Assembly: GCF_008087625.1 (NCBI RefSeq)
Contig: NZ_CP042997.1
Coordinates: 5,332,001 to 5,396,000 of the forward strand
Length of the DNA stretch: 64,000 nt
DNA from: Aquisphaera giovannonii
GTDB lineage: Bacteria > Planctomycetota > Planctomycetia > Isosphaerales > Isosphaeraceae
Direction: 5' to 3'
The position numbers and the translations under genes are program-made. The notes beneath the pieces were generated by a model. The model worked only from the letters and a program-made list of their open reading frames with translations, was not told the origin of the DNA and ran no database searches. Of this stretch, positions 1-64,000 are shown piece by piece; position 1 is the first letter of the stretch, and each line of letters opens with the position of its first letter.

Positions 1-2
1 GC

Positions 3-2693
3 CTCGTCTTCGCGATGCAGTACGTGGAGGGCTACGACCTCGCGAAGCTCGTCGAGAAGAACGGCCCGCTGTCGGTCCCGCACGCCGCCAACTTCATCCA
101 CCAGGCGGCGCTCGGGCTCCAGCACGCCCACGAGCGCGGGATGGTCCACCGCGACATCAAGCCGAGCAACCTCATGCTCGCCCGCGAGGGGAGCCGGCCT
201 GTGGTCAAGATCCTCGACTTCGGCCTGGCGAAGGTCAGCAGCGAGGGGGGCATCGCCGCCTCGTTGACGCATTCCGGCCAGATGCTGGGGACGCCCCACT
301 ACATCGCCCCGGAGCAGACGGTGGATGCCCAGAAGGCGGACATCCGGGCCGACATCTACAGCCTGGGCTGCACCCTCTACTGCCTGCTGGCCGGCCACCC
401 GCCGTTCGACGCGGCGAGCCTCTACGAGCTCCTCCAGGCCCACCACTCGATGGACGCCCGGCCGCTCAACTTCCTCCGGCCCGAGGTCCCCGTCGAGCTC
501 GCGGCCCTCGTGGCGAAGATGCTCGCGAAGGACCCCGCGCGGCGATTCCAGGCCCCCGAAGAGGTCGCCCGGGCCCTGGCGCCGTTCTTCAAGAAGACGA
601 CGCCCGCGCCCGCGGATCCCGCGAGGCCGCCGGCCCCGGCGGTGCCGCCCCCTCCCCCCGCATCCGAGCCGCCGAACGTCTCTGCGAGACGAGACCCCGA
701 GCCCGTGCCCGCGCCGCCGCGCCCGCCCCGGGCCGGCCGCCCGCCGGCGGGGGAGGGGGAGTCGCCCCTCGCGGGCCTGATCCGGGTCGAACAGGAGCCG
801 CTCTCGGCCCCTCGCGAGCCGGAGCCCCGGCCCCTGCCGCCGATCCCGGGCGGGGCGTCCGACGGCCGCCGCCCGCGTCCCTGGCCGCTCATCGCCGCCG
901 GGGCGGTCGGCTTCGTCGTCCTGCTCGGGAGCATCGTGATCCTCATTCGCACGAACAAGGGCGAGACCCGCATCGAGATCCCCGAGGGCAAGCGCGTCTC
1001 GGGCGAGGTCGACGACGTCCGCTTCGACCACACGCCGGCCCCGAGTCCGCCCGACCGGCCGCCCCCGACGACGGCGGGTACGAAGCCGGCGGAGTCCGCC
1101 CCGACGACCTCGCCCACGACGCTCCCCGCGATCCCGACCGGCAAGCCGGTCTACCTCCTCGACGCGGACAGCGGCCAGCGAGCCTGGGTCCGGCGCGCCG
1201 AGAAGGGGGAGCGGCTCTACCTATCCCAGCGAGGCCTCGGGGTCGATGCGTCGGTCGCGCGGTTCGTCTTCGATCGCGCGTCGGTACCCGATCGCTACCG
1301 CATCAGCCTCGCCGGCCAGGCGCTGTTCCTCCGCAGCGACTGCGCCGCGGGGAGGGCCGTCGAGCTCTCCGGCCCGCTCCGGAGCGACGACCTGGACCGC
1401 TATACGTTCGAGGTTGTCCCGGCACCGGGCGGCGCGTTCTACCTGAAGGACCGGTGCGAGGGGCGCTACCTCTGCGGCGAGCGGGCCGGCGTGGATCTCT
1501 ACGCCGTCCTCGACCAGGAACCGGCCGCCACGCGGCCCCGCCTGCGGTTCACCATCGACGACCGGGCGTCCGAGGGTGACGTACCGGCGGGCCCAATCGC
1601 GGGGGACGCCGTGAAGGCGGCCCCGCCGGCGCGGCTCGAGAGCCCGGCTGGGGGCGGCTGGCAATCGCTGTTCGACGGCAAGACGCTCGCGGGCTGGGAC
1701 GCCCACAGCGGCCCGCCGGCCAACTGGCGCGTCGAGGGCGGGGCGCTCGTCGTCACCGGGCCGGGCGACTGGCGGAAGTCCGGCTTCTTGATGAGTTCCC
1801 GCCGGCTCAGCCACTTCCGCCTGCGGTTCGAGTACGCGACCGACCCGGGCTCCAACGTCAATTCGGGGCTCGCCTTTTGGGCGGAGCCCTCCGATATCAC
1901 GGACGGCTTGCCCCATCCGCCCCAGTTCGAGATCTTCAGCAGGAAGCCCAACGGGGCCCTGGATAACGGCTCGCTCTTCTACCTGGATACCCTGAACAAC
2001 GGCCGGATCCTCCCGCCGCAGCACCCGGCGAAGATACTCCCCGCGGGCCAGTGGAACGTCGTCGAGCTCGAGGTGTGGGCCGGCGCCCTGCGCTATGCCG
2101 TGAACGACACCGAGGTCCTGCGGGCCGATATCGGTGACCTCGCCAAGCGGCCGGATGCCATGGCGGCCTTCTCGCGCAAGCGGGGCCGGGTCGGCTTCCA
2201 GAGCCACACCGGGACGATCCGGTTCCGCAACATCCAGGTCCAGGAGCTCGACGCCCGGCCGGGCGAGGAGACGCGCCGGGTCGGCGCCATGCACCGCGCC
2301 GGCTCGCGATCGTTCAACGGCAAGCGCTACAAGGCCTTCCCGGACCTGCTGACCTGGCACCAGGCGGAGGAACGTTGCCGGGACTTCGGCGGCCGCCTGG
2401 CGGTCGTCCGGAGCGCCGCGGAGAACCGGTTCCTCACGGGCCTCCTCCGCGAGGGCGGGGTCGCGAACGCCTGGCTGGGCTGCACGGACGAGAAGGCGGA
2501 GGGGAGGTGGGTCTGGGTCACCGGCGAGCCCCTCCGCTATGCGAACTGGGACAGGCCTCAGCAGCAGCCGAACAACAAGGGGGGCATCGAGCACTACGCG
2601 GTCCTCATGACGCGGTTCGACGGCACCTGGAGCGACCAGCCGGATGACGGCCGGCAGGAGAAGCCGGGTTTCATCTGCCAGTGGGACGATTGA
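3..2693 (+). CDS. Ser/Thr protein kinase fused to DUF1080 and C-type lectin domains (5' partial)
   Basis: The reading frame is open from the window edge, and the kinase N-lobe with its ATP-binding lysine lies outside, so the gene is 5' partial; the ATG at 15 is internal. The kinase C-lobe is clear: catalytic loop HRDIKPSN, DFG in DFGLAKV and APEQ, in roughly the first 190 residues. A Pro/Ala-rich linker follows (about 190-290), then one membrane segment (about 290-315). The outer part holds a beta-trefoil-like segment (about 380-510, weak), a DUF1080/3-keto-disaccharide hydrolase-type jelly roll starting at WQSLFDGKTLAGW (about 545-755), and a C-type lectin domain at the C-terminus with WHQAEERC and FICQWDD. 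The family layout implies a cytoplasmic kinase with an external, possibly carbohydrate-binding, region. The ligand is unknown. No partner gene is visible. Confidence 0.9.
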   Translation, partial: LVFAMQYVEGYDLAKLVEKNGPLSVPHAANFIHQAALGLQHAHERGMVHRDIKPSNLMLAREGSRPVVKILDFGLAKVSSEGGIAASLTHSGQMLGTPHYIAPEQTVDAQKADIRADIYSLGCTLYCLLAGHPPFDAASLYELLQAHHSMDARPLNFLRPEVPVELAALVAKMLAKDPARRFQAPEEVARALAPFFKKTTPAPADPARPPAPAVPPPPPASEPPNVSARRDPEPVPAPPRPPRAGRPPAGEGESPLAGLIRVEQEPLSAPREPEPRPLPPIPGGASDGRRPRPWPLIAAGAVGFVVLLGSIVILIRTNKGETRIEIPEGKRVSGEVDDVRFDHTPAPSPPDRPPPTTAGTKPAESAPTTSPTTLPAIPTGKPVYLLDADSGQRAWVRRAEKGERLYLSQRGLGVDASVARFVFDRASVPDRYRISLAGQALFLRSDCAAGRAVELSGPLRSDDLDRYTFEVVPAPGGAFYLKDRCEGRYLCGERAGVDLYAVLDQEPAATRPRLRFTIDDRASEGDVPAGPIAGDAVKAAPPARLESPAGGGWQSLFDGKTLAGWDAHSGPPANWRVEGGALVVTGPGDWRKSGFLMSSRRLSHFRLRFEYATDPGSNVNSGLAFWAEPSDITDGLPHPPQFEIFSRKPNGALDNGSLFYLDTLNNGRILPPQHPAKILPAGQWNVVELEVWAGALRYAVNDTEVLRADIGDLAKRPDAMAAFSRKRGRVGFQSHTGTIRFRNIQVQELDARPGEETRRVGAMHRAGSRSFNGKRYKAFPDLLTWHQAEERCRDFGGRLAVVRSAAENRFLTGLLREGGVANAWLGCTDEKAEGRWVWVTGEPLRYANWDRPQQQPNNKGGIEHYAVLMTRFDGTWSDQPDDGRQEKPGFICQWDD

Positions 2694-2788
2694 GGGGCTC
2701 GCGAGGCGGGCGGCCGACGCCTTCGGCTCCTCGCCGGGTTCCCGTGACGCCCGCGACCGCGTCCCTCTCACCCTCCCGAGGAGGCGAC

Positions 2789-3631
2789 ATGTCCGCATCG
2801 ACCCTGAGATGCCTGGCCCTCGCGGCCTGCCTTCCGGCCCTCTCGCCCCCGGCGTCCGACGGACCGCAACCGCCACCGCGGCAGGCCGTCGCCGCGTCGA
2901 AGGCCCTGGACGGCCTCTGGTCCGGGGCGTGGGGCGGGGGCGGGCGCAACGGGGCGGTCATGCAGCCCGTGATCGCGGAGCTGATCGTCCGCGGGGATCG
3001 GTTCGAGCTGGCCGGGTTCCCCGCGCTGGGCTCGATGTCCGGCACGGTCCGCGTCGACGAAGGGGCGCGGCGGCTCGTCCTCCAGCCCCCGGGCGACGAC
3101 CGGGGCAGGGCCCCCGCGCCGCTCGAGCTCTCCTACGAGCTCCGGGGCGAGGCGCTCACGCTCCGCGGCCCGGGCGGCTTCCCGCTCGACCTGCGGCGGG
3201 TGCGCGTCGCCCCCGAGCCGATGGCCGACGTCCGCGTGGAGCTGGCCACGGCGACGGGCATCGACGCCCAGGGCCGCCTGCTCGCGACCGGGTACACGGT
3301 CCTCCGCGCCGGCCGGCTCCGCGAGATGTACCATCGCCCCTATGACGCCCCGCGGAGCACGGCCCGGGGCTATGCGTACCTCGTCGGGGAGGAGGCCCTG
3401 GGCGAGATCACCATGGATGAGGCCCGCCGGCGGATCCGCGGCGAGACGCCGGTCGTGATCGCCTACCGGCCCGACGACCGCCCCTCGCCGCGGCTCGACG
3501 GCACGCTCTGGCAGGACGCCGGCCCCGCCCCGCCCGACGGCGAGGCCGTGCGGCGGACCCTCGCCGCCGTGCTCCGGCCGGGCACGCTGGTGTTCGTGCT
3601 TTCCGCGGCGGACAATGTCCCCGTGCCCTGA
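2789..3631 (+). CDS. Secreted hypothetical protein
   Basis: This 280-aa protein is not recognised. I chose the ATG at 2789 because a GAGGAGG-like ribosome binding site lies 4-10 bases upstream and the first 25 residues (MSASTLRCLALAACLPALS) form a plausible signal peptide; the frame stays open upstream but that stretch is low-complexity. The mature part is rich in short beta-type segments. It starts with a motif around GLWSGAWGGGG, as seen in small secreted planctomycete proteins that bind or report on extracellular material, but no catalytic motif is visible. It lies 95 bases after the kinase-lectin gene and 42 before a cupin gene on the same strand. Cotranscription is possible but not shown. 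Confidence 0.7.
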   Translation: MSASTLRCLALAACLPALSPPASDGPQPPPRQAVAASKALDGLWSGAWGGGGRNGAVMQPVIAELIVRGDRFELAGFPALGSMSGTVRVDEGARRLVLQPPGDDRGRAPAPLELSYELRGEALTLRGPGGFPLDLRRVRVAPEPMADVRVELATATGIDAQGRLLATGYTVLRAGRLREMYHRPYDAPRSTARGYAYLVGEEALGEITMDEARRRIRGETPVVIAYRPDDRPSPRLDGTLWQDAGPAPPDGEAVRRTLAAVLRPGTLVFVLSAADNVPVP

Positions 3632-3673
3632 ACCGGGACGGGCCCCGGGGGGCCCCGCAAGGAGTCGCATCGC

Positions 3674-4063
3674 ATGCCGGAATCCATCGCCCCCGCGGCC
3701 GTCGCCGCGGCCCTCACCGAGCTCTGGTCGCCCCGCGTCGTCGCGGAGGTGGACGACTCGTACGTCAAGGTCGCGAGGGTCCACGGCGAGCTCGGCTGGC
3801 ATGCCCACGATCGCGAGGACGAGCTCTTCCTCGTCCTCAAGGGCGAGCTCCGCATCGAGCTGGAGGCCGGCCCCGTGCACCTCTCCGAGGGCGAGCTCTT
3901 CGTCGTGCCGAAGGGCGTCCGCCACAACCCGGTGGCCGTCGAGGAGTGCCACATCCTCCTCGTCGAGCGCAAGAGCACGCTCCACACCGGCGGCGCGGTC
4001 ACCCCGCTGACCCGCTCGCTGGAGGAGCAGCTCCGCCCGGTCGAGCCTCGTCCCCGCGGCTGA
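3674..4063 (+). CDS. Cupin-domain protein
   Basis: A 129-aa single-domain cupin. The N-terminal motif has the metal-binding pattern in GWHAHDREDELFLVLKGEL, with a second cupin motif in LSEGELFVVPKGVRHNPVA. Such small cupins bind a divalent metal and act as sugar isomerases, dioxygenases or sensors; the substrate cannot be told from sequence. The start at 3674 has an AAGGAGT site about 9 bases upstream. No signal peptide, so it is cytoplasmic. It is followed after 36 bases by a small membrane protein on the same strand. Confidence 0.85.
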   Translation: MPESIAPAAVAAALTELWSPRVVAEVDDSYVKVARVHGELGWHAHDREDELFLVLKGELRIELEAGPVHLSEGELFVVPKGVRHNPVAVEECHILLVERKSTLHTGGAVTPLTRSLEEQLRPVEPRPRG

Positions 4064-4099
4064 GCCGCAAAGCCCGAGGAGGGGAGGTGCGGACGCCCG

Positions 4100-4378
4100 A
4101 TGATCCTCTTCAACCCGAAGAGCATTCCCATCCTCGCGGTCGCCATCGGGGTCGCCATCGGCCTGAGCAAGGCGGCCGGGCTATCCGGGGAGGGGCCGGC
4201 GACGATCCTCGCGGGCGCCGCGTCCCTGGCCGCGGACCTGGCCTGGCGATGGAGGTGGGGCGGTCGCGACTGGTTCGCCTCCGAGGCCGGGGGCGCGATC
4301 TTCGAGATCCCGGTCTGGGCCTTCGGCGTCTTCTGGATGATCCTCGGTGTCTTCTTCATGGTCCACGGGAAAGGTTGA
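4100..4378 (+). CDS. Small membrane protein, hypothetical
   Basis: A 92-aa protein with two hydrophobic stretches, about residues 9-40 (partly Ala/Gly-rich) and 70-88 (VWAFGVFWMILGVFFMV). A Trp/Arg-rich segment (WRWRWGGRDW) lies between them. It is probably a two-helix inner-membrane protein. GGGAGGTG upstream supports the start. No family was recognised. It lies 12 bases before a DUF4291 gene. Confidence 0.6.
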   Translation: MILFNPKSIPILAVAIGVAIGLSKAAGLSGEGPATILAGAASLAADLAWRWRWGGRDWFASEAGGAIFEIPVWAFGVFWMILGVFFMVHGKG

Positions 4379-4390
4379 GAAATCCCCGCC

Positions 4391-4987
4391 ATGCCTGCGG
4401 AGCATGAGATCCGCGCGGACTTCGACCGGGACACGATCGTCGTCTACCAGGCCTACGCGCCGGCCATCGCGGACGCGGCGATGGCGGCGGGGAGGTTCGT
4501 GCCGCCGTTCTCGGTCCGGCGGATGACCTGGATCAAGCCCTCGTTCCTCTGGCTGATGCACCGCAGCAACTGGGGGCTGAAAGCTGGCCAGGAGCGGATC
4601 CTCGCCGTCCGGATCACGCGCGAGGGGTGGGAGCGGGCGCTGTCGATGGCCACGCTGACCTCGTTCGACCGCCGCCTCTTCCGCACGCCCGACGAATGGC
4701 AGGCGCAGTTCCGCGCGGCCGCGGTCCACCTCCAGTGGGACACCGAGCGTTCCCTCCGCGGCGCGGCCCTGCCGTATTTCAGCATCCAGGTCGGCCTGAG
4801 CCGCCACGTCATCGCCGAGTACGTCGAGCGCTGGGCCGTCTCCCTCGCCGACCTCACCCCGCGCGTCCGGGCGATGCACGACCTCCTCCGTTCCGGCCAG
4901 GCCGAGAAGGCGAGGAAGCTCCTGCCGCCCGAGAAGGTCTACCCGCTGCGCCCCGATCTGGCGCGCCGGGTGCTGATCGACGCGTGA
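4391..4987 (+). CDS. DUF4291 family protein
   Basis: A 198-aa cytoplasmic protein matching DUF4291 from memory. Diagnostic stretches are the N-terminal IVVYQAYAPAIADAA, the motif RMTWIKPSFLWLMHRSNWG and the later VQLQWDTER-like segment (here VHLQWDTERS). DUF4291 is of unknown function, though its conserved Tyr/Trp/Lys/Arg residues suggest an enzyme or nucleotide-binding fold. The length fits the family (about 180-210 aa). The start lies 12 bases after the small membrane gene, with only a weak ribosome binding site, so it may depend on upstream translation. Confidence 0.85.
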   Translation: MPAEHEIRADFDRDTIVVYQAYAPAIADAAMAAGRFVPPFSVRRMTWIKPSFLWLMHRSNWGLKAGQERILAVRITREGWERALSMATLTSFDRRLFRTPDEWQAQFRAAAVHLQWDTERSLRGAALPYFSIQVGLSRHVIAEYVERWAVSLADLTPRVRAMHDLLRSGQAEKARKLLPPEKVYPLRPDLARRVLIDA

Positions 4988-5128
4988 GAGGAAGCCCAGG
5001 CGAGATGGTCGCGACGCAGGCGGCTTTTGAGGGGAATCCAGGCCTGTGTATCCTGAATTGGACTGACGGTCGCACCCGCCGCGTCTGGGGCCGGCTCACC
5101 ATTTCTCGAGGAACCCGGGGCGACGACC

Positions 5129-5443
5129 ATGAGCACGACGATTCGATATCCCCACCTCGTCGAAGGCGCGGATGGCGCCGTGCGGATCGATGGGACCCGC
5201 TACAAGGTGCTTCTCCTCGCCGGGGAACACTTCCATTACGGATGGTCGGCCGAGGAGATCCTCCGCCAGCATCCCGACCTACGCCCGGAGCAGGTCTACG
5301 CGGCGCTGACCTACTTCTACGACCACCATGAGGCCATGGTCGCCGATATGACCGATGCCTCGGGACAGATCGGCGAAGGCGTGAGGAAGTCCGCAATTTC
5401 GCGGGCCGTTCTCCTGGAGCGATGGGCGGCTCGGGGATCCTGA
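5129..5443 (+). CDS. DUF433 protein (antitoxin-like)
   Basis: A 104-aa protein with the DUF433 pattern: a short beta region, then a helix-turn-helix-like segment GWSAEEILRQHPDLRPEQVYAALTYFYDH. DUF433 proteins are commonly the antitoxin partners of DUF5615/PIN-like proteins, and here such a gene starts 3 bases after the stop. The family role would be to bind DNA and neutralise the partner. The N-terminal RYPHLVEGADGAVRIDGTRYKV is longer than in the shortest family members. The ATG has GAGGAAC upstream. Confidence 0.85.
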   Translation: MSTTIRYPHLVEGADGAVRIDGTRYKVLLLAGEHFHYGWSAEEILRQHPDLRPEQVYAALTYFYDHHEAMVADMTDASGQIGEGVRKSAISRAVLLERWAARGS

Positions 5444-5445
5444 AT

Positions 5446-5796
5446 ATGCCGCTCTCCTTGTACATGGACGTGCATGTCCCACTCGTCGTGACCGAGACGC
5501 TCCGTCGGTACGGTTTGGACGTGCTGACCAGTCAGGAGGACGGCACCGCCACCGAGGAGGACGAACTCCTACTGGAGCGGTCCGTTTCCCTGGGACGCGT
5601 CCTCACTACCCAGGATCAGGACTTCTTGAAGATCGCTTCAACGTGGCAGGGGCAGGGGCGCGGCTTCCCCGGCATCCTGTTCTCGCCTCAGAGGGGCATC
5701 ACCCTGGGCGTCCTGATCGTCGAGTTGCAGATTGTGCTGACCTGTTCCGATCCCCAGGAGCTCGCGGGGGTAGTCACCTTCCTCCCTCTGCAATGA
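5446..5796 (+). CDS. DUF5615 PIN-like protein (toxin-like)
   Basis: A 116-aa protein of the DUF5615 PIN-like family, the usual neighbour of DUF433. It has the N-terminal core with acidic residue (LYMDVHVPL), the segment YGLDVLTSQEDGT, and the motif RVLTTQDQDFLKIA carrying the conserved aspartates. PIN-fold proteins are Mg2+-dependent ribonucleases, so this would be the toxic half of a VapBC-like pair; nuclease activity is inferred only. The ATG at 5446 is preferred over one at 5422 because it gives the conserved N-terminus and lies 3 bases after the DUF433 stop. Confidence 0.82.
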   Translation: MPLSLYMDVHVPLVVTETLRRYGLDVLTSQEDGTATEEDELLLERSVSLGRVLTTQDQDFLKIASTWQGQGRGFPGILFSPQRGITLGVLIVELQIVLTCSDPQELAGVVTFLPLQ

Positions 5797-5888
5797 CACG
5801 TCGCTGAAGCCCTTTCGACCGCCATCGGGTCGCGGCCCCGGTCTCTCGCCCTCGAACCGCGGAAAATGCGCGTCCGCACGGGACGTCC

Positions 5889-5917
5889 TTGACCGCGATC
5901 ATCTACTTGAGTAGATT
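5889..5917 (+). promoter_or_regulatory. Promoter with internal operator palindrome of the BlaI-type repressor
   Basis: TTGACC at 5889-5894 and TAGATT at 5912-5917 are separated by exactly 17 bases. The spacer contains the palindrome ATCTACTTGAGTAGAT (5901-5916), in which 14 of 16 bases are symmetric. A repressor bound here would block RNA polymerase. BlaI/MecI operators are short dyads of the same size placed in the same way, so autoregulation of the gene starting at 5953 is likely. Confidence 0.65.
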
Positions 5918-5952
5918 TACCCAAGTCGATGATCGGCGGGGAGGGCCATGCG

Positions 5953-6375
5953 ATGGGCGAGGTGCAGCTCGGGCGGATGCAGTTCCGGATCGTGCAGGTG
6001 CTATGGGACCGGGGGCGGGCGAGCGCCCGGGAGGTCACAGACGCGCTGAACGAGTCGGGCGAGGAGCCGGTGGCGCACAGCACGGTGCAGACGCTGCTCC
6101 GGCAGCTCGAGGCGAAGGGGGCGGTCGGGCACGAGGCGGAGGGGCGGACGTTCGTCTTCTTCGCCAAGCTCAAGGAAGACCGCGTCAAGAAGACGGCCAC
6201 GCGCGACCTGCTGGAGCGAGTCTTCGGTGGGAGCGTCGGGGGGCTGGTCGCGCACCTCCTGAAGACCGAGGCGGTCTCGCGGGCGGAGCTCGACGAGCTG
6301 CGGCGGATGATCGACGAGCGCCGCGGGGGCGGGGATGAGACGACGGCCGGCAAGGCCAAGAAGGGGAAGGGGTGA
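5953..6375 (+). CDS. BlaI/MecI/CopY family transcriptional repressor
   Basis: A 140-aa winged-helix repressor. The N-terminal helix-turn-helix spans MQFRIVQVLWDRG and SAREVTDALNESG, with the conserved HSTVQTLLRQLEAKGAV recognition and wing region. The C-terminal dimerisation and cleavage region includes LLERVFGGSVGGLVAHLL. In BlaI/MecI systems the partner BlaR1 metalloprotease triggers cleavage of the repressor. The M56 gene starts 4 bases downstream here. The ATG at 5953 is chosen because GGGAGG is well placed; one at 5929 would add eight atypical residues. A palindrome in its promoter suggests autoregulation. Confidence 0.9.
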   Translation: MGEVQLGRMQFRIVQVLWDRGRASAREVTDALNESGEEPVAHSTVQTLLRQLEAKGAVGHEAEGRTFVFFAKLKEDRVKKTATRDLLERVFGGSVGGLVAHLLKTEAVSRAELDELRRMIDERRGGGDETTAGKAKKGKG

Positions 6376-6379
6376 TGCC

Positions 6380-9300
6380 ATGTCGCAGAGCGTCCTCACG
6401 CTGACGACGGCCCTCGCGGGCCCCGGCCTGACCTGGCTCGTGCAATCGACGGCGCTCCTCGTGCTCGGCCTGGCGGCCGGCCGCCTGCTGCGGAGATGCG
6501 GGCCCGCGGTGCAGTCGGCCGTCTACCGGACGACGCTGGCGGCGGTCCTGGTCTGCCCGATCGCCTCGGCCCTGCTGGCCTCGGCCGGCTACGAGGGGCT
6601 CGCGATCCGGCTGCCGGAGCCGGCCGCGATCGAGGACGATGCCCCGCCCGCACCGGAGCCCGTGGGGTCCGGCCCCGCCCGGCGATCGGGCGAGCCTCGG
6701 CCCGCGATGGGGCCCGAGGTGGCAGCCATCCCGCCGACGCCGGCTGCGCAGCCCGAGCCCGCGCGGCTGCCGTCCGGGCCGGCCGTCGAGGCCCGCGTCG
6801 ATCCGGTCGCGCCGATGCAGCCCGCGGCGCCGCCCGTCCCGTGGGGCCAAATCGTCCCCGCCGTCGTGCTGGCATTCTGGCTGATCGGCTCGACGGTCCT
6901 GGCCGTCCGCCTGCTCGTCGGCCATCGGCGGATGGCCCGGCTGAGGGCCGCGGCGGTGCCGGCCGGGGCGGACGCCGAGTCGCTCTGCGGGGAGCTGGCG
7001 GCCGTCCTCGCGGTGGCCCCGCCGGAGGTCCTCCGCAGCCCGTTCCTGCCCAGCCCCTGCCTCGACGGCCTGCGACGGCCGGCGATCCTGATCCCCGAAG
7101 GGGACGACGCGGGGCTCCGCGAGACGTTCGCCCACGAGCTGGCGCACCTGTCCCGCCGCGACGGCCTCTGGAACCTGCTCCGCCGCGTCGCCGTCGCCGC
7201 GGGCTGGGTCCAGCCCTTGCTCTGGATGCTGTCGAGGCGCATCGAGGCCGCCGCGGAGGAGGTCTGCGACGACGTCGTGGTCCACCTCGGCGCCGACCGG
7301 GCCCACTACGCCGGCCACCTGCTGGAACTCGCCGGGCGGTCGCTGCCGCCCGTCGCGCCGGCGGGCGTCGGGATGATCTCGTTGCGGACGATGCTGGCCC
7401 GCCGCGTCGTCCGGATCCTCGACGACTCCCGGTCCCTCTCGACCCGCGTCGGCACGCTGGCCGTCGCCGCGACGCTCGCCGCCGGCCTCTGCGGGACGCT
7501 CCTCGCCGGGATGCTCGGCGTCGGCGGGCGAGACGCGGCGACGGGCGACGCGAAGGAGTCCGGATCCGGCGGCAAGGTCACACGCGGCCGGGTCGTCGGC
7601 CCCGACGGCCGGCCCGTGCCGGGCGCGAAGGTCACGGCCTGGCGATCGCACAGGGATCCGTCGCTGCTGCGGTTCGGGAAGGGCGTGTACCTCGGCGGCC
7701 AGTATGAATACGTAAAGACGACCGCCGACTCCGAGGGGCGGTTCGAGGTGGCCGACGAGTCCGCGGAATCCGATGCGAAGGGACGGGGAGGGATGTCGGT
7801 CCTCGCGACGGCCCCCGGATTCGGGGCGGGCGTCTACCTGGACGGGCGGCCGATCCGCCTGGCCGAGGGCGACCAGCCGGTGGACGGTCGCGTCGTGGAC
7901 CTCGAGGGGCGTCCCGTCCCGGGCGCCGTCGTGCGGCTCCTCCACGTCTGGCTCCCCGATCCCGAGGCCCGGCGCGAGGCCGACGCCCGCGGCGGCCCCT
8001 ACCGGTTCCCGTCCGAGAAGAGCCTCGGCATGGACGGCGAGCCGCTCCTCCCCGGCGGGGTCGTCACGGACGCCGAGGGCCGGTTCCACATCGAGGGCCT
8101 GGGCCGCGACGTCATGGCGCTCGTCGAGATCACCGGCCCGTCGGTGGCGCTCAAGCGGACGCGGATCGTCGCCCGGGACAAGGGGCCGATCGAGGGCGAG
8201 ACGCACACGTCGCTCGACGGCTTCGCCGTCGTCTCGCCGACCTACGGCGCGAGGGACGCGATCCCCGTCGAGCCGTCGCGGCCGATCGAGGGCGTCGTCC
8301 GCGACCTCGAGACGAACGAGCCGATCCCGGGCACGGTCGTGACGGCGCATCGCCTCTCGGGCGAGGGTGGCGGCGTCGACGGGCTGATCCGCACCGAGAC
8401 CGATGCCCAGGGCCGTTACCGGCTCGTCGGCCTTCCCAAGGCCGGAGCGGAGGGCCATCAGCTCGCCGCGTACCCGCCCCTCGATCGGCCCTACTTCGTG
8501 ACGCAGGGCCTCGACGTGCCCGCCTCGCCCGGGCTCGAAACGGCCCGCCTCGACATCCCCCTGAGGCGGGCGGCCTGGGCGTCGGGCACGGTCCGCGACG
8601 CGAGGGCCGGCAAGCCCATCGAGGGCGCCTTCGTCGATTACTTCCCGATGATCTCGAACGAACGCGCCAGGGACTACCCCAACTTCGATCCGCAGACGAC
8701 CTCCTCGCTCTCCCTGAGGACGGCGTACCGGACCGACGCGGACGGCCGCTTCCGGATCCCGGTGCTCCCCGGCCGGGGGGTGGTCACGGCCCGCGTGGAG
8801 GGGGGCAGCTACCGCGCCGGGCTGGGCGCGGCGGACATCGAGGGGGACCCGAAGGAGGGCCAGCTCAATACGTACAATCATATTTTCTCGGGTCAGTATC
8901 ACGGCTTGAAGGAGATCGACGTCCCCGGCGATTCGCCCTCCTTCCCGTGCGACCTGGCGCTCGACCCGGGCGATTCGTATCGCGTGCGGATCGTCGACCC
9001 CGACGGCAAGCCGGTGACGACCGCGGCCGTGACCGGCCGGCTGCCCGGCGGCGCCGACCTGGACACCGACATGTACGGCGAGTCCGTCGCGACGGACTCC
9101 GGGTTCGAGCCTGGCGAGAAGCGGACCTTCGTGGCGCATGACCGGGGCCGCAAGCTTGGCGCCATGCTGGTCATCCCGCCCGACGGCTCGAAGGACGGCG
9201 ACGAGATCACGCTGACGCTCCGCCCGACCGCGACCGTGACCGGCCGGCTGGTGGACGAGGCGGGGAAGCCGGCTTCGGGCCTCGTCGACGCCCACCTCGA

Positions 9301-11233
9301 TCTGCTGGTGAAGCAGGCCTTTGGGAGTCGGATCCTCGGCGCCGTGCCGGTCGGCGTCGACGGCCGCTTCCGCTACGAGAACCTGGCGCCCGGCGGCATC
9401 TATGAACTCTGGCTGGTCCATCGCCAGGGGGGTACGGCACGCGTCCGGATGAAGTCCGACCCATACGCCCCCTTCGCGCTCGCCGAGAAGCTCTCCCTCG
9501 AGCCCGGCCAGGTCCTGGACCTCGGCACGTTCAACGTCGCCACGGGCAAGCGGATCGCCGCTGTGGAGCCGCCACGCGGGGCAACCGTCCCCATCACCGG
9601 CCGGATCGTGGACCTGGAGGGCCGGCCGGTGGCGGGGGCGTCGGTCGAGGCGGGGGGGATCCGGGTGCCGAAGTCGGGCAGCCTGACCGCCTGGCTGGAC
9701 GGGGTGGGGAAGGGGCAGGCTCCCTGGATCGCGTACGAGCACATCGACGGGGAATCGAAGGAGTCCGGCGAGGGCAGGAAGGCCGTCACGGACGCCGGCG
9801 GGCGGTTCCGGATCGAGGGGCTGAACGCCGAGTGCGTGGTCGAGCTGACCATCCGGGGCGAGGCGATCGCGACGGCGAGGATCGAGGTCGCGACGCGGAA
9901 GATGAATCCGCTGCCGGCGCCGGGGTTCCCGAACCAGTACGGGCCGGGATCCATGACGATCTACGGGGCCGACTTCGTCTACACGGCGGTGCCCGGCCGG
10001 CCGATCGTCGGCGTCATCACGGACAAGGAGACCGGCAAGCCGCTGGCGGGCGTGGGCGTCCGGAGCGACCGGTTCGCCGGCTCCGACTTCGTGGGCACCG
10101 CGACGGAGCGGACGGAGACCGACGCGAGTGGGCGGTTCCGCCTCGTCGGCATGCCCCGGGGCAAGGGGAACCAGATCGTCATCGTCCCGGGCGACGACCA
10201 GCCGTACCTCGTGCAGACCCCGGAGGTCCCCGACGCGCCGGGCGTGGGGCCGGCCTCCGTCGAGCTGGCGCTGCCCCGCGGCGTCTGGATCGAGGGGACG
10301 CTCACCGAGAAGGCGACGGGCAAGCCGGTGGCGGGGGCCTGGTTGCATTACATGCCGTTCCTGGAGAACCGCTTCGCGCAGGCGCATCCGTCCTTCCATT
10401 CGGCGTACCATACCGACAATGCCCACATCCAGGACCGCTACGTCACCAAGGCCGACGGCTCGTTTCGGCTGGTCGGCCTGCCGGGCCGGGCGATCGTCGG
10501 CGCGGTCGTCCACCGCGGCAACTACCTCCAGGGGGCCGGCTCGGAGGCCATCCCTGGCCTGAACAAGAGCGGGCACTTCGAGACCTACGGCTGCCCGGTG
10601 CCCGCGGGGAAACTCTTCCCGACGGTCATGAAGGAGATCAACCCTCCCGCCGACGCGAAGAGCGTCCGCGTGGACCTCCAGGCCACGACCGGGCCGTCCG
10701 TCCGCCTCCGGGTCGTCGACGCCGAGGGCAAGCCCGTGACGGGGGCCTCGACCCGGGGCCTGACGGGGCGGGCCTCCCACGAGGCGGCCGCCACGACCTC
10801 GCCCGAGATCGAGGCGGGGAACCTCATGCCCGGCGAGGAGCGGCTGGTCCTGCTCCGCCACGCCGGCCGGAAGATCGGCAAGATCGTGCGGGTCCGCGAG
10901 AAGGACGACGCGAAGGGGCCGGTCGTCGTGACGCTCGAGCCGCTGGCGACCTTCACCGGCACCGTGGCCGACGCCGACGGCGCCCCGGTGCAGGGCGCGA
11001 GGGTCCGGACCGACCTCCTACCCGGCGGGGATTTCTCCCTCAGCCTGGGGGAGGTGGCGACGGATGAGAAGGGGCGATTCGTCGTCGCCGACGTGCCGGC
11101 CGGCTGCGAATACGCGATGGTCGCCGAGTCGGTGCCGTCGCTGGCGAAGATGAAGGTCGCGTTCCTGAAGAAGGCCACCGTCCGCCCCGGCGAGACGACC
11201 GACGTGGGCGTGATCCAATTCGGCAAGGATTGA
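6380..11233 (+). CDS. Giant BlaR1-like M56 metallopeptidase with carboxypeptidase-regulatory-like repeats
   Basis: 1617 aa. The N-terminal part (about 1-385) is an M56 peptidase: membrane segments near 12-34, 50-70 and 160-185, the zinc motif HELAH at 252-256, the later glutamate region AAEEVCDDVVV, and a fourth membrane segment near 360-385. The rest, over 1200 aa, is built from at least eight carboxypeptidase-regulatory-like beta units with signatures such as GRVVGPDGRPVPGAKV, GRLVDEAGKPASG and GVITDKETGKPLAGV. No penicillin-binding SxxK/SxN/KTG domain is visible, so it probably does not sense beta-lactams as classical BlaR1 does. In the family, ligand binding outside activates the cytoplasmic protease, which inactivates BlaI. 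It is translated 4 bases after the blaI-like stop. The ATG at 6380 gives the membrane start; an upstream ATG in the repressor gene is rejected. Confidence 0.85.
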   Translation: MSQSVLTLTTALAGPGLTWLVQSTALLVLGLAAGRLLRRCGPAVQSAVYRTTLAAVLVCPIASALLASAGYEGLAIRLPEPAAIEDDAPPAPEPVGSGPARRSGEPRPAMGPEVAAIPPTPAAQPEPARLPSGPAVEARVDPVAPMQPAAPPVPWGQIVPAVVLAFWLIGSTVLAVRLLVGHRRMARLRAAAVPAGADAESLCGELAAVLAVAPPEVLRSPFLPSPCLDGLRRPAILIPEGDDAGLRETFAHELAHLSRRDGLWNLLRRVAVAAGWVQPLLWMLSRRIEAAAEEVCDDVVVHLGADRAHYAGHLLELAGRSLPPVAPAGVGMISLRTMLARRVVRILDDSRSLSTRVGTLAVAATLAAGLCGTLLAGMLGVGGRDAATGDAKESGSGGKVTRGRVVGPDGRPVPGAKVTAWRSHRDPSLLRFGKGVYLGGQYEYVKTTADSEGRFEVADESAESDAKGRGGMSVLATAPGFGAGVYLDGRPIRLAEGDQPVDGRVVDLEGRPVPGAVVRLLHVWLPDPEARREADARGGPYRFPSEKSLGMDGEPLLPGGVVTDAEGRFHIEGLGRDVMALVEITGPSVALKRTRIVARDKGPIEGETHTSLDGFAVVSPTYGARDAIPVEPSRPIEGVVRDLETNEPIPGTVVTAHRLSGEGGGVDGLIRTETDAQGRYRLVGLPKAGAEGHQLAAYPPLDRPYFVTQGLDVPASPGLETARLDIPLRRAAWASGTVRDARAGKPIEGAFVDYFPMISNERARDYPNFDPQTTSSLSLRTAYRTDADGRFRIPVLPGRGVVTARVEGGSYRAGLGAADIEGDPKEGQLNTYNHIFSGQYHGLKEIDVPGDSPSFPCDLALDPGDSYRVRIVDPDGKPVTTAAVTGRLPGGADLDTDMYGESVATDSGFEPGEKRTFVAHDRGRKLGAMLVIPPDGSKDGDEITLTLRPTATVTGRLVDEAGKPASGLVDAHLDLLVKQAFGSRILGAVPVGVDGRFRYENLAPGGIYELWLVHRQGGTARVRMKSDPYAPFALAEKLSLEPGQVLDLGTFNVATGKRIAAVEPPRGATVPITGRIVDLEGRPVAGASVEAGGIRVPKSGSLTAWLDGVGKGQAPWIAYEHIDGESKESGEGRKAVTDAGGRFRIEGLNAECVVELTIRGEAIATARIEVATRKMNPLPAPGFPNQYGPGSMTIYGADFVYTAVPGRPIVGVITDKETGKPLAGVGVRSDRFAGSDFVGTATERTETDASGRFRLVGMPRGKGNQIVIVPGDDQPYLVQTPEVPDAPGVGPASVELALPRGVWIEGTLTEKATGKPVAGAWLHYMPFLENRFAQAHPSFHSAYHTDNAHIQDRYVTKADGSFRLVGLPGRAIVGAVVHRGNYLQGAGSEAIPGLNKSGHFETYGCPVPAGKLFPTVMKEINPPADAKSVRVDLQATTGPSVRLRVVDAEGKPVTGASTRGLTGRASHEAAATTSPEIEAGNLMPGEERLVLLRHAGRKIGKIVRVREKDDAKGPVVVTLEPLATFTGTVADADGAPVQGARVRTDLLPGGDFSLSLGEVATDEKGRFVVADVPAGCEYAMVAESVPSLAKMKVAFLKKATVRPGETTDVGVIQFGKD

Positions 11234-11324
11234 GGCGCGGGGCGGGAGTATGAGGCGGATCATGAACGCCTCCTTGTAGGTGCCGTTCTGCCCGGGAACC
11301 TGACGAGGGGAGGAGCAAATCCGG

Positions 11325-11420
11325 TTCTCCCCCTTACGAAGGGGGAGTTAGAGGGGGTGGATCAGTCAGGCCGAGGCGATCGAAAACACCCCCCTGTATC
11401 CCCCCTTCGTAAGGGGGGAA
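11325..11420. repeat. Palindromic intergenic element, about 34-bp inverted arms
   Basis: The left arm (11325-11359) and right arm (11387-11420) are near-perfect inverted copies, built on CCCCCTTACGAAGGGGG with flanking runs of C or G, and each arm is itself a small palindrome. The 27-base centre is unrelated. It codes for nothing and lies between the M56 gene and DUF1800. It resembles MITE or REP elements. The rest of this 316-base gap holds only the DUF1800 ribosome binding site. Confidence 0.7.
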
Positions 11421-11549
11421 TGGACTCGTGTCCTCCGCCGCATCGGGGGGGAGTCCGAGCGGGCTCTGGCAACCAAGGCGTCGGGCTTGGCGGACAAACT
11501 CCGAACTCTGCTCCCACGAGGACCGATTCCACGAGGAGGGACGCGACTC

Positions 11550-12914
11550 ATGACGGCCTCGCCCTGGGAACCCTACCGCCCCGACGCCTCATCGCCCTGG
11601 GACCTCGAGCGGGCCTGGACGCTCCGCCGCCGGGCGGGGTTCGGGGCGACGTGGGGGGAGCTCGAGAGGGACATTGCCGATGGCCCCGGGCCGGCGGTGG
11701 ACCGGGTGCTGGCGGGGGAGTGCCGCCTCGATGGCGTGCCCGCGGACTTCGGCCGCGTGGCCGGCCTGATCGGCGACGCGGCGGCCGGCTCCTCGGACGC
11801 GCGCAGGCTCCAGGCCTGGTGGATCTACCGCTGCCTGTTCACGCCCGATCCGCTCCTCGAGCGGCTCACGCTCGCGTGGCACGACCACTTCGCGACGAGC
11901 CAGCTCAAGGTGGAGGACGTCGCGGCGATGAGGGCCCAGAACGAGACGCTCCGGCGCCTCGCCCGCGGGCCGTTCGCCGACCTCGTGCACGCGATGGTCC
12001 GCGACCCGGCCCTGCTTTACTGGCTCGATGCCCCATCCAACAAGAAGGGGAAGCCGAACGAGAACCTCGCCCGCGAGCTGATGGAGCTGTTCGTCCTGGG
12101 CGTCGGGAACTATTCCGAGGCCGACGTGAAGGAGGCCGCCCGGGCGCTCACCGGCCGCACGGTGATCCAGGGGGCTTTCCGCGTCCGCGAGGCGGACCGC
12201 GACGACGGCGCCAAGGCGATCCTCGACAGGACGGGCCGGTTCGACGGCGAGGCCCTCGTCGATCACCTCGTCGCGCAGCCGGCCGCGGCCGACCGCCTGG
12301 CGTGGCGGCTCTGCGCGACGTTCCTCGGCGAGGGGGTGGCCGACGCAACGGCCCGCGCCGAGCTCGCCGCGAGGCTGCGGTCCGACGGCCTGCACGTCGG
12401 GCGCGGGGTGGCCACGGTCCTCCGATCTCGGTTGTTCTTCTCATCGACGAACCTGCACGCGAGGGTCGCCGACCCGATCGGCTTCGTCGTCGGCGCGGCG
12501 AGGGCCCTCGAGCGGTTCGACCCGCCCCCGAGCACCTTGCTGCTGGCGGAGTGGCTCGCGCGGATGGGCCAGGAGCTTTTCTTCCCGCCGAACGTGGGCG
12601 GCTGGCCGGGCGGCCGCGGCTGGCTCACCGGGCGGGCCGTCGTGGCCCGGGCGAACTTCGCATCGGCGCTCGTCGAGGGGCACCTGAACCCGTCGCCGGC
12701 GATCCCCGACCTCCGCGGCCTCGCCGCGCGGCACGGGCGCGGCGGGGGCCGCGAGGCGCTGGGCTTCTTCGCGGGGCTCCTGGCGGGGCGCCCGCTCGAG
12801 GCGGCCGAGCTCGATCGGGTGGCGCATGGGGTGGAAGGCCCGGGCTCGGATGCGTCTCGCCTCGGTCGGGCCGTGGCCTTGCTCCTGGCCGCCGCGGAAT
12901 GCCAGGTGTGCTAA
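11550..12914 (+). CDS. DUF1800 family protein
   Basis: 454 aa, full length for DUF1800. Characteristic parts are the N-terminal RAWTLRRRAGFGATW, the central block LTLAWHDHFATSQ followed by KGKPNENLARELMELFVLG, and the C-terminal FFPPNVGGWPGGRGWLTG. The function is unknown; in planctomycetes it nearly always accompanies DUF1501, as here (13118). The two are thought to act together in the cell envelope. No clear signal peptide is seen from the ATG at 11550, which has GAGGAGGG upstream; longer frames toward 11487 lack that support. Confidence 0.9.
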   Translation: MTASPWEPYRPDASSPWDLERAWTLRRRAGFGATWGELERDIADGPGPAVDRVLAGECRLDGVPADFGRVAGLIGDAAAGSSDARRLQAWWIYRCLFTPDPLLERLTLAWHDHFATSQLKVEDVAAMRAQNETLRRLARGPFADLVHAMVRDPALLYWLDAPSNKKGKPNENLARELMELFVLGVGNYSEADVKEAARALTGRTVIQGAFRVREADRDDGAKAILDRTGRFDGEALVDHLVAQPAAADRLAWRLCATFLGEGVADATARAELAARLRSDGLHVGRGVATVLRSRLFFSSTNLHARVADPIGFVVGAARALERFDPPPSTLLLAEWLARMGQELFFPPNVGGWPGGRGWLTGRAVVARANFASALVEGHLNPSPAIPDLRGLAARHGRGGGREALGFFAGLLAGRPLEAAELDRVAHGVEGPGSDASRLGRAVALLLAAAECQVC

Positions 12915-12935
12915 CGGAATGAAGAATTGTGAAAT

Positions 12936-13073
12936 TGTAGGGTGCGTCTTGACGCACCGGCCCGGCCCGTCGTCACGCTTGGTGAGGCGGGAGAATGAGC
13001 CGGCGTAGGCCTGCGGATTCCACGCTGCGTGCTCCGTGCCGCGGCGGTCCGGTGCGTCAAGACGCACCCTACA
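12936..13073. repeat. MITE-like element with 25-bp terminal inverted repeats
   Basis: The 25-base ends at 12936-12960 and 13049-13073 are exact inverted copies. Each contains the inner palindrome GGTGCGTCNNGACGCACC followed by CTACA. The 88-base middle has no coding potential. It fills most of the gap between DUF1800 and DUF1501. The outermost flanks are A/T-rich, but no unambiguous target duplication was found. Confidence 0.75.
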
Positions 13074-13117
13074 AAAGATGAATGCGCTTTGAGGACAAAC
13101 GTTGAGGGGGTGGAACC

Positions 13118-14344
13118 ATGCTCACGCGACGCGACCTGATCCGGCGGTCGGCCTTCCTCTCGATGGCCCCGGCCGTGCCGGCGTTCCTGGCGAGGACGGG
13201 GCTCGCCTCGGGTGCGGATGAGGCGAAGGAGAAGGATGGCCGGGTGCTGGTGGTGGTCCAGCTCGACGGCGGGAACGACGGGATCAACACCGTCGTGCCG
13301 TTCGGGGACGAGGCGTACGGGAAGCTCCGCAAGGCGCTTCGGCTGCCGGAGGACTCGCTCTGCAAGGTCGGCGACGGAGTCGGCCTGCACCGGGCGTTGA
13401 AGCCGGCGGCGGAGCTGATGGAATCGCATCGCCTGGCGATCGTCCAGGGGGTGGGCTATCCGAACCCGGATCGGTCGCACTTCGAGAGCATGGCCATCTG
13501 GCAGACCGCCCGGCCCGACCGGGCGAGCGCCCGCGAGGAGTCCGCCGGCTGGCTCGGCCGGGCGCTCGACGCCGCGGCGACGCGGGGAACCGCGAGCGGA
13601 CCGGCGGCGGTCCTCGTCGGCGACGAGTCCATGCCGCGGAGCCTCTGGGCCCGCCGGGCGCAGGCGACGTCGTTCGCCGACGCGTCCGACCTGACGCTGG
13701 CGATGCCGATGCCGGCGTCGATGCCGGCACCGGCCGGGGCCCGGCCGTCCGGCGACGACCTGTCCGCGTTCGTCCGACGGACGGTGACGACCGCGTATGC
13801 CACGGCCGCCGAGATGGAGGCCGCCGCGGAGAGGGGGCGGGGCAGGGGGGATGCGGCCCGGTATCCGGCATCCGGCCTGGCGAAGAGGCTGGAGCTGGTC
13901 GCACGGTCGCTCAAGGCGGGCTCGCCGGCGCGGGTCTTCTACGCGATCCAGGCCGGGTACGACACCCACTCCGCCCAGTTGCCGACCCATGCGCGGCTGC
14001 TGGGCGAGCTCGCCGGGGCGCTCCGGGCCTTCCTGGACGACCTCGCCGCGGCGAGGCTGGCCGATCGGGTGCTCGTGCTGGCCTTCAGCGAGTTCGGCCG
14101 CCGGCCGGAGGAGAACGGCTCCCTCGGCACCGACCACGGGACGGCGGGGCCGGTGTTCCTGGCCGGCCCCGCCGTCAAGCCGGGACTCCTCGGCCGGACG
14201 CCCCGCCTGGGCGAGCTCCGCGACGGCGACCTCGCGTGGTCGGTCGATTTCCGGAGCGTCTACGCCGCGGTCCTCGACCTCTGGCTGGGGATCCCCTCCG
14301 CGGGCATCCTCGGCGGGCCCTTCGAGCCGCTGGCGGTGATCTGA
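13118..14344 (+). CDS. DUF1501 family protein, Tat-exported
   Basis: 408 aa, standard for DUF1501 (alkaline-phosphatase/sulfatase-like fold). The N-terminus carries a twin-arginine signal (TRRDLIRRSAFLSMAPAVPA). Family blocks are VVVQLDGGNDGINTVVPFGD, HRALKPAAELMESHRLAIVQ and near the end LAFSEFGRRPEENGSLGTDH, which contains likely metal or catalytic residues. Substrate unknown. It pairs with DUF1800 upstream, separated by a palindromic element, so cotranscription is uncertain. Confidence 0.92.
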   Translation: MLTRRDLIRRSAFLSMAPAVPAFLARTGLASGADEAKEKDGRVLVVVQLDGGNDGINTVVPFGDEAYGKLRKALRLPEDSLCKVGDGVGLHRALKPAAELMESHRLAIVQGVGYPNPDRSHFESMAIWQTARPDRASAREESAGWLGRALDAAATRGTASGPAAVLVGDESMPRSLWARRAQATSFADASDLTLAMPMPASMPAPAGARPSGDDLSAFVRRTVTTAYATAAEMEAAAERGRGRGDAARYPASGLAKRLELVARSLKAGSPARVFYAIQAGYDTHSAQLPTHARLLGELAGALRAFLDDLAAARLADRVLVLAFSEFGRRPEENGSLGTDHGTAGPVFLAGPAVKPGLLGRTPRLGELRDGDLAWSVDFRSVYAAVLDLWLGIPSAGILGGPFEPLAVI

Positions 14345-14458
14345 GGCCCGGCGGCGATGCGGACCCCTTCGCCGGCCGAGGCTCACCCGGTCGCCGGGCG
14401 GAGCCGGCTCCCACAAATGCGTCAGCCACCCGGCTGCAAAGGCCGTGGTGATGGGAGA

Positions 14459-14497
14459 CCCTCACCCCGCCCCTCTCCCGCCGAGCGGGAGAGGGAG
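14459..14497. repeat. Palindromic GC-rich intergenic repeat
   Basis: CCTCTCCCGC (14472-14481) and GCGGGAGAGG (14485-14494) form a perfect 10-bp stem with a 3-base loop, preceded by CTCACCCCGCC. The same motif recurs at 28495-28535 and 28633-28668. It lies between convergent genes and could stop transcription, but it has no T-run. Confidence 0.6.
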
Positions 14498-14583
14498 AGG
14501 AATGGCGTCGCGGCCGCCCAGCAGGATTCGCCAGGAGTTCCTTGCCGCGGCCGGTTCCGTGTCCCCCGGCCCGGGGAGGCCCC

Positions 14584-15684
14584 TCAGCGGAAGTCCGCCA
14601 GGCGGACGGGCTGGCGGCGGGGGCCCCAGGTGCCGGGCTCGGCTTCGAAGAGGCCGGCGCAGGGGGCCTGGCACCCGGGGCAGCGGCCGTCGGGGGTCAG
14701 GTCCCAGCCCGTGAGCGTGTACCAGTCGCGGCCGATCAGGAGGTGGCCGCAGGCGTGGCAGCGGGTGCTGTCGGCCTCGGGGTCGTGGACGTTGCCCACG
14801 TAGGCGTACCGCAGGCCGTTGCCGATCGCGATCGACCGGGCACGCCGCAGCGTGGCGGCGGGGGTCCTCGGTTTGTCCTGCATCCGGTAATCCGGGTGGA
14901 AGGCCGAGAAGTGGATCGGCACGTCCGGGCCGAGCTCCTCCGCGACCCAGCGGGTCAGATCGTCGAGCTCCCCGTCGGAGTCGTTCTCGCCGGGGATGAG
15001 GAGCGTCGTCAGCTCGAACCAGACCGGGGTCTCGTGCTTCAGGTACTTCAGCGTCTCGAGCACGGGCCGGAGCGAGCTGGCGCAGACGTCCCGGTAGAAC
15101 CGCTCGGTGAATCCCTTCAGGTCCACGTTGGCGGCGTCCATGACGCGATAGAACTCCGCCCGGGGCTCGGCGCAGACCTCGCCCGCGGTGACGGCCACGG
15201 CCTTGATGCCCCGGGCGCGGCAGGCCTCGGCCACGTCGATCGCGTACTCGTGGAAGATGACCGGGTCGTTGTAGGTGAACGCGACGCTGCGGCAGCCCAG
15301 CCTCTCTGCGGCGTTCGCAATCACGTCCGGGCTCGCGGAGTCGGCCAGGGTGTCGGTCTCGCGGGACTTGGAGATGTCCCAGTTTTGGCAGAACTTGCAG
15401 GCGAGGTTGCACCCCGCCGTGCCGAACGAGAGCACCGGGGTCCCGGGCAGGAAGTGGTAGAGCGGCTTCTTCTCGATCGGGTCCACGCAGAAGCCGCTCG
15501 ACCGCCCGTAGGTCGTCAGGACGATCCGGTCCCCCTCCCGGGCCCGGACGAAGCAGAACCCGCGCTGGCCCTCGTGCAGCTTGCAGAGCCGCGGGCAGAG
15601 GTCGCACTGCACGCGGCCGTCCTCGAGCGCATGCCAGTATCGCGTCGGCACCGTCGAGGGGATCGATTCGAGTTGTACGGCCAT
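14584..15684 (-). CDS. amrS: AmmeMemoRadiSam system radical SAM enzyme (AmrS)
   Basis: 366 aa, a typical length. The radical SAM cluster motif is CNLACKFCQNW (Cx3Cx2C). It is preceded by an N-terminal cysteine motif CDLCPRLCKLHEGQRGFC, a family hallmark, and by the signature PIEKKPLYHFLPG. The C-terminus has a further CHACGHLLIGRDWY/CPGC zinc-ribbon-like region. In AmmeMemoRadiSam loci it works with AmmeMemo proteins of unknown substrate; those partners are not in this window. I place the start at 15684 because GGGAGGAGG lies upstream and the residues before it come from a palindromic repeat. Confidence 0.9.
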   Translation of the reverse strand: MAVQLESIPSTVPTRYWHALEDGRVQCDLCPRLCKLHEGQRGFCFVRAREGDRIVLTTYGRSSGFCVDPIEKKPLYHFLPGTPVLSFGTAGCNLACKFCQNWDISKSRETDTLADSASPDVIANAAERLGCRSVAFTYNDPVIFHEYAIDVAEACRARGIKAVAVTAGEVCAEPRAEFYRVMDAANVDLKGFTERFYRDVCASSLRPVLETLKYLKHETPVWFELTTLLIPGENDSDGELDDLTRWVAEELGPDVPIHFSAFHPDYRMQDKPRTPAATLRRARSIAIGNGLRYAYVGNVHDPEADSTRCHACGHLLIGRDWYTLTGWDLTPDGRCPGCQAPCAGLFEAEPGTWGPRRQPVRLADFR

Positions 15685-15769
15685 GACAATGTCCTCCTCC
15701 CGTTGAGGATGTCGGGCGAGCCTCCTGGGAGCCGCCGAGCGCGAGGGGCCCGCTCGATCGCGAGCTGTC

Positions 15770-15884
15770 GGGTGGCTGTGGTGGAGCGTAGCGACACCAC
15801 GGTAAGCGGGCCTGTGCTCGCGGCGCCGGCCGTCCCGGGGCCGAGGCGGTCCCGTGGTGTCGCTGCGCTCCACCACAGCCACCC
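15770..15884. repeat. Palindromic element, 33-bp inverted arms
   Basis: Arms at 15770-15802 and 15852-15884 are inverted copies with one mismatch in 33. They are built on GTGGTGTCGCTGCGCTCCAC and end in GGGTGGCTGTGG. The 49-base centre is non-coding. It sits upstream of amrS, in the 370-base gap before nrdJ's end. It resembles a non-autonomous mobile element or REP doublet. Confidence 0.75.
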
Positions 15885-15970
15885 AGAGGCGCAAGGGGAG
15901 TCGCCGAAGGCTCATCCCTGCCCTCGGACCTCATCCCTATCCTCATTCTCGGGTCCGGTGTACATAAAGC

Positions 15971-16006
15971 AAGGGCCGCACGCCCCGGATGAGGCGTGCG
16001 GCCCTT
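15971..16006 (-). terminator. Hairpin terminator downstream of nrdJ
   Basis: AAGGGCCGCACGCC (15971-15984) and its exact complement (15993-16006) form a 14-bp stem with an 8-base loop, 48 bases past the nrdJ stop. The U-tract on the minus strand is weak (CTTGCTTTA), so efficiency is uncertain. Confidence 0.65.
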
Positions 16007-16054
16007 GATGAGTCACGGCCGGCGGATCGCTCTCGCGAATCCGATCCGATCCGA

Positions 16055-19000
16055 TCAGGAGCAGCCCATGCTGTTGCCGCAGTTGAAGCAGCGGTAGCAG
16101 GTGCCGCAGCGGACGGTGAGGGCGCCGCAGTTGTCGCAGGCGGGGGCGTCGCTCTGGAAGTGGGCGAACTGGCGGTCCTGCTCGCTGAGGCCCTCGGCGA
16201 CGGAGAGCGGCTCGATCGCCAGCGGCGCCGTGGCGGCCGGCTCCTGGAGGATCTTGGCGCCCATGACGGCCTCGGCGTGCTCGAGGTCGGCGATGGTGGC
16301 GGTGCGATGGCCGTTGACCTTCACCTCGACGGCCGGCTTCGCCGGGGCGTGGTCGTGGTCGTCGGGCCGCTGCGGGGCGTTCGCCTCGCGGTAGCCGGGG
16401 ATGAACTCCATGCCCATCCAGCGGAAGATGTAGTCGGCGATGCTCTTGGCGATCGGGATGTCCGGGTTCTTGGTGAACCCGGCCGGCTCGAACCGGCTGT
16501 GGGCGAACTTGTTGACGAAGACCTCCAGCGGCACCCCGTACTGCAGGCCGATGGAGATCGACGTGCCGAGCACGTCCATCAGGCCGCCGATCGTCGAGCC
16601 CTCCTTCGCCATCGTGATGAACAACTCGCCGGGGCGGCCGTCTGGGTAGAAGCCGACGTTGATGTACCCCTCGTGCCCCTGGATGTCGAACTTGTGGGTC
16701 AGGCTCCGGCGGGTGTGCGGCAGCCGCTCACGGCGGGGCTGGTAGATGATCTGCGGGGCGGGAGCGGGGACCGGCGCCGGGGCCGCGACGGGGGCGGGCT
16801 CGACGGCCGGGGCGGGTGCGGGGGCCTGGGCGATGGCCGCGGCCTCCTTCTTGGCCTCCTTCTTCGCGTCCGACTCGGTGGAGACGGGCTGGCTCCCCTT
16901 GGAGCCGTCGCGATAGATGGCCAGGGCCTTGATGCCCAGCCGCCAGGCCTCCAGGTAGGCCTCGCGGACGTCCTCGATCGTCGCCTCGTGGGGGAGGTTG
17001 CACGTCTTGGAGATGGCGCCGGAGAGGAACGGCTGGACCGCGGCCATCATCCGGATGTGGCCCAGGTAGTGGATGCTCCGGCCCCCCTGCGGCGGGGCGA
17101 AGGCGCAGTCGAAGACCGGCAGGTGCTCGTCGGCCAGGCCGGGCGCGCCCTCGATCGTGTCGTGGTGGTCGACGTGGTCGAGGATGCCGCGGATCTCCGG
17201 CTCGTCGTAGCCGAGCTTCCTGAGCGCCATCGGCACGGTGCGGTTGACGATCTTGAGCATGCCGCCGCCGGCCAGCGACTTGTACTTCACCAGCGCGATG
17301 TCGGGCTCGATGCCGGTCGTGTCGCAGTCCATCATGAACGCGATCGTGCCGGTCGGGGCCAGCACCGTCACCTGGCTGTTGCGGTAGCCGTGCTTGCGGC
17401 CCCGCTCCAGGCACTCCGCCCACACGGCGTTGGCGACCTCGCGGAGGTCCGCCGGGGCGGACTCGTCGATGGCCAGGGCCGCATCGCGGTGCATCTCCAT
17501 GACCTTGAGCATCGGCTCGCGGTTGATCGCGAAGCCCTCGAACGGGCCGACGTGCCCGGCGTGCTCGGCGCTGCTCAGGTAGCACTGGCCGTGCATGATC
17601 GCCGTGATCGCCGCGGCCAGCGACCGCCCGGCCGTCGAGTCGTACGGCAGGCCGGCGGACATGAGCAGGCTGCCCAGGTTCGCGAAGCCCAGCCCGAGCG
17701 GCCGGAACCGGTGGCTGTTGAGCGCGATCTTGTCGGTCGGGTAGCTCGCGTGGTCGACCAGGATCTCCTGCGCCGTGATGAAGATCCGGACCGCCGCCCG
17801 GAACTTCTCCGCGTCGAAGCCCCCGTCCTCGCGGACGAACTTCATGAGGTTCAGCGACGACAGGTTGCAGGCCGAGTCGTCGATGAACATGTACTCGCTG
17901 CACGGGTTGGACGAGTTGATCGGCGCGGTGTTCGGGCAGGTGTGCCAGCGCTGGATCGTGTCCTCGTACTGCATGCCCGGGTCGCCGCAGAGCCAGGTCC
18001 CCTCGGCGATCTTGTCGAGGAGCATCTTGGCCTTGTACGTCTGGGCCGGCCGCCCGGTGGTGACGGTGCGGGTGGTCCAGTCCTCGTCGGCCTCGGCCGC
18101 CTTGAGGAAGGCGTCGGAGCAGCGGATCGAGAGGTTGGAGTTCTGGAAGAGGACCGAGCTGTAGGCCTCGCCGTTGAAGTTGGCCTCGTAGCCCTCGCGG
18201 ATCAACGCGTGGGCCTTGGCCTCCTCCTTGATCTTGCACTCGATGAACTCGAGGATGTCCGGGTGCCAGACCTTGAGGGTCTGCATCTTGGCGGCGCGGC
18301 GGGTCTTGCCGCCCGACTTCACGACGCTGGCGATGGCGTCGTACACCCGCATGAAGCTGACCGGGCCGGAGGGCTTGCCGCCGCCGGAGAGCTTCTCGCG
18401 GCTGGACCGCAGGGTGGACAGGTCGGTGCCGGTGCCGGAGCCGAACTTGAAGAGCATGGCCTCGCTGTGGGCCAGCTTCATGATCGATTCCATGTCGTCG
18501 CTGACGCTCTGGATGAAGCAGGCCGACGACTGGGGCACCTCATACGCGTTGGCGGCGCGGACGACCGTGCGGGTCTCCTCGTCCCACCGCCAGTTGTTGG
18601 CCGGCCCCTGGATCCCGTACTGGTGGTACAGGCCCACGTTGAACCAGACGGGCGAGTTGAACGAGCCGTACTGGTTGAGGCAGAGGCTCGTCAGCTCGTC
18701 GTAGAACCGGTCGGCGTCCTCGGTCGTGGCGAAGTAGCCGTCGGCCTTGCCCCAGTCGGCGATCGTCCGCGTCACGCGGTCGACGAGCTGGCGGACCGAG
18801 TACTCCCGCTTCCCCTCCGCCGGCGAGCCGTTGCCGCTGGCCACGTCGCCGTAGAAGTACTTGCTGACCACCACGTTGGTGGCGAGCTGGCTCCAGCCCT
18901 TGGGGATCTCGCAGTCCACCTGCTGGAAGATCATCCGGCCGCGCTCGTCCTTGATCTCGGCGCTGCGGAGGTCCCATTCCACCAGGTCGAACGGGCTGGT

Positions 19001-19135
19001 CCCCTCGGTGCTGAAGACGCGAGGGACCTCCATGCCCGACCGCTTCCGCCCGCGATCCCTGGAACCTTCCGGGCCGGCTCCCTCGTGCCCCTGCCCCGAG
19101 GCGGTCAACCCCGCCCGCTCCCCTGCTGTCGCCAT
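16055..19135 (-). CDS. nrdJ: Adenosylcobalamin-dependent (class II) ribonucleoside-diphosphate reductase
   Basis: 1026 aa. It makes deoxyribonucleotides using a cobalamin-generated radical. Visible class II signatures are NSSNPCSEYMFIDDSACNLS around the active-site cysteine, the segment FGSGTGTDLSTLRSS, and ATGTI-type loop residues in VLAPTGTIAFMMDCDTTGIE. A Pro/Ala/Val linker follows (about 750-800), then a TSCPD-like domain, and finally a cysteine-rich tail (CDNCGALTVRCGTCYRCFNC) that resembles the redox or zinc tail of this subfamily. The start could be 19135 or an ATG at 19033 nearer the conserved EVPRVFSTEG region. No cobalamin riboswitch or clear NrdR box was found upstream. L21 lies upstream on the same strand but a terminator separates them. 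Confidence 0.95.
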   Translation of the reverse strand: MATAGERAGLTASGQGHEGAGPEGSRDRGRKRSGMEVPRVFSTEGTSPFDLVEWDLRSAEIKDERGRMIFQQVDCEIPKGWSQLATNVVVSKYFYGDVASGNGSPAEGKREYSVRQLVDRVTRTIADWGKADGYFATTEDADRFYDELTSLCLNQYGSFNSPVWFNVGLYHQYGIQGPANNWRWDEETRTVVRAANAYEVPQSSACFIQSVSDDMESIMKLAHSEAMLFKFGSGTGTDLSTLRSSREKLSGGGKPSGPVSFMRVYDAIASVVKSGGKTRRAAKMQTLKVWHPDILEFIECKIKEEAKAHALIREGYEANFNGEAYSSVLFQNSNLSIRCSDAFLKAAEADEDWTTRTVTTGRPAQTYKAKMLLDKIAEGTWLCGDPGMQYEDTIQRWHTCPNTAPINSSNPCSEYMFIDDSACNLSSLNLMKFVREDGGFDAEKFRAAVRIFITAQEILVDHASYPTDKIALNSHRFRPLGLGFANLGSLLMSAGLPYDSTAGRSLAAAITAIMHGQCYLSSAEHAGHVGPFEGFAINREPMLKVMEMHRDAALAIDESAPADLREVANAVWAECLERGRKHGYRNSQVTVLAPTGTIAFMMDCDTTGIEPDIALVKYKSLAGGGMLKIVNRTVPMALRKLGYDEPEIRGILDHVDHHDTIEGAPGLADEHLPVFDCAFAPPQGGRSIHYLGHIRMMAAVQPFLSGAISKTCNLPHEATIEDVREAYLEAWRLGIKALAIYRDGSKGSQPVSTESDAKKEAKKEAAAIAQAPAPAPAVEPAPVAAPAPVPAPAPQIIYQPRRERLPHTRRSLTHKFDIQGHEGYINVGFYPDGRPGELFITMAKEGSTIGGLMDVLGTSISIGLQYGVPLEVFVNKFAHSRFEPAGFTKNPDIPIAKSIADYIFRWMGMEFIPGYREANAPQRPDDHDHAPAKPAVEVKVNGHRTATIADLEHAEAVMGAKILQEPAATAPLAIEPLSVAEGLSEQDRQFAHFQSDAPACDNCGALTVRCGTCYRCFNCGNSMGCS

Positions 19136-19642
19136 GAGCCGAACTCCGTGTCTGATCCGGTACCCCTATCGGCCTGTTCACCGACCGATCGGGCACTCGT
19201 TATAGCCGCGTCGTGTCCAAGAGTCCACAGGTGTGTTTCCGTCGAGTCTTATCGGCATCCCTCACCGACTTCGTGCAATTGCGGTGCAAATCCGTCGTCG
19301 TTTCCACGGCCGGGCCGGTTCGGGCCCGTCTCCGGGCCCCTGGGATCGGTTCGACCGCGGTCTCGGCCGGGCCGCGGTGGCTGGGGCGGTAGCCAGGCGA
19401 CGCGCACGGGATGAGATGCTGCTCGATCATGCGATTATGCGCCACGGTCCGCCCGGCGATCTTCATGAGACCTTTTTCATCGCCCCCTGGCGACGGCACA
19501 TTCGGTGTGGAAGGCGCGAGTTTCCGGCTCTCGCCGATACCCTCCGATCAACCCCCAGATCTCTCCCCCACGCCCCTCCTCGCCCGCTCGCCGGCCCCCC
19601 GCCGGACCCCTCCACGTTCTCCAGCCTTTCGAGAGGCGCATG
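19136..19642. other. Non-coding gap upstream of nrdJ
   Basis: About 500 bases with no credible gene on either strand; open frames here are short and lack codon bias or start signals. It must carry the nrdJ promoter, but I could not identify one with confidence. Confidence 0.5.
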
Positions 19643-19684
19643 AAAAAACCGCCCCCGCCAATTATCGGCAGTCGGAGCGGTTTA
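19643..19684 (-). terminator. Rho-independent terminator after rplU
   Basis: On the minus strand AAACCGCTCC pairs with GGGGGCGGTTT around an inner GCC/GGC hairpin, and the stem runs into TTTTTTC. It lies about 40 bases past the L21 stop. It separates rplU from nrdJ. Confidence 0.75.
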
Positions 19685-19723
19685 GACAATCTGGGAAGGC
19701 TAGCTTAAGATCGGAGGACGGGA

Positions 19724-20041
19724 TCAGGGCCGGGTCACCGACTTGATCAGGACCGTGGTGTACGGCTGGCGGTGCCCGCGGCGGCGACGCATGTTCTTGC
19801 GGCGGCGGAACTTCTGGATGATGATCTTCTTGGTGCGGAACTGGTCGACGATCGTGGCGACGACCTGGGCGCCCTCGACCTGCGGGGCGCCGATGATGGG
19901 ACCATCCGGGGCGCCGGCGATCAGCAGGACGTTGCCGAAGACGACCTCGTCTCCGTACTTACCGTCGCGGCGGTCCACCCGGACATAGTCGCCCTCGCTG
20001 ACGCGGAACTGGTGGCTGCCATCCTCGAAAATCGCGTACAT
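19724..20041 (-). CDS. rplU: 50S ribosomal protein L21
   Basis: 105 aa, the normal length. Family features are the N-terminal MYAIFEDGSHQFRVSEGD, the central VVATIVDQFRTKKIIIQKF and the basic C-terminal RRKNMRRRRGHRQPYT. It binds 23S rRNA in the large subunit. The start at 20041 has AGGAGA upstream; the longer open frame to 20659 belongs to nothing. Unusually, rpmA (L27), the standard partner, does not follow: a terminator and then nrdJ do. Confidence 0.95.
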   Translation of the reverse strand: MYAIFEDGSHQFRVSEGDYVRVDRRDGKYGDEVVFGNVLLIAGAPDGPIIGAPQVEGAQVVATIVDQFRTKKIIIQKFRRRKNMRRRRGHRQPYTTVLIKSVTRP

Positions 20042-20175
20042 CCAACAAGTCTCCTGCGGGGCCGGGGCCGTCCCGACGGTCCCTCGCGACGCCCCATGCT
20101 CTGATCGGCGTGTCTCGCGGCCCATCGCGACGTCCGGTGGATCGACGAGCGTCCTCGTCGGATGGGAAACGGCGG

Positions 20176-20204
20176 ATTGTAGCAGGATCGGCCCGAGAGC
20201 GGAA
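20176..20204 (-). promoter_or_regulatory. Probable rplU promoter
   Basis: Read on the minus strand, TTCCGC (20204-20199) and TACAAT (20181-20176) are spaced by 17 bases, about 135 bases ahead of the L21 start. TACAAT matches the -10 consensus at five of six positions, notable in such GC-rich DNA. Confidence 0.55.
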
Positions 20205-20277
20205 GAGCCCGCCCAAGCCGCTTTTTCGGCGCGGACGGCCCGTCGCGGGTCGTTGAGTCGTTGGAAGGCCGGCTCGC

Positions 20278-20628
20278 CTACTTCTGCGGTCCGAGCGTCT
20301 TGTGCAGTTCGATGTACTTGCGGTACGTGGGCCGGCTCAGGAGCCGGTGCTGGATGACGTGGATCGCGGTGGCGATCTCCTGCTTGTCCATCGGGTGGAG
20401 CTCCGGCAGGTCGAAGAACTTGCCGGCCAGCTCGGCGGCGAGCTTCCAGCAGTCCGCCTCGGCCTCGGTCATGCCGCTGCCGAGCACGCACTTGCGGTCG
20501 AGCGCCGGCCCCTTCTCGGCCTCCGGGCCCCCCTCGGCCCCGAGGGCGGCCGCCTCGGGCGCGATCGCCGAGAGCATCCCGAGCCCGGTGGTCCGGTGGA
20601 GCAGGCCGCGTCGCGTCATCTCGTCCAT
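20278..20628 (-). CDS. Small Tat-type secreted hypothetical protein
   Basis: 116 aa. The N-terminus (MTRRGLLHRTTGLGMLSAIA) looks like a twin-arginine signal. The mature part ends in a helical segment (MDKQEIATAIHVIQHRLLSR, then PTYRKYIELHK). No family was recognised, and one Cys pair (C47, C60) could be structural. GAGGTGAAAC precedes the ATG. It lies upstream of the L21 promoter on the same strand, so it is likely its own unit. Confidence 0.6.
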   Translation of the reverse strand: MDEMTRRGLLHRTTGLGMLSAIAPEAAALGAEGGPEAEKGPALDRKCVLGSGMTEAEADCWKLAAELAGKFFDLPELHPMDKQEIATAIHVIQHRLLSRPTYRKYIELHKTLGPQK

Positions 20629-20866
20629 GTTTCACCTCATGGCCTATCTTCGTCGTCAAGCAGCAGTTCTTGCCCCGACATCAACCGTCAACGTAACGAT
20701 CCCTCCTCTCCCGTCGCCAGCGGACGGCCGCCATCTTGCTCCGCCCGGCCTTCCTCCTCGCCGGGGCAATATTGGGCCGCCGCCGGCGAGTTACCAGGCG
20801 GGCCCGCGACCGGATCTTCCGTCGCGCCCCGATCGCCCTGAGCGCGACGAGTCCGAGGACCACCCG

Positions 20867-21364
20867 ATGATCGAGGTCATCCGCTCCCAGCCCACCTGCT
20901 ATCTCGCGACGGCCGACTACGCCTCGTCGTTCTGGGGCCGTTACATCTGGATCTACCAGGCGAGGGGCAGCCTCACCCTGACCCCGGGCTCGCTCCGCTT
21001 CGAGGGGGACAGGGCCGCGCTCGACATCCCGCTCCGGGACGTCACGGCGATCGGTACGAGCCGCTTCGCGAGCGCGGCGAAGCCGTTCGGCCTGCTCCGG
21101 CTCGACGTCCGCTACCTCGACGGCGAGGACGAGCGGGCGATCCACCTGGTCCCTTGCGAGTCGACGCTCGACGCGACCTGGCAGACGAGCGAGGTCGTCG
21201 CGAGCTGGTTCGGGACGCTGGCCGGCCTCGACGCCCTGGCGGGGAAGAAGAAGCTCCCCGTCGCCCCGGTCCCGACACGGCCGAGCCGGACGACCCCGAA
21301 CCCGGCCCTGGCGGCCGCGCTCCTCGTCCCGCTCTTCATCTTCCTGCTGCTCATGCTGCGCTAG
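20867..21364 (+). CDS. Hypothetical protein with C-terminal membrane anchor
   Basis: 165 aa. Most of the protein is a PH-like beta domain (SLTLTPGSLRFEGDRAALDI, LRLDVRYLDGEDERAIHLVP). A Pro-rich linker and one C-terminal hydrophobic helix (ALAAALLVPLFIFLLLMLR) end it. Such tail-anchored bacterial PH-like proteins have unknown function. The ATG at 20867 begins MIEVIRSQPTCYL; the frame is open far upstream, but that stretch is non-conserved and precedes the divergent gene. Ribosome binding site weak. Confidence 0.65.
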   Translation: MIEVIRSQPTCYLATADYASSFWGRYIWIYQARGSLTLTPGSLRFEGDRAALDIPLRDVTAIGTSRFASAAKPFGLLRLDVRYLDGEDERAIHLVPCESTLDATWQTSEVVASWFGTLAGLDALAGKKKLPVAPVPTRPSRTTPNPALAAALLVPLFIFLLLMLR

Positions 21365-21530
21365 GCCCCCCGACCCGAGCCCCCCGCGACGGGCCCCGCG
21401 GCCTTGACGCGTGTCCCGAACCGGGATATCAAGCCGCCTGCAGTCCTGTCCTTGCGGCACTTCGAAGGGGCCGGGGGCGACGCTCGCGGGCGTTTGCCCC
21501 GATCCGACGTCCCGGGGGAGGAGTCGGGAA

Positions 21531-22208
21531 ATGGCGTTCTTGCGGGGGATGGTGGTCGTCGGGCTGCTCGCGGGGCCGGTCGCGGCCGACGACGGGAAGG
21601 GGCCCGCGGCGGGCTCGCGGGTCGCGGCCGAGCCCGAGGCGCCGGCGATCTCGGCGTCGTGGCCGGCGGACATCCGGGCGGAGCTGGAGCGGATCGACGG
21701 GCTGCACCGGTCGATCGTCCGGGGCGGGCCGGTGGAGGGGTGGCGGTTCGAGACGGTCCGGGCCGGCTACCAGGCCGTCCTCAAGCGGGCGGGGGGGCAG
21801 CCCGGGCTGGAGGACGCGCTCCGCGACCGCCTGGCGCGGGTCTCGCGGGACGAGCAGGCCTCGCGCGCCGCCCGGGAGATCGAGTCCATCCTGGCGAAGG
21901 GCCGCCGGGTCGACGCCGACGTCGAGGCGGTCCGCCGCAACCTGGGCCGGGCCGAGAGGGCCCGCGCCCGCAACTTCGAGGCGGTCGGCTTCATCCAGCC
22001 GTCGGCCCGGATGATCGAGGGCCGCAAGCTCTTCGCCCTGATCGGCAGCAAGGGGGCGGCCATCGCCTACCTGGACATCCCCCCCGGCATCAACCCCGCC
22101 CCCTACTACGTCTGCCGCTCCGGCATCCGCGGCCGGGTCCGCTACAGCGAGGAGCTCCGCTCCCGGCTGATCACGGTCCGCGACATCGTGAGGCTCGAGG
22201 GGGATTGA
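21531..22208 (+). CDS. Secreted hypothetical protein with helical and SH3-like regions
   Basis: 225 aa. A short signal peptide (AFLRGMVVVGLLAGPVAA) is followed by a charged helical region (about 45-150) rich in Arg/Glu, and then a small beta domain from FEAVGFIQPSARMIEGRKLF to the end that may be SH3-like. The function is unknown. The start at 21531 has GGAGGAG upstream. It is followed after 95 bases by the sugar dehydrogenase gene, with no evident link in function. Confidence 0.65.
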   Translation: MAFLRGMVVVGLLAGPVAADDGKGPAAGSRVAAEPEAPAISASWPADIRAELERIDGLHRSIVRGGPVEGWRFETVRAGYQAVLKRAGGQPGLEDALRDRLARVSRDEQASRAAREIESILAKGRRVDADVEAVRRNLGRAERARARNFEAVGFIQPSARMIEGRKLFALIGSKGAAIAYLDIPPGINPAPYYVCRSGIRGRVRYSEELRSRLITVRDIVRLEGD

Positions 22209-22303
22209 GCCGTTGTTGGGGCGTTCGAGAGCGGATAGAGTCGGGGCATGATGGCGCGAGGCAGCCCGCGTCGGGCGGGTCGGGGCATCGATAAGGTAGT
22301 CGC

Positions 22304-23665
22304 ATGTCGCAACGGCCGCATCACGGCGAGGCGCCCCATGGCCGAGACCATGCCGCCGCGCTGAGGGCGAGGATCGAGGGCGGCACGGTCCGGGTGGGGA
22401 TCATCGGGCTCGGCTACGTGGGGCTGCCGCTGGCCCGCGCCTTCACGGAGAAGGGGATCGCGGTCCTCGGCTTGGACGTCGACGCCGCCAAGGTGGAGAA
22501 GCTGGCGGCCGGGCGCAGCTACATCGGCCACATCGCCGACGAGGCGGTCCAGGCCATGCGCGCGAGGGGCTTCGAGGCGACGGCGGACTTCGGCCGCCTG
22601 GACGAGCCGGACGCGATCATCATCTGCGTGCCGACCCCGCTGACCGACGCCCGCGAGCCGGACCTCACCTACATCGTCCGCTCCGCGGAGGCCATCGCGG
22701 CCAGGCTGCGGCCGGGGCAGCTCGTCGTCCTGGAGAGCACCACGTACCCGGGCACGACCAGGCAGGTCGTCCTGCCGCTGCTGGAGGGCAGGGGCCTGCG
22801 GGCGGGCGAGGACTTCTTCCTGGCCTTCAGCCCCGAGCGCGAGGACCCGGGCAACCCCAAGTTCTCCGCCCCGACCATCCCCAAGGTCGTCGGCGGCCTC
22901 GACCCGGCGAGCCTGGAACTGGCCTCGGCGCTGTACGACCGGGTCGTCGTCCGGGTCGTCCCGGTCTCGAGCCCGGAGGTCGCCGAGGCCTGCAAGATCC
23001 TGGAGAACACCTACCGCGCCGTCAACATCGCCCTGGTCAATGAGCTGAAGGTCCTCTACGACCGCATGGGCATCGACGTCTGGGAGGTGATCGAGGCGGC
23101 CCGGAGCAAGCCATTCGGCTTCAGCGCGTTCTACCCGGGCCCGGGCCTGGGGGGCCACTGCATCCCCATCGACCCGTTCTACCTGAGCTGGGTGGCGCGG
23201 AGGTACGGCATGGCGACCCGGTTCATCGAGCTGGCCGGGGAGATCAACACGTCCATGCCCTCGTACGTCGCGGGGCGGGTGGCCGACGCGCTGAACGACG
23301 ACGGCAAGCCGGTGAAGGGGAGCCGGATCACGCTGCTGGGCATGGCCTACAAGAAGGACGTGGACGACCCCCGGGAGTCGCCGGGGTTCGAGCTGATGGA
23401 GCGGCTCCGGGCCAAGGGGGCGGAGGTGGACTACAACGACCCGCACATCCCCGCGCTCCCCCCCATGCGGCACTACCCGGATTTGCGAATGTCCAGCCGC
23501 GACCTCACGCCGGACTACCTCCGGTCGCGGGATCTCCTCCTCGTCGTCACCGACCACTCGGCCTACGACTGGCCGTTCATCGCCGCCCACGCGAGCCTCA
23601 TCGTGGACACCCGCAACGCCCTGCGGGGGTGCGGCGGGCTCGGTGCGCGGATCGTCCGGGCCTGA
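22304..23665 (+). CDS. UDP-N-acetyl-D-glucosamine 6-dehydrogenase family nucleotide-sugar dehydrogenase
   Basis: 453 aa. It oxidises the C6 of a UDP-hexose to the acid with NAD+ in two steps, for surface polysaccharides. The Rossmann motif is IIGLGYVGLPLARAF. The substrate loop is NTYRAVNIALVNELK, and the catalytic cysteine is in GPGLGGHCIPIDPFYLSW, all in the expected order. The third domain starts near LLGMAYKKDVDDPRESPG. Length and motif wording are closest to the WbpA/TviB-type rather than UDP-glucose dehydrogenase; the exact substrate is not certain. No polysaccharide genes adjoin it. Confidence 0.92.
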   Translation: MSQRPHHGEAPHGRDHAAALRARIEGGTVRVGIIGLGYVGLPLARAFTEKGIAVLGLDVDAAKVEKLAAGRSYIGHIADEAVQAMRARGFEATADFGRLDEPDAIIICVPTPLTDAREPDLTYIVRSAEAIAARLRPGQLVVLESTTYPGTTRQVVLPLLEGRGLRAGEDFFLAFSPEREDPGNPKFSAPTIPKVVGGLDPASLELASALYDRVVVRVVPVSSPEVAEACKILENTYRAVNIALVNELKVLYDRMGIDVWEVIEAARSKPFGFSAFYPGPGLGGHCIPIDPFYLSWVARRYGMATRFIELAGEINTSMPSYVAGRVADALNDDGKPVKGSRITLLGMAYKKDVDDPRESPGFELMERLRAKGAEVDYNDPHIPALPPMRHYPDLRMSSRDLTPDYLRSRDLLLVVTDHSAYDWPFIAAHASLIVDTRNALRGCGGLGARIVRA

Positions 23666-23896
23666 GCCTGATCAGGCTTGCATAACTTCCACGCAAATGT
23701 TGCCGGATATCCGCGCTCCCGGTCCGGCCGAGCGGCGGCCCGGCCGGGCGCGGCGGGCCATGTCGGCCCGCCCCCCTGTTTTGCGTTATCCCCCGCGGGA
23801 GCTTGACTTTTCCGCTCCCCCTCGCGGCCCCGGCGGCGGCCGGCACCGCGGCCCGGGCTGTTCCCCAAACGTTTGCGCACCTTCGCCTTTGGAAGA

Positions 23897-23912
23897 TGGC
23901 ACGGTCGTTGCT
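23897..23912 (+). promoter_or_regulatory. Sigma-54 type promoter for the ptsP-like gene
   Basis: TGGCACGGTCGTTGCT matches the RpoN consensus TGGCACG-N4-TTGCT exactly, with GG and GC 10 bases apart as required. It ends 61 bases before the ATG at 23974, which is compatible with a short leader. A bacterial enhancer-binding site was not identified. It lies in the 308-base gap after the sugar dehydrogenase. Confidence 0.7.
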
Positions 23913-23973
23913 GTCTCGATCGCGTTCCGGTGAAGTCGGTTCGCCGGGCCGCGTCGGCCGGGCGGGAGCGGAC

Positions 23974-26385
23974 ATGAAGCTCAAGGGACTTTGGCGCATC
24001 GACATGGATCATCCCCCGGAATCCGTCACTGTCGCCGCCGCGGTCCAGGAGAGTTCCCTGCTGCTGACCCTCGAGGAGGTCAGCCAGCTGATCTCGCACT
24101 CGCACAACCCGCACGAGACGCTGGACAACATCGTCCGGCTGATCCAGGGGCGGTTCGCCACCGACGTGGCATCGGTCTACCTGCTGGAGCCGGAGTCGGG
24201 CGAGCTGGTGCTGGCGGCGACGGTCGGCCTGGAGGCCTCCAGCGTCGGCCGCGTGCGGATGAAGCTGTCCGAGGGGCTGACCGGGATGGTGGCGGAGCGG
24301 ATGAGCCCCATCATGGAGGAGGACGCGTTCACCCACCCCCGGTTCAAGTATTTCCCGGAGGCCGGCGAGGATCCGTACCACTCGTTCCTGGGGGTGCCGG
24401 TCATCGAGTCCGGGAGCATCCAGGGGGTGCTCGTCGTCCAGACGGCGGACCGCCGGCGGTTCTCGGCCAATGAGATCCGGATGCTGATCACGGTGGGCTC
24501 GCAGCTCGCGCCGCTGGTCTCCGGCGCCCAGATGCTGGAGAGCGTGGCCCACGCCGACCGGGAGGAGGCGGGCGTCGCCGGGGCCGGGGCGTGCCGGACC
24601 CGCGAGCTGGAAGGCACGCCGCTGTCCCCGGGGACGGGCCTCGGGCGGGCCTACGTGATCGGCGAGCGGGCGGAGCCGGCGGGCGCCTCCCAGTCGTCCG
24701 GCTGCGACCCCGGGGCGGAGGCGCAACGCCTCCGCCGCGCCATGGACGGGGCCCGCGAGGAGATCACCCGGCTGAGCCGGAAGATCTCGCTCCTGGTGGG
24801 CGAGGACCACGGGGCGATCCTCCAGGCCCAGCTCATGATCCTCCAGGACAGCTCGGTGGAGCGCGACCTGGCCGCCTGCCTGCTCCCCGGGGCCTCCGCG
24901 GAGAACGCCGTCCTCCGGACGCTGGACAAGTACATCGCCACCTTCCAGAAGCTGTCCAACCCCTACTTCCGGGAGCGGATCTTCGACGTCAAGGACGTCT
25001 TCCGCCGCGTCCTCTGGCACCTGCGGCCCGGTGAGGACGCCGCGGGGCCGCAGCCCGGCGAGGGCCGGCTGATCCTGGTGGCCCACGAGGCCTCGGTGCT
25101 GGACCTGTTCGCGGTGGACCTGGACCACCTCGACGGCGTGGTCGTCGAGCACGGCGGGCCGCAGAGCCACGCCGTGATCATCGCCCGCAGCCTGGGGATC
25201 CCGATGGTCGGCCGGGTCGAGGGCCTGCTCGGCCGCATCGAGAACGGGCAGCTCGTGCAGGTCGACGGCGCCTCCGGCCGCGTCGTGGTCGAGCCGCCGC
25301 CCGGGGCGCGGGCGGAGCAGGGGGGCGGTGCGCGGCCCTGCCCGGACGTCGACGCTGGGGATCACGCCGGGGCCCCCGGCGGCCTCGACGGGGAGGCCGG
25401 CCCGGCCGGCGGCACCAACGGCCTCGCCGCGGCGGAAGGCCTCCGGGGCACGCCGGCCCCCGCGGCCGAGGCGGAGACGCCGGGCCTGCCGCGGATCGAG
25501 GCGAACGTCAACCTCCTGAGCGAGGCCGCCAGGGTCCGGGAGAATGGCGCCCAGGGGGTGGGCCTGTACCGCTCGGAGATGCTCTTCCTGGCCCGCCGCA
25601 CCCTGCCGACGGAGGAGGAGCAGGTCGAGATCTACCGCAAGCTCGTGGAGACGCTCCGGGGCCGGCCGGTGACGATCCGGACCTTCGACCTCCGCCCCGA
25701 CAAGCTGGGCCACGGGGCGGCCGCCACGCAGTCCGCGGCCCAGAAGCTCGACTGGCGGCTCGTGCTCGAGTCCCCGCTCCTCCAGAGGCTGTTCAAGGAG
25801 CAGGTGCGGGCGATCTTCCGGGCGGGGACGGCCGGCCCGGTCCGGCTGCTGGTCCCGCTCGTCACCCGGGCCTCCCTCCTGGACTTCGCCGTGGCCATCG
25901 CGGAGGAGGCCCGCCGCGAGCTGCTCGCCGAGGGGCTCCCCTTCGACGGCAAGGTCCCGCTGGGCATGATGGTGGAGGCGGCCGCCGTCGCCCCCATGGT
26001 GGAAGAATGGGCAAGCCGCGTCGATTTCGTCGCCCTGGGCACCAATGATCTGATCGCATCGGCGATGGGGACGGTGCGGGAAGATCCGGTGGGGGCCCAG
26101 GAAGATGACTTGCTTCACCCCGGACTCGTGCGAATGATAGGGGAGATGATCGCGGCGGCGCACCGCGCCGGGCGGACCGTCTCCGTCTGCGGCGAGATGG
26201 CCTCCCATCCGGAAGGGGCCGTCGTCCTGGCCGCCCTGGGGGTCGATTCGCTGAGCCTGGCCGTGGATCGCGTGCAGGCGGTCCGCCAGGTGCTCCGGCG
26301 TCGGGATCCGAAGGCCCTGGGGGCGATCCGCGGCGGCCTGCTCGAGGCGAAGTCCGTCGAGCAGGTGCGACGGCTCATCGCCTGA
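23974..26385 (+). CDS. ptsP: PtsP-like phosphoenolpyruvate--protein phosphotransferase with GAF domain
   Basis: 803 aa. It is enzyme I of a nitrogen-type PTS: it takes phosphate from PEP onto a histidine and passes it to an HPr-like protein. An N-terminal GAF domain (about 30-175, VQESSLLLTLEEVSQLISHS onward) is the PtsP hallmark. Enzyme I signatures follow: the phospho-histidine loop GGPQSHAVIIARSLGIPMVG, then GVGLYRSEMLFLAR, RTFDLRPDK, and the C-terminal cysteine in VCGEMASHPEG. Between the swivel and barrel domains is a Gly/Ala/Pro-rich insert near 450-500. In the GTNDL block the usual QY is replaced (GTNDLIASAMG). No HPr or EIIA is seen nearby. A sigma-54 promoter precedes it. Confidence 0.9.
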   Translation: MKLKGLWRIDMDHPPESVTVAAAVQESSLLLTLEEVSQLISHSHNPHETLDNIVRLIQGRFATDVASVYLLEPESGELVLAATVGLEASSVGRVRMKLSEGLTGMVAERMSPIMEEDAFTHPRFKYFPEAGEDPYHSFLGVPVIESGSIQGVLVVQTADRRRFSANEIRMLITVGSQLAPLVSGAQMLESVAHADREEAGVAGAGACRTRELEGTPLSPGTGLGRAYVIGERAEPAGASQSSGCDPGAEAQRLRRAMDGAREEITRLSRKISLLVGEDHGAILQAQLMILQDSSVERDLAACLLPGASAENAVLRTLDKYIATFQKLSNPYFRERIFDVKDVFRRVLWHLRPGEDAAGPQPGEGRLILVAHEASVLDLFAVDLDHLDGVVVEHGGPQSHAVIIARSLGIPMVGRVEGLLGRIENGQLVQVDGASGRVVVEPPPGARAEQGGGARPCPDVDAGDHAGAPGGLDGEAGPAGGTNGLAAAEGLRGTPAPAAEAETPGLPRIEANVNLLSEAARVRENGAQGVGLYRSEMLFLARRTLPTEEEQVEIYRKLVETLRGRPVTIRTFDLRPDKLGHGAAATQSAAQKLDWRLVLESPLLQRLFKEQVRAIFRAGTAGPVRLLVPLVTRASLLDFAVAIAEEARRELLAEGLPFDGKVPLGMMVEAAAVAPMVEEWASRVDFVALGTNDLIASAMGTVREDPVGAQEDDLLHPGLVRMIGEMIAAAHRAGRTVSVCGEMASHPEGAVVLAALGVDSLSLAVDRVQAVRQVLRRRDPKALGAIRGGLLEAKSVEQVRRLIA

Positions 26386-26453
26386 CCCGATCGACGTCTG
26401 CGTCCGCCATCGCACCGCACCCGATCCCAACCCGGCCCGGCCGAGGGTGAGCC

Positions 26454-27449
26454 ATGAGAGCGAGCAAGGTGAGCCTGCGTCTTGCGGCGTGTTCCGCGGC
26501 CTTCTTCACCTGCCTGGCGCCGGGCCTCCAGCCGACGGCGAGGGCCCAGTCCGTGGGCTTCGTCCCCGGGGTGGGGGTCGCCCCCAGCGGCGTGTCGCTC
26601 GGCGTCACGCCCACCGTCTCGGCGGACCGGATGTACGTCCGGATGGGGATGGACGTGGGCTTCAACCAGGTCACCGGCTTCACCACCTATCAGGTCCCGG
26701 CCGCCGTCAGCGGCGGCGGGGGAGGGGGCGGCAACGCCGGGGGCGGCAACGCGAACGCCGCGGCGATCAACAACCTGCTCGGCAACCTCGGCGGCGGGGC
26801 GGTCTCCGGCGCGATGGGCAACGGCGGGGCGTCCACCATCAACTACGGGGCCTTCGGCGGGGTCGCCGCCGTCAGCGGCGTCGGCTCGTATGGCAACTTC
26901 GGGGGCGACCCCTTCAACAGCATGGGCGGCCTGAACACCTACGGGGGCAACGCGGGCCCCGGCTCGGCCGGCTCGTTCGGGCAGGTGCAGGGGTTCAACG
27001 GCGCCGGCAACTTCGTCGGCGGGGCCGGCACCTTCGGCCCGGCGGGCGGCAACGCCGGCGCGGGGCCCGGCGGCCCATCCCGCAACTTCATCGGCAACCC
27101 CCTGGGCTCGAAGGGGCCCAGGGCTACGCTGCCCGGCGAGGGCCCCGGGGCCATGCCGTCGTCGAATGACCCCTTCCTTCAGGCCGCCGAGGCCCCCGCC
27201 CGAACCGTCGCCGGCGACCGCGGGGCGCAGGCCGACGGCGCGAGGATGCGCCCGGCCGTCCGGGGCCGATCGCGAGGCTCCCGGAGCAAGGTCCTCGTCC
27301 GCAGCCCGGCCCAATCGTCGACGAAGGTCGCGGCCTCCCGGCGTCAGGACGGCCCGGACTCGCCGCCGGCCCCGGCATCGGATTCCTCAGCCTCCCGCCC
27401 GACCCCGGCCTCTCCGGCGCCGTCTGCCTCGCACCGATCCCAGCCCTGA
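26454..27449 (+). CDS. Secreted Gly/Asn-rich hypothetical protein
   Basis: 331 aa. A signal peptide (SLRLAACSAAFFTCLAPGL) is followed by a short conserved-looking beta region (VTPTVSADRMYVRMGMDVGF), then a Gly/Asn/Ala-rich low-complexity body and a basic Ser/Pro/Arg-rich tail. No enzymatic motif. It is probably an exported structural or surface protein. The start ATG at 26454 follows GGGTGAGCC. Its end overlaps by about 105 bases the tail of a degenerate minus-strand gene. Confidence 0.65.
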   Translation: MRASKVSLRLAACSAAFFTCLAPGLQPTARAQSVGFVPGVGVAPSGVSLGVTPTVSADRMYVRMGMDVGFNQVTGFTTYQVPAAVSGGGGGGGNAGGGNANAAAINNLLGNLGGGAVSGAMGNGGASTINYGAFGGVAAVSGVGSYGNFGGDPFNSMGGLNTYGGNAGPGSAGSFGQVQGFNGAGNFVGGAGTFGPAGGNAGAGPGGPSRNFIGNPLGSKGPRATLPGEGPGAMPSSNDPFLQAAEAPARTVAGDRGAQADGARMRPAVRGRSRGSRSKVLVRSPAQSSTKVAASRRQDGPDSPPAPASDSSASRPTPASPAPSASHRSQP

Positions 27450-28265
27450 GGCCTCGCACGGCCGGGCGACGCGCCGGACCTCGCCGACGGGCTCGCGCCG
27501 CCCGGTGCTGCGGCGCCGGCGCGGCACCGCTTGACCAGCGTCACCTCGTTGCCCGCCCTGTTGAAGGAGACCTGGTCCATGAAGGACTTCATCAGCAGGA
27601 GCCCGCGGCCGCTCGAGCGGATCAGGTCCTCGGGCTCGATGGCCCGGTCGATGCGGGAGGTGTCGAAGCCCGGCCCCTCGTCGCGGACCACGAACGTGGT
27701 GCGGTCCGGGTCGTGGGCCACCCGCAGCCGGATCCGGCGGTCGCGGAAGGGGGGGACCGCCGACCTCCTGCGCACCTCGTCGTCGAAGCGGTGCCCGCCC
27801 CCCTCGCGGAGCTCCGAGCTCACCTCGAGGTTGCCGTGGCAGACCGCGTTGCGGAGCGCCTCGTCCACGGCGATGAGGGTCCGCATCAGCTCGGAGGAGT
27901 CGAAGCGGCCGAGTCTCGCCATCTCGTCGCGGAGGATGTCCAGGAGCGGGGGGATCCGCCCCAGGTCGTTGCCGATCTCGTAGGAGGACTCCTGCCGCGC
28001 CGTCGACCGCGGGCAGGTCCGCCTCCGGCCGCCGGCGGCCGGCTCCCGGCCGAGCTCCTGCTCCAGAACGTCCTCGGCCGCGCCGGCCCGCAGGGCCTCC
28101 ATCGCCGCGTCCTCGCTGCCGTCCGCCGTCGTCAGGATCACGGGCACCCCCGCGTGGCCCCTGCGGGCCGAGTCGCCCGCACCCGCCTTGGGCCGTCCAT
28201 GCCGTCCATCCGCAGGTCGGTCAGGACGACCGCGATCGCGCGGCCGGCCAGCCGGTCCGGCGCCC
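27344..28265 (-). pseudogene. Broken receiver plus anti-sigma-type ATPase protein
   Basis: The intact part (from 28147 down) ends a receiver domain (PVILTTADGSEDAAMEALRA) and then carries an RsbW-like HATPase domain: VDEALRNAVCHGNLE (N box) and VVRDEGPGFD with SSGRGLLLMKSFMDQV (G boxes). The front half of the receiver (AVVLTDLRMDGMDG) lies in another frame around 28180-28265 and ends in a stop just where the other frame takes over, so a frameshift lies near 28150-28180. The phosphoacceptor loop's DD start is missing altogether. The C-terminal tail after NEVTLVKRC runs about 60 aa past the usual end and overlaps the gene on the other strand. Confidence 0.7.
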
Positions 28266-28494
28266 CCGGGGCGTTGGCCGCGGGCGGCCAGGAGAACCCT
28301 AGCTCACGATTGGCCATCGCCCCGGGGATTCTCCGGCGCACTGACCGCTTGGGCCGGCGAGCATCGGGGCGGCGGGAGGCGTTGGCGAGGAGGCCCTGAC
28401 CCCGGCTGTTGGTGATTGGCGTTCTTCGCGGTCGTCGACGCCGGATCGCGATGACCGGCTCCGTCGCGCCATCCGAGGCCGGCGAGCAGGAATC

Positions 28495-28668
28495 ACTCCC
28501 TCGCCTGCTTGCGGGAGAGGGGCGGGGTGAAGGCGGGGTGGGTTTTTGCCCGCGGACCGAGTGGCCATCCTCACGCCACCTCGGCGAGCCCGGGATCGCG
28601 ACGATTCCGCGAACGTCGAGACGATCGAGGTCCCTCACCTCACCTCCCCGCAAGCGGGCGAGGGAGTT
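28495..28668. repeat. Inverted repeat pair of the CTCCCGC/GCGGGAG family
   Basis: CTCCCTCGCCTGCTTGCGGG near 28496 and its inverted copy near 28648-28667 bracket about 130 bases of non-coding DNA. The arms share the core with the palindrome at 14459-14497. The wider 28266-28838 stretch has no credible gene. Confidence 0.55.
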
Positions 28669-28838
28669 CGTCACGCGACACCAAGGTGTCACGCGAGAGG
28701 AAGGACGCCGCGAGCCGACATTACCCATTTGTGATATCGGTTCCTGCTCAGAAAATAGACGCGCATCGATCTGCCGAAGTGGTCGCCGCGTCGAGATTTT
28801 CATCGGTTCGGTTGCCTTGAGGATCGAGGCATGACCGC

Positions 28839-28949
28839 TGACACCCTTCCTGACTCTCACCCTTCCTGACTCTCACCCTTCCTGACTATCGGTTCCTGAC
28901 ACCCTTCCTGCTGACACCCTTCCTGACCCCCTGACACCCTTCCTGACCT
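28839..28949. repeat. Short repeat array, core ACCCTTCCTG
   Basis: Six copies of ACCCTTCCTG start at 28843, 28859, 28875, 28901, 28916 and 28936; most are followed by AC, and the first three are spaced exactly 16 bases apart. A degenerate copy (GGTTCCTGAC) lies at 28891. Reverse-complemented, the core reads CAGGAAGGGT, similar to repeats around REP-type transposases. No such gene is present. Confidence 0.65.
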
Positions 28950-29060
28950 CGAGTGAATCACGGGACAGGCGACGACACCCCGTCGACTGCCCCCGAGATC
29001 GTGTACGAACCCCCGCCGGCCACGGGCCTCCGCCGTTGCCGCCGCTGCCGGTCGCGAAGT

Positions 29061-29546
29061 TCAGCCCTCCACCGCCTCAAGAGCCTGGTGGACGGCCGGA
29101 GCGACCGGTCCTTCGGCGGCGGCCCATTTGAAGAGGCGTACGATCATCCGGACTCGCTTGTTGACCGTGAATCGGGCCAGGCCAGCATCGATGAACCGCC
29201 GGCGGATCGCCTTGAGGGACTTCGGGCCGAACTCCTCGGACTCGACAGCCCCGTACAGATCGAGGAGCGGATTGGGGGCCGCAGTGATGTTGGCGGGCTC
29301 ATTCGCCTTGCAGGTCGTATCGAGGTAGGCCAGGTAGGGCGTGATCAACTCGGCCACGACGGCGCCGCCGTGGTGCGATATCCGCCCGTTAGCGAGCCAC
29401 TCGGCGATGAGTCGATCGTAGGCGGCCTTGCTGGCCGCGGTGCCGTGCGGGCCGAGGTAGCGGTCCCTGCCGCCGAGGGTGACGACGGCCTGACCGGAAG
29501 GCCTGTGGTGGCGATACGACAGGGTGCGCGGGTTCCTTGCGGACAC
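29061..29546 (-). pseudogene. Truncated tyrosine-type integrase, N-terminal fragment
   Basis: 161 aa. The beginning (LSYRHHRPSGQAVVTLGG, DRYLGPHGTAASKAAYDRLI) and the SAM-like core-binding domain through KWAAAEGPVAPAVHQALEA match planctomycete site-specific integrases as I remember them. The protein stops after ALEAVEG, where the family continues into the catalytic domain with R-H-R-Y residues; none is present downstream. The GTG at 29546 gives the usual N-terminus. It is a dead remnant of a mobile element. Confidence 0.7.
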
Positions 29547-29637
29547 GGGAGCGGCCTCCAATCCGGTAGTTTACCGGCTCAGTGCCGCTCCGCCCCACGA
29601 GGACGGGTAAGCTTAAGTCTCACCTTCGGCTGGGGTT

Positions 29638-29808
29638 ATGCAGTACACCCGACTGGACTCACCCTGCCATAACTCCAATCAGGGCCAGGTAGAAACGACG
29701 CATCAACGACCTCTTGCCCACGCCCTGCCCACGTTTCCCACGGAAGACCCGGACCTCGCGATAATCGTGGGGCTGTGGGATCGCCTAACGGATGAGTGCA
29801 AGCGCGTA
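29638..29808 (+). pseudogene. Remnant with integrase-associated C-terminal motif
   Basis: The stretch FPTEDPDLAIIVGLWDRLTD resembles a short conserved tail found next to or after planctomycete integrases. It is cut by the MITE-like element that begins at 29809. No intact start or ribosome binding site was seen. This is a weak call. Confidence 0.3.
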
Positions 29809-29912
29809 CTAGGCTCTGTTGAACAACCCGCCTCGTGCATCGAAAACCCAAGGATTTTGGGTTACCTGAGTTCTGCACTTTACCCAGTATGAAGTTGATC
29901 AACAGAGCCTAG
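29809..29912. mobile_element. MITE-like element, 104 bp, 19-bp terminal inverted repeats
   Basis: CTAGGCTCTGTTGAACAAC (29809-29827) and its inverted copy (29894-29912) differ at one base. The outer CTAG can be read as a 4-bp target duplication or TA as a 2-bp one, as in IS5- or IS630-type MITEs. Inside is a smaller palindrome, AACCCAAGGATTTTGGGTT. No transposase is encoded. Confidence 0.65.
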
Positions 29913-30071
29913 TCGAAACCATTCGCGAGAACATGCCCACGGCGGGACGAAGTACGGATTCGACGAATTCGACGAACTGACTGCGAGGCCGGGAACGCCG
30001 CCGGGGGCCGCATAGGCCATTCGGTGGGGACTTGCGGCTGCTGTAGTGTTAAGCAGCAAGGGGGCAGCGAA

Positions 30072-30251
30072 ATGACCTGGGTTAAGGGTGGTCGCTATCT
30101 CCAGATTAGCAGGCGTGTGGGTGGCCCCGTGGTCGCCGAGTACTTCGGCCCGCGATCCGAGCTGACCTCCAGCTTCGAGGTGATCCGGGCCGACCAATGT
30201 CAGCAACGACGGGAGATCGGGCGGCAACGGCGTCCAGAGCTAGGCTCATGA
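30072..30251 (+). pseudogene. Truncated small hypothetical protein
   Basis: 59 aa. The start MTWVKGGRYLQISRRVGGPV and EYFGP resembles small planctomycete proteins that begin with a similar W-K-G-R-Y-x-R/S-R-R-x-G-G pattern, often found in accessory DNA. The rest drifts into unrelated basic residues. Likely truncated or decayed. Confidence 0.35.
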
Positions 30252-30330
30252 GCACGCTGGGGGCCCTGGCGATCGTGAGGCGGCTCTCCCTGCCCGCACT
30301 CCAGAGCGACGTGGCTCGCGAGCAAGTCAA

Positions 30331-31464
30331 TCAACTGAGAGTCGGTGAGGGGGCGTAGTGAGGCATCAGCGATAGTCTAGCGCGGCGGCGAGCCAAGTAC
30401 GCCAGTGGCATGGTTCGGGTACGACAGGGAGCCAGTCGCTCGTTCCAGCCAAGCTGTTCCGATGGGGAACCCAGATACCGGCGATTCCGGGCCGGATCGA
30501 AGCTCGACTGCCTTAAACGCCTCCTCTCCACGATCTTCCACTTGCCTTCCGATTTGACCACCCTAAGGGCCTCCTCGGATGAGGCTTCCGGCCCGCTGTA
30601 GTACAAGAACACGACCTCGGCAGTGCCTTCATCGAGTTTGCGGATGCGTCGAACAGAGAGCACCACTCCCCCGGCCCCCGTAGTGCGATCGCGAACAGCG
30701 AACCCGGACTTTGAGCGGATATCGAGCACGAACCGGGAACTGGGGCGGAGGTCCAACTCCAAGTCGCCGAGCCTTTTCAAGAAGTCCCGCGACGGCTGCT
30801 TGTTCTCTTCAAATGAGATAAAGTAGATGCCTTTATGCGCTCTGATTTTAACAAGAGAGTCGCGGAGCACTAGCTCCCTGATCTCGTCCATTTCGGCCTC
30901 TACCGGCCGGCCCGCCGTCATCGGAGTCTCCAGGTCCTCTCGCATCCGGCTGATCGGGTCGGGCAGGCGTCTCAGTACCTCCATCCACAGTTTCATGAAC
31001 TTGTCTACGTCTCTATCATCCCACAGCCTGCTGAGTCCATAGATGCTGACTGTATGCGACTTGCCGCTCAGGGCAATCGTCAACCTCTGGGTCATCTCGT
31101 CGTCGACCTTTGCGGCATAGCTGGGTCGAAGGTCGTAGAAGCCGCTTCGCTCGATAGCGTCCCGAAGCTTTTTGACATCGGCTTCCTCGAGGTGAGCGGC
31201 GATTGTGACTTCTTTCTTCTGGTCGAGATCCCAGTACGCGAGCTTTGCCGACCCGTCTCCGGAGATCGTTGCCTCCCAGGACCGCAAACCTGTGGAGCCC
31301 GCACCGAAATGGGCGACGATCTTAAAGTTCGGGGCAGCTTGCTGCTGCACGGCTCTTGCGCTCACGAAGCCGACGGATGCGGCGAGCAGGAAGGGGCACA
31401 CAAGGATTGGTGACGTTCGTCGTGCGGGCCAGGTTTCCACACAGCCCGATCCCCCACGTTTCAT
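30331..31464 (-). CDS. Secreted hypothetical protein
   Basis: 377 aa. A signal peptide (TSPILVCPFLLAASVGFVSA) leads to a domain with STGLRSWEATISGDGSAKL and GFYDLRPSYAAKVDDEMTQR, a pattern common in planctomycete secreted proteins of unknown role. A second beta domain lies around residues 200-330. The last about 45 residues (after RRRLRQSSFDP) are basic and look like read-through past the ancestral end. Start at 31464 with a G-rich site upstream. GC is visibly lower here than in the rest of the window, in keeping with acquired DNA. Confidence 0.6.
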   Translation of the reverse strand: MKRGGSGCVETWPARRTSPILVCPFLLAASVGFVSARAVQQQAAPNFKIVAHFGAGSTGLRSWEATISGDGSAKLAYWDLDQKKEVTIAAHLEEADVKKLRDAIERSGFYDLRPSYAAKVDDEMTQRLTIALSGKSHTVSIYGLSRLWDDRDVDKFMKLWMEVLRRLPDPISRMREDLETPMTAGRPVEAEMDEIRELVLRDSLVKIRAHKGIYFISFEENKQPSRDFLKRLGDLELDLRPSSRFVLDIRSKSGFAVRDRTTGAGGVVLSVRRIRKLDEGTAEVVFLYYSGPEASSEEALRVVKSEGKWKIVERRRLRQSSFDPARNRRYLGSPSEQLGWNERLAPCRTRTMPLAYLARRRARLSLMPHYAPSPTLS

Positions 31465-31980
31465 TCTGCCCCCCAAGTCCGAGGCCGGCAGCTCAGGTGC
31501 AATTCCCAATCGTGCCATGGCCCAACCCCCGCGATGGTCTTCTGCAACTTGAATAAGAATGCGAACATCGGCTGCCAGCACGTCCGGGCGGCGAAGGCGG
31601 TCCGTTGCGTCTCTGCTCGTCTAGGCATGCCTCGCGGAGTTACAGGTCTTGAATCCACTTCCACTTCCGTTAGCGTGCTGCACCTAAGCCCTCACATGAA
31701 TTTGGCTACTGCCGGAGGACCGCTCGCTGATGCCGGCAGTTATGGAATTTCAACCTCCGCTCTGGTATCTTGGCACGAAACAGTCCTTGACCCACCGGCT
31801 GCCGATCACGTATCTGAGCTAGCGATCCGATCGACTTCTCGCGGTCCCAGATCCCTGTCACCGAACCGCGCGAAGAGATCCCTGTGGTCGACAATAGTCG
31901 ATTTGCTGGATGGTGGTCCGTTGCTCCCGCTGTCGTCAACCCCACCGCCAGCCCGCATCTCCAGTGTGGTGGTCTACCGG
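31465..31980. other. Divergent intergenic region, about 516 bases
   Basis: It lies between two divergently oriented hypothetical genes. A plus-strand frame is open through it, but its translation is low-complexity and lacks any start signal, so I do not call it coding. It should contain both promoters; none was identified with confidence. Confidence 0.4.
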
Positions 31981-32709
31981 ATGCCGATGGTGAATCAAAT
32001 GGCTCCTTCGCGACTATCCCAGTGGGGATGTCCCCCATGTGAATCCCAGGCGTCCCAGAGAACAAATAAACACGCGGGACGCAGTCTGAACCGCAGGGCG
32101 ATTGCGAAGTTCAAGGGTTCCACCCCTGCGCTGATCGGGCTCGTCGTGCTGCTCAGCAACCTGAATCATTCTGGTCGGACCCAGGGGCCCGCAGAGGCAC
32201 TCAAAGACATTCGATTCGCGAATAGTTTGGGCCGAAAGTACCTGCCAGCCATGAAGGAGCCATTTCTTCAAGAACTGGCGGGGAAGGATCGTGCCGCGAC
32301 CGTCTATCGATTCCTCTGGTTACCTTCTTTCCATGATCCCATCTCCGTTCGCTTCGTCAATTCTGACCGAGGGATCTTTCTGTACGCGACCCGACTCAAG
32401 CTGGATCGCGAATACCGCCCCGTTAGGATCGTCGAGCGGAGAAGCGTCGAATTGAAGCCGGTCCATTGGAAGCGGATCACAGATCAGCTGAAAAAGGCCA
32501 GATTCTGGGATCTACCCACTCATGCAAGACACCCCTTCGGCGGCGGAGGTGAGGACGGACATTTGTTGATCGTGGAGGGCGTACGGGACGGTCAGTACCA
32601 TGTCGTTATGAGAGATAATCCCCCAGGAGGAAATTTCGTGGATCTCTGCCAAGCGATGCTCTTCATGTCCCAGATTGACGTACGTAAACTCTGGTTCGAA
32701 TACCGCTGA
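31981..32709 (+). CDS. Hypothetical protein with possible signal anchor
   Basis: 242 aa. The C-terminal half is the recognisable part: LKPVHWKRITDQLKKARFWD then GEDGHLLIVEGVRDGQYHVV and MRDNPPGGNFVDLCQAMLFM, a pattern I associate with unassigned planctomycete proteins. A hydrophobic stretch (STPALIGLVVLLSNL) near residue 40 may be a signal or anchor. The start is uncertain: ATGs at 31981 and 31999 are possible and neither has a good ribosome binding site. Confidence 0.55.
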   Translation: MPMVNQMAPSRLSQWGCPPCESQASQRTNKHAGRSLNRRAIAKFKGSTPALIGLVVLLSNLNHSGRTQGPAEALKDIRFANSLGRKYLPAMKEPFLQELAGKDRAATVYRFLWLPSFHDPISVRFVNSDRGIFLYATRLKLDREYRPVRIVERRSVELKPVHWKRITDQLKKARFWDLPTHARHPFGGGGEDGHLLIVEGVRDGQYHVVMRDNPPGGNFVDLCQAMLFMSQIDVRKLWFEYR

Positions 32710-33023
32710 GTGTGGGACGCAGACACGTGGCACGCCTGGATACTAATCAGCGTGGATTGCCTCGGGCAGTACGAGCCATGCTTCCGCGGCAATCCAAAGC
32801 TAGCCGACAGCGACGCAAGTCGTTATGTGCGAAATGCGATGTTGACCCGTTTCACGTGCCGTCGAGTTCGGCGTCGGGTTTTCAGTAGAACGCGGTGTTG
32901 ATTCGGTAGAGCTCGGCGGTAGTGCGCGGCCGCGGTGATGAGGTAGTGCGGCCGCTCAGTTCGGACCGGAGGCAACGCTCGGATCGTGGGCAATGCTTCG
33001 CGCGTCGTCGGTGAGTTGGCGAA
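32710..33023. other. Non-coding gap
   Basis: About 310 bases with no supported gene. It leads into the GAAACGGGGACG repeat array. Confidence 0.45.
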
Positions 33024-33136
33024 GAAACGGGGACGGAAGAAACGGGGACGCAGCTAGATTTTCGACACCGCGCGACGAAACGGGGACGCGACGAAACGGG
33101 GACGAGATTTTCGACACCGGGGACGAAACGGGGACG
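33024..33136. repeat. Short repeat array, core GAAACGGGGACG
   Basis: Five copies of GAAACGGGGACG start at 33024, 33039, 33077, 33093 and 33125, and two copies of AGATTTTCGACACCG lie at 33056 and 33105. The spacing is irregular. The array lies 20 bases past the ParE stop. Such G-rich dodecamers resemble REP sequences moved by Y1 transposases. Confidence 0.65.
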
Positions 33137-33156
33137 ACGTGCCCCGGCGGTGAGGC

Positions 33157-33513
33157 TCACGGAGCGAGCTCATCGCCGCCTTCCTCGCCGGCATCGAATT
33201 CCTCGGCTAGCGCCGTTCGGATGTCACGGGCGCCATGGAGGACGCGGATGACCTCGATGCCATCCGGGATCGGTCGATAGAAGGCCACGTACTTCCGATA
33301 CCTCGCGGAGATTGGGGCGTAGCGCAACCCGGCGAGGGCCGGATCCTCGGCCTTGAAGCGAGCCCCCATGCCGGGCATCGCGGCGAGTCGCTGAAAGGTC
33401 TCGTCCGCCTCGACGCGGAACCGACGAGCCGCCTTCTCGCTTCGTTCCGCCAGATAGGCGACCGCTTCCACCAGATCCCATCGCGCCCTGGCTAGCAGTC
33501 GGACGACGTTCAT
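33157..33513 (-). CDS. parE: ParE/RelE-family toxin
   Basis: 118 aa. The ParE pattern is seen as LARARWDLVEAVAYLAERSE, then FQRLAAMPGMGARF, RYAPISARYRKYVAFYRPI and IEVIRVLHGARDIRTAL. ParE toxins inhibit DNA gyrase, while RelE relatives cut mRNA; the sequence favours ParE. It overlaps the antitoxin gene by 4 bases (ATGA), which couples translation. The acidic tail (EEFDAGEEGGDELAP) is longer than usual. Confidence 0.88.
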   Translation of the reverse strand: MNVVRLLARARWDLVEAVAYLAERSEKAARRFRVEADETFQRLAAMPGMGARFKAEDPALAGLRYAPISARYRKYVAFYRPIPDGIEVIRVLHGARDIRTALAEEFDAGEEGGDELAP

Positions 33514-33776
33514 GGCTTCCGCCGTCGTCTCGTGGCCGCCAGGTCGAGTCCCTCTCGCTCGATGTCGTCCCACCCCTGCGCCGTCAGGGGCGTTGCCGGC
33601 CCGCCCTCGATCCCCTCCCTGAGCCTGGCCTCGAGGCCCTGACGATCCTCCCGCTTCTGCACGTCCCGGATGAGGGATCGCAGATACTCGCTGACCGTCC
33701 CGAACCCCTCCTTCCGGGCCTGGGACTCCACGAAGGCCTTCATCTGATCCGGCAGTGAGATGTTCATGGTCGCCAT
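33510..33776 (-). CDS. parD: ParD-like antitoxin
   Basis: 88 aa. A ribbon-helix-helix N-terminus (MNISLPDQMKAFVESQARKE, GFGTVSEYLRSLIRD) would bind the operator. The charged C-terminal part wraps the toxin. The order antitoxin-toxin and the 4-base overlap are typical. GAGAGGAGGG precedes the ATG at 33776. Confidence 0.88.
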   Translation of the reverse strand: MATMNISLPDQMKAFVESQARKEGFGTVSEYLRSLIRDVQKREDRQGLEARLREGIEGGPATPLTAQGWDDIEREGLDLAATRRRRKP

Positions 33777-33797
33777 GTCCGGCCCTCCTCTCGAACG

Positions 33798-33828
33798 ATC
33801 CTACTATCCTTGGCAAACCTTGCCAAGG
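33798..33828 (-). promoter_or_regulatory. parDE promoter and operator
   Basis: On the minus strand TTGGCA (33826-33821), 17 bases and TAGGAT (33803-33798) form a promoter. A perfect palindrome CCTTGGCAA-ACC-TTGCCAAGG (33808-33828) covers the -35 and spacer. A ParD dimer bound here would repress the operon, as in known ParDE modules. Confidence 0.7.
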
Positions 33829-33933
33829 GGGCGGGCGGCACGAGACGGGGAAGGAGAGTGGAGTCACCCAGCTCTCGGACACAGGGGGTGGGCGGCCCCG
33901 ATCCGTTGTGTGACACGGTCGGCGGGGGCTACG

Positions 33934-34119
33934 TCAAGGAGTACCGGGGCCCGGAGGCGAATCGGGAGCATCGACCTTCGCCACGATCTGCCGCCAGGTT
34001 TCCAGGTACCCGAGCTTCGTCGCCCACCGTTCCACCTCGGCGCGATCCACGCCGTCGCCCGTGACGCGCAGGATTCCCGCGATGTCCCGGAGATGGCGGT
34101 CACCGCCCCCTTCGGAGGA
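33934..34119 (-). pseudogene. 3' part of a nucleotidyltransferase gene split by an insertion sequence
   Basis: Reading on from the target duplication the frame gives SEGGGDRHLRDIAGILRVTG, then VDRAEVERWATKLGYLETW and a stop at 33934. This is the C-terminal part of the nucleotidyltransferase-like protein whose start is at 36076. The frame meets the 5' part exactly across the 9-bp duplication. Confidence 0.75.
34111..34119. repeat. 9-bp target site duplication, left copy
   Basis: TTCGGAGGA directly precedes the GGG end of the insertion sequence and is repeated exactly at 35650-35658. Confidence 0.85.
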
Positions 34120-35649
34120 GGGTGAGCGTCTTGTAAGTGGTAAAGGTCAAGCTGCCTTCCGGCGGTTGGCCCAGAAGCCGGTCCAGAGGGCGGACTCGCT
34201 GAGGTAGAGGGCCCGGAGGTGGGCCATGGCGTCGGCCCCCTGATGGCCCCAGCGCATCCCGGTGCCGTTGAGCCGCTCGTTGATCACCAGCTTGCAGCCG
34301 GCCTCCATCGGGCCCGAGCCGATCTGCCACCCCTTGGCCAGGTAGGCCGGGTAGTCCATCCGGTGGTGCTGGTTGCGGAAGTAGTTCACCGTCGCCTCCC
34401 ACGTCGCCCGCGCCCGCGGGGCGGCCGCGACGTCCAGGCCCTCCAGCCAGGCCAGCATCGCGGCGCCCCCCTCGTGCTTCAGCCGATGCGACCACGCCGC
34501 GTGCGCCGCCTCCGCCTGGGCCTCGTCGGCGTGCCAGGCCTTGGCCAGGTCCCCCAGGTGCTCGCTGGCGTGGTAGAAGTCCAGGATCACCGCGTCGATC
34601 CGCCCGAAGTGCCGCCTCAGCAGGTCCTCCAGCCCCGACCCGCCGTCGCACACCGCGATCCAGCGCCGGGCCTCGCCCATGCCCGCCCGGGCGGCCATGT
34701 GTCGCAGCGGCTCGGCCACCGCCTCCTGGCCCTCGGCGCTGGCGACGTACCTCGCCTGCCGGGGGGGCCGGCGCCGGCCCTGGGTCGCCCATCGCTCGCG
34801 GCCCTCGGGGATGGGGTTGTAGACCATGCCCACGGCGATCATCTCCCCCTCGGCCGCGGCCCCCTCGGGCCCCTGCCTGCGGACGCCCGTCAGGTCGATC
34901 GACACGTAGGCGCAGGTCATCCCCTCGGCGTCCACGTGCCAGGCCCAGGGGCCCGCCTCGTCGAAGGGGACCTTGGACTCGATGGCCCGGCCCACCTCGG
35001 CGCCGACGGCCTCGGCGACCCGCTCCACGGTGGACTCGGCGAGGTCCAGGCCGCACATCCGCGGCAGGGCGACATCGGCGGCCTTGGCGAAGCTCTCCCG
35101 GGCCGCCGCCAGGCAGGCCAGCTCGGCGGCGCCGGAGGTCAGGTCGCCGCCGTCGAGGCCGAAGGCGGCGTCGGCGGGGCAGTGGCCCTCGCGGCATCGC
35201 GGGCAGTGGTAGTAGCCGCGCTCGATGCGCAGCGGGCCCAGGGCCGAGACCAGCCCCTTGGGCCGATAGCCCTTGAAGCGGGCGGCCTCGGAGCAGCGGG
35301 GGCAGCTCGTGCTGGACCCTACATACCCCCTTTTTTCCGCTGCATGGCAGCGGCCTGGAGGGCCTTGGCGCCGACCCGATGGACCATGTCGCGGAGCTGG
35401 AACTCGGCCTCGCCGAAGAGCTCGTCGTCGGGCTTGGTGGCCAGCAGCTCGGCCATGGCCCGGATGTCCGCGTCCGAGGCCGCCCGGAGCTCCTCGTAGA
35501 GATCCTGGGCGAGGCGGGCCTGCCGCTCGGGCAGATGCTCGAAGGACATGACGGGGACCCTCCGTGAACAGAAGGCTACTGATTCCGAGGCGACGCATCG
35601 AAGACCTCTGTTCTACGGAATTTCCCACCCACTTTCGAGACGCTTACCC
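34120..35649. mobile_element. ISKra4-type insertion sequence, 1530 bp
   Basis: Both ends start with GGGT and form 21-bp terminal inverted repeats with three mismatches (GGGTGAGCGTCTTGTAAGTGG at 34120 against its inverted partner ending at 35649). They are flanked by the 9-bp duplication TTCGGAGGA. It encodes one frameshifted transposase on the minus strand. The exact duplication and full-length ends suggest a recent insertion. Confidence 0.88.
34147..35549 (-). CDS. ISKra4-family transposase, made by -1 frameshift
   Basis: The first frame starts at 35549 (MSFEHLPERQARLAQDLYEE) and stops at 35319 after about 76 codons. The second frame continues to 34147. They join at AAAAAAGGGGG (35336-35326), where a -1 slip on Lys codons gives about 467 aa, and no other start fits the second frame. 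The catalytic domain has ILDFYHASEHL, GSGPMEAGCK and LNGTGMRWGH, which carry the D and E residues known for the family, plus a CPRC zinc finger pair near the junction. Confidence 0.85.
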
Positions 35650-35658
35650 TTCGGAGGA
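35650..35658. repeat. 9-bp target site duplication, right copy
   Basis: TTCGGAGGA directly follows the right end of the insertion sequence and equals the copy at 34111-34119. Confidence 0.85.
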
Positions 35659-36076
35659 ATACCAGAGCTTGCCGAGGATGACATCCTCGGGGGCGGCCAC
35701 GCAGGTTTCGAACGCTTCGTCCCGATCCGGAGCTCGACCCTCCGTCGGCGCTGGAGCTGTCCGCCGCTCCAGGCGTCGGGACGGGTCAGGATAAAATCGA
35801 TCTTATTGCCGCTCCCCGGGTGGATGAGGTTGAACTGGAACCGCGTCCGAACCGCGTCGCGCACGGCGGCCTCGCCCAGGTCGAATTCGCCGTTCGGGAA
35901 CGCGGCACTCAGAGCTCGGGGACCTGCGCCAGGTTGAGGTCCAGGACGATGTCCACATCCCTCGTGGATCGCGGCTCGCCGTAGAGGCCGCTGCCCCAGG
36001 AACCGACGAGGGCATAAGGAGCAGCCAGGGCATCGAGGGTCCGGGCCGCATGCCGGATGAGTTCAATCTGCTCCAT
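35650..36076 (-). pseudogene. 5' part of a nucleotidyltransferase gene, split by an IS and frameshifted
   Basis: Starts at 36076 with MEQIELIRHAARTLDALA, then the nucleotidyltransferase core LVGSWGSGLYGEPRSTRDVD with the G-S and D-x-D residues. The first frame stops at 35909. The family sequence resumes in a second frame (AAFPNGEFDLGEAAVRDAVR, FNLIHPGSGNKIDFILTRPD) and in a third (VAAPEDVILGKLWY) up to the insertion. So there are two frameshifts besides the insertion. The intact gene was likely about 190-200 aa. The family is similar to minimal nucleotidyltransferases of unknown target. It overlaps the upstream small gene by 14 bases. Confidence 0.8.
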
Positions 36077-36272
36077 CGAGGAGCCTCCTGGACGCGGTGC
36101 GTGCGACCTGGTCTTCGGTCCGGTCCGGGTGGCGAACGCGTTCTCCCGCCGCCAGCAGGATCCGCGCGGAACGATGGCAGTCCCCGATCATCCAGGCCCG
36201 TTCCGCGGGCGTCCTGGCCGCCAGGATGGCCGCATAGCCGCGATCGATGACTTCGATGTGAAGTCGTCCCAT
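36063..36272 (-). CDS. Small hypothetical protein paired with the nucleotidyltransferase
   Basis: 69 aa: a helical protein (MGRLHIEVIDRGYAAILAAR, AWMIGDCHRSARILLAAGER). I recall similar small genes directly before such nucleotidyltransferases in planctomycetes, so it is probably the first gene of a two-gene unit. It may be a partner in a toxin-antitoxin-like pair, which is inferred. GGAGG lies 8 bases ahead of the ATG, and a good promoter precedes it. It is still intact while its partner is broken. Confidence 0.7.
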   Translation of the reverse strand: MGRLHIEVIDRGYAAILAARTPAERAWMIGDCHRSARILLAAGERVRHPDRTEDQVARTASRRLLDGAD

Positions 36273-36301
36273 GGAGCGATCCTCCGCGCGATGACTCCTT
36301 C

Positions 36302-36330
36302 ATTATAGGGCCCGGCTCGATGCCCGTCAT
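36302..36330 (-). promoter_or_regulatory. Sigma-70 type promoter for the small gene and nucleotidyltransferase
   Basis: On the minus strand ATGACG (36330-36325), 17 bases, TATAAT (36307-36302): a perfect -10 consensus 30 bases ahead of the start at 36272, rare in this GC-rich genome. Confidence 0.65.
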
Positions 36331-36450
36331 GACGTGGCCGAACGGGACAATGGACGGGGCCAAACGGGACGCGGGGGCCAAGCGCGGGGGGCTCGCCCGG
36401 CGGATCGCCCCGACGCCCCGAGCCGCCCCCGCCGGCGACCGCGGGCCGGG

Positions 36451-38106
36451 TCAGGCGTCGCGGGGCGTCCGGGCCACGCCGGCGAGGATGGACGCGACGT
36501 CCGTCAGGTCGATCGGCTTGACCAGGTGGTGGTGGAAGCCGGCCTCGCGGGTGCGGGCACGGTCCTGCTCCTGGCCGTAGCCGGTCGTGGCGATCAGGGT
36601 GACCCCGCGGTGGCGGGGGTCGTCGCGGAGCGTCCGCGCCACCTCGTAGCCGTCCATCCGGGGCAGGCCGATGTCGAGTACGACGACGTCGGGGAGGAAT
36701 TCCGCGGCGAGGTCGATGGCCGAGGGGCCGTCGCCGGCGATCGCGACGTCGTGGCCGTCCAGCTTCAGCAGCTCGGCCAGGGACCAGGCGGCGTCGGCGT
36801 TGTCGTCCACGACGAGGATCCGCAGGCGTGCGTCGCGCCCGCCCCCGCCCCCGCCCCCGCGGGCCGGCCTGCCTGCTCCGTTGGCCGGGGGCGGCGACGC
36901 GGCCGCGGCCGGGGGGGGCGGCGAGGTCGTCGCGGGGAGCGTGATGGTGAACGTGCTCCCCTTGCCCACCCCGGGGCTCTCCGCGGCGATCCCGCCGCCG
37001 TGCAGCTCGGCGAGGCTCTTGACGAGCGTCAGGCCGATGCCCAGGCCCCCCTCCGACTTCGCGAGCGCCCGGTCGTCCTGGGTGAACAGGTCGAACATGG
37101 CCGGCAGCCGCTCCGGCTCGAAGCCGATGCCCGTGTCCTGGACGGTGAGGACGAAGCGGCCCTCGCGGAGCGCCGTCCGCAGGGCGATCCGGCCGCCGTC
37201 CTCGGAGTACTTGGCGGCGTTGTTCAGGAGGTTGGTCGCCATCTGCTCGAGCCGGGTCCGGTCCACCTCGATGGTCGCGTCGCCGTGCCCGAACTCCACG
37301 GTCAGCTCGTGCCCGCGCGCCTTCACGAGCGGGGAGACCGAGTGCACGGCCTGCTCGAGGACCGGCCGGACGTCCGTCGGCTCCGTCTTGAGCCGGATCT
37401 TGCCGCTGGTGATCCGCGAGACGTCCATCAGGTCGTCGATCAGCCGGGCGAAGTTGCCGACCTGGGCCTCGATGACGCGCAGGGCCCACCCGTGCTGGTC
37501 GGCCAGCGCCGGCGCGTTGAGGATCTGGAGGGCGCCGGAGAGCGCCGAGAGCGGGTTGCGCAGCTCGTGGGAGAGCGTGGCCAGGAACTCGTCCTTGCGG
37601 AGGTCGGCCCGGCGCAGGGCCTCGGCGTAGGACCGGCTCTCGGCCAGGAGCCGGGCGTTCTCCTCGGTGGCGGCCTTCAGCTCGTCGCGCTGGCGGGCCA
37701 GCTCGCGGCGCTGGCGGGCCAGGTCGAAGAAGACCTCGGCCTTCATCCGGAGGATGTCCGGGTCCAGCGGCTTCTGGAGGAAGTCCACCGCGCCGGCCTC
37801 GTAGCCGCGGAACCGGCGCTGGCGGTCGGCGGTGCCGGCGGTCAGGAAGATGATCGGCACGCGGCGGGTCCGCTCGGCCCCCCGCATCAGCTCGGCGAGC
37901 TCGAAGCCGTCCATCTCCGGCATCTGCACGTCCACCAGGGCGAGGGCCACGTCGTGCCGCAGGAGCAGCTCCAGGGCGTCGAGCCCGGAGCGGGCCTTCA
38001 GCAGGACGACCCCCTCCTGCCGGAGCACGGCCTCCAGGGCGCGGAGGTTCTCCTCCAGGTCGTCGACGAGCAGGCAGTGGACGGGGTCGTTCTTGGGGGG
38101 ATTCAT
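36451..38106 (-). CDS. Hybrid sensor kinase: receiver-HisKA-HATPase-receiver
   Basis: 551 aa, cytoplasmic. The N-terminal receiver has LLVDDLEENL and ALVDVQMPEMDGFELAELM (Asp phosphoacceptor). A short coiled coil leads to HisKA FLATLSHELRNPLSALSGAL with the phosphorylated His, then the ATPase N box NLLNNAAKYSEDG and G box DTGIGFEPE. A Pro/Gly-rich linker joins the second receiver (RILVVDDNADAAWSL, VVVLDIGLPRMDGYEV, K near HHLVKPID). It lacks membrane segments. The start overlaps the cheB stop by 4 bases (ATGA), so it is translationally coupled. With CheR/CheB and the larger kinase it probably forms one phosphorelay. Confidence 0.9.
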   Translation of the reverse strand: MNPPKNDPVHCLLVDDLEENLRALEAVLRQEGVVLLKARSGLDALELLLRHDVALALVDVQMPEMDGFELAELMRGAERTRRVPIIFLTAGTADRQRRFRGYEAGAVDFLQKPLDPDILRMKAEVFFDLARQRRELARQRDELKAATEENARLLAESRSYAEALRRADLRKDEFLATLSHELRNPLSALSGALQILNAPALADQHGWALRVIEAQVGNFARLIDDLMDVSRITSGKIRLKTEPTDVRPVLEQAVHSVSPLVKARGHELTVEFGHGDATIEVDRTRLEQMATNLLNNAAKYSEDGGRIALRTALREGRFVLTVQDTGIGFEPERLPAMFDLFTQDDRALAKSEGGLGIGLTLVKSLAELHGGGIAAESPGVGKGSTFTITLPATTSPPPPAAAASPPPANGAGRPARGGGGGGGRDARLRILVVDDNADAAWSLAELLKLDGHDVAIAGDGPSAIDLAAEFLPDVVVLDIGLPRMDGYEVARTLRDDPRHRGVTLIATTGYGQEQDRARTREAGFHHHLVKPIDLTDVASILAGVARTPRDA

Positions 38107-38681
38107 GGTGCGAGCCGTGCCTCCATGAGGTGGGCCGCGATCTCCTCCAGCGTGAGGGCCAGGGCCCCCGGGCAGGCGTCGAGGGCGGCCTGCGGCATGG
38201 CCGGAGCATAGGCGAGGTCCGGCCGCTGGACCAGCCCCATCCCGCCGGCATCCGCGATCGCCCGGAGGCCTCGGGCGCCGTCGCTGTTGGCGCCGGTGAG
38301 GACCACGCCGATGAGGCCCGGGCCGTAGGCGTCGGCGGCGGACTCGAAGAGGACGTCGATCGACGGCCGCGAATACAGGACGGGCTCCTCGCTCGAGAGT
38401 GACAGCGTGCCGTCGCGCTCGACGAGGAGGTGGTAGTCCGGCGGGGCGAGGTAGACCGTGCCGGGCTCGGTCGGCTCCTTGTCCTCGGCCTCGCGGACGT
38501 CCACCAGGCAGCGGGACTTCAGGATGCCCGGCAGCAGGCTCTCGCGGTCGGCCGGCAGGTGGACGACGGCGAGGATCGGCATGGGGAACTCGCGGGGCAG
38601 CATCGGCAGCAGGGTCGAGAGCGCCTCCACCGCGCCGGCCGACGCCCCCACGACGACCGCCCGCATGCCCGTCGCGCTCAC
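38103..38681 (-). CDS. cheB: CheB-type methylesterase domain protein
   Basis: 192 aa. It consists of the CheB catalytic domain only, without the usual N-terminal receiver. The Ser-His-Asp triad is seen as GASAGAVEAL (Ser), VVHLPADRES (His) and VVLTGANSDGARG (Asp), the last differing from the common TGMGxDG. The family removes methyl or amide groups from receptor glutamates. No chemoreceptor is nearby. The GTG at 38681 overlaps the cheR stop (GTGA). An internal ATG at 38666 is a weaker choice. Confidence 0.85.
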   Translation of the reverse strand: MSATGMRAVVVGASAGAVEALSTLLPMLPREFPMPILAVVHLPADRESLLPGILKSRCLVDVREAEDKEPTEPGTVYLAPPDYHLLVERDGTLSLSSEEPVLYSRPSIDVLFESAADAYGPGLIGVVLTGANSDGARGLRAIADAGGMGLVQRPDLAYAPAMPQAALDACPGALALTLEEIAAHLMEARLAP

Positions 38682-39505
38682 GCCCCACCTCGCTTCTGGT
38701 AGATCCGCTCGGCGCGGACGAACTCCGCGAACGCGTCGGCGTGCGCCGAGAAGCGGAGGCTCTCCTTGGAGCCCAGGCCGAGGAAGCCCTTGCGCGACAG
38801 CGAGTCCTTGAACAGCCCGACGGCCCGGTCCTGGAGGTCGCGGTCGAAGTAGATCAGGACGTTCCGGCAGGAGACGAGCTGCACCTCGGCGAAGACCGCG
38901 TCGGTCACCAGGCTGTGGTCCGAGAAGACGGCCCGCTTCCTCAGGCTGCGGTCGAAGACGGCGGCCCCGTACGCGGCGGTGTAGTAGTCCGACAGCGAGG
39001 ACTTGCCGCCGGAGGCCCGGTGGTTCTCCGTGAACGCCGGGACGCGCCCCAGGTCGTAGACCCCGGCCTCGGCCTTCGCCAGGGCCTCGGGGCTGATGTC
39101 GGTGCCGTAGAAGATCGTCCGCTCCTCCAGGCCCTCCTCGCGGAAGAGGATCGCCAGCGAGTACAGCTCCTCCCCGGCGCTGCAGCCGGCCACCCAGACC
39201 TTCAGCGACGGGTACGTCTTCAGGTGCGGCACGACCGACTCCCGGATCGCCCGGAAGTAGCCCGGGTCGCGGAAGAAGTCGCTGACCTGGACCGTCAGGA
39301 ACGAGATCAGCTTCGGCAGCATCCCGGGGTCGTGGAGCGCCCGGTCCTGGAGCCGGGATATGGTCGGCTCGCCGAAGTGCTCGCGGGCCTGGCGGAGCCG
39401 CCGGGTCATGGACGCCATGGAGTAGCCGCGGAAGTCGTAGTGGTACTTGCGGAGGAGCGCCTCGAGGAGGAGCCGGATCTCGATGTCCTCGGTCGTCTCG
39501 TCCAT
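38678..39505 (-). CDS. cheR: CheR-type SAM-dependent methyltransferase
   Basis: 275 aa, complete. The N-terminal helical domain has RGYSMASMTRRLRQ. The methyltransferase part has FFRDPGYFRAIRE, SAM-binding VWVAGCSAGEELYSLAI, GTDISPEALAKAEAGVY and the motif LVSCRNVLIYFDRDLQDRAV, all in order. It methylates Glu residues of receptors in chemotaxis; without receptors here, the target may be one of the coupled kinases (inference). Overlaps cheB by 4 bases. Confidence 0.92.
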   Translation of the reverse strand: MDETTEDIEIRLLLEALLRKYHYDFRGYSMASMTRRLRQAREHFGEPTISRLQDRALHDPGMLPKLISFLTVQVSDFFRDPGYFRAIRESVVPHLKTYPSLKVWVAGCSAGEELYSLAILFREEGLEERTIFYGTDISPEALAKAEAGVYDLGRVPAFTENHRASGGKSSLSDYYTAAYGAAVFDRSLRKRAVFSDHSLVTDAVFAEVQLVSCRNVLIYFDRDLQDRAVGLFKDSLSRKGFLGLGSKESLRFSAHADAFAEFVRAERIYQKRGGA

Positions 39506-39565
39506 CGTCCCCCCCGACTCCGCCGGCGCGGCCCGGATCGCGGCGCCCCCCCGCGGGAGGCCGGC

Positions 39566-42500
39566 TCATCTCGGCATCCAGACGCGGACGAGCGAGAGCA
39601 GCTTCTCGACGTCCAGCGGCTTGGCCATGTAGTCGTTGGCGCCGGCGGCGAGGCAGCGCTCCTGGTCGTCCCGCATCGCCTTGGCGGTCAGCATGAGGAT
39701 CGGCAGCCGCTTCCACTCCGGCCGCTTGCGGATCTCGGCGGTGGCGGCCAGGCCGTCCATCTCCGGCATCATGACGTCCATCAGCACCAGGTCGATCGCC
39801 GGCGCCCCGGCCGACCGCGTCGCCTCCAGCGCGGCGAGGGCCTCGCGGCCGTTCCTCGCGATCTGGACGACGGCGCCGCGGGGCTCCAGGATGCTCGTCA
39901 GGGCGAAGACGTTGCGGACGTCGTCCTCCACGATCAGCACCCGGCGGCCCTCGAGCATGGCGTCCCGGCTCCTCGCCCTCTCGAGCATCCTCTGCTGCTC
40001 GGCCGGCAGCTCCGAGACGACCTGGTGGAGGAAGAGCGTCACCTCGTCGAGCAGCCGCTCCGGCGACTTCGCCCCCTTGATGATGATCGACTTGGAGTAC
40101 TTCCGCAGGCGCTGCTCCTCCTCGGGGGCGAGCTCACGCCCGGTGTAGACGATCACCGGCGGGAACGAGTACGCGTCCTCGCGGCTGAGCGTCTCCAGCA
40201 GCGAGTAGCCGGAGGCGTCCGGCAGGGAGAGGTCCAGCACCATGCAGTCGAAGGTGGACCCCCTCAGCAGGGACAGGCACTCGGCCGCGGTCCCGGCGCC
40301 GACGGTCTGCACGTCGTGCGAGCCGAGCAGCTTGCCCAGGGTGTCCCGCTGCACCGGGTCGTCCTCCACCAGGAGCACGCGCCGCATCCGCTGCGCCAGC
40401 CGGGATTCGAGCTGCCGGAGGGCCGCGGCCAGCTCCTCGCGCTTGACCGGCTTGAGCATGTAGCCGACTGCGCCCAGCTCCAGCGCGACGCGGGAATAGT
40501 CGCCGGCGGAGACGACGTGGACGGGGATGTGGCGGGTCCTCGCGTCGTGCTTGAGGCGGTCCAGGACCGAGAGCCCGGAGTGGTCCGGGAGGCCGACGTC
40601 GAGGACGACGGCGCTGGGGAGGTACTGCACGGCCATCGCCTGCCCCTGCTCGGCGGTCGAGGCGACCAGGCACTGGAAGTCGAGCTCGCGGGCGAGGTCG
40701 CGGAGGATGCGGGCGAACGGCTCGTCGTCCTCGACGACCAGGAGCGTGCGCCGGTCGCCGGTGAGGTGCTCGCGGTCGTCCGGGACCTGCGGGGCCGGCC
40801 TCGCCGCGGCCGCGCCGTCGGCCGGCCGCCGGGCGGGGGCGGAAGCGGCCCGCGTCCCACCGTTAGCCGAGGCGAGGGCGGGCGGGGGCGGGCCCGCGAC
40901 GTGGGCCGGGGTCGCGGCGCCGGCCGGCCGGCGGGGCTCGGCGCCGCGGTAGGCCGCGGGGAGGACCACGGTGAACGTGCTCCCCTTGCCCGGCTCGCTC
41001 TCCAGGCGGATCTCGCCGCCGAGCAGCCGCGCCAGCTCGCGGGAGATCGATAGCCCCAGGCCGGTCCCGCCGTACTTCCGGTTGGTCGTCCCGTCCGCCT
41101 GGCGGAAGGCCTCGAAGATCACCTGCCTCTGGTTCTCGGCGATGCCGATGCCCGTGTCGGTCACGGCGAACTCGACCTGCCCGTCCTCCCGCGGGCCGGC
41201 CTCCAGCCGGACCTCGCCGGATTCCGTGAACTTCACGGCGTTGGACAGCAGGTTCTTGAGCACCTGCTCGATCCGCTGGCGGTCGGTCTCGATGACCTCC
41301 GGGCAGCCCGGCCGGGCCTCGAAGCGGGCCGCCAGGCCCTTCTCCCGGGCGACCGGCTCGAAGGCCCTCGCCAGGCCGTCCAGCACCTCGGCGACGCGGA
41401 CCGGCTCGGGGTGGACCTCCATGTGGCCGGACTCGATCTTCGACAGGTCGAGGATGTCGTTGATCAGGGTCAGCAGGTCGTTGCCCGCCGACCGGATCGT
41501 CTCCGCGTACTCCACCTGCTCGGCCGTCAGGTTGCCCTGGGGGTTGTCGGCCAGGAGCTTCGCCAGGATCAGCGAGGAGTTCAGCGGCGTCCTCAGCTCG
41601 TGCGACATGTTGGCCAGGAAGTCGGACTTGTAGCGGCTGGCCCGGGCGAGCTCGCGGGCCTGGGCCTGGAAGGCGTCCTTCGACCGCTGGAGGTCGTCGC
41701 GCTGGATGCCCAGGATCTCGGCCTGCTGCTGGAGGCGGCTGTTGGATTGCTCGAGCTCCACCTGCTGCTGCTCGAGTTTCGCCTGCGACTCCTTCAGGGC
41801 GCGGCCCTGCTCCTCCAGCTCCTCGTTGGAGACCCGCAGCTCCTCCTGCTGGGCCTGGAGCTCCTCGGACTGCCGCTGCGTCTCGTCCAGCAGGTCCTGG
41901 AGGTGCGTCCGGTAGTTGGCCGACTGCACGGCGGTGCCCAGCGCCCGGGAGACCCGGTCCAGGAGCTCCAGCGCCGACGCGTCCGGGGGGTGGAGGAAGC
42001 CGACCTCGAGCACGCCCTTGACCGCGGCGTCGGAGACCGCCGGGGCGATCACCAGGTGCCGCGGCCGGCCGCGGCCCAGCGCCGAGCCGAACGTCAGGTA
42101 TCCGTCGGGGACCTCGCGGACCAGGATCGTGCGGCGGTCCGCGGCGGCCTGCCCGAGCAGCCCCTCGCCCGCCGCGAAGGCCGCCGGCACGTCCGCCTCG
42201 CCGGGCACCCCGTAGGTCGCGACCCGGCGGAAGTGCCCGCCGGCGGCGCCGGCGAAGAACGCCCCCGCCTGGGCGTCCAGGTAGCGGGCCAGGAACCCCA
42301 GCACGCTCGCCCCGAGCTCCTCGATCCGCTGGTCGCCCGCCAGCGCCCCGTTGACCCCGATCTGGCCGGCCTGGAGCCACTCCTGCCGCTGCTGCTCCCT
42401 CACCTGGCGGGCGACCAGGACGCCGACGAAGGCCGAGAGGGCCATGCCCAGCAGCCCGGTCAGGACGCCGCTGGCGACCGCCACCGCGTAGGCGGACTCC

Positions 42501-43051
42501 ATCTCCGCGAGCCGCTGCTTGCGCCTGGCCCGCTCCTCGTCCTGCATCGCCCCGACCTGCGTCCGGATGGCGTCCATGGCGTCCTTGCCCCGGTCCGTCA
42601 TCACGAGCTTCCGGGCCTCCTCGAGGCCCCGGCTTCGCCTCACCTCGATCGTCTCGGCCAGCTCGCCCAGCTTGAGCCCGACCTGCTCCCGGATGGATTT
42701 CAGCCGCGCGAGCTGCTCGGGGCTGTCGGCGACCATGGCCTCCACCTCGCCCAGCCGCTGGTCGATCAGCGCGCGGGCCGGGCCGTACGGCTCGAGGTAG
42801 CGGTCCTCGCCGGTCAGGACGTAGCCGCGCTGCGCCGTCTCGGCGTCCTTCACGAGCGAGAGGACCACCTCGAGCCGCGACAGGATCTCGTGCGTCGCCA
42901 CGACCTTCCGGGCGTCCCGGCTCAGCGTGCGCGTGTTCCAGTACGCGGCCGCCCCCATGGCGGCGAACGAGAGGACCACCGCGAGCAGCCCCAGCAGCAG
43001 CCCGCCGCCGACCTGCCGCCCGGCGGAGTCGCGTCGAATCGATCCCGGCAT
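39566..43051 (-). CDS. Membrane hybrid kinase: CHASE3-GAF-HisKA-HATPase with three receivers
   Basis: 1161 aa. TM1 is at about 18-38 ([20 protein letters not shown]). A periplasmic CHASE3-like domain follows ([20 protein letters not shown]). TM2 is near 195-215 ([16 protein letters not shown]), then a GAF region (about 250-390) and a long coiled coil ([20 protein letters not shown]). HisKA is [20 protein letters not shown], with ATPase boxes [15 protein letters not shown] and [20 protein letters not shown]. Three receivers end it ([51 protein letters not shown]). I chose the ATG at 43051, with GGAGGTGGG upstream, over 43084. First gene of the operon with cheR, cheB and the second kinase. Confidence 0.9.
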
Positions 43052-43250
43052 CCCACCTCCGACGGAGCGCAAGGCCCGGCGCATGCGGGGCCCCTGCGCC
43101 CGCCTCGCCGAGGTAGCATTCTACGGAATGGCGGGGCCGGAGGAACATACCCGCGGGGCCCTCGCCGTCGGCTTGCGGCCCGCCGCGCCCGGCCGTATGC
43201 TCGTCCCGGGCCCGCCCGGAATGGCTCGGGGGGACCGGGAGCAGACGACG

Positions 43251-43652
43251 ATGGGAATCGACCGACGCGCGATGCTGACGACCGGGGCCGCCCTGGCGGG
43301 GGCCTCCATCCTGGGGGGCGAGGCGATGGCCGACGGCGCGGGCCGCCCCGAGCTGCCCGAGGGGGCGGTGGTCCTCACCGCCAAGGTCAAGGCCAAGGCC
43401 GACGAGGTCGAGGCCGTGAAGGAGGCCCTGCTCTCGCTCGTCGGGCCCACCCGGAAGGAGGAGGGCTGCCTCTGCTACAACCTCCACCAGTCCAAGTCCG
43501 ACCCGACCGAGTTCGTCTTCTACGAGCAGTGGGCCAGCCAGGCCGCGCTCGACGCCCACGGCAAGGCCCCGCACATGAAGGCCCTGGGCGCGAAGCTCAA
43601 GGACCGGACCGACAAGGGCGGCGGCGTGGCCTTCTACAAGCTCCTGGGCTGA
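43251..43652 (+). CDS. Tat-exported antibiotic biosynthesis monooxygenase-like protein
   Basis: 133 aa. A twin-arginine-like signal (MGIDRRAMLTTGAALAGASI) is followed by an ABM domain: VVLTAKVKAKADEVEAVKEA, then KEEGCLCYNLHQSKSDPTEF and FYEQWASQAALDAHG. These small dimeric proteins act as monooxygenases or haem-degrading enzymes, or have no known activity; the substrate is not evident. The export signal is unusual for the fold but seen in planctomycetes. Another ATG lies at 43221. Divergent from the large kinase operon. Confidence 0.82.
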   Translation: MGIDRRAMLTTGAALAGASILGGEAMADGAGRPELPEGAVVLTAKVKAKADEVEAVKEALLSLVGPTRKEEGCLCYNLHQSKSDPTEFVFYEQWASQAALDAHGKAPHMKALGAKLKDRTDKGGGVAFYKLLG

Positions 43653-43865
43653 GGGCCCGGGGAGCCCCGGCCCGCGTGCATCTCGGGCCGGGGCGAGTCT
43701 CCCCCGGTCCGAGGACAGAGGGCCGGCCCCGTGGGAGCCGGCTCCGTCCGGCGCCCGGGTGAGCCAAGGCACGCGAGCATGTCCCGCGGGGGACCGGGTG
43801 AAAGCGGACTGCCTTCCTGATGCGTATGGGCGGCCTCGGCCGCGGGCGCGGGTCGCCCCGGCGGG

Positions 43866-45602
43866 TCACGTCTTCGACGGGGACGCCGCGGGGCGGCCGT
43901 CCGGCATGACGGGGAGGCGGCCGCCCGCGTCGATGTCCCGCCACCACCGGGCGGCATGCCCCTGGCCCCAGTCGCCGGCGCAGCCGCACTCGCCCAGGGC
44001 CCGTTCCAGGCCCTCGGCGTCGGCGAAGCGCCCCTCCGGGTCCTTGGCCAGGCATCGCAGCACGACGCGTTCCAGGTCCCCGGGGACGTCGGCGCGGACC
44101 TGGGACGGCGGCACCACCGGGTCGCGGGCGTGCGCGATCAGCACCGCGAGCCCGTCGTCCCCCTCGAACGGGGGCCGGCCGGTCAGCAGGTAGTAGGCCA
44201 CCGCCCCCAGGGCATAGAGGTCGCTCCGCCCGTCCACCAGGCGGCCGTCGTTCGTCGCCTGCTCCGGCGCCATGAACAGCGGCGTCCCGAGCACCTGGCC
44301 CTCCCGGGTCAGCCCCGGCGCGAGCGGACCCGCCCGCCGCAGGACCAGGCCGAAGTCGAGCAGCTTGGCCTGGTCCTCGATGCCCAGGGCCCCCGCGACG
44401 ATGACGTTCGACGGCTTGATGTCGCGGTGGATCAGCCCCGCGGCGTGGGCCACGCTCAGGGCCCGGCAGACCTGGCGCAGGAGGTGGACCGCCCGCCCCG
44501 GCGGCAGGGGGCCGTGCCGCTCGACGAGCTGCCTCAGGTGCGGGCCCGGCAGGTATTCCATGACGTAGTAGCAGTCCCCGTCCTCGGCCCGTCCGTAGTC
44601 GTAGACCTCGATGACGTTCGGGTGCGTCAGCGCCGCGGTGATCTGGACCTCGCGCTCGAACCGGGCCAGGGCCCCCGGGTCGGCCACGGCCTCGGGGCGG
44701 ATGAGCTTGACGGCGCAGGGGCGCTTCAGGAGCCGGTGCTCCGCCAGGCAGACCTCGCCCATCCCGCCGGCGCCGATCCGCCGCCGGAGGCGATACGGGC
44801 CCAGCCGCCGGGCGTCGCTGGCCTCCCGGCGCAGCCGATGGAACGCCCCGGCCTGGTAGGTGGACGCGACGGCCAGGATCAGCAGGAACAGCGCGTCGAA
44901 GCTGAGGTGGGCGACGGGCGTGGTCCACCGCGACAGCCCCTCCGCCGCCCTCGCGTGCCCCAGGCAGAGGGCCAGCAGGGTCGCGAACGGCATCTGCGCG
45001 AGCGGGACGACCGTCGGCGCCGCGAGGAGTCGGCGTTTCGGGGTCGCCATGCCGAACGTGACGATCAGGACGGCCGCGTGCAGCACGAAGTTCTTCATGA
45101 CGAGCTGCACCGACGTCACGTCGCCCCGGAGCGAGTACCGGAGCATCGCGCGGTAATAGATCACCGACAGCACTCCGGCGATCAGCCCGAGCATGCCGAT
45201 CTCCAGGGCCCGGAGCCGGGCCGTCGTGCGGGGCCGTCGGGACGAGAGCAGGATGACGGCCGCCCCGAGCGCGACGACGGCCAGGGCGTTGGCCGCGGAG
45301 GCCGCCTCGTCGGTCTCCCTGCGGACCACGAGCCGCCAGCCGGGGAGGAGCCCGAAGACGGCGAGGTAGAGGATCGCCAGGGCCCGCAGCCGCGTCCGCA
45401 GCAGCGGGTCGAGCTCGGCCGCCGAAGAGGCCCCGCGGCCTTCGGCGGCGGCTGGCCTCGGCGTGAGCCCGTCGGGCGCCTCGGGCGATCCGGGCGCGGG
45501 GAAGTCGACCGTCTCGGCGAGGCCCCCGGGGCCCCGGGGATCGGGGGCGGGCCTCACGGCCGTCGCCCCCATACCCCGGCAGGGGGGCTCGCGCCGCCTC
45601 AT
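43866..45602 (-). CDS. Ser/Thr kinase with N-terminal multi-pass membrane region
   Basis: 578 aa. The N-terminal half has about six hydrophobic helices (e.g. ALAILYLAVFGLLPGW, ALAVVALGAAVILL, LEIGMLGLIAGVLSVIYYR, ALFLLILAVASTYQAG), and the kinase domain is C-terminal (about 265-530). Kinase motifs: glycine loop RIGAGGMGEVCLAE, Lys in CAVKLIRPE, HRDIKPSNVIV, DFGLVLRR, APEQAT. This is the reverse of the usual order in bacterial kinases, where the kinase comes first. A sensor in the membrane region is possible. Start choice between 45602 and 45572 is uncertain. Confidence 0.85.
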   Translation of the reverse strand: MRRREPPCRGMGATAVRPAPDPRGPGGLAETVDFPAPGSPEAPDGLTPRPAAAEGRGASSAAELDPLLRTRLRALAILYLAVFGLLPGWRLVVRRETDEAASAANALAVVALGAAVILLSSRRPRTTARLRALEIGMLGLIAGVLSVIYYRAMLRYSLRGDVTSVQLVMKNFVLHAAVLIVTFGMATPKRRLLAAPTVVPLAQMPFATLLALCLGHARAAEGLSRWTTPVAHLSFDALFLLILAVASTYQAGAFHRLRREASDARRLGPYRLRRRIGAGGMGEVCLAEHRLLKRPCAVKLIRPEAVADPGALARFEREVQITAALTHPNVIEVYDYGRAEDGDCYYVMEYLPGPHLRQLVERHGPLPPGRAVHLLRQVCRALSVAHAAGLIHRDIKPSNVIVAGALGIEDQAKLLDFGLVLRRAGPLAPGLTREGQVLGTPLFMAPEQATNDGRLVDGRSDLYALGAVAYYLLTGRPPFEGDDGLAVLIAHARDPVVPPSQVRADVPGDLERVVLRCLAKDPEGRFADAEGLERALGECGCAGDWGQGHAARWWRDIDAGGRLPVMPDGRPAASPSKT

Positions 45603-45806
45603 GAGCCGGCACCTCACGGCCGCACCATCCTCGCCGGGGAGATGGCCGGCTTGCGCCCGCAATTCCCCCTCGCCGCCGGGGTCGCGCCGGGGCGAGCACG
45701 CCCGGCGGCAACATCCCGGCGAGTAGGTCCTCGATCGGTCTCCAACAAGTCGACGTACCCCTTGCCTCGGGGCGGGCCGGCGACCCGGGCCCGCGCCGAC
45801 ACCCGG

Positions 45807-46244
45807 TCAGTCCTCCTTCGCCGCCCGCTCCGGGACCGTGACCTTCTCGACGTCGCGGGGGTGCAGGACCACCGCGAGGAGGCGCGTCCTCGCCTTCGCG
45901 CTCGGGTTCCTCGTCACCCGGTGGACGCACCCCGACGGCTCGTAGAACGTGTCGCCGGCCTTGTAGTTCGTGACGGGGTCGTCGCCGAGGGCGTGCTCGT
46001 ACTCGCCCTCCAGGACGTACCCGAACACCGGCCCGGCGTGGCGGTGCGGGGCGACCCGCCCGCCCGGCTCGATGACCACCTCCTGCACCGAGGCTGCGGC
46101 GTCCTTGCCGTCCAGCTTCTCCACGATGTCCCGCCGGGAGAGGGGGATCACCCTGGCCCCGGCCTTCTCGTCGTGCCGGGCCGCCGCGATCCCGCCGGCC
46201 CCGATGACGCAGATCATCGCCAATGCGCCGAATGCCCGATTCAT
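45807..46244 (-). CDS. Secreted cupin-domain protein
   Basis: 145 aa. A signal peptide (AFGALAMICVIGAGGIAA) is followed by a cupin: VIEPGGRVAPHRHAGPVFGY with metal-binding His residues, and DTFYEPSGCVHRVTRN. Exported cupins of this size are common in planctomycetes and proteobacteria, with no fixed substrate. GGGAGG precedes the ATG. It follows the oxidoreductase gene on the same strand after 66 bases. Confidence 0.82.
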   Translation of the reverse strand: MNRAFGALAMICVIGAGGIAAARHDEKAGARVIPLSRRDIVEKLDGKDAAASVQEVVIEPGGRVAPHRHAGPVFGYVLEGEYEHALGDDPVTNYKAGDTFYEPSGCVHRVTRNPSAKARTRLLAVVLHPRDVEKVTVPERAAKED

Positions 46245-46310
46245 GGCCGCCTCCCTCGAAGTTGGAAATGAGCACCTGGATCGATCAGCTTCAAAGCATG
46301 CCCGAATGCC

Positions 46311-47258
46311 TCAGGGCCTCGCCTCGGGCTCCTGGACCTGGAGGACGATCTTCCCCCGGACGTGCCCGGCCAGCCCCCGCTCGAACGCCTCGCGTGCCCG
46401 GGCCAGCGGCAGGACCGCCTCCAGGACCGGCCGGACCTCGCCGGCGTCGATCAGCCGGGCGATCTCGACGAGCTGGGCCCGGCTCGGCTCGACGATGAAG
46501 AAGACCCCGCGGGCCCCGGCGTCCCGGGCCGCCTCGGGGGGGACCGGGGCGGCGACGGAGACGAGCGTGCCGCCCCGCCGGAGGACGCGCCAGGATCGTT
46601 CCAGCGTGTCGCCGCCGACGGTATCCAGCACGACGTCCACGTCGCGGAGCACCTCCTCGAACCGGGTCGTCCGGTAGTCGATCGCCGCCTCGGCGCCCAG
46701 CTCGCGCAGGAAGTCGTGGTGCCGTGCCGACGCCGTCGCGGCGACCTGGGCCCCCCGCCGGCGGGCGAGCTGGACGGCGAACGCGCCGACGCCCCCGGCC
46801 GCACCGTGGATGAGGATCCGCTGCCCGGCTCCCAGGCCGGCGTGGTCGAACAGCGCCTGCCAGGCGGTGAGCGCCGAGAGGGGGACCGCGGCGGCGTGGG
46901 CGTGGTCGAGGGCCCGTGGTTTGGGGGCCAGGTCCGCGGCCTTCACGGCGACGTACTCCGCGGCGCTCCCGTCCCGCGGGAATGCGATGAGGCCATAGAC
47001 GGCCTCGCCGGGGGAGAGGTCCGAAACGCCGGGGCCGAGCGTCTCCACCACGCCGGAGACGTCGTGGCCCGGGATGGTGGGCAGCCGCTCGCGCCCGTCG
47101 GGCGTCCGGTAGGTCTCCGTCCAGGTCAGCTCCGTCGGCGTGATGCCGGCGGCATGCACGCGGAGGAGCGCCTCGCCCGCCGCCGGGGCGGGGCGCGGCG
47201 CGTCCTCATACACGATCTGTTCCGGGCCTCCGCGGGCGTGCAAACGGATCGCCTTCAC
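46311..47258 (-). CDS. Medium-chain NADP-dependent oxidoreductase (quinone reductase-like)
   Basis: 315 aa. An MDR-family protein without the structural zinc loop: VHAAGITPTELTWTETYRT, GHDVSGVVETLGPGVSDLSP, and the dinucleotide motif ILIHGAAGGVGAFAVQLARR. This fits quinone or alkenal reductases; the exact substrate is unknown. The second GTG at 47258 is preferred over 47264 because AAGGAG lies five bases ahead of it. The 263-base gap upstream shows no gene. Confidence 0.88.
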   Translation of the reverse strand: MKAIRLHARGGPEQIVYEDAPRPAPAAGEALLRVHAAGITPTELTWTETYRTPDGRERLPTIPGHDVSGVVETLGPGVSDLSPGEAVYGLIAFPRDGSAAEYVAVKAADLAPKPRALDHAHAAAVPLSALTAWQALFDHAGLGAGQRILIHGAAGGVGAFAVQLARRRGAQVAATASARHHDFLRELGAEAAIDYRTTRFEEVLRDVDVVLDTVGGDTLERSWRVLRRGGTLVSVAAPVPPEAARDAGARGVFFIVEPSRAQLVEIARLIDAGEVRPVLEAVLPLARAREAFERGLAGHVRGKIVLQVQEPEARP

Positions 47259-47521
47259 GACCACTCCTTTCCGGGCCTCTCGGCCACGTCATGGGCCTCG
47301 AAGTCGTCGAGGCCTCCACCCGTATGATCCGAATCGGGGTCCTCTCCCGCCGCATCAAGGGACCGCGGCCGCGGACGGCCGCTTCTTCTGGAGGTAGACC
47401 GGGTCACGAGCCGCTGCGGCCCACTCACCCCGTTGGGGAGGACACCGGCGGGCGCATGCGCAACTCGTCGGAGAAGCCTCGCAGATCCACGGCCGGAGGC
47501 CAGGGGCAGGCCCGTGGCCGT

Positions 47522-48502
47522 TCATGAGGACTCCTTGTTGTGGTGCTTGGCCAGCCCGCTGTAGACGAACTGGGTGAAGTGGGAACGATTGAAGGATCCC
47601 TTTCCCCATCGGGGGTTGAGGTTGGCGAGCGGCCGGGCGGCGATCGCCTCCTCGAGGGTCTTGCCGGCGTGCACCAGCGGCTCGATCCTGTCGCGGGCCT
47701 CGGCCAGCATGCTGCGGAAGGCCTGCAGGTCGTCGCGCGTGGCCAAGGCGCCGTGGCCCGGGATGATCCTGGTCCTGGCGTCGGCGATCCCGAGGAGCGC
47801 GTCGGACGCCGCGATCATCCCGCCGATCCAGCCGCCGGAGGAGCTGTCGATGTTCGGGTAGGCCCATGTGAAGAACACGTCGCCGGTCTGCAGGACGTTG
47901 GCCTTGCGGTAGTGGATGAAGAGATCGCCATCGGTGTGCGCGGAAGGGGCGTGGACCACGTGGATCTCCTCGCCGTTGAGGTAGAACGTGGCGGAGTCGC
48001 GCAGGGTCACGACCGGGAGGGCGGCGGCCGGTGGTGGCGGGAACCTCATCTGGAGGTCGACGACATATTGCTCGGAGCTGAGCCGCGTCCGGGTATTCTC
48101 GTGGGCGACGATCTTCGCCCCCGCCTCCGCCAGCGCGGCGTTGCCGCCGGAGTGGTCGAAATGCCAGTGGGTGGTGATCACGGTGATCGGCCCCGCGCCC
48201 AGATTCCGGACGACCCGGATCAGGTCGGCGGATCGGGAGGGGAGGAAGGCGTCGACCATGAGCAGGCCGTCGTGACCGGCCAGCCCGGTGATGTTCCCTC
48301 CCGGCCCGGTGATCAGCGACAGGCCCGGCGCCAGGCTGGAGACCTGGATCGGGAGCTTCTCAAACCTCGGGTAGATCTTGCGGTACGCCGCGGGGAGCGG
48401 GATGTCCTCATCCTGGGCCTGCTGCGCAGCCCGCGCCACGCCGCCCAGGACCGAGGTCGCCGCCAGGCCGGCCATCGTCTTCAATGCGTCTCGCCGTTTC
48501 AT
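47522..48502 (-). CDS. Tat-exported metallo-beta-lactamase-fold hydrolase
   Basis: 326 aa. N-terminal twin-arginine signal (KRRDALKTMAGLAATSVLG). The zinc motif is TTHWHFDHSGG; later His residues are in HAPSAHTDGDLFIHY and IIPGHGALATRDDL, as in the cyclase/hydrolase-like MBL families. Extracytoplasmic hydrolase of unknown substrate. It lies 84 bases downstream of the small gene ending the oxidase cluster, on the same strand. Confidence 0.88.
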   Translation of the reverse strand: MKRRDALKTMAGLAATSVLGGVARAAQQAQDEDIPLPAAYRKIYPRFEKLPIQVSSLAPGLSLITGPGGNITGLAGHDGLLMVDAFLPSRSADLIRVVRNLGAGPITVITTHWHFDHSGGNAALAEAGAKIVAHENTRTRLSSEQYVVDLQMRFPPPPAAALPVVTLRDSATFYLNGEEIHVVHAPSAHTDGDLFIHYRKANVLQTGDVFFTWAYPNIDSSSGGWIGGMIAASDALLGIADARTRIIPGHGALATRDDLQAFRSMLAEARDRIEPLVHAGKTLEEAIAARPLANLNPRWGKGSFNRSHFTQFVYSGLAKHHNKESS

Positions 48503-48586
48503 GGGTGTCGCTCGCTTTCAAACTTGAGGTCGGCCACGTCCCCTCCACGGGCACGCGGCCTTCAAAAATCCAAGGGCGCTGGACTC

Positions 48587-48919
48587 TCAAGGGATTCGGA
48601 ACGCCGACGTCGTCTCGGAGGGGCGATCGTCGTGCAGATTCGCGGGCCATTGCGGCGTCACGTCGGGGCGGCGGTCCTCCGCTCGGAGGGACGCCCGCAC
48701 CCCCGAGGGTCCCCGCGAGGCCTCCGGCCCAGGCTCCCCCGGCCCTGGGCCACGGGCCGATCGGTCTCCAGCAGGATCGCTCCGGGGCGGCCGGTCCCAG
48801 GCGAGCGGTTGCCACCTGGGTGCCTCGATCCAGGGGCGACATCGGGGGAAGGCGAGCCAGACGACGACGAATCCGCCCACGAGCACCGTCACGGCGGCGA
48901 CGATCACGTTGATGGTCAC
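48587..48919 (-). CDS. Small single-span protein after the cbb3-type oxidase (CcoQ/CcoS-like position)
   Basis: 110 aa. One N-terminal membrane helix (VIVAAVTVLVGGFVVVWLAF) is followed by a Pro/Arg-rich tail. It starts with GTG at 48919, 5 bases after the oxidase stop, with a perfect AAGGAG site that lies inside the oxidase gene's last codons. Position and single helix suggest an assembly or stability subunit like CcoQ or CcoS, but sequence similarity is not shown. Confidence 0.6.
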   Translation of the reverse strand: MTINVIVAAVTVLVGGFVVVWLAFPRCRPWIEAPRWQPLAWDRPPRSDPAGDRSARGPGPGEPGPEASRGPSGVRASLRAEDRRPDVTPQWPANLHDDRPSETTSAFRIP

Positions 48920-48924
48920 GCATC

Positions 48925-51555
48925 TCACTCCTTGCCGAAGAAGGAACGGACGTAGCGGGCCAGGAGCTTCTGCTCCTCCGGTGTGAGCTTGCCCGCCCAG
49001 CGGGGCATCGCCGAGCCCCGGACCCCGCGGGCCAGGGCCGACTCGGCATAGGCCGTCGTGGGCCGGACTTCGTGGAAGTCCGTCGGGATCGGGGCCAGGA
49101 TCGCCGCGGACGGCCCGTCCCCTCGGCCCTCCGGCCCGTGGCAGACGGCGCATTGCCTGGCGAAGAGTCCTCGGGCCGCCGCCCGCTCTTCCGCATCGAG
49201 CTCGGGCGACGGATCCGATGGGGCGATCGTCCCCAGGAAGGCGACCAGCCCCCGCAGGTCCCCGGCGGTCAGGTCGTTCCAGGGGGGCATGGACGAACCC
49301 CGGATCCCATTCCAGAGGGATTCGCTCAGGCGGCGGTCGGAGAACCGGGCGACGGTCAGGTCGCGAGGGGCGGGGGTCAAGGCGACCGCCGCCGGCCCGT
49401 CCCCTCGGCCCTCCGGCCCGTGGCACCCGGCGCAGTCGCGGGCGAACACCCCGGCCCCCCTGCGGGCGAATCGGTCCCCCTCGCCGACCGCCAGCGCCAT
49501 GTCCCAGATCGGGGCCTTGCCCGCGGTCCGGGGTATGGAGCAGTCGCAGAACATCCCCTTGCGTCGCTCCTCCTCGGGGTCGCGGCCCGGCAGCGGACCC
49601 GGGCCGGAGAGGCCCGCCAGCCGGGCATCCCGCCCCAGCGATCCCAGGTAGTTCACCAGGTCGAGCGCCTCCGATCTCGGTCGGGTCGGCGAGCCGTCGA
49701 ACAGCCACGGATAGCCGGGCATGATCGAATCGGGGACGACGTGCCGGGGGTTCCAGAGGTGGGCGAGTTGCCAGTCCCTCGGCCTCCGCCCGCCCTCGCG
49801 GGCCAGGTCCGGGCCGATCCGCCGGGTCCCCCACATCTGGGGGGCATCGCCGTCGCCCTCCCACGCCCGGCTCGCCGGCCCGAACCGCCGTACGTCCTCC
49901 TCGGTGAATCGGACGAGCTGCGAGTGGCAGTTCATGCACCCCTCGCGGGCGTAGACCAGCCGGCCCCGGGCCTCGGACGCCGACATCGCCCCCGAGCCGG
50001 TCGGCCGCGTCCGGGCGATCTGGTCCCGCAGATCCCGATTCGGCCAGAGGCCCAGGACGACGAACGAGAAGGCGAACAGGCCGACCCCGGCGCCGGCGAC
50101 CAGCACGTAGGCGTCCTTGAGCCAGCGGGCCCCGGCCACCTCCTCCTCGGCCCCGTCCTGCTGGGCCGACCCGGCGTCGGCCTCTCGCCCCGGTGCCGGG
50201 ACGACGAGCGGGCCGGTCGTCATCGACGTCACGACGGCGAGGAATCCGGCCAGGACGACGCCGCCCGAGATCGAGCGGGCCCACCAGAACGGGGCCGAGG
50301 CCCGCACGGAGTCCATCCAGGGCAGGTCGCCCCGCCAGAGCTGCCCCTGGACCAGCCCGGCCGCCGTCAGGTCGAGGACCATCGCCGCCAGCCCGAGGGA
50401 CAGCAGCCAGAACGACCATCCGGCCGCCGCCCGGTTGTACCGGCAGCCCGGCGTCAGCCGCCAGGCGTGCAGCAGCCCCCCCAGGGCCGTGAACGAGGCG
50501 AACCCGATCATCGCCAGGTGCGAATGGCCGATCACCCAATCCGTGAAGTGGGTGAAGCGGTTCAGCGGCATGATCGACTGGGCCGAGCCCTGCAGGCTGA
50601 CGACCAGGTAGGCGACCGTCCCGGTCCAGACGTAGAGCAGCGGTATGTCGGAGCCGACGACGGCCGACCGGCCGCGGAGCGAGAGCAGCAGGTTCGTCAC
50701 GACCAGGATCACGTCGACCCCGAGGTAGACGGAGGCGACGATCGCCCCCTTCTGCGCCTCCATCGGGATCGACGAGAAGACGTAATGGTGCGTGCCGTTC
50801 AGCGGGTACAGGAGGAACAGCAGCCAGAACCCGATCATCGACAGGAAGTGGCTGAAGATCGGCCGGCCGGAGACGGCCGGGATGACGGCGTAGGCGATCG
50901 CGAGGGCCAGCGGGGTGACGAACAGCCCCACGGCGTCGTGGATCCAGAGCCCGCTGAACGTCGCCCCCCGCGCGCCGGGGAGGTATTCGGGGACGACATT
51001 GCCGACCGGGTAGGCCAGCAGGGTGAAGGTCAGCCCGCCCAGGATGTACCAGGCCGAGACGTACAGGCTCGGCACCCTGGCCCGCAGCAGCGGCACGACG
51101 AACTGGGCGACGGCCAGGAGCAGCCCCAGCGTCGCCGCCCCGTCGACCGGCAGCGGGAACTCGGCCCACTCGAGCGGCTGGCTCACCCCGGCCTGGACGA
51201 GCCCCCAGCCGGCCAGCACCAGCAGCCCGTTCCAGACGGCAAACAACGCCCAGCCGAGCCGGACGCCCGTGACCGGGCGGGCCGCCAGCCGGGGCACGAC
51301 GAAGTACAGGAAGGCCAGGAAGGCGTTCCCCAGCCAGCCGAAGAAGAGCCCCTGAGTGTGGGCGTAGCGGAGCCGCCCCCAAGACAGCCAGGGGATGTCG
51401 CCGAGCCAGCCCGGCGCGTGGAATCGGATCGACATCACCAGCCCGAGCCCGGCCACGTAGAGCACGCTCGCCAGGGCGGCGTAGCCGTGCCAGCGGATCA
51501 GGGCCGGGATCGTGGGCATGTCGCCCGATGGCCTTCCTTCATTGGTCCTGGACAT
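48925..51555 (-). CDS. Single-chain cbb3-type oxidase: CcoN-CcoO fusion with two further cytochrome c domains
   Basis: 876 aa. The first about 480 residues are CcoN with about twelve helices: YAHTQGLFFGWLGNAFLAFL, WIHDAVGLFVTPLALAIAYA, LNGTHHYVFSSIP (copper-site His) and RFTHFTDWVIGHSHLAMIGF (haem His). After a short linker and one helix comes a CcoO domain with haem motif CMNCH at 540, then QMWGTRRIGPDLAREGG and MPGYPWLF. Two CcoP-like domains follow with CAGCH at 708 and CAVCH at 802. Normally N, O and P are separate genes. It reduces oxygen to water at high affinity and takes electrons from cytochrome c. It sits 52 bases after the SorB-like cytochrome gene. The start at 51555 is likely; MPTIPALIRW offers an alternative. 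Confidence 0.88.
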   Translation of the reverse strand: MSRTNEGRPSGDMPTIPALIRWHGYAALASVLYVAGLGLVMSIRFHAPGWLGDIPWLSWGRLRYAHTQGLFFGWLGNAFLAFLYFVVPRLAARPVTGVRLGWALFAVWNGLLVLAGWGLVQAGVSQPLEWAEFPLPVDGAATLGLLLAVAQFVVPLLRARVPSLYVSAWYILGGLTFTLLAYPVGNVVPEYLPGARGATFSGLWIHDAVGLFVTPLALAIAYAVIPAVSGRPIFSHFLSMIGFWLLFLLYPLNGTHHYVFSSIPMEAQKGAIVASVYLGVDVILVVTNLLLSLRGRSAVVGSDIPLLYVWTGTVAYLVVSLQGSAQSIMPLNRFTHFTDWVIGHSHLAMIGFASFTALGGLLHAWRLTPGCRYNRAAAGWSFWLLSLGLAAMVLDLTAAGLVQGQLWRGDLPWMDSVRASAPFWWARSISGGVVLAGFLAVVTSMTTGPLVVPAPGREADAGSAQQDGAEEEVAGARWLKDAYVLVAGAGVGLFAFSFVVLGLWPNRDLRDQIARTRPTGSGAMSASEARGRLVYAREGCMNCHSQLVRFTEEDVRRFGPASRAWEGDGDAPQMWGTRRIGPDLAREGGRRPRDWQLAHLWNPRHVVPDSIMPGYPWLFDGSPTRPRSEALDLVNYLGSLGRDARLAGLSGPGPLPGRDPEEERRKGMFCDCSIPRTAGKAPIWDMALAVGEGDRFARRGAGVFARDCAGCHGPEGRGDGPAAVALTPAPRDLTVARFSDRRLSESLWNGIRGSSMPPWNDLTAGDLRGLVAFLGTIAPSDPSPELDAEERAAARGLFARQCAVCHGPEGRGDGPSAAILAPIPTDFHEVRPTTAYAESALARGVRGSAMPRWAGKLTPEEQKLLARYVRSFFGKE

Positions 51556-51607
51556 GAGGTCCTCGGAGCCCCCGGCGGGGCGGATGTTCGGCGAGCGGTC
51601 GGGCCGG

Positions 51608-52039
51608 TCAGGGGCCGGGCGGCCGGACGGCCAGCAGGTAGTCCACGACTTCGTCCTCCTGCTGGGGCGTCGCCGGTGCCCCGTAAGCGGCCACCATCTT
51701 GTGGACGATCTCGGCCCATCTCTCTCGGCCGAATCGGGGCTGGCCGAGCGGCAGGCGGGCCGAGTGGCAGACCAGGCATGAGGTCTGGAACTCGTCCCGA
51801 TGCGGCCCCTCCGGCAGGTCGATGTCCCAGGCCGGGTCGGCCTCCTCAACCGAGGCGGCGGCGGGCGTGGCCTCGGGGAGCCGGTCGGCGACCACCCAGG
51901 CGTCCCTCGTCCCGAAGTAGGAGAACCCGGCGGCGATCAGGCCCAGCGCCAACGCCAGGGACAGGCCGAAGCGCCGGCGACGGGTGGCGTCGGCGTCGCG
52001 GCCGGAATCCGTGCGGTCTGCGGTCGGCTCAGGTGACAT
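51608..52039 (-). CDS. Membrane-anchored cytochrome c, SorB-like
   Basis: 143 aa. One N-terminal helix (FGLSLALALGLIAAGFSYFG) anchors a single-haem domain with CLVCH and a distal Met-type region (WAEIVHKMVAAYGAPATPQQ). The gene overlaps the molybdenum enzyme gene by 11 bases. In SorAB sulfite dehydrogenases this subunit takes electrons from the molybdenum centre. It lies immediately before the oxidase gene. Confidence 0.85.
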   Translation of the reverse strand: MSPEPTADRTDSGRDADATRRRRFGLSLALALGLIAAGFSYFGTRDAWVVADRLPEATPAAASVEEADPAWDIDLPEGPHRDEFQTSCLVCHSARLPLGQPRFGRERWAEIVHKMVAAYGAPATPQQEDEVVDYLLAVRPPGP

Positions 52040-53222
52040 GGACGGTCAACTCCTCCACCACGTTCCTCATGTACCCGCCCCGGTTCCAGCCCGCGACGTC
52101 GGGCTGCACCTGGCCATCTCCGGCCGTGGCCCGGCACCGGAGCCTGTGCTCGCCCGGCGACGTCGGGGTCCATCGGTGCCGCCAGCGGCGGAAGGAGTAT
52201 CGGCCCAGGTCGTCGCCGAGGGTCGACTCGACCCAGGTCGAGCCGCCGTCGGTCGAGACCTCGACGGCCCGGATGCCGCTGCCTCCGTCGAAGGCGATCC
52301 CGGCGACCTCGACCGGCCGTCCCGCCGCCAGCGTCGCCCCCGACTCGGGGGACGTGACGAGCGAGCGGACGTTCATCCGGCTGATCGGGACGGTGGGCCC
52401 GGTCGACGTCGCGAGGGGATCCTCGACGCCGTTGGGGGTGGCCGGGATGTGGTAGGCCTTGGCCATCCAGTAGCCGTCGAAGCGGCGGGGCAGGACGGTG
52501 ATCCGGTGCAGGCACTTGACCCAGTAGGTGGCATACCAGCCGGGGACCACCAGCCGGGCCGGGAAGCCATTGAGCGCCGGCAGGGGCCGGCCGTTCATCG
52601 AGTACGCCACCGTGACTTCCGGCCGGAGGGCGTGGTCGATGGCGAGCGACTTGACGAAGTCGGGGACCGAGGCGAGCGGGCCCTCGTCCAGGCCGTCGAA
52701 GGTGACCTCGACGGCGTCCCGCCCGACCCCCGCCATCCTCAGCAGCCGGGCGAGCCCGACGCCCGCCCAGCGGGCGTTGCCCATCGCCCCGTGCCGCCAC
52801 TGGGCCCCGGGGACCCGCGGCCCGAACAGGCCGCGGGAGTTGCCCGAGCACTGATTGACGGCCACCACCTCATCCTCGCCGAGTCGCCGGAGGTCGTCCA
52901 TCGACAACTCCAGGGGACGGTCCACGGCCCCGCCGACGCGGAGCCGCCAGGCCCGCAGATCGACCGCCATCGGGAATGCCTGGAGGTGCCAGCGGACGTA
53001 GAACGCCTCGTTCGGCGTCAAGTCATCCTGGAAGTACCGCCACGGGGTCTCCAGGCAGGGCGGCCGGTCGTTCACGATCCGCATCGCCACCTTCCCCGGG
53101 AACCGACCGACGGTATCCCCCTCGCCATCGGGCACGGGGAGCCCGGGGCGTCCACCGGAACAGCCGGTGGACGCCAGGGAAACCCCCATCCCGAGCATCC
53201 ACTCCCGACGCGTCATCCCCAT
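52029..53222 (-). CDS. Sulfite oxidase-family molybdopterin oxidoreductase, SorA-like
   Basis: 397 aa. The signal region (TRREWMLGMGVSLASTGCSG) could be a Tat or lipoprotein-type signal. The molybdenum-ligating cysteine is C125 in VAVNQCSGNSRGLFGP. A C-terminal dimerisation domain has VEVSTDGGSTWVESTLGDD and RCRATAGDGQVQPDVAGWN. Sulfite dehydrogenase oxidises sulfite to sulfate in the periplasm; other substrates of the family cannot be excluded. The ATG at 53222 has GAGG upstream. Operon with the cytochrome and oxidase. Confidence 0.88.
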   Translation of the reverse strand: MGMTRREWMLGMGVSLASTGCSGGRPGLPVPDGEGDTVGRFPGKVAMRIVNDRPPCLETPWRYFQDDLTPNEAFYVRWHLQAFPMAVDLRAWRLRVGGAVDRPLELSMDDLRRLGEDEVVAVNQCSGNSRGLFGPRVPGAQWRHGAMGNARWAGVGLARLLRMAGVGRDAVEVTFDGLDEGPLASVPDFVKSLAIDHALRPEVTVAYSMNGRPLPALNGFPARLVVPGWYATYWVKCLHRITVLPRRFDGYWMAKAYHIPATPNGVEDPLATSTGPTVPISRMNVRSLVTSPESGATLAAGRPVEVAGIAFDGGSGIRAVEVSTDGGSTWVESTLGDDLGRYSFRRWRHRWTPTSPGEHRLRCRATAGDGQVQPDVAGWNRGGYMRNVVEELTVHVT

Positions 53223-53288
53223 GATCCACCTCACGTCGTTGTCGATGCCTTGATGCCCTGCCGCCGGGATGATGACGGACCTGCGCGA

Positions 53289-53927
53289 TCACCCCCCCAA
53301 CGGGTTGGCCGCGATCAGGTCGCAGAAGTTGACGCGGCGATAGTCGGGCTGCGTCCGCTCGAGGACGTCCGTGTTCATGGTCCCGAACGTCGTCTCCGGC
53401 CGGTAACCGAAACCGTCGGCGAACGCCCGGACGATCCCCTTCTTGAAGTCGAGCCGCGGGTACGCGGCGAGGACGCTCGCCCGGTCCTCCTCGGCGATCT
53501 CGTCGAGCCCGTCGCCGAGGACGTCGGCCTCGACCCCGCCGGTCACCAGCGCGATCTCCGGGCGCTTGTGCCAGGGGATCTCCGGGGTCGTGTGCAGCGC
53601 GATCGCGTCCCAGACGACCCCCGCCTGCTCCTCCCCGATGCCGTTGGCCCGCAGGAAGTCGCGGGCCGCATTCGCCCCGTCTACCTCGAACCGGTGGTCC
53701 CGGCTCCGGTACTTCGGCGTGAGCCCGAAGTCGTGGAAGACGGCCCCGGCGTAGAGCAGCTCGTGATCAACTTGCAGCCCCCGATGGCGGCCGCGGATCG
53801 CCCCGAAGAGGAAGACCCTCAGCGAGTGGGCGTACAGCAGGGGCGTGCCGTGCTCCCGGAGCAGGTCGGTCGCCTCGCGGGCGAGCTTGCTGTCGGGGAT
53901 CCGGATCCCCGCGATGACTTCAGCCAT
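53289..53927 (-). CDS. HD-domain hydrolase, copy 1
   Basis: 212 aa. The metal motif is AHSLRVFLFGAI followed by AGAVFHDFGL (HD) and a later IALHTTPEIPWH. The overall pattern (FEVDGANAARDFLRANGI, PEIALVTGGVEADVLG) recalls the cyanamide-hydratase-like HD group, so the role may be hydrolysis of a small nitrogen or phospho compound (inference). It is the same length as the gene at 55070 and highly similar. GGAGGTG precedes the ATG. The gene lies 66 bases before sorA. Confidence 0.88.
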   Translation of the reverse strand: MAEVIAGIRIPDSKLAREATDLLREHGTPLLYAHSLRVFLFGAIRGRHRGLQVDHELLYAGAVFHDFGLTPKYRSRDHRFEVDGANAARDFLRANGIGEEQAGVVWDAIALHTTPEIPWHKRPEIALVTGGVEADVLGDGLDEIAEEDRASVLAAYPRLDFKKGIVRAFADGFGYRPETTFGTMNTDVLERTQPDYRRVNFCDLIAANPLGG

Positions 53928-53987
53928 GTTTCACCTCCAAAAAAGGAACCGGGGTGTAAGCCGATCCGACGGGCGGTGCCCGCCCGT

Positions 53988-54920
53988 TCAACGGCGGCTC
54001 TCGGGGACCTCGAAGGTATACGCCTCGCCCCGCCGGAGGATGTGCACCTCGGTGCCGGGCGCGGCATACTTCGCCATCGCGGTGAACTCCTCGAACGACA
54101 TGACATTCGTCCCGCGCCACCAGCCGTGCGGGTCGTCCGGCGGCTGGGCTGTGTCGCCGAGGGCCCACTGGAATGCGCTGTAGTCGTCGTAATGGATCGG
54201 GATGGCCGTCTTCGGCTTGACGAGCCGGATCACCTCCACGCCCTGCCTCGGGTCCATCGTCACCATCACCACGCCGAAGAACATCGTGCCGCCGAGGTGC
54301 AGCAGCGCCAGGTCGATGTCGGGGAACCGGCGGGGGATCTCCTTCAGCTCGTCGAACAGGAGGGTGTCGCCGGTGATGTAGATCCGGAAGGCGGAGCCGC
54401 CGCGCGGGTTCTCGAATTCGAGCAGGCTCCCCATCACGTCCGGGAGCACCTTCGCGAGGAACCCCGGGCCGTGGGCGCCGGGCATCGACGTGATCCGGAT
54501 TCGTACGCCCCCCTTGGTGACGGTCAGGGTCTCCCATGTCTTCAGCGCCCTGGCCGCGCGGAAGCCCTTCGCGGTCAGGTCGGCGGCTGCGTGGGGCGTG
54601 GTGACGATCGGCAGGCCGCGGTCGAGCTTCCGCTCGACCTCGCGGTCGAAGTGGTCCTCGTGCATGTGCGAGAGCACGACGAAGTCGACCGGCGGCAGCG
54701 CCTCCAACTCGAGCGCCGGGTCGGTCCGGCGGGTCGCCGTCATGCCGTGGCCGAGGTGGACGTGGTCGCCCCTGTGCAGGAAGTTCGGGTCGGTGAGGAT
54801 CGTGAACCCCGCGTAGCGGAGGATGACGGTCGCCGTGCCGACGAAGAGGATCGACCCTTGCGCCCGATCGGCCGCGGTCACGTCGGTGCCGGGCAAGGTC
54901 AGCTCATTGACGGGTTCCAT
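53988..54920 (-). CDS. MBL-fold hydrolase (UlaG-like)
   Basis: 310 aa. The N-terminal part has ILFVGTATVILRYAGFTILT and the zinc motif SHMHEDHFD. A later IYITGDTLLFDELKEIPRRF and AIPIHYDDYSAF complete the fold. UlaG-type enzymes hydrolyse lactones or act on phospho compounds; no substrate can be assigned. No signal peptide, so cytoplasmic. It lies between the two HD paralogues. Confidence 0.85.
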   Translation of the reverse strand: MEPVNELTLPGTDVTAADRAQGSILFVGTATVILRYAGFTILTDPNFLHRGDHVHLGHGMTATRRTDPALELEALPPVDFVVLSHMHEDHFDREVERKLDRGLPIVTTPHAAADLTAKGFRAARALKTWETLTVTKGGVRIRITSMPGAHGPGFLAKVLPDVMGSLLEFENPRGGSAFRIYITGDTLLFDELKEIPRRFPDIDLALLHLGGTMFFGVVMVTMDPRQGVEVIRLVKPKTAIPIHYDDYSAFQWALGDTAQPPDDPHGWWRGTNVMSFEEFTAMAKYAAPGTEVHILRRGEAYTFEVPESRR

Positions 54921-55069
54921 TTTCGATCGGTCCTTTCGGTCCTGTCGGGCGTTCGACGCCTCAGATGGGAAGCGGACCTGGGTTACGGCTCGTCGTACGG
55001 TATTGTTCCCCTGGCCAGGGCCTCTCCGGCCAGATCGCCAGGCGGAGTAGTCAGACCGGCCTGCGTCGG

Positions 55070-55708
55070 TCATCCTCCCAGCGGGTTGGCGTCGATCAGG
55101 TCGCAGAAGTTCGTCCGGTGGTAGCCGGGCAGCCCCCGCTCCAGCAGGTCGGCGTTGAACGTCCCGAACGCGGTCGCCGGCCTGTGCGCGAGGCCGTCCA
55201 CGAACGCGCGGATGATCCCGCAGGCGAAGTCGCCGCGCGGGTAGGCGGCCAGGATGGCCTCGCGGTCGGCGGCCGGGATCTCGTCGATCCCCCGGCCGAT
55301 GACGTCCGCCGCGGTCCCGCCGTTCATGAGCGCGATCTCCGGGCGCTTGTGCCAGGGGATCTCCAGCGTCGTGTGCAGGGCGATGGAGTCCCACACCAGC
55401 TCGGCCGGGCCCTCCCCGATGCCGTTGGCCCGCAGGAAGTCGCGGGCCGCATTCGCCCCGTCCACCTCGAACCGGTGGTCCCGGCTCCGGTACTTCGCGG
55501 TCAGCCCCATGTCGTGGAACATGGCACCGACGTAGAACAGCTCGTGGTCGATCGTCCAGCCGCGGTGCCGGCCCTGGATCGCCCCGAACAGGTAGACCCT
55601 CTGCGAGTGGGCGAGGAGCAGCGGGGTGCCGTGCTCGCGCACCAGGTCGGTCGCCTCCCGGGCCAGCTTGCTGTCGGGGATCCGGATCCCCGCGACGATT
55701 TCGCTCAT
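55070..55708 (-). CDS. HD-domain hydrolase, copy 2
   Basis: 212 aa. It aligns without gaps to the protein at 53289-53927. HD site: AHSQRVYLFGAI, VGAMFHDMGL, IALHTTLEIPWH. The central 30 residues (KYRSRDHRFEVDGANAARDF) are identical. At DNA level a stretch near 55416-55490 matches its twin with one or two changes, which suggests a recent tandem duplication or gene conversion. Differences gather at the C-terminus. Confidence 0.88.
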   Translation of the reverse strand: MSEIVAGIRIPDSKLAREATDLVREHGTPLLLAHSQRVYLFGAIQGRHRGWTIDHELFYVGAMFHDMGLTAKYRSRDHRFEVDGANAARDFLRANGIGEGPAELVWDSIALHTTLEIPWHKRPEIALMNGGTAADVIGRGIDEIPAADREAILAAYPRGDFACGIIRAFVDGLAHRPATAFGTFNADLLERGLPGYHRTNFCDLIDANPLGG

Positions 55709-55776
55709 GATTCGACTCCAGGAATGTCACAGATCCAAGGGCCACAACGTCGCGCAGGACGCTCGGAAGGGCACGG

Positions 55777-56259
55777 TCAGTGCCCGAGCAACTTCAGGTT
55801 GTACCTGGAGGCCAGGTCGGCGACCCAGTCCGCGGAGTAGGTCACGCCGTACTTCGTCGCCAACTCCTGGCGCCGGTCCGGATCCGAGGCCCCGGCGAGC
55901 TCGGCGAAGTAGGCCTCGAAGCCCGCCGGCGAGATCACCTCGAGCAGCCTGGCCGGGCCGGGCCCGGCGTTCCAGAAGGTGTGCATCAGCCCTCGGGGCT
56001 TGACCAGGTAGCTGCCCGGCCCCGCGACGACCTCGCGGTCGCCGACCCGCGCGCCGATCGTCCCCTCCAGGACGTAGGAATACTCGTCCTCATACCGGTG
56101 CACGTGGGGCAGGACGAGCCGCCCCGGCTCGATCGGGTGCTCCACGATCGCGAACGCCCCGCGGGTCTCCGCCCCGGAGACCTTGAACACCACGCCCATG
56201 CCGCCGAGCCAGACCGAACGGACCTCGCCCGGCCGCACCACCGCCTTCAGGTCGCCCAT
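55777..56259 (-). CDS. Cupin-domain protein
   Basis: 160 aa, cytoplasmic. The cupin has LVLPHVHRYEDEYSYVLEGT and PGSYLVKPRGLMHTFWNAGP. The C-terminus is helical (YFAELAGASDPDRRQELATK). This is similar to cupins often placed by quercetinase-like or redox genes; the substrate is unknown. GGGAGGGAG upstream. It lies 29 bases after the di-haem peroxidase gene. Confidence 0.85.
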   Translation of the reverse strand: MGDLKAVVRPGEVRSVWLGGMGVVFKVSGAETRGAFAIVEHPIEPGRLVLPHVHRYEDEYSYVLEGTIGARVGDREVVAGPGSYLVKPRGLMHTFWNAGPGPARLLEVISPAGFEAYFAELAGASDPDRRQELATKYGVTYSADWVADLASRYNLKLLGH

Positions 56260-56288
56260 CTCCCTCCCCCTTTCGTCCGCGTCTCGCC

Positions 56289-57683
56289 TCAGAGCTGCCG
56301 CATGAAGGCGACGAGGTCGCGCTTCTCCGGGTCGGTGAGCCCGAGCTCGAGGATCAGGTTGAAGAATTCGACCGTGTCGTCCAGCGTGAGCAAGCGGCCG
56401 TCGTGCAGGTACGGCGGCGTGTCCTTGATCCCGCGCAGCGGGAAGGTCTTGATCGGCCCGTCGCCGACGGCCGCGTGGCCGTTGATCACCCGCGGCTCGA
56501 AGAACCGCTCCGTCTTCAGGTTGTGCATGAGGTTGTCGGTGTAGTAGGGGGGGGCGTGGCAGATCGCGCATCTGGCCTTGCCGAAGAAGACATCCTGGCC
56601 GCGGAGCTCCTCGGGGCTCGCCTCCCGCGGGTCGAGCTTGCCGTCGATCCCGAGCTTCGGGGCGGGGGGGAAGTCGAGCAGCTCCTGGAACTCGGCCATG
56701 AAGGAGACCTGCGTGGGCCGGTCGAGGTGGTTCACCCCCTTCTTGGCGGCGATCACGTGGTCCCCGTCGAAGTAGGCCCCGCCCTGCTCGAACTCGGTGA
56801 AGTCCTCGATGCTCCGCAGGGCCCGCTGCGATCCGAAGAGGCGCTGGACGTGGGCGCCCCTCAGCGTCGGCGTCTCGATCCGGTGGCGGTGCGACTGCGG
56901 GCGGACGTCGGGGGCCAGGTGCGTCGCCCCGTTCGTGTGCCCGTTGGCGTGGCAGTCGAAGCAGGTGACCCCCCGGCTCGGCCCGGCGGAGCGCCGGTCC
57001 TCGGTCGCGTTGAACTGCTGCTGCGGGAACGGGGTGACGAGCAGCCTCAGCCCCTCGAGCTGCTTGGGGTTGAGGACGCCGTTGAACAGCTCGAAGTAGT
57101 TCTCGAGGGTGACGACCCGGCCCCGGGAGACGTCGCCGAGGTCCGGGCGGGTCGTCAGGTAGATGGGGGCGGGGAACTCCGGCAGGAAGTGGTCGGGCAG
57201 GTCGAAGTCGAGGTCGTACCGCGTGAGGTCGCGCCCCTCCTGCCGCCGGATCTCGTCGATGTGGAACCGGGGGAAGACCATGCCCCCCTCGGGGTGGTTG
57301 GGATGCGGCAGGGGCATGAAGCCCGGCGGGAAGAGGCCCTTGGCGCGGACCTCCGCGGGGGCCATGGCGCCGAGGGCCTCCCAGGTCGTGCCGGCCGGCA
57401 GCTTGACCCGGACGCCCCCCTGGACCGGCTTGCCGCGCGACATGGTCGCGCCGGCCGCCGGCCGGTCGCCCAGGTCGTAGCGGTCGCCGAGGAGGGCCAT
57501 CTGGCGGCGCATGAGCCCCGGCCTCGCGGCCTCCATCCGCCCCCGGATCGTCGCGGCCGATTCCTTGACCGCGACCGGCAGGTAGCTCGTCTCCGCCGCG
57601 CCGCTCGGCTGGCCCCGCGCCGCCCCGGGGATGACGAGCCCCGCGAGGGATGCGAAACACGCTGCTGCTTTGATGGCATTCAT
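56289..57683 (-). CDS. Di-haem cytochrome c peroxidase-like protein
   Basis: 464 aa. A signal peptide (NAIKAAACFASLAGLVIPGA) is followed by two haem motifs, CFDCH at 241 and CAICH at 372. The C-terminal half has FPLRGIKDTPPYLHDGR and TVEFFNLILELGLTDPEKRD, typical of MauG/CcpA-type proteins. These periplasmic enzymes reduce peroxide or carry out long-range oxidation. First gene of the nine-gene minus-strand run. Confidence 0.85.
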   Translation of the reverse strand: MNAIKAAACFASLAGLVIPGAARGQPSGAAETSYLPVAVKESAATIRGRMEAARPGLMRRQMALLGDRYDLGDRPAAGATMSRGKPVQGGVRVKLPAGTTWEALGAMAPAEVRAKGLFPPGFMPLPHPNHPEGGMVFPRFHIDEIRRQEGRDLTRYDLDFDLPDHFLPEFPAPIYLTTRPDLGDVSRGRVVTLENYFELFNGVLNPKQLEGLRLLVTPFPQQQFNATEDRRSAGPSRGVTCFDCHANGHTNGATHLAPDVRPQSHRHRIETPTLRGAHVQRLFGSQRALRSIEDFTEFEQGGAYFDGDHVIAAKKGVNHLDRPTQVSFMAEFQELLDFPPAPKLGIDGKLDPREASPEELRGQDVFFGKARCAICHAPPYYTDNLMHNLKTERFFEPRVINGHAAVGDGPIKTFPLRGIKDTPPYLHDGRLLTLDDTVEFFNLILELGLTDPEKRDLVAFMRQL

Positions 57684-57842
57684 GGGTTGTGCCTCTCGTG
57701 TGGGGAATCCGCGGGACGCCCGGCCCGGCGGGGCGACGTCCGCCCCGGCCGCCCCTCGACTCATCTGGGCGTGGCGGGCGGTCACGGGACGGGGTACGAT
57801 CGAGTCGGCCTGCCGCCGCGCCCGCAGGCCGGGGGAAACGAC

Positions 57843-58457
57843 GTGAGCGAGGATCGCACCACCGCCGTGGTCGAGCGCTACCTCATCGCGCTGGCCGGGG
57901 ATACGCCGGCGGACCCGGTCGTCCGGGACCTGCTGGACCGGGCCGTGGGGCGGCTGCGGCTGCTCTGCGCCGGCCTCCTGCACCGCAGCTACCCTCGCCT
58001 GGCACGGCCGCCGCTGAACCTGGAGGCCGACGACCTCCTGGGGGCCGTCGTCGAGCGGCTGCTCAAGGCGATGCGCGAGGCCCGCCCCCGGACCGTCCGC
58101 CAGTTCTTCGCGCTGGCCAACCGGCACATGCGGTGGGAGCTGAATGACCTGGCCCGGCGCCTCGATGGGCAGCCGGGCGCGGTCGGGCTCGGCGAGGGCC
58201 CGGCCCCGGCGGCCCCGAGCAGCGGCTCGGCCCTGGGCCCGGACGCGCGTCGCATCCTGGAGGCGATCGAGGAGCTCCCCGAGGACGAGCGCGAGGCCTT
58301 CGACCTGGTCCGCATCCAGGGGCTGACCCAGCCCGAGGCCGCGGAGCTCCTGGGCGTCTCGGACGCGACGGTGAAGCGACGATTGAACCGGGGAGTGCTC
58401 CTGCTTTCGCAGCGACTCAACGACCTGCGGCCGGACGGGGAGCCCTCGGGCCCCTAG
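57843..58457 (+). CDS. ECF-type sigma factor
   Basis: 204 aa. The region-2-like part is around DDLLGAVVERLLKAMREARP, with FFALANRHMRWELNDLARRL. Region 4 has EELPEDEREAFDLVRIQGLT and EAAELLGVSDATVKRRLNRG, a clear helix-turn-helix. The start is GTG at 57843; no upstream ATG gives a better site. The kinase gene starts 21 bases after the stop, the usual planctomycete sigma-kinase pair (STK-linked ECF group). The kinase probably controls the sigma factor. Confidence 0.88.
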   Translation: MSEDRTTAVVERYLIALAGDTPADPVVRDLLDRAVGRLRLLCAGLLHRSYPRLARPPLNLEADDLLGAVVERLLKAMREARPRTVRQFFALANRHMRWELNDLARRLDGQPGAVGLGEGPAPAAPSSGSALGPDARRILEAIEELPEDEREAFDLVRIQGLTQPEAAELLGVSDATVKRRLNRGVLLLSQRLNDLRPDGEPSGP

Positions 58458-58478
58458 TCGGCGGGAGGAGGCGCAGGG

Positions 58479-61460
58479 ATGTCCGACGACGCACGCGTGC
58501 GGGGCCTCATCGAGCTGATGCTCGACTCGGGCTGCAGCGCCGAGGAGGCCTGCCGGGAGGCCCCCGAGCTGCTGGCCCGGGTCCGCGAGGGATGGCGCCA
58601 GTTCCGGGCGGTCGAGGCCCGGCTCGGCGAGCTCTTCCCGGAGGCCGGTTCGGTGGCGGACCCGGAGACGGCGGCGTCCGGCCTCGACCTGCCCCGCGTC
58701 CCCGGCTACGAGGTGATCGGGGTGCTCGGCCACGGGGGCGTCGGCGTCGTCTACAAGGCCGTGCAGGTGGGGCTCAGCCGCGTCGTCGCGCTCAAGATGC
58801 CGCTCGCCGGGGCCTTCACCACCCGGCCCGAGCGCCGTCGGTTCGCCCGGGAGGCGGAGCTGGTCGCGGCGCTGCGGCACCCGAACATCGTCCAGGTCCA
58901 CGACGTGGGCGAGGCCGACGGGCAGCCCTACTTCACCATGGAGTTCGTCGAGGGGGGCAGCCTGGCCGAGGCGATCGCCGGCACGCCCCGGCCGGCCCGG
59001 GACGCCGCCGGGCTGGTGGCCGACCTGGCCGACGCCGTCGCCGCGGCGCACCGGGCCGGGATCGTCCATCGCGACCTGAAGCCGTCCAACGTCCTGCTCG
59101 CGGCCGACGGCACTCCCAAGGTGACCGACTTCGGCCTGGCCCGCCACCTGGCCCTCGGATCCTCGCTGACCCAGAGCGGGGCCGCGGTCGGGACGCCGAG
59201 CTACATGGCCCCCGAGCAGGCCCAGGGCCGCGCGGGCGAGGTCGGGCCGGCCTCGGACCTCTACGCGCTGGGCGCCATCCTCTACGAGCTGCTCACCGGC
59301 CGGCCCCCCTTCCGGGCCGAGTCGGCGGCGGAGACCATGCACCAGGTGATCACGCAGGACCCGGCCCCCCCATCGCGGCTCAACGCCAGGGTGCCGCGGG
59401 ACGTGGAGACGATCTGCCTGACGTGCCTGCGCAAGGACCCGCGGCACCGATACGCCGACGCCGACGCCCTGGCGGCGGACCTCCGGTGCTTCCTCCGGGG
59501 GGAGGCGATCGCGGCGCGGCCCGAGAACGTCCTGCAGCGGCTGGCCCGGCGGGTCCGCCGCCGGCCGGTCGCCTCGGCGTCGATCGCGTCCGGCACGCTG
59601 CTGGCCTTCGCGCTGTCCGCCGCGGGCGCCTGGCTGATCCGCGACCGGGCCGAGACGGCGAACAGGGCGGCGGGGGAGCGGGCGGCCGCGGAGGCGGCCG
59701 CCGACGGCGACCTGCGGAACATGGAGCGCCGCCTGGGCGCCTCGGCCTGGCCCGAGGCCGCCGCGGCGCTGGAGCGGGCCAAGGCCAGGCTGGGCGACGG
59801 CGGGCCGCCCGTGCTCCGCCTCCGCCTGGATCAGGGGGCCCGCGACCTGGACCTGGCGGCGAGGCTCGATGCCATCCGGCTGGCTCGCACCGCCAATCAC
59901 GAGCCGGAAGGACGCGCCGCGGAGCGCCTGGACCGGGATTACGAGGCGGCCTTCCTCCTCGCCGGGATCGGGCGAGACGACGCCCCGGGGGTGGCCGCGG
60001 CGGCGGTGGTCGCGTCGCGGATCCGCGTCGCCCTCGTGGACGCGATCGACGACTGGAGCTCCTGGACGCGCGACGATCGTCGGCTGGGATGGCTGCTCTC
60101 GGTGGCCCGGCTCTCCGACCCCGACCCGACCGGGTGGCGCGACCGGGCCCGCGACCCGGCGAGCACCCGGAGCGGGTGGGCGCTCCGGCTCCTGATCGCC
60201 GGGGCCCCGGTCGCCGACCGGTGCGTGCCCCTGTTCCTGTCGCTCGCGAGGCGGGCGCAGGCCGCCGGCGTCGACCCGGTGCCGTTCCTGAGGGAGGTCC
60301 AGCGGGCCCATCCCGGGGACCTGTACGCCAACCTCAGGCTGGCCACGATGCTGCTCGCGACCGACCCCGGCGAGGCGGCCCGCTACTACCAGGCGGCCCT
60401 GGCCATCCGGCCCGGCGTGGCGGCCGTGCACAACAACCTCGGCGTGGCGCTGGTGCGCATCGGGCGGAACGCGGAGGCCGAGGCCCAGTATCGGATCGCC
60501 GCGCGGCTCGACCCGGCGGAGCCCCAGTTCCTCCGCAACCTCGCCATCACCCTGCCCTTCGTCGGCCGCCATGGCGAGGCGGTCGAGACGATGCCCCGGG
60601 TCCTCCGCGACTTCCCCGACGACGCCGTCGTGCACCGCGCGTTCGGCGTCGGGCTGGAGGCCCGGGGCCGGCTCGACGAGGCCGTCGCCGAGTTCCGCCG
60701 GGCCGCCGCGCTCGACCCGAAGCTCGCGCAGGCCCGGCACGCCCTTCGGGACGGCCTTCTGCGCCTGGGGCGCCGGGACGAGGCGAGGCTCGTCTGGGGC
60801 GAGATCCTCGCGGACGGGCCGCCGGAGCACGAGGCCTGGCACGGCTATGCCGAGCTCTGCCTGTTCCTGGGCCAGGAGGACGAATACCGCCGCGTCCGTC
60901 GGGCCTTGCTGTCGAGATTCGGGGCGAGCGCGGACCCCCACGTCGCCGCCTGCATCGCCCGGGCGTGCCTGCTCCGGCCCGCGGAGGATGACGACATGCG
61001 GCGGATCGAGGCCCTCGCGGCGAGGGCCTGGGGCGCCGACGGCTCGGGACGCCGGGATGCCCACCCGACCTCCCGGTTCCTCCGGGTCCTGGCGGAATAC
61101 CGCCGGGGGCGGCTGGACCGGGCGATCGCCCTGGCGCGGGAGGACGCACCCCGCTCGCTCGGGCCGCCCCCCCGCCTCGTCCTCGCCATGGCACTGCACC
61201 GGAGCGGGCGAGCCGACGAGGCCCGGGAGGTGCTCGCGGCGGCCGTCGCGGCCCACGACTGGCGGGTCGCCGAGAAGCGCGACCAGGACGGCTGGATCTG
61301 CCACGCCCTCCGCCGGGAGGCCGAGGGCCTCATCCTCGCCGGCGGGACCGAACAGGCCCGGGCGCGGGGCGGGGCGATCCGAATCGGGGCGGAGGGTCAT
61401 CGCGACCCCCCGGCCCCGGGCGAGGCCAGCGACACGCCCTCCGGCCACTCCGCGCCCTGA
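58479..61460 (+). CDS. Ser/Thr kinase with TPR region
   Basis: 993 aa. The N-terminus (about 1-75) is a short helical domain typical of these proteins. The kinase spans about 75-340: glycine loop VLGHGGVGVVYKAVQ, Lys in VALKMPLAG, HRDLKPSNVLL, DFGLARHL, APEQAQG. One membrane helix is near 365-390 (SIASGTLLAFALSAAGAWLI). TPR-like repeats run from about 590 to 900 (VHNNLGVALVRIGRNAEAEA). It follows the sigma factor gene by 21 bases. Its last about 20 codons overlap the convergent gene. Confidence 0.9.
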   Translation: MSDDARVRGLIELMLDSGCSAEEACREAPELLARVREGWRQFRAVEARLGELFPEAGSVADPETAASGLDLPRVPGYEVIGVLGHGGVGVVYKAVQVGLSRVVALKMPLAGAFTTRPERRRFAREAELVAALRHPNIVQVHDVGEADGQPYFTMEFVEGGSLAEAIAGTPRPARDAAGLVADLADAVAAAHRAGIVHRDLKPSNVLLAADGTPKVTDFGLARHLALGSSLTQSGAAVGTPSYMAPEQAQGRAGEVGPASDLYALGAILYELLTGRPPFRAESAAETMHQVITQDPAPPSRLNARVPRDVETICLTCLRKDPRHRYADADALAADLRCFLRGEAIAARPENVLQRLARRVRRRPVASASIASGTLLAFALSAAGAWLIRDRAETANRAAGERAAAEAAADGDLRNMERRLGASAWPEAAAALERAKARLGDGGPPVLRLRLDQGARDLDLAARLDAIRLARTANHEPEGRAAERLDRDYEAAFLLAGIGRDDAPGVAAAAVVASRIRVALVDAIDDWSSWTRDDRRLGWLLSVARLSDPDPTGWRDRARDPASTRSGWALRLLIAGAPVADRCVPLFLSLARRAQAAGVDPVPFLREVQRAHPGDLYANLRLATMLLATDPGEAARYYQAALAIRPGVAAVHNNLGVALVRIGRNAEAEAQYRIAARLDPAEPQFLRNLAITLPFVGRHGEAVETMPRVLRDFPDDAVVHRAFGVGLEARGRLDEAVAEFRRAAALDPKLAQARHALRDGLLRLGRRDEARLVWGEILADGPPEHEAWHGYAELCLFLGQEDEYRRVRRALLSRFGASADPHVAACIARACLLRPAEDDDMRRIEALAARAWGADGSGRRDAHPTSRFLRVLAEYRRGRLDRAIALAREDAPRSLGPPPRLVLAMALHRSGRADEAREVLAAAVAAHDWRVAEKRDQDGWICHALRREAEGLILAGGTEQARARGGAIRIGAEGHRDPPAPGEASDTPSGHSAP

Positions 61461-63892
61461 TCGATCCAGGCGCGGAGGAGCGAGACCTCCTCCGCCCGCA
61501 GCGCCGGGAACCGGCCGCGACGGGCCCTGGGGGGCATCTCCTCGCCGGGCACCTTGCCGGCCACGTGATCGAGCAGGGGGCTCTCCGCACTCCGCCCCGG
61601 GACGATGGCCGGCTCCCCGGAGGCGCCCCCCTTCAGGATCGCCTCGCGGCCGTCGACGCGGAAGAGGCCGTGCGGGGCCTCCGCGCCGTGGCAGCCGACG
61701 CACGAGCGTTCGAGCATCGGCCTGACCTGCCTCGCGAAATCGACCCTCGGCTCGCCCCGCGGCGTGCGGACCGGGGGCGGCTGTTGCGCGACCGAGGGCC
61801 GCCCCGGGGCGGCCCCGGCCGGCGCCGCCTGCGACAGCGCCAGGACCGCCCAGCTCGTCGCCGCCGCCGAGACCCACGAGTCGCGGCCGTGCGGGAAGCC
61901 GCTCCTCATCGTCGGCTGGAAGGGGAAGGCCCGCCGCGCCACGTGCCAGGTCCCGTCCTCCTCCTGGGTCTCCAGGAGGAACCGCAGGCCGCGTCGCCAA
62001 GACGGGTCGGCCATCGGCTCCTCCAGGAATGTCGCGAGCGCGTAGAGGGACTGCCCCGTCGCGTAGGCGTCGCTCCCGAGCGTCGGCAACTGGGCCCAGC
62101 CGCCGTCGTCCCGCTGCTCATGCCGGAGCGTCCCGATCAGGCGGGCCATCGTCTCCGAGGGCTCGCCCGCCCAGCGCAGGCCGAGCATCTGGAAGCAGGC
62201 CTCCTCGGTCCCCTGCGGCCGGGCCGCCCGGAGCCAACGCCGCGCCCGCCCGATGCCGGCCGCGAACTCCTCTTCGGAGCCTCGCCAGCCGTAAGCCTTC
62301 AGCCCGCGGATCGCCAGCGCCGTGGCCGTGATGTCGCTCGACTCGAGCGGCGGGCGCGGGATGCCGGTGATCCAGCGGCCGTCCTCCGCCTGGATCGCGA
62401 GGAGATGATGGACGACGGCGTCGGTCATGACGCCCGGCGCGACCTTCCCCGCGGCCAGGCCGAACAGCTCGTAGCCGAAGCCGTGGGAAGCGTCCGGATG
62501 GTAGACGGCCTGGGCGACCCACTCGCGGTACTCGGGCCGGCTCTTGTTCGCGACGACCGCGTGGATCAGCTCCCCGGCGGCCACCCGGTCGAAGCGGATG
62601 GACCGGCCCCGGGCGTGGCCCGCGGCGGCCATCGGCAGGTACTGCTGGTGGCACGAGATGCAGTCCTGCCTGCTGACGTGCGAGAGGAACGACGCACGCG
62701 AGGCGGACGCGGTCGCCTGCAACGCCGCCAGGGCCTTCTCGGCGGCGGCGATCACCGTCTCATCGTCGGGCCTCTCCGGGACCGGGCGATGCGGGGTGGC
62801 GAGCGGCTCGGGCCTCGGCGGCTCCTCGGCACCGGCGGCCGCGAGAGTCTCGACGATCGCCGTACGGCCGCGCCTCTCGGCGATCATCCGGGCCGTCTGC
62901 GGCACCATGGCGAACGACTCCACCGGCCCGCCCCCCGCGGCGTTCGGGTCGGCGCCGCTCGCCAGGAGCAGCCTGGCCAGGTCGGGGCGGAGCGACTCGC
63001 TCCCCGCCGCCCAGTGCAGCGGGGTGAAGTCCGCGAAGGGGTCCCGGGCATTGACCCTCGCGCCTCGGCCGATCAGGATGCGGGCCGCCTCGACGCCGTC
63101 GCTCCAGCACGCCTGCGACAGCGGGCTGCCGTAGTCCGTCGACCGATTCGGGTCCGCCCCGCGGTCCAGGAGGAGGCGGACCATCGGCGCATCGTTGTTG
63201 AACGCGGCCCACATCAGCGGCGTCCGGTAGCCCGCCGCGCGGGTCGCGGCCCTGGACGTGGCCGATTCCGGGAAGTCGCCGGCCTCCGCGCCGGCGTCCA
63301 GCAGCAGCCGCACCGTCTCCAGGTCGCCGCTCGCCGCGCCCGCCATGATGGGGCTGATCCCGGCCTCGTTGCGCCCCGGGGGGTCGGCCCCGCGCCCGAG
63401 CAGCAAGCGGACCGTCCGCGAGTTTCCGGCGCGGCGGGCGGCCAGGATCAGCGGCGTGTTGCCGAGGTCGGCCGTCCGCACCCCGGCCTTCGCGCCGGCG
63501 GCGATGAGCAGCCGGGCCTTCTCGCAGTCCGTCGCGGCCCGGATCAGCGCCGTGACGCCGGCCCGGTTCGCCGCGTTCGGGTCGGCCCCCTTCTCGAGCA
63601 GGAGCTCGACGCACCGCGGGCCCGCGTAGAACGCGGCGAGGATCAGCGGCGTGTTCCCCTCCTCGTCCCGGGCGTTCACGCCCGCGCCGGCCTCGATCAG
63701 CCGGCCGACGGCCGACGCGTCGGCGTCCCGGATCGCCGCGGCCAGCGCGGGCGACATCGGTGCATCCCGGCGCCCCTCGCCGGCGCGGGCCGCCCGGGGC
63801 GAAACCGGTTGGAGCTGGGCGAGGCCCGCGAGCACGAGGGACGCGAGGCCGAGGTTCGAGAGGTGTCTTCCGCGGCGTCCGCGACCAGACAT
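61397..63892 (-). CDS. Secreted ankyrin, terpenoid-cyclase-like and cytochrome c protein
   Basis: 831 aa. Signal peptide (LSNLGLASLVLAGLAQL). Nine or so ankyrin-like repeats span about 45-340 (ARDEEGNTPLILAAFYAGPR; YRTPLMWAAFNNDAPMVRLL). A first haem motif CISCH is near 405, followed by a prenyltransferase or squalene-cyclase-type repeat region about 420-680 (QRDDGGWAQLPTLGSDAYAT). The second haem motif CVGCH near 745 is in the planctomycete cytochrome C domain (VDFARQVRPMLERSCVGCHG, KVPGEEMPPRAR). Function unknown; such fusions are found in this phylum. Overlaps tail to tail with the kinase by 64 bases. The 108 bases after 63892 may hold its promoter. Confidence 0.87.
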   Translation of the reverse strand: MSGRGRRGRHLSNLGLASLVLAGLAQLQPVSPRAARAGEGRRDAPMSPALAAAIRDADASAVGRLIEAGAGVNARDEEGNTPLILAAFYAGPRCVELLLEKGADPNAANRAGVTALIRAATDCEKARLLIAAGAKAGVRTADLGNTPLILAARRAGNSRTVRLLLGRGADPPGRNEAGISPIMAGAASGDLETVRLLLDAGAEAGDFPESATSRAATRAAGYRTPLMWAAFNNDAPMVRLLLDRGADPNRSTDYGSPLSQACWSDGVEAARILIGRGARVNARDPFADFTPLHWAAGSESLRPDLARLLLASGADPNAAGGGPVESFAMVPQTARMIAERRGRTAIVETLAAAGAEEPPRPEPLATPHRPVPERPDDETVIAAAEKALAALQATASASRASFLSHVSRQDCISCHQQYLPMAAAGHARGRSIRFDRVAAGELIHAVVANKSRPEYREWVAQAVYHPDASHGFGYELFGLAAGKVAPGVMTDAVVHHLLAIQAEDGRWITGIPRPPLESSDITATALAIRGLKAYGWRGSEEEFAAGIGRARRWLRAARPQGTEEACFQMLGLRWAGEPSETMARLIGTLRHEQRDDGGWAQLPTLGSDAYATGQSLYALATFLEEPMADPSWRRGLRFLLETQEEDGTWHVARRAFPFQPTMRSGFPHGRDSWVSAAATSWAVLALSQAAPAGAAPGRPSVAQQPPPVRTPRGEPRVDFARQVRPMLERSCVGCHGAEAPHGLFRVDGREAILKGGASGEPAIVPGRSAESPLLDHVAGKVPGEEMPPRARRGRFPALRAEEVSLLRAWIDQGAEWPEGVSLASPGAGGSR

Positions 63893-64000
63893 GCGTTCAC
63901 TCCTTCTTGTGATGAGGGTTCCAAGTTGCTGGGGCAGCCGCCGGGCTCCGGCGGCCCGGTCGCGAGCCTCCGCCCGCCCCTCGATCGCGATGCACCCCCT

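Follow-up and report, generated by a model that had tools for sequence, protein, structure and literature searches.

Nitrogen sensing and the role of sigma-54 in Planctomycetes are little known, and the one broad survey that we found is computational (PMC12316311). In the window, by which we mean the whole 64,000-nucleotide stretch of the Aquisphaera giovannonii genome that was analysed, the sequence TGGCACG-N4-TTGCT stands ahead of a gene for a GAF-domain enzyme I (GAF-EI). Is this match to the sigma-54 (RpoN) consensus a promoter in use, and if so, through which activator and in answer to which signal would the gene be expressed? The first-pass annotation had placed the motif at 23897, 61 bases ahead of a ptsP-like gene ending at 26385, and had proposed a nitrogen-regulated circuit. 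The letters of the motif were exactly as claimed, the gene end was correct, and the 61 bases hold when counted to ATG 23974 (Table 1).

Table 1. Features at and around the GAF-enzyme I gene, in coordinates of the window.
Feature	Position	Strand	Basis
Nucleotide-sugar dehydrogenase, upstream gene	22304-23665	+	NCBIfam TIGR03026, 408.6 bits
Putative enhancer (UAS) made of a tandem pair of 17-bp boxes, TGCATAACTTCCACGCA and TGCCGGATATCCGCGCT	23679-23695, 23701-23717	+	conserved pattern
Predicted sigma-54 (-24/-12) promoter TGGCACG-N4-TTGCT, TGGCACGGTCGTTGCT	23897-23912	+	exact consensus; 12/12 orthologs keep the site
Alternative start of the PtsP-like gene, 803 aa	ATG 23974	+	
PtsP-like GAF-enzyme I gene, 793 aa	24004-26385	+	Pfam/NCBIfam; conserved start from ortholog frames
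GAF domain within the PtsP-like gene (residues 44-179, numbered in the 803-aa form)	24103-24510	+	Pfam GAF_2, E 2.1e-16
RsbW-like ATPase domain	27344-28147	-	HATPase_c_2
Integrase fragment	29061-29561	-	by eye
Transposase	34147-35628	-	by eye

The gene and its product

The conserved start of the gene is probably ATG 24004, 91 bases from the motif. We favour it because the orthologous frame of A. insulae opens just 6 nt before the matching position. In Pfam, the product has the domain order GAF, PEP-utilisers_N, PEP-utilizers and PEP-utilizers_C, that is, the N-terminal GAF domain and the complete enzyme I by which PtsP (EI-Ntr) is recognized, and the best solved match of its GAF part is the GAF domain of PtsP (3trc, 3ci6). 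The alignment shows that the histidine (399) and the cysteine (739) of enzyme I are kept, and these we take to be the catalytic residues. The stretch that reads DIGGDK in solved enzyme I is DLRPDK (or DLRPAK, DLRSEK) in the planctomycete GAF-EI proteins.

Nevertheless, the name ptsP requires a qualifier, because the score against the NCBIfam PtsP model PRK11061 (383.9 bits) stays below the cut-off of 583 and because the EI part does not group with proteobacterial PtsP. In the EI tree, the planctomycete GAF-EI proteins form a clade of their own (22 rows, support 100/100), distinct from both proteobacterial PtsP and plain EI; the tree is unrooted and carries long-branch warnings, and a sister relation to PtsP is not readable from it. 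On sequence comparison, the protein is PtsP-like and no member of the proteobacterial PtsP clade. A phylogeny of 2008 described ptsP as exclusive to Proteobacteria (PMC2405797), and planctomycete GAF-EI either lies outside that ptsP group, which our EI tree suggests, or extends it.

The motif is situated in the gap between the dehydrogenase gene and the GAF-EI gene, and the dehydrogenase stop codon precedes the putative enhancer by 13 bp. A 955-aa antisense ORF over the PtsP-like gene was judged spurious; long antisense ORFs are usual in GC-rich DNA. A little downstream, an RsbW-like ATPase domain is encoded whose start region resembles, by eye, a broken receiver. The integrase fragment and the transposase further on are possibly remains of mobile elements.

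The sigma-54 site is conserved at orthologous genes

With GG and GC at the fixed spacing of TGGCACG-N4-TTGCW, the site is the only exact match in the 64-kb window, where five matches with up to two mismatches compare with 4.8 expected from shuffles. The whole genome holds six exact matches and, with at most one mismatch, 60 matches versus 60 for the reversed-pattern control. Since these two counts are equal, a match to the motif alone is weak evidence, and a genome-wide regulon drawn from the promoter motif alone was uninformative. One of the other exact sites (L036, G000:C1:7967539-7967554) lies, by eye, ahead of a pair of CsbD-like and DUF1328-like genes; further ones (L037, L035) stand before what read, again by eye, as a cluster of glycosyltransferase genes and a gene resembling argB.

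We judge the site to be more than a chance match because it is conserved at orthologs. Among the 79 genomes searched, the one studied here included, 12 have a GAF-EI gene (nine Isosphaeraceae and three members of family f4). All 12 keep a site with intact GG (-24) and GC (-12) at most 300 bp from the start, so that the conservation in relatives which the first-pass annotation had proposed as a check was indeed found. Two of these sites have no mismatch, six have one and four have two, and the per-locus shuffle p ranged from 0 of 2000 up to 0.013. In the nine Isosphaeraceae, the site begins 83-113 bp before the start codon, and the aligned upstream regions illustrate that the DNA flanking it has diverged widely. 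Upstream regions of control genes, scanned with up to two mismatches, contained a site in 1/12 non-GAF EI paralogs and in 2/22 P-II genes, and contained none for EIIA (0/10) and HPr (0/4).

The site is not a feature of all planctomycete GAF-EI genes. When 700 nt were scanned at 17 further GAF-EI loci (L133 is labelled deltaproteobacterial, the others planctomycete), 16 had no site with up to two mismatches and only L085 had one. The wider class search gave 7 of 8 classified GAF-EI loci without a site, the exception being L287; L303-L305, where the anchor motif is absent, were left out of this reading. Both sets overlap in part; L287 has the site seen at L085, and L301 has that of L126.

A tandem element lies upstream of the site

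Reading of the aligned upstream DNA revealed a second element that the first-pass annotation had missed. It consists of two boxes of the form TGC-N11-GC(A/T/G), 22 bp apart, and its first base lies 218 bp before the sigma-54 site. Of the nine ptsP-like promoters in Isosphaeraceae, eight match the pattern TGCM-N10-GCA-N5-TGCC-N6-YCGNGCK exactly (0/500 shuffles at each of the eight); these eight served to define the pattern, so that their exactness is by construction. The distance to the sigma-54 site is 81-220 bp in this family; the ninth promoter (L009) is without the element. Across nine whole genomes, searched with up to one mismatch, the element was exact eight times, all at ptsP-like promoters, and just four matches were detected elsewhere, each with one mismatch. 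The element is thus confined in its exact form to ptsP-like promoters, and it revealed no further regulon members. Judged from its letters and their conservation, the tandem element is a candidate upstream activator site of the sigma-54 promoter.

Related GAF domains, P-II genes and the single box

A homologous GAF domain is found in other planctomycetes and in Acidobacteria, fused to DUF3417 and a carbohydrate phosphorylase of the glycogen phosphorylase type (GAF-GlgP; L095, L117, L118 and L159 are among the loci with this fusion). The fused GAF domains that were compared are 53-63% identical to the GAF of the PtsP-like protein, and in the GAF tree the GlgP-type domains nest, with moderate support, among those of planctomycete GAF-EI. 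A class-wide search detected this GAF in 51 of 297 genomes, as a single copy in 50 of the 51, and no genome with both fusions is listed among the 79. At the loci examined, a sigma-54 site with up to two mismatches precedes 8 of 13 planctomycete GAF-GlgP genes, compared with 1 of the 43 from Acidobacteria (Fisher p 7e-6); a further pair of loci with odd labels was counted separately and gave a site in 1/2.

The second P-II gene of Aquisphaera (L219, G000:C1:3452581; L220, G002:C299:70429) is preceded by both a sigma-54 site and a TGC-N11-GCA box in each of the two species in which it was found, and site and box occupy matching places in the alignment. The other 20 of the 22 P-II genes examined have no promoter of the sigma-54 site type.

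The single box was then counted in 16 held-out promoters that had not been used to define it (5 ptsP-like, 9 GAF-GlgP and 2 P-II). These are loci with a sigma-54 site at up to two mismatches, L108, L114 and L119 (three mismatches) having been excluded before the count. TGC-N11-GCA lies at most 300 bp upstream of the site in 13 of the 16, versus about 1.6 expected from the summed per-locus shuffles; L013, L105 and L109 have no such box within 300 bp. Because the held-out promoters are partly related (L011/L012, L093/L095, L117/L126, L219/L220), 13/16 represents fewer independent cases than is apparent. Among 19 spacings tested, N11 was best (13/16) and N14 next (8/16), and among 64 triplet pairs TGC/GCA was best (13 versus 6 for the runner-up). 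The TGC-N14-GCA matches in 8/16 promoters overlap N11 boxes in part. Where GAF-GlgP and P-II promoters carry the box, it is single, except that L093 and L095 have a pair spaced 21 bp apart and L093 has a third.

In control upstream regions, the box was found in 2/43 acidobacterial GAF-GlgP genes and in none of the site-less GAF-EI (0/15), site-less P-II (0/20) and EIIA (0/10) genes. In the A. giovannonii genome, the remaining five exact sigma-54 sites have no box within 300 bp. Among 30 motif loci of this genome, three have a box within that distance, including the ptsP-like gene and a locus with a broken core.

RpoN, activators and phosphotransfer partners

Both rpoN and enhancer-binding proteins, which the first-pass annotation had said to look for, are encoded in the genome (10.5 Mb, three contigs): there is one rpoN (E 2e-60), and 15 proteins match PF00158 strongly. 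Thirteen of these 15 have a GAFTGA-like loop, and L074 and L075 read GAFTSA. HPr and EIIA genes are present as well, and an adjacent EIIA-HPr-EI group lies at 6.18 Mb.

The three activators that were scored gave generic NtrC-family scores, none above the ntrC cut-off, with L063 the highest of the three. As a single dedicated activator L063 was rejected, since 4 of the 8 element-bearing genomes have no ortholog above 60% among the matches listed: its orthologs reach at least 73% in G029, G036, G044 and G015 (partial), and matches of just 56-57% are listed for G001, G002, G040 and G042. Reciprocal-best orthologs of L065, L066, L069 and L070 are present, among the matches listed, in all eight relatives fetched. 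In A. giovannonii itself, a perfect TGCCCG-N5-CGGGCA palindrome lies near the start of the L070 frame. Autoregulation was dropped as a route to naming L070 the activator, because the boxes at the fetched orthologs lie inside the gene and none lies upstream. Nor was a conserved box found upstream of activator genes, among the matches listed for their orthologs in the eight relatives.

Discussion

The locus has a conserved sigma-54 site and a conserved enhancer-like element, and the genome has rpoN, activators, HPr and EIIA. We consider it likely that the sigma-54 promoter is real and drives the planctomycete GAF-EI gene via an NtrC-type activator on the tandem boxes. Binding, activation, transcript start and phosphotransfer, as we infer them, would proceed as follows. 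RpoN RNA polymerase would sit at 23897-23912 as a closed complex, waiting, while two dimers of an NtrC-family enhancer-binding protein would occupy the same face of the DNA on the boxes at 23679-23717. Looping of about 200 bp of DNA would bring the activator to the polymerase and allow it to trigger ATP-driven formation of the open complex near 23923, where the transcript is expected to start. The PtsP-like enzyme would pass phosphate from PEP via His399 to HPr and EIIA, a transfer that a ligand on its GAF domain may tune.

Nitrogen control is the leading candidate for the signal, plausible and unproven, because in well-studied bacteria PtsP of the nitrogen PTS responds, through its GAF domain, to glutamine and 2-oxoglutarate (PMC13104625) and because of the promoter at the P-II gene. 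The E. coli NtrC box is TGCACCAnnnTGGTGCA, 17 bp long (PMC8743547). Like it, the box described here spans 17 bp, has TGC and GCA at opposite ends, lies upstream of a sigma-54 site and includes P-II among its genes. Unlike it, the box lacks the inner ACCA...TGGT, its inner bases being nearer TGCCC...GGGCA, and it is arranged in tandem at 22 bp in the ptsP-like promoter. The nitrogen circuit of the first-pass annotation thus gains from the NtrC-box geometry and from the site plus box before P-II, but loses from the many P-II genes (20/22) without such a promoter and from the other five exact sites without a box. That nitrogen status is the signal and the activator this lineage's NtrC is, in our view, an even call.

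The same promoter and enhancer might instead serve an NtrC-family regulator concerned with stress, the envelope or carbon (AtoC/ZraR type), with a PtsP-like protein that answers starvation or carbon state, a reading that we regard as possible though somewhat short of even. It would agree with the generic scores of the three activators, with the box and site that also precede GAF-GlgP genes, with the exact site seen by eye before the CsbD-like gene, and with the survey PMC12316311, which ties sigma-54 of Planctomycetia to Usp, chaperones, MscS and ZraR-like genes. Against it stand the NtrC length and outer triplets of the box, and the box and site before P-II in both Aquisphaera species that have that gene. 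We regard it as improbable that the boxes belong to some other transcription factor (a repressor or a sigma-70 activator) and that only the -24/-12 element is related to sigma-54. The range of box-to-site distances (81 to 220 bp) would suit such a factor, but an enhancer fits variable distance together with tandem helical spacing, and the box tracks the sigma-54 site, as its absence from site-less GAF-EI and P-II genes and its rarity in acidobacterial GAF-GlgP indicate. A functionless chance match to the consensus, with which the genome-wide count equal to the reversed control would agree, is very hard to reconcile with a site kept in 12/12 orthologs despite diverged flanks.

The sigma-54 promoter that we favour is like those of E. 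coli and other Pseudomonadota in its -24 GG, -12 GC and exact spacing, in rpoN and activators, and in its upstream enhancer-like boxes; it differs in that it would drive a GAF-EI gene. Proteobacterial ptsP is typically found downstream of rppH, and the available text of that account mentions no sigma-54 control of ptsP (PMC13104625). With EI-Ntr/PtsP, the protein shares the architecture, the His and Cys in the expected places, and the presence of HPr and EIIA. In contrast to EI-Ntr/PtsP, it scores below the PtsP model cut-off, its EI part forms a separate clade (100/100), and its GAF groups with that of GAF-GlgP and not with alphaproteobacterial PtsP. The 2025 computational survey of sigma-54 regulons lists PTS genes and many planctomycete targets; its main text contains no ptsP, COG3605, glycogen or phosphorylase, and the promoter may be in its supplementary tables (PMC12316311). 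Among the open-access papers searched, we found none that treats ptsP and the nitrogen phosphotransferase along with sigma-54 and a promoter, and none joining glycogen phosphorylase, the GAF domain and Planctomycetes.

Our analysis yields a promoter, a putative enhancer and a short list of candidate targets (ptsP-like, GAF-glycogen phosphorylase and P-II genes). Tentatively, these may belong to one planctomycete sigma-54 regulon under a single NtrC-like activator that has a 17-bp box of its own, and the regulon would control GAF-enzyme I or GAF-glycogen phosphorylase, depending on the lineage, as well as P-II. If true, it would couple nitrogen status either to phosphorelay signalling or, directly, to the breakdown of glycogen, and a glycogen phosphorylase with a PtsP-type GAF domain, responsive to glutamine and 2-oxoglutarate, would link nitrogen directly to the carbon store.

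Follow-up and report, generated by a model that had tools for sequence, protein, structure and literature searches.

Introduction

The usual schemes show dehydrogenases for sulfite and thiosulfate delivering electrons to a common cytochrome c pool. The sulfite dehydrogenase SorAB of Starkeya novella (2blf) is soluble, and solved structures are likewise available for the thiosulfate dehydrogenase TsdBA (5lo9, 4wqc). On the oxidase side, the cbb3-type CcoNOP of P. stutzeri (3mk7) is encoded by three genes. A single-gene N-O-P cbb3 oxidase of 954 aa has been described in Nitrospina gracilis (Lucker et al. 2013, PMC3578206), and a sulfite:cytochrome c oxidoreductase is present in this bacterium too (PMC3578206; PMC10839748).

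Here we describe a locus of Aquisphaera giovannonii, contained in a 64,000-nucleotide stretch of its genome (GCF_008087625.1 NZ_CP042997.1:5332001-5396000; hereafter the window), in which genes for a SorAB-like enzyme stand beside a fused cbb3-type oxidase, and we place it within a wider clade of sulfur-linked oxidases.

Results

Organization of the locus

The cassette comprises closely packed genes on one strand (Table 1). An overlap of 11 bases between sorA and sorB and a gap of 52 bases between sorB and the oxidase gene confirm the arrangement proposed in an earlier, sequence-only reading of the window, namely that the oxidase gene lies directly behind genes for a SorA-like and a SorB-like protein. 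The single N-O-P frame described in that reading was also recovered: it runs without a stop over 876 codons, has CxxCH motifs starting at C540, C708 and C802, and matches Pfam COX1 (residues 20-431), FixO (524-621; 1.7e-36) and, in two C-terminal stretches, Cytochrome_CBB3. The small ORF behind it overlaps the oxidase stop codon, is conserved, and makes the cassette one of four genes.

Relatives in the same family and class align collinearly with the oxidase over its full length (55-68% identity), and about 30 further contigs, from four phyla, carry one oxidase frame of about 860-940 aa that spans all the parts. With the same single frame in these relatives, the fusion is neither a product of chance nor an assembly error. 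An HD-domain gene lies upstream of sorA on the same strand, 66 bases away, and the operon may therefore extend beyond the cassette; this gene and the beta-lactamase-fold, cupin and alcohol dehydrogenase-like genes that also flank the cassette are absent from the other loci, and we therefore place them outside it. Neither a promoter nor a terminator was recognised at the cassette by a scan that covers sigma-70-like sites only.

Table 1. Features of the cassette, with positions counted from the first letter of the window
Feature	Position	Strand	Description
sorA	52029-53222	minus	397 aa; putative periplasmic molybdopterin sulfite dehydrogenase
sorB	51608-52039	minus	143 aa; putative mono-haem cytochrome c subunit, one CxxCH
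Fused CcoN-CcoO-CcoP-like cbb3-type oxidase	48925-51555	minus	876 aa; 13 predicted membrane helices; three c-type haem sites
CcoN part, residues 15-455	50191-51513	minus	12 helices; haem b, haem b3 and CuB ligands
CcoO part, residues 474-641	49633-50136	minus	13th helix and haem c domain; C540 (CMNCH), conserved M612
Two CcoP-like cytochrome c domains, residues 690-872	48940-49488	minus	C708, C802; conserved M756, M850; without CcoP's own membrane helix
Small single-helix ORF	48587-48928	minus	GTG start at 48928 or 48919; CcoS/FixS-like motif

The fused oxidase

The CcoN part retains the histidine ligands of haem b, haem b3 and CuB (H66, H206, H256, H257, H344 and H346). Five of the six are identical in 61/61 aligned CcoN sequences, and H66, a haem b ligand, is present in all 60 sequences that cover its position. 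The active-site tyrosine Y250, which corresponds to Y251 of P. stutzeri at the C-family position, is likewise found in 61/61. In P. stutzeri numbering, E122, E125, S240, N289 and Y317 are also kept and Y223 is either Y or F; Y223, S240, N289 and Y317 are residues of the proton-input path. The window protein, about 26% identical to P. stutzeri in CcoN, departs from it at two positions (W203 to G and E323 to Q). The same genome holds a second, ordinary cbb3-type operon, and both its CcoN and a Sinorhizobium copy (L086) share these two changes, which are therefore the mark of a broad branch and not a defect.

An AlphaFold model of the fused protein (pLDDT 79.5, pTM 0.80) contains the 12 CcoN helices and a 13th helix belonging to CcoO (residues 474-516), with no CcoP membrane helix. 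A fold search with this model returned CcoN of P. stutzeri (3mk7) and P. aeruginosa (8smr) as the best matches (VIA-align Z 47.6), in a match list filled by the CcoN domain and so barely probing the c-haem parts; the CcoP-like part matches PDB 3mk7_C by sequence (5.8e-8). The next-best folds were nitric oxide reductase NorB chains (Z 43.1 and 41.1), raising the idea that the protein might reduce nitric oxide instead of oxygen. We rejected this identity as highly improbable, since the oxidase ligands and active-site tyrosine never vary, the chain includes CcoO and CcoP-like parts, and sequence and fold comparisons both rank cbb3 CcoN first.

Both cytochromes expected of a cbb3 enzyme, a mono-haem CcoO and a di-haem CcoP, are present in the fused chain by their Pfam matches (FixO and Cytochrome_CBB3). 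The score against TIGR00780 (ccoN) is 150.8 bits, below the cut-off of 583.15, and the ordinary CcoN of this genome also falls below it. By its ligands and modelled fold the protein is thus classed as a cbb3-type (C-family) oxidase, and not as an equivalog of TIGR00780. The exact functions given here to SorA, SorB and CcoN, all of which score below their NCBIfam equivalog cut-offs, are putative assignments by relatedness.

SorA and SorB

SorA matches the NCBIfam SorA model at 4e-148 (493.4 bits, below the curated cut-off of 600) and scores far lower against SorT (189 bits) and SoxC (169 bits). Its Pfam domains are Oxidored_molyb and the dimerisation domain, and it aligns with Starkeya SorA (PDB 2blf_A) at 6.7e-113. 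Aligned with 2blf and with the Arg and Tyr mutants of that protein, SorA keeps the molybdenum-ligand cysteine and the active-site Arg, His and Tyr; the cysteine is the C125 that the sequence-only reading had picked out as marking a SorA-like molybdenum enzyme, which we now find within VNQCSGN. SorB matches the NCBIfam SorB model at 5.9e-13 (48.7 bits, below the cut-off of 93) and matches PDB 2blf_B weakly (0.00096), with the CxxCH and the Met of an HKM motif, a likely ligand, aligned.

The N-terminus of SorA has a Tat-type signal (TRREW) followed by a cysteine (STGC) that could carry a lipid anchor. A [GAS]-Cys pair stands at the same place, behind a hydrophobic and mostly twin-arginine-type signal, in 29 of 32 distinct SorA proteins, which suggests that these are lipoproteins anchored to the membrane; the lipobox is non-canonical in several of them, the window's included. 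The window SorB has a hydrophobic N-terminal segment that is likely to be an uncleaved membrane anchor. SorB proteins of fused loci have either an N-terminal helix or a lipobox, and the Pseudomonas copy looks secreted. SorA and SorB consequently both look membrane-anchored in most fused loci, an arrangement that would fit a membrane-bound chain operating without a soluble carrier.

The small ORF

In nearly all relatives the oxidase gene is immediately followed by an ORF for a single-helix protein of about 45-80 aa that carries the motif W..fP..R.WiEaPk(y/w) (family form W...P..R.WxEaPKY..L). Taken alone, the window's copy has no Pfam match, FixS included. A profile of the family aligned with a CcoS/FixS set, partly made up of intermediate planctomycete proteins, at Prob 94 over 29 columns (hhalign), and this is suggestive of a CcoS/FixS-like protein. 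No FixS match at 1e-4 was found in the genomes of Paraburkholderia, Acetobacter, Pan216 and two Acidobacteriota carriers, which fits a substitute role for the small ORF. It is probably, on these alignments, a CcoS-type assembly factor or a small subunit. We rejected FixQ as its identity, the match being weak (0.0022) and present in 2/27 only. A plasmid search with an approximate CcoS query gave short Neisseria matches only.

Genomic neighbourhood of the oxidase clade

We scanned named genomes with patterns lying inside CcoN, so that loci were not selected for their neighbours, and searched the surroundings of the resulting 52 loci, about 30 of which have the single fused frame, with SorA, SorB, TsdA and TsdB queries. 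SorAB lies directly upstream of the oxidase at 33/52 loci. TsdBA lies upstream at a further 8, always with a split oxidase, and a TsdA-like gene lies downstream at another 8; the remaining 3 are cut by contig ends. All 49 informative loci, which include near-identical ones and are not 49 independent events, therefore stand beside a periplasmic sulfur dehydrogenase (SorAB at 33, thiosulfate dehydrogenase TsdA at 16). TsdA was also adjacent at each of four Acidobacteriota loci added later, giving 53/53 in total. Matches to solved thiosulfate dehydrogenases confirm the TsdA identity, at 5.1e-80 to 5lo9 for Paraburkholderia and at 3.9e-40 for the downstream type. Neither SorA nor TsdA was present at six cbb3 loci outside the clade (0/6). 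The compact sulfite-to-oxygen chain initially proposed for the window is thus supported at the sequence and comparative-genomic level, but the link is wider than sulfite, as the same oxidase clade also pairs with thiosulfate dehydrogenase. A rule that fused loci always pair with SorAB had to be abandoned, since two new fused Acidobacteriota loci and the Gammaproteobacteria pair with TsdA.

In a set of 59 relatives, the full oxidase gene occurs in 8 genomes, each of which also encodes a SorA of at least 58% identity; there are just two other SorA matches, at 43-44%. Many of the comparison genomes are metagenome bins, but we found nothing in favour of the adjacency being a coincidence or an assembly effect. 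The chance of this is vanishingly small, given that the same gene order occurs in complete and isolate genomes (the chromosome of the cultured Planctomycetes bacterium Pan216, CP036279, and those of Carideicomes and Pseudomonas spelaei), that a sulfur dehydrogenase is adjacent at all 53 informative loci, and that SorA and CcoN co-diverge (see below).

A general high-affinity cytochrome c oxidase with several donors, for example a bc-type complex, and with SorAB as only one tributary sharing the operon, would be in keeping with the usual CcoP-like entry haems of the fused chain and with the habit of cbb3 oxidases to draw electrons from the cytochrome c pool. We nevertheless consider such a role less likely: the ordinary cbb3-type operon of the same genome is available to fill it, and the neighbour is a sulfur dehydrogenase wherever the clade locus is informative.

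Distribution and evolution

The fused frame occurs in Planctomycetota, Acidobacteriota, Melainabacteria/Obscuribacterales, Gammaproteobacteria and one alphaproteobacterium (Carideicomes), and a split version, with CcoN followed by a fused O-P gene, in Paraburkholderia, Pseudomonas, acetic acid bacteria and some Acidobacteriota. Members of the clade are also found on plasmids; viral contigs yielded no relative. The full gene is rare, being present in 8/59 relatives, in 3/392 genomes drawn across the phylum (where three further matches, at 34-42% identity, are ordinary CcoN) in 4/246 Acidobacteriota besides the seed and in 0/243 other Cyanobacteriota.

An SH-aLRT of 100 supports the split between the clade and other CcoN. 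Both fused versus split and SorAB versus TsdA require at least two changes each on the CcoN tree, a quick one with long outgroup branches and unsure rooting. Pairwise identities of CcoN and SorA correlate at 0.75 over 28 loci, a value reached by 0/2000 permutations; the two proteins co-diverge, and the cassette therefore travels together.

Discussion

With its ligands intact, its gene order recurring across phyla and its SorA and CcoN co-diverging, the sequence-only reading of this locus is supported, and we consider it quite probable that the four-gene cassette is a compact sulfite-to-oxygen respiratory module. The gene order, domains, conserved ligands, fold, recurrence across phyla and co-divergence are observed, and from them we infer co-transcription, complex formation, an electron path and energy gain. 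In our model, SorA would oxidise sulfite to sulfate at a periplasmic molybdenum centre and pass electrons to the haem c of SorB, from where they would reach the oxidase through its two C-terminal CcoP-like haems and continue through the CcoO haem and haem b to haem b3-CuB, where oxygen would be reduced to water. In the fused protein a single polypeptide would carry the three c haems; with SorA and SorB probably tethered to the membrane, the system may dispense with diffusible cytochrome c, quinone and complex III.

The likely role of the cassette is sulfite removal with some energy gain. Its main job could instead be detoxification of sulfite released by the breakdown of sulfonates or sulfur amino acids, with oxygen as a sink and little or no energy gained; the host, a planctomycete, probably lives heterotrophically, and no sulfur-oxidation genes stand beside the cassette among the genes inspected. 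We find detoxification as the main job the less probable reading, since an oxidase of a proton-translocating type, with Y223 (Y or F), S240, N289 and Y317 kept, would be costly for that purpose alone, and the thiosulfate-linked relatives better suit energy gain.

A broader and more tentative proposal, to which we would give a little less than an even chance, is that the whole clade serves periplasmic sulfur dehydrogenases exclusively. SorAB or TsdBA would then be an exchangeable front end, joined directly to the fused three-haem oxidase within a stable membrane supercomplex, so that electrons would skip quinone, complex III and any soluble cytochrome c. The presence of a sulfur dehydrogenase at every informative locus of the clade, fused or split, across four phyla and plasmids, makes a modular sulfur-to-oxygen chain a testable idea. 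It predicts sulfur oxidation in groups for which we found no report of it (planctomycetes, non-photosynthetic Cyanobacteriota, soil Acidobacteriota and acetic acid bacteria), and the cassette offers a compact target for structural work. A cbb3 annotation by itself is no warrant for reading ordinary low-oxygen respiration into a genome.

The kinds of enzyme involved, cbb3 oxidase and SorAB, are known; what varies here is that the oxidases form a sulfur-linked clade whose front ends are interchangeable and many of whose members are fused. A SorAB-linked or TsdA-linked cbb3 clade did not turn up in the open-access literature that we searched. The fusion had initially been presented as a departure from the normal three genes, but it is not without precedent, an N-O-P fusion having been reported in 2013 for Nitrospina gracilis (PMC3578206). 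That oxidase resembles the present one in combining CcoN, CcoO and a di-haem CcoP in one gene, in its 13 membrane helices and in the change of W203 to G (PMC3578206; PMC10839748). Its reported signature, in contrast, is His202, Gly203, Tyr205 and Tyr208, against S, G, W and D in the window oxidase. Ser202, Trp205 and Asp208 are residues of the clade, whereas the Sinorhizobium copy has H, G, Y and Y, the type reported for Nitrospina. Compared by these reported residues, the Nitrospina fusion probably arose independently of that in the present clade.

The catalytic fold, the ligands, the mono-haem CcoO and the di-haem CcoP-like part are shared with P. stutzeri CcoNOP; what differs is that the three genes are fused here, the membrane helix of CcoP is lost and CcoO is shortened. 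The TsdBA loci of Paraburkholderia, Acetobacter and Komagataeibacter have a split oxidase of the same clade and the same small ORF, and are unlike the window in that thiosulfate, not sulfite, would be the donor and the oxidase is in two genes (N and O-P). With Starkeya novella SorAB the window shares a molybdenum enzyme paired with a mono-haem cytochrome and the active-site residues, but in the window the two subunits look anchored in the membrane, and their genes stand with that of a terminal oxidase.

Related loci and gene neighborhood

The genome of A. giovannonii also carries a second cbb3-type operon, of the ordinary type, in which CcoN and a separate CcoO are accompanied by a copper-ATPase-like gene (CcoI type) and a two-helix protein that bears the same EAPKY motif as the small ORF of the cassette and matches FixS weakly. 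In a same-genus genome, where SorA was not found, the fused oxidase is reduced to its C-terminal part (query 423-873), well within a contig, possibly through decay or misassembly.

Positions of the features (comparison loci, L-numbers, in local coordinates)
Feature	Sequence	Position	Strand	Genome location
Ordinary cbb3 operon	L030	8288-13392		G000:C1, about 7110300-7115400
Partial oxidase	L026	2600-3994		G001:C323
HD-domain-like protein	window	53289-53927	-	
HD-domain-like protein	window	55070-55708	-	
Second SorA-like gene	L079, Acidobacteriaceae	7483-8439	opposite to cassette	same contig as cassette
Two-gene cbb3	L087, Phyllobacterium zundukense	7001-16178		plasmid

Upstream of sorA, the HD-domain-like pair (75% identity over 212 aa) is a local duplication, with a metallo-beta-lactamase-fold gene between the two copies, just upstream of sorA. 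The additional SorA-like gene on the Acidobacteriaceae contig is more distant (34% identity).

TsdBA and the split oxidase are borne by the large plasmid pBIL of Paraburkholderia fungorum (L083) and by pGX3 and pGX4 of Komagataeibacter xylinus E25 (L084, L085), which were typed as mobilizable; annotation of pGX4 breaks the O-P gene into two pieces. Close to the Phyllobacterium zundukense oxidase, a more distant relative, are soxYZ, a flavoprotein accompanied by a cytochrome c gene, and a TauE/SafE gene; this may be another sulfur link outside the clade.
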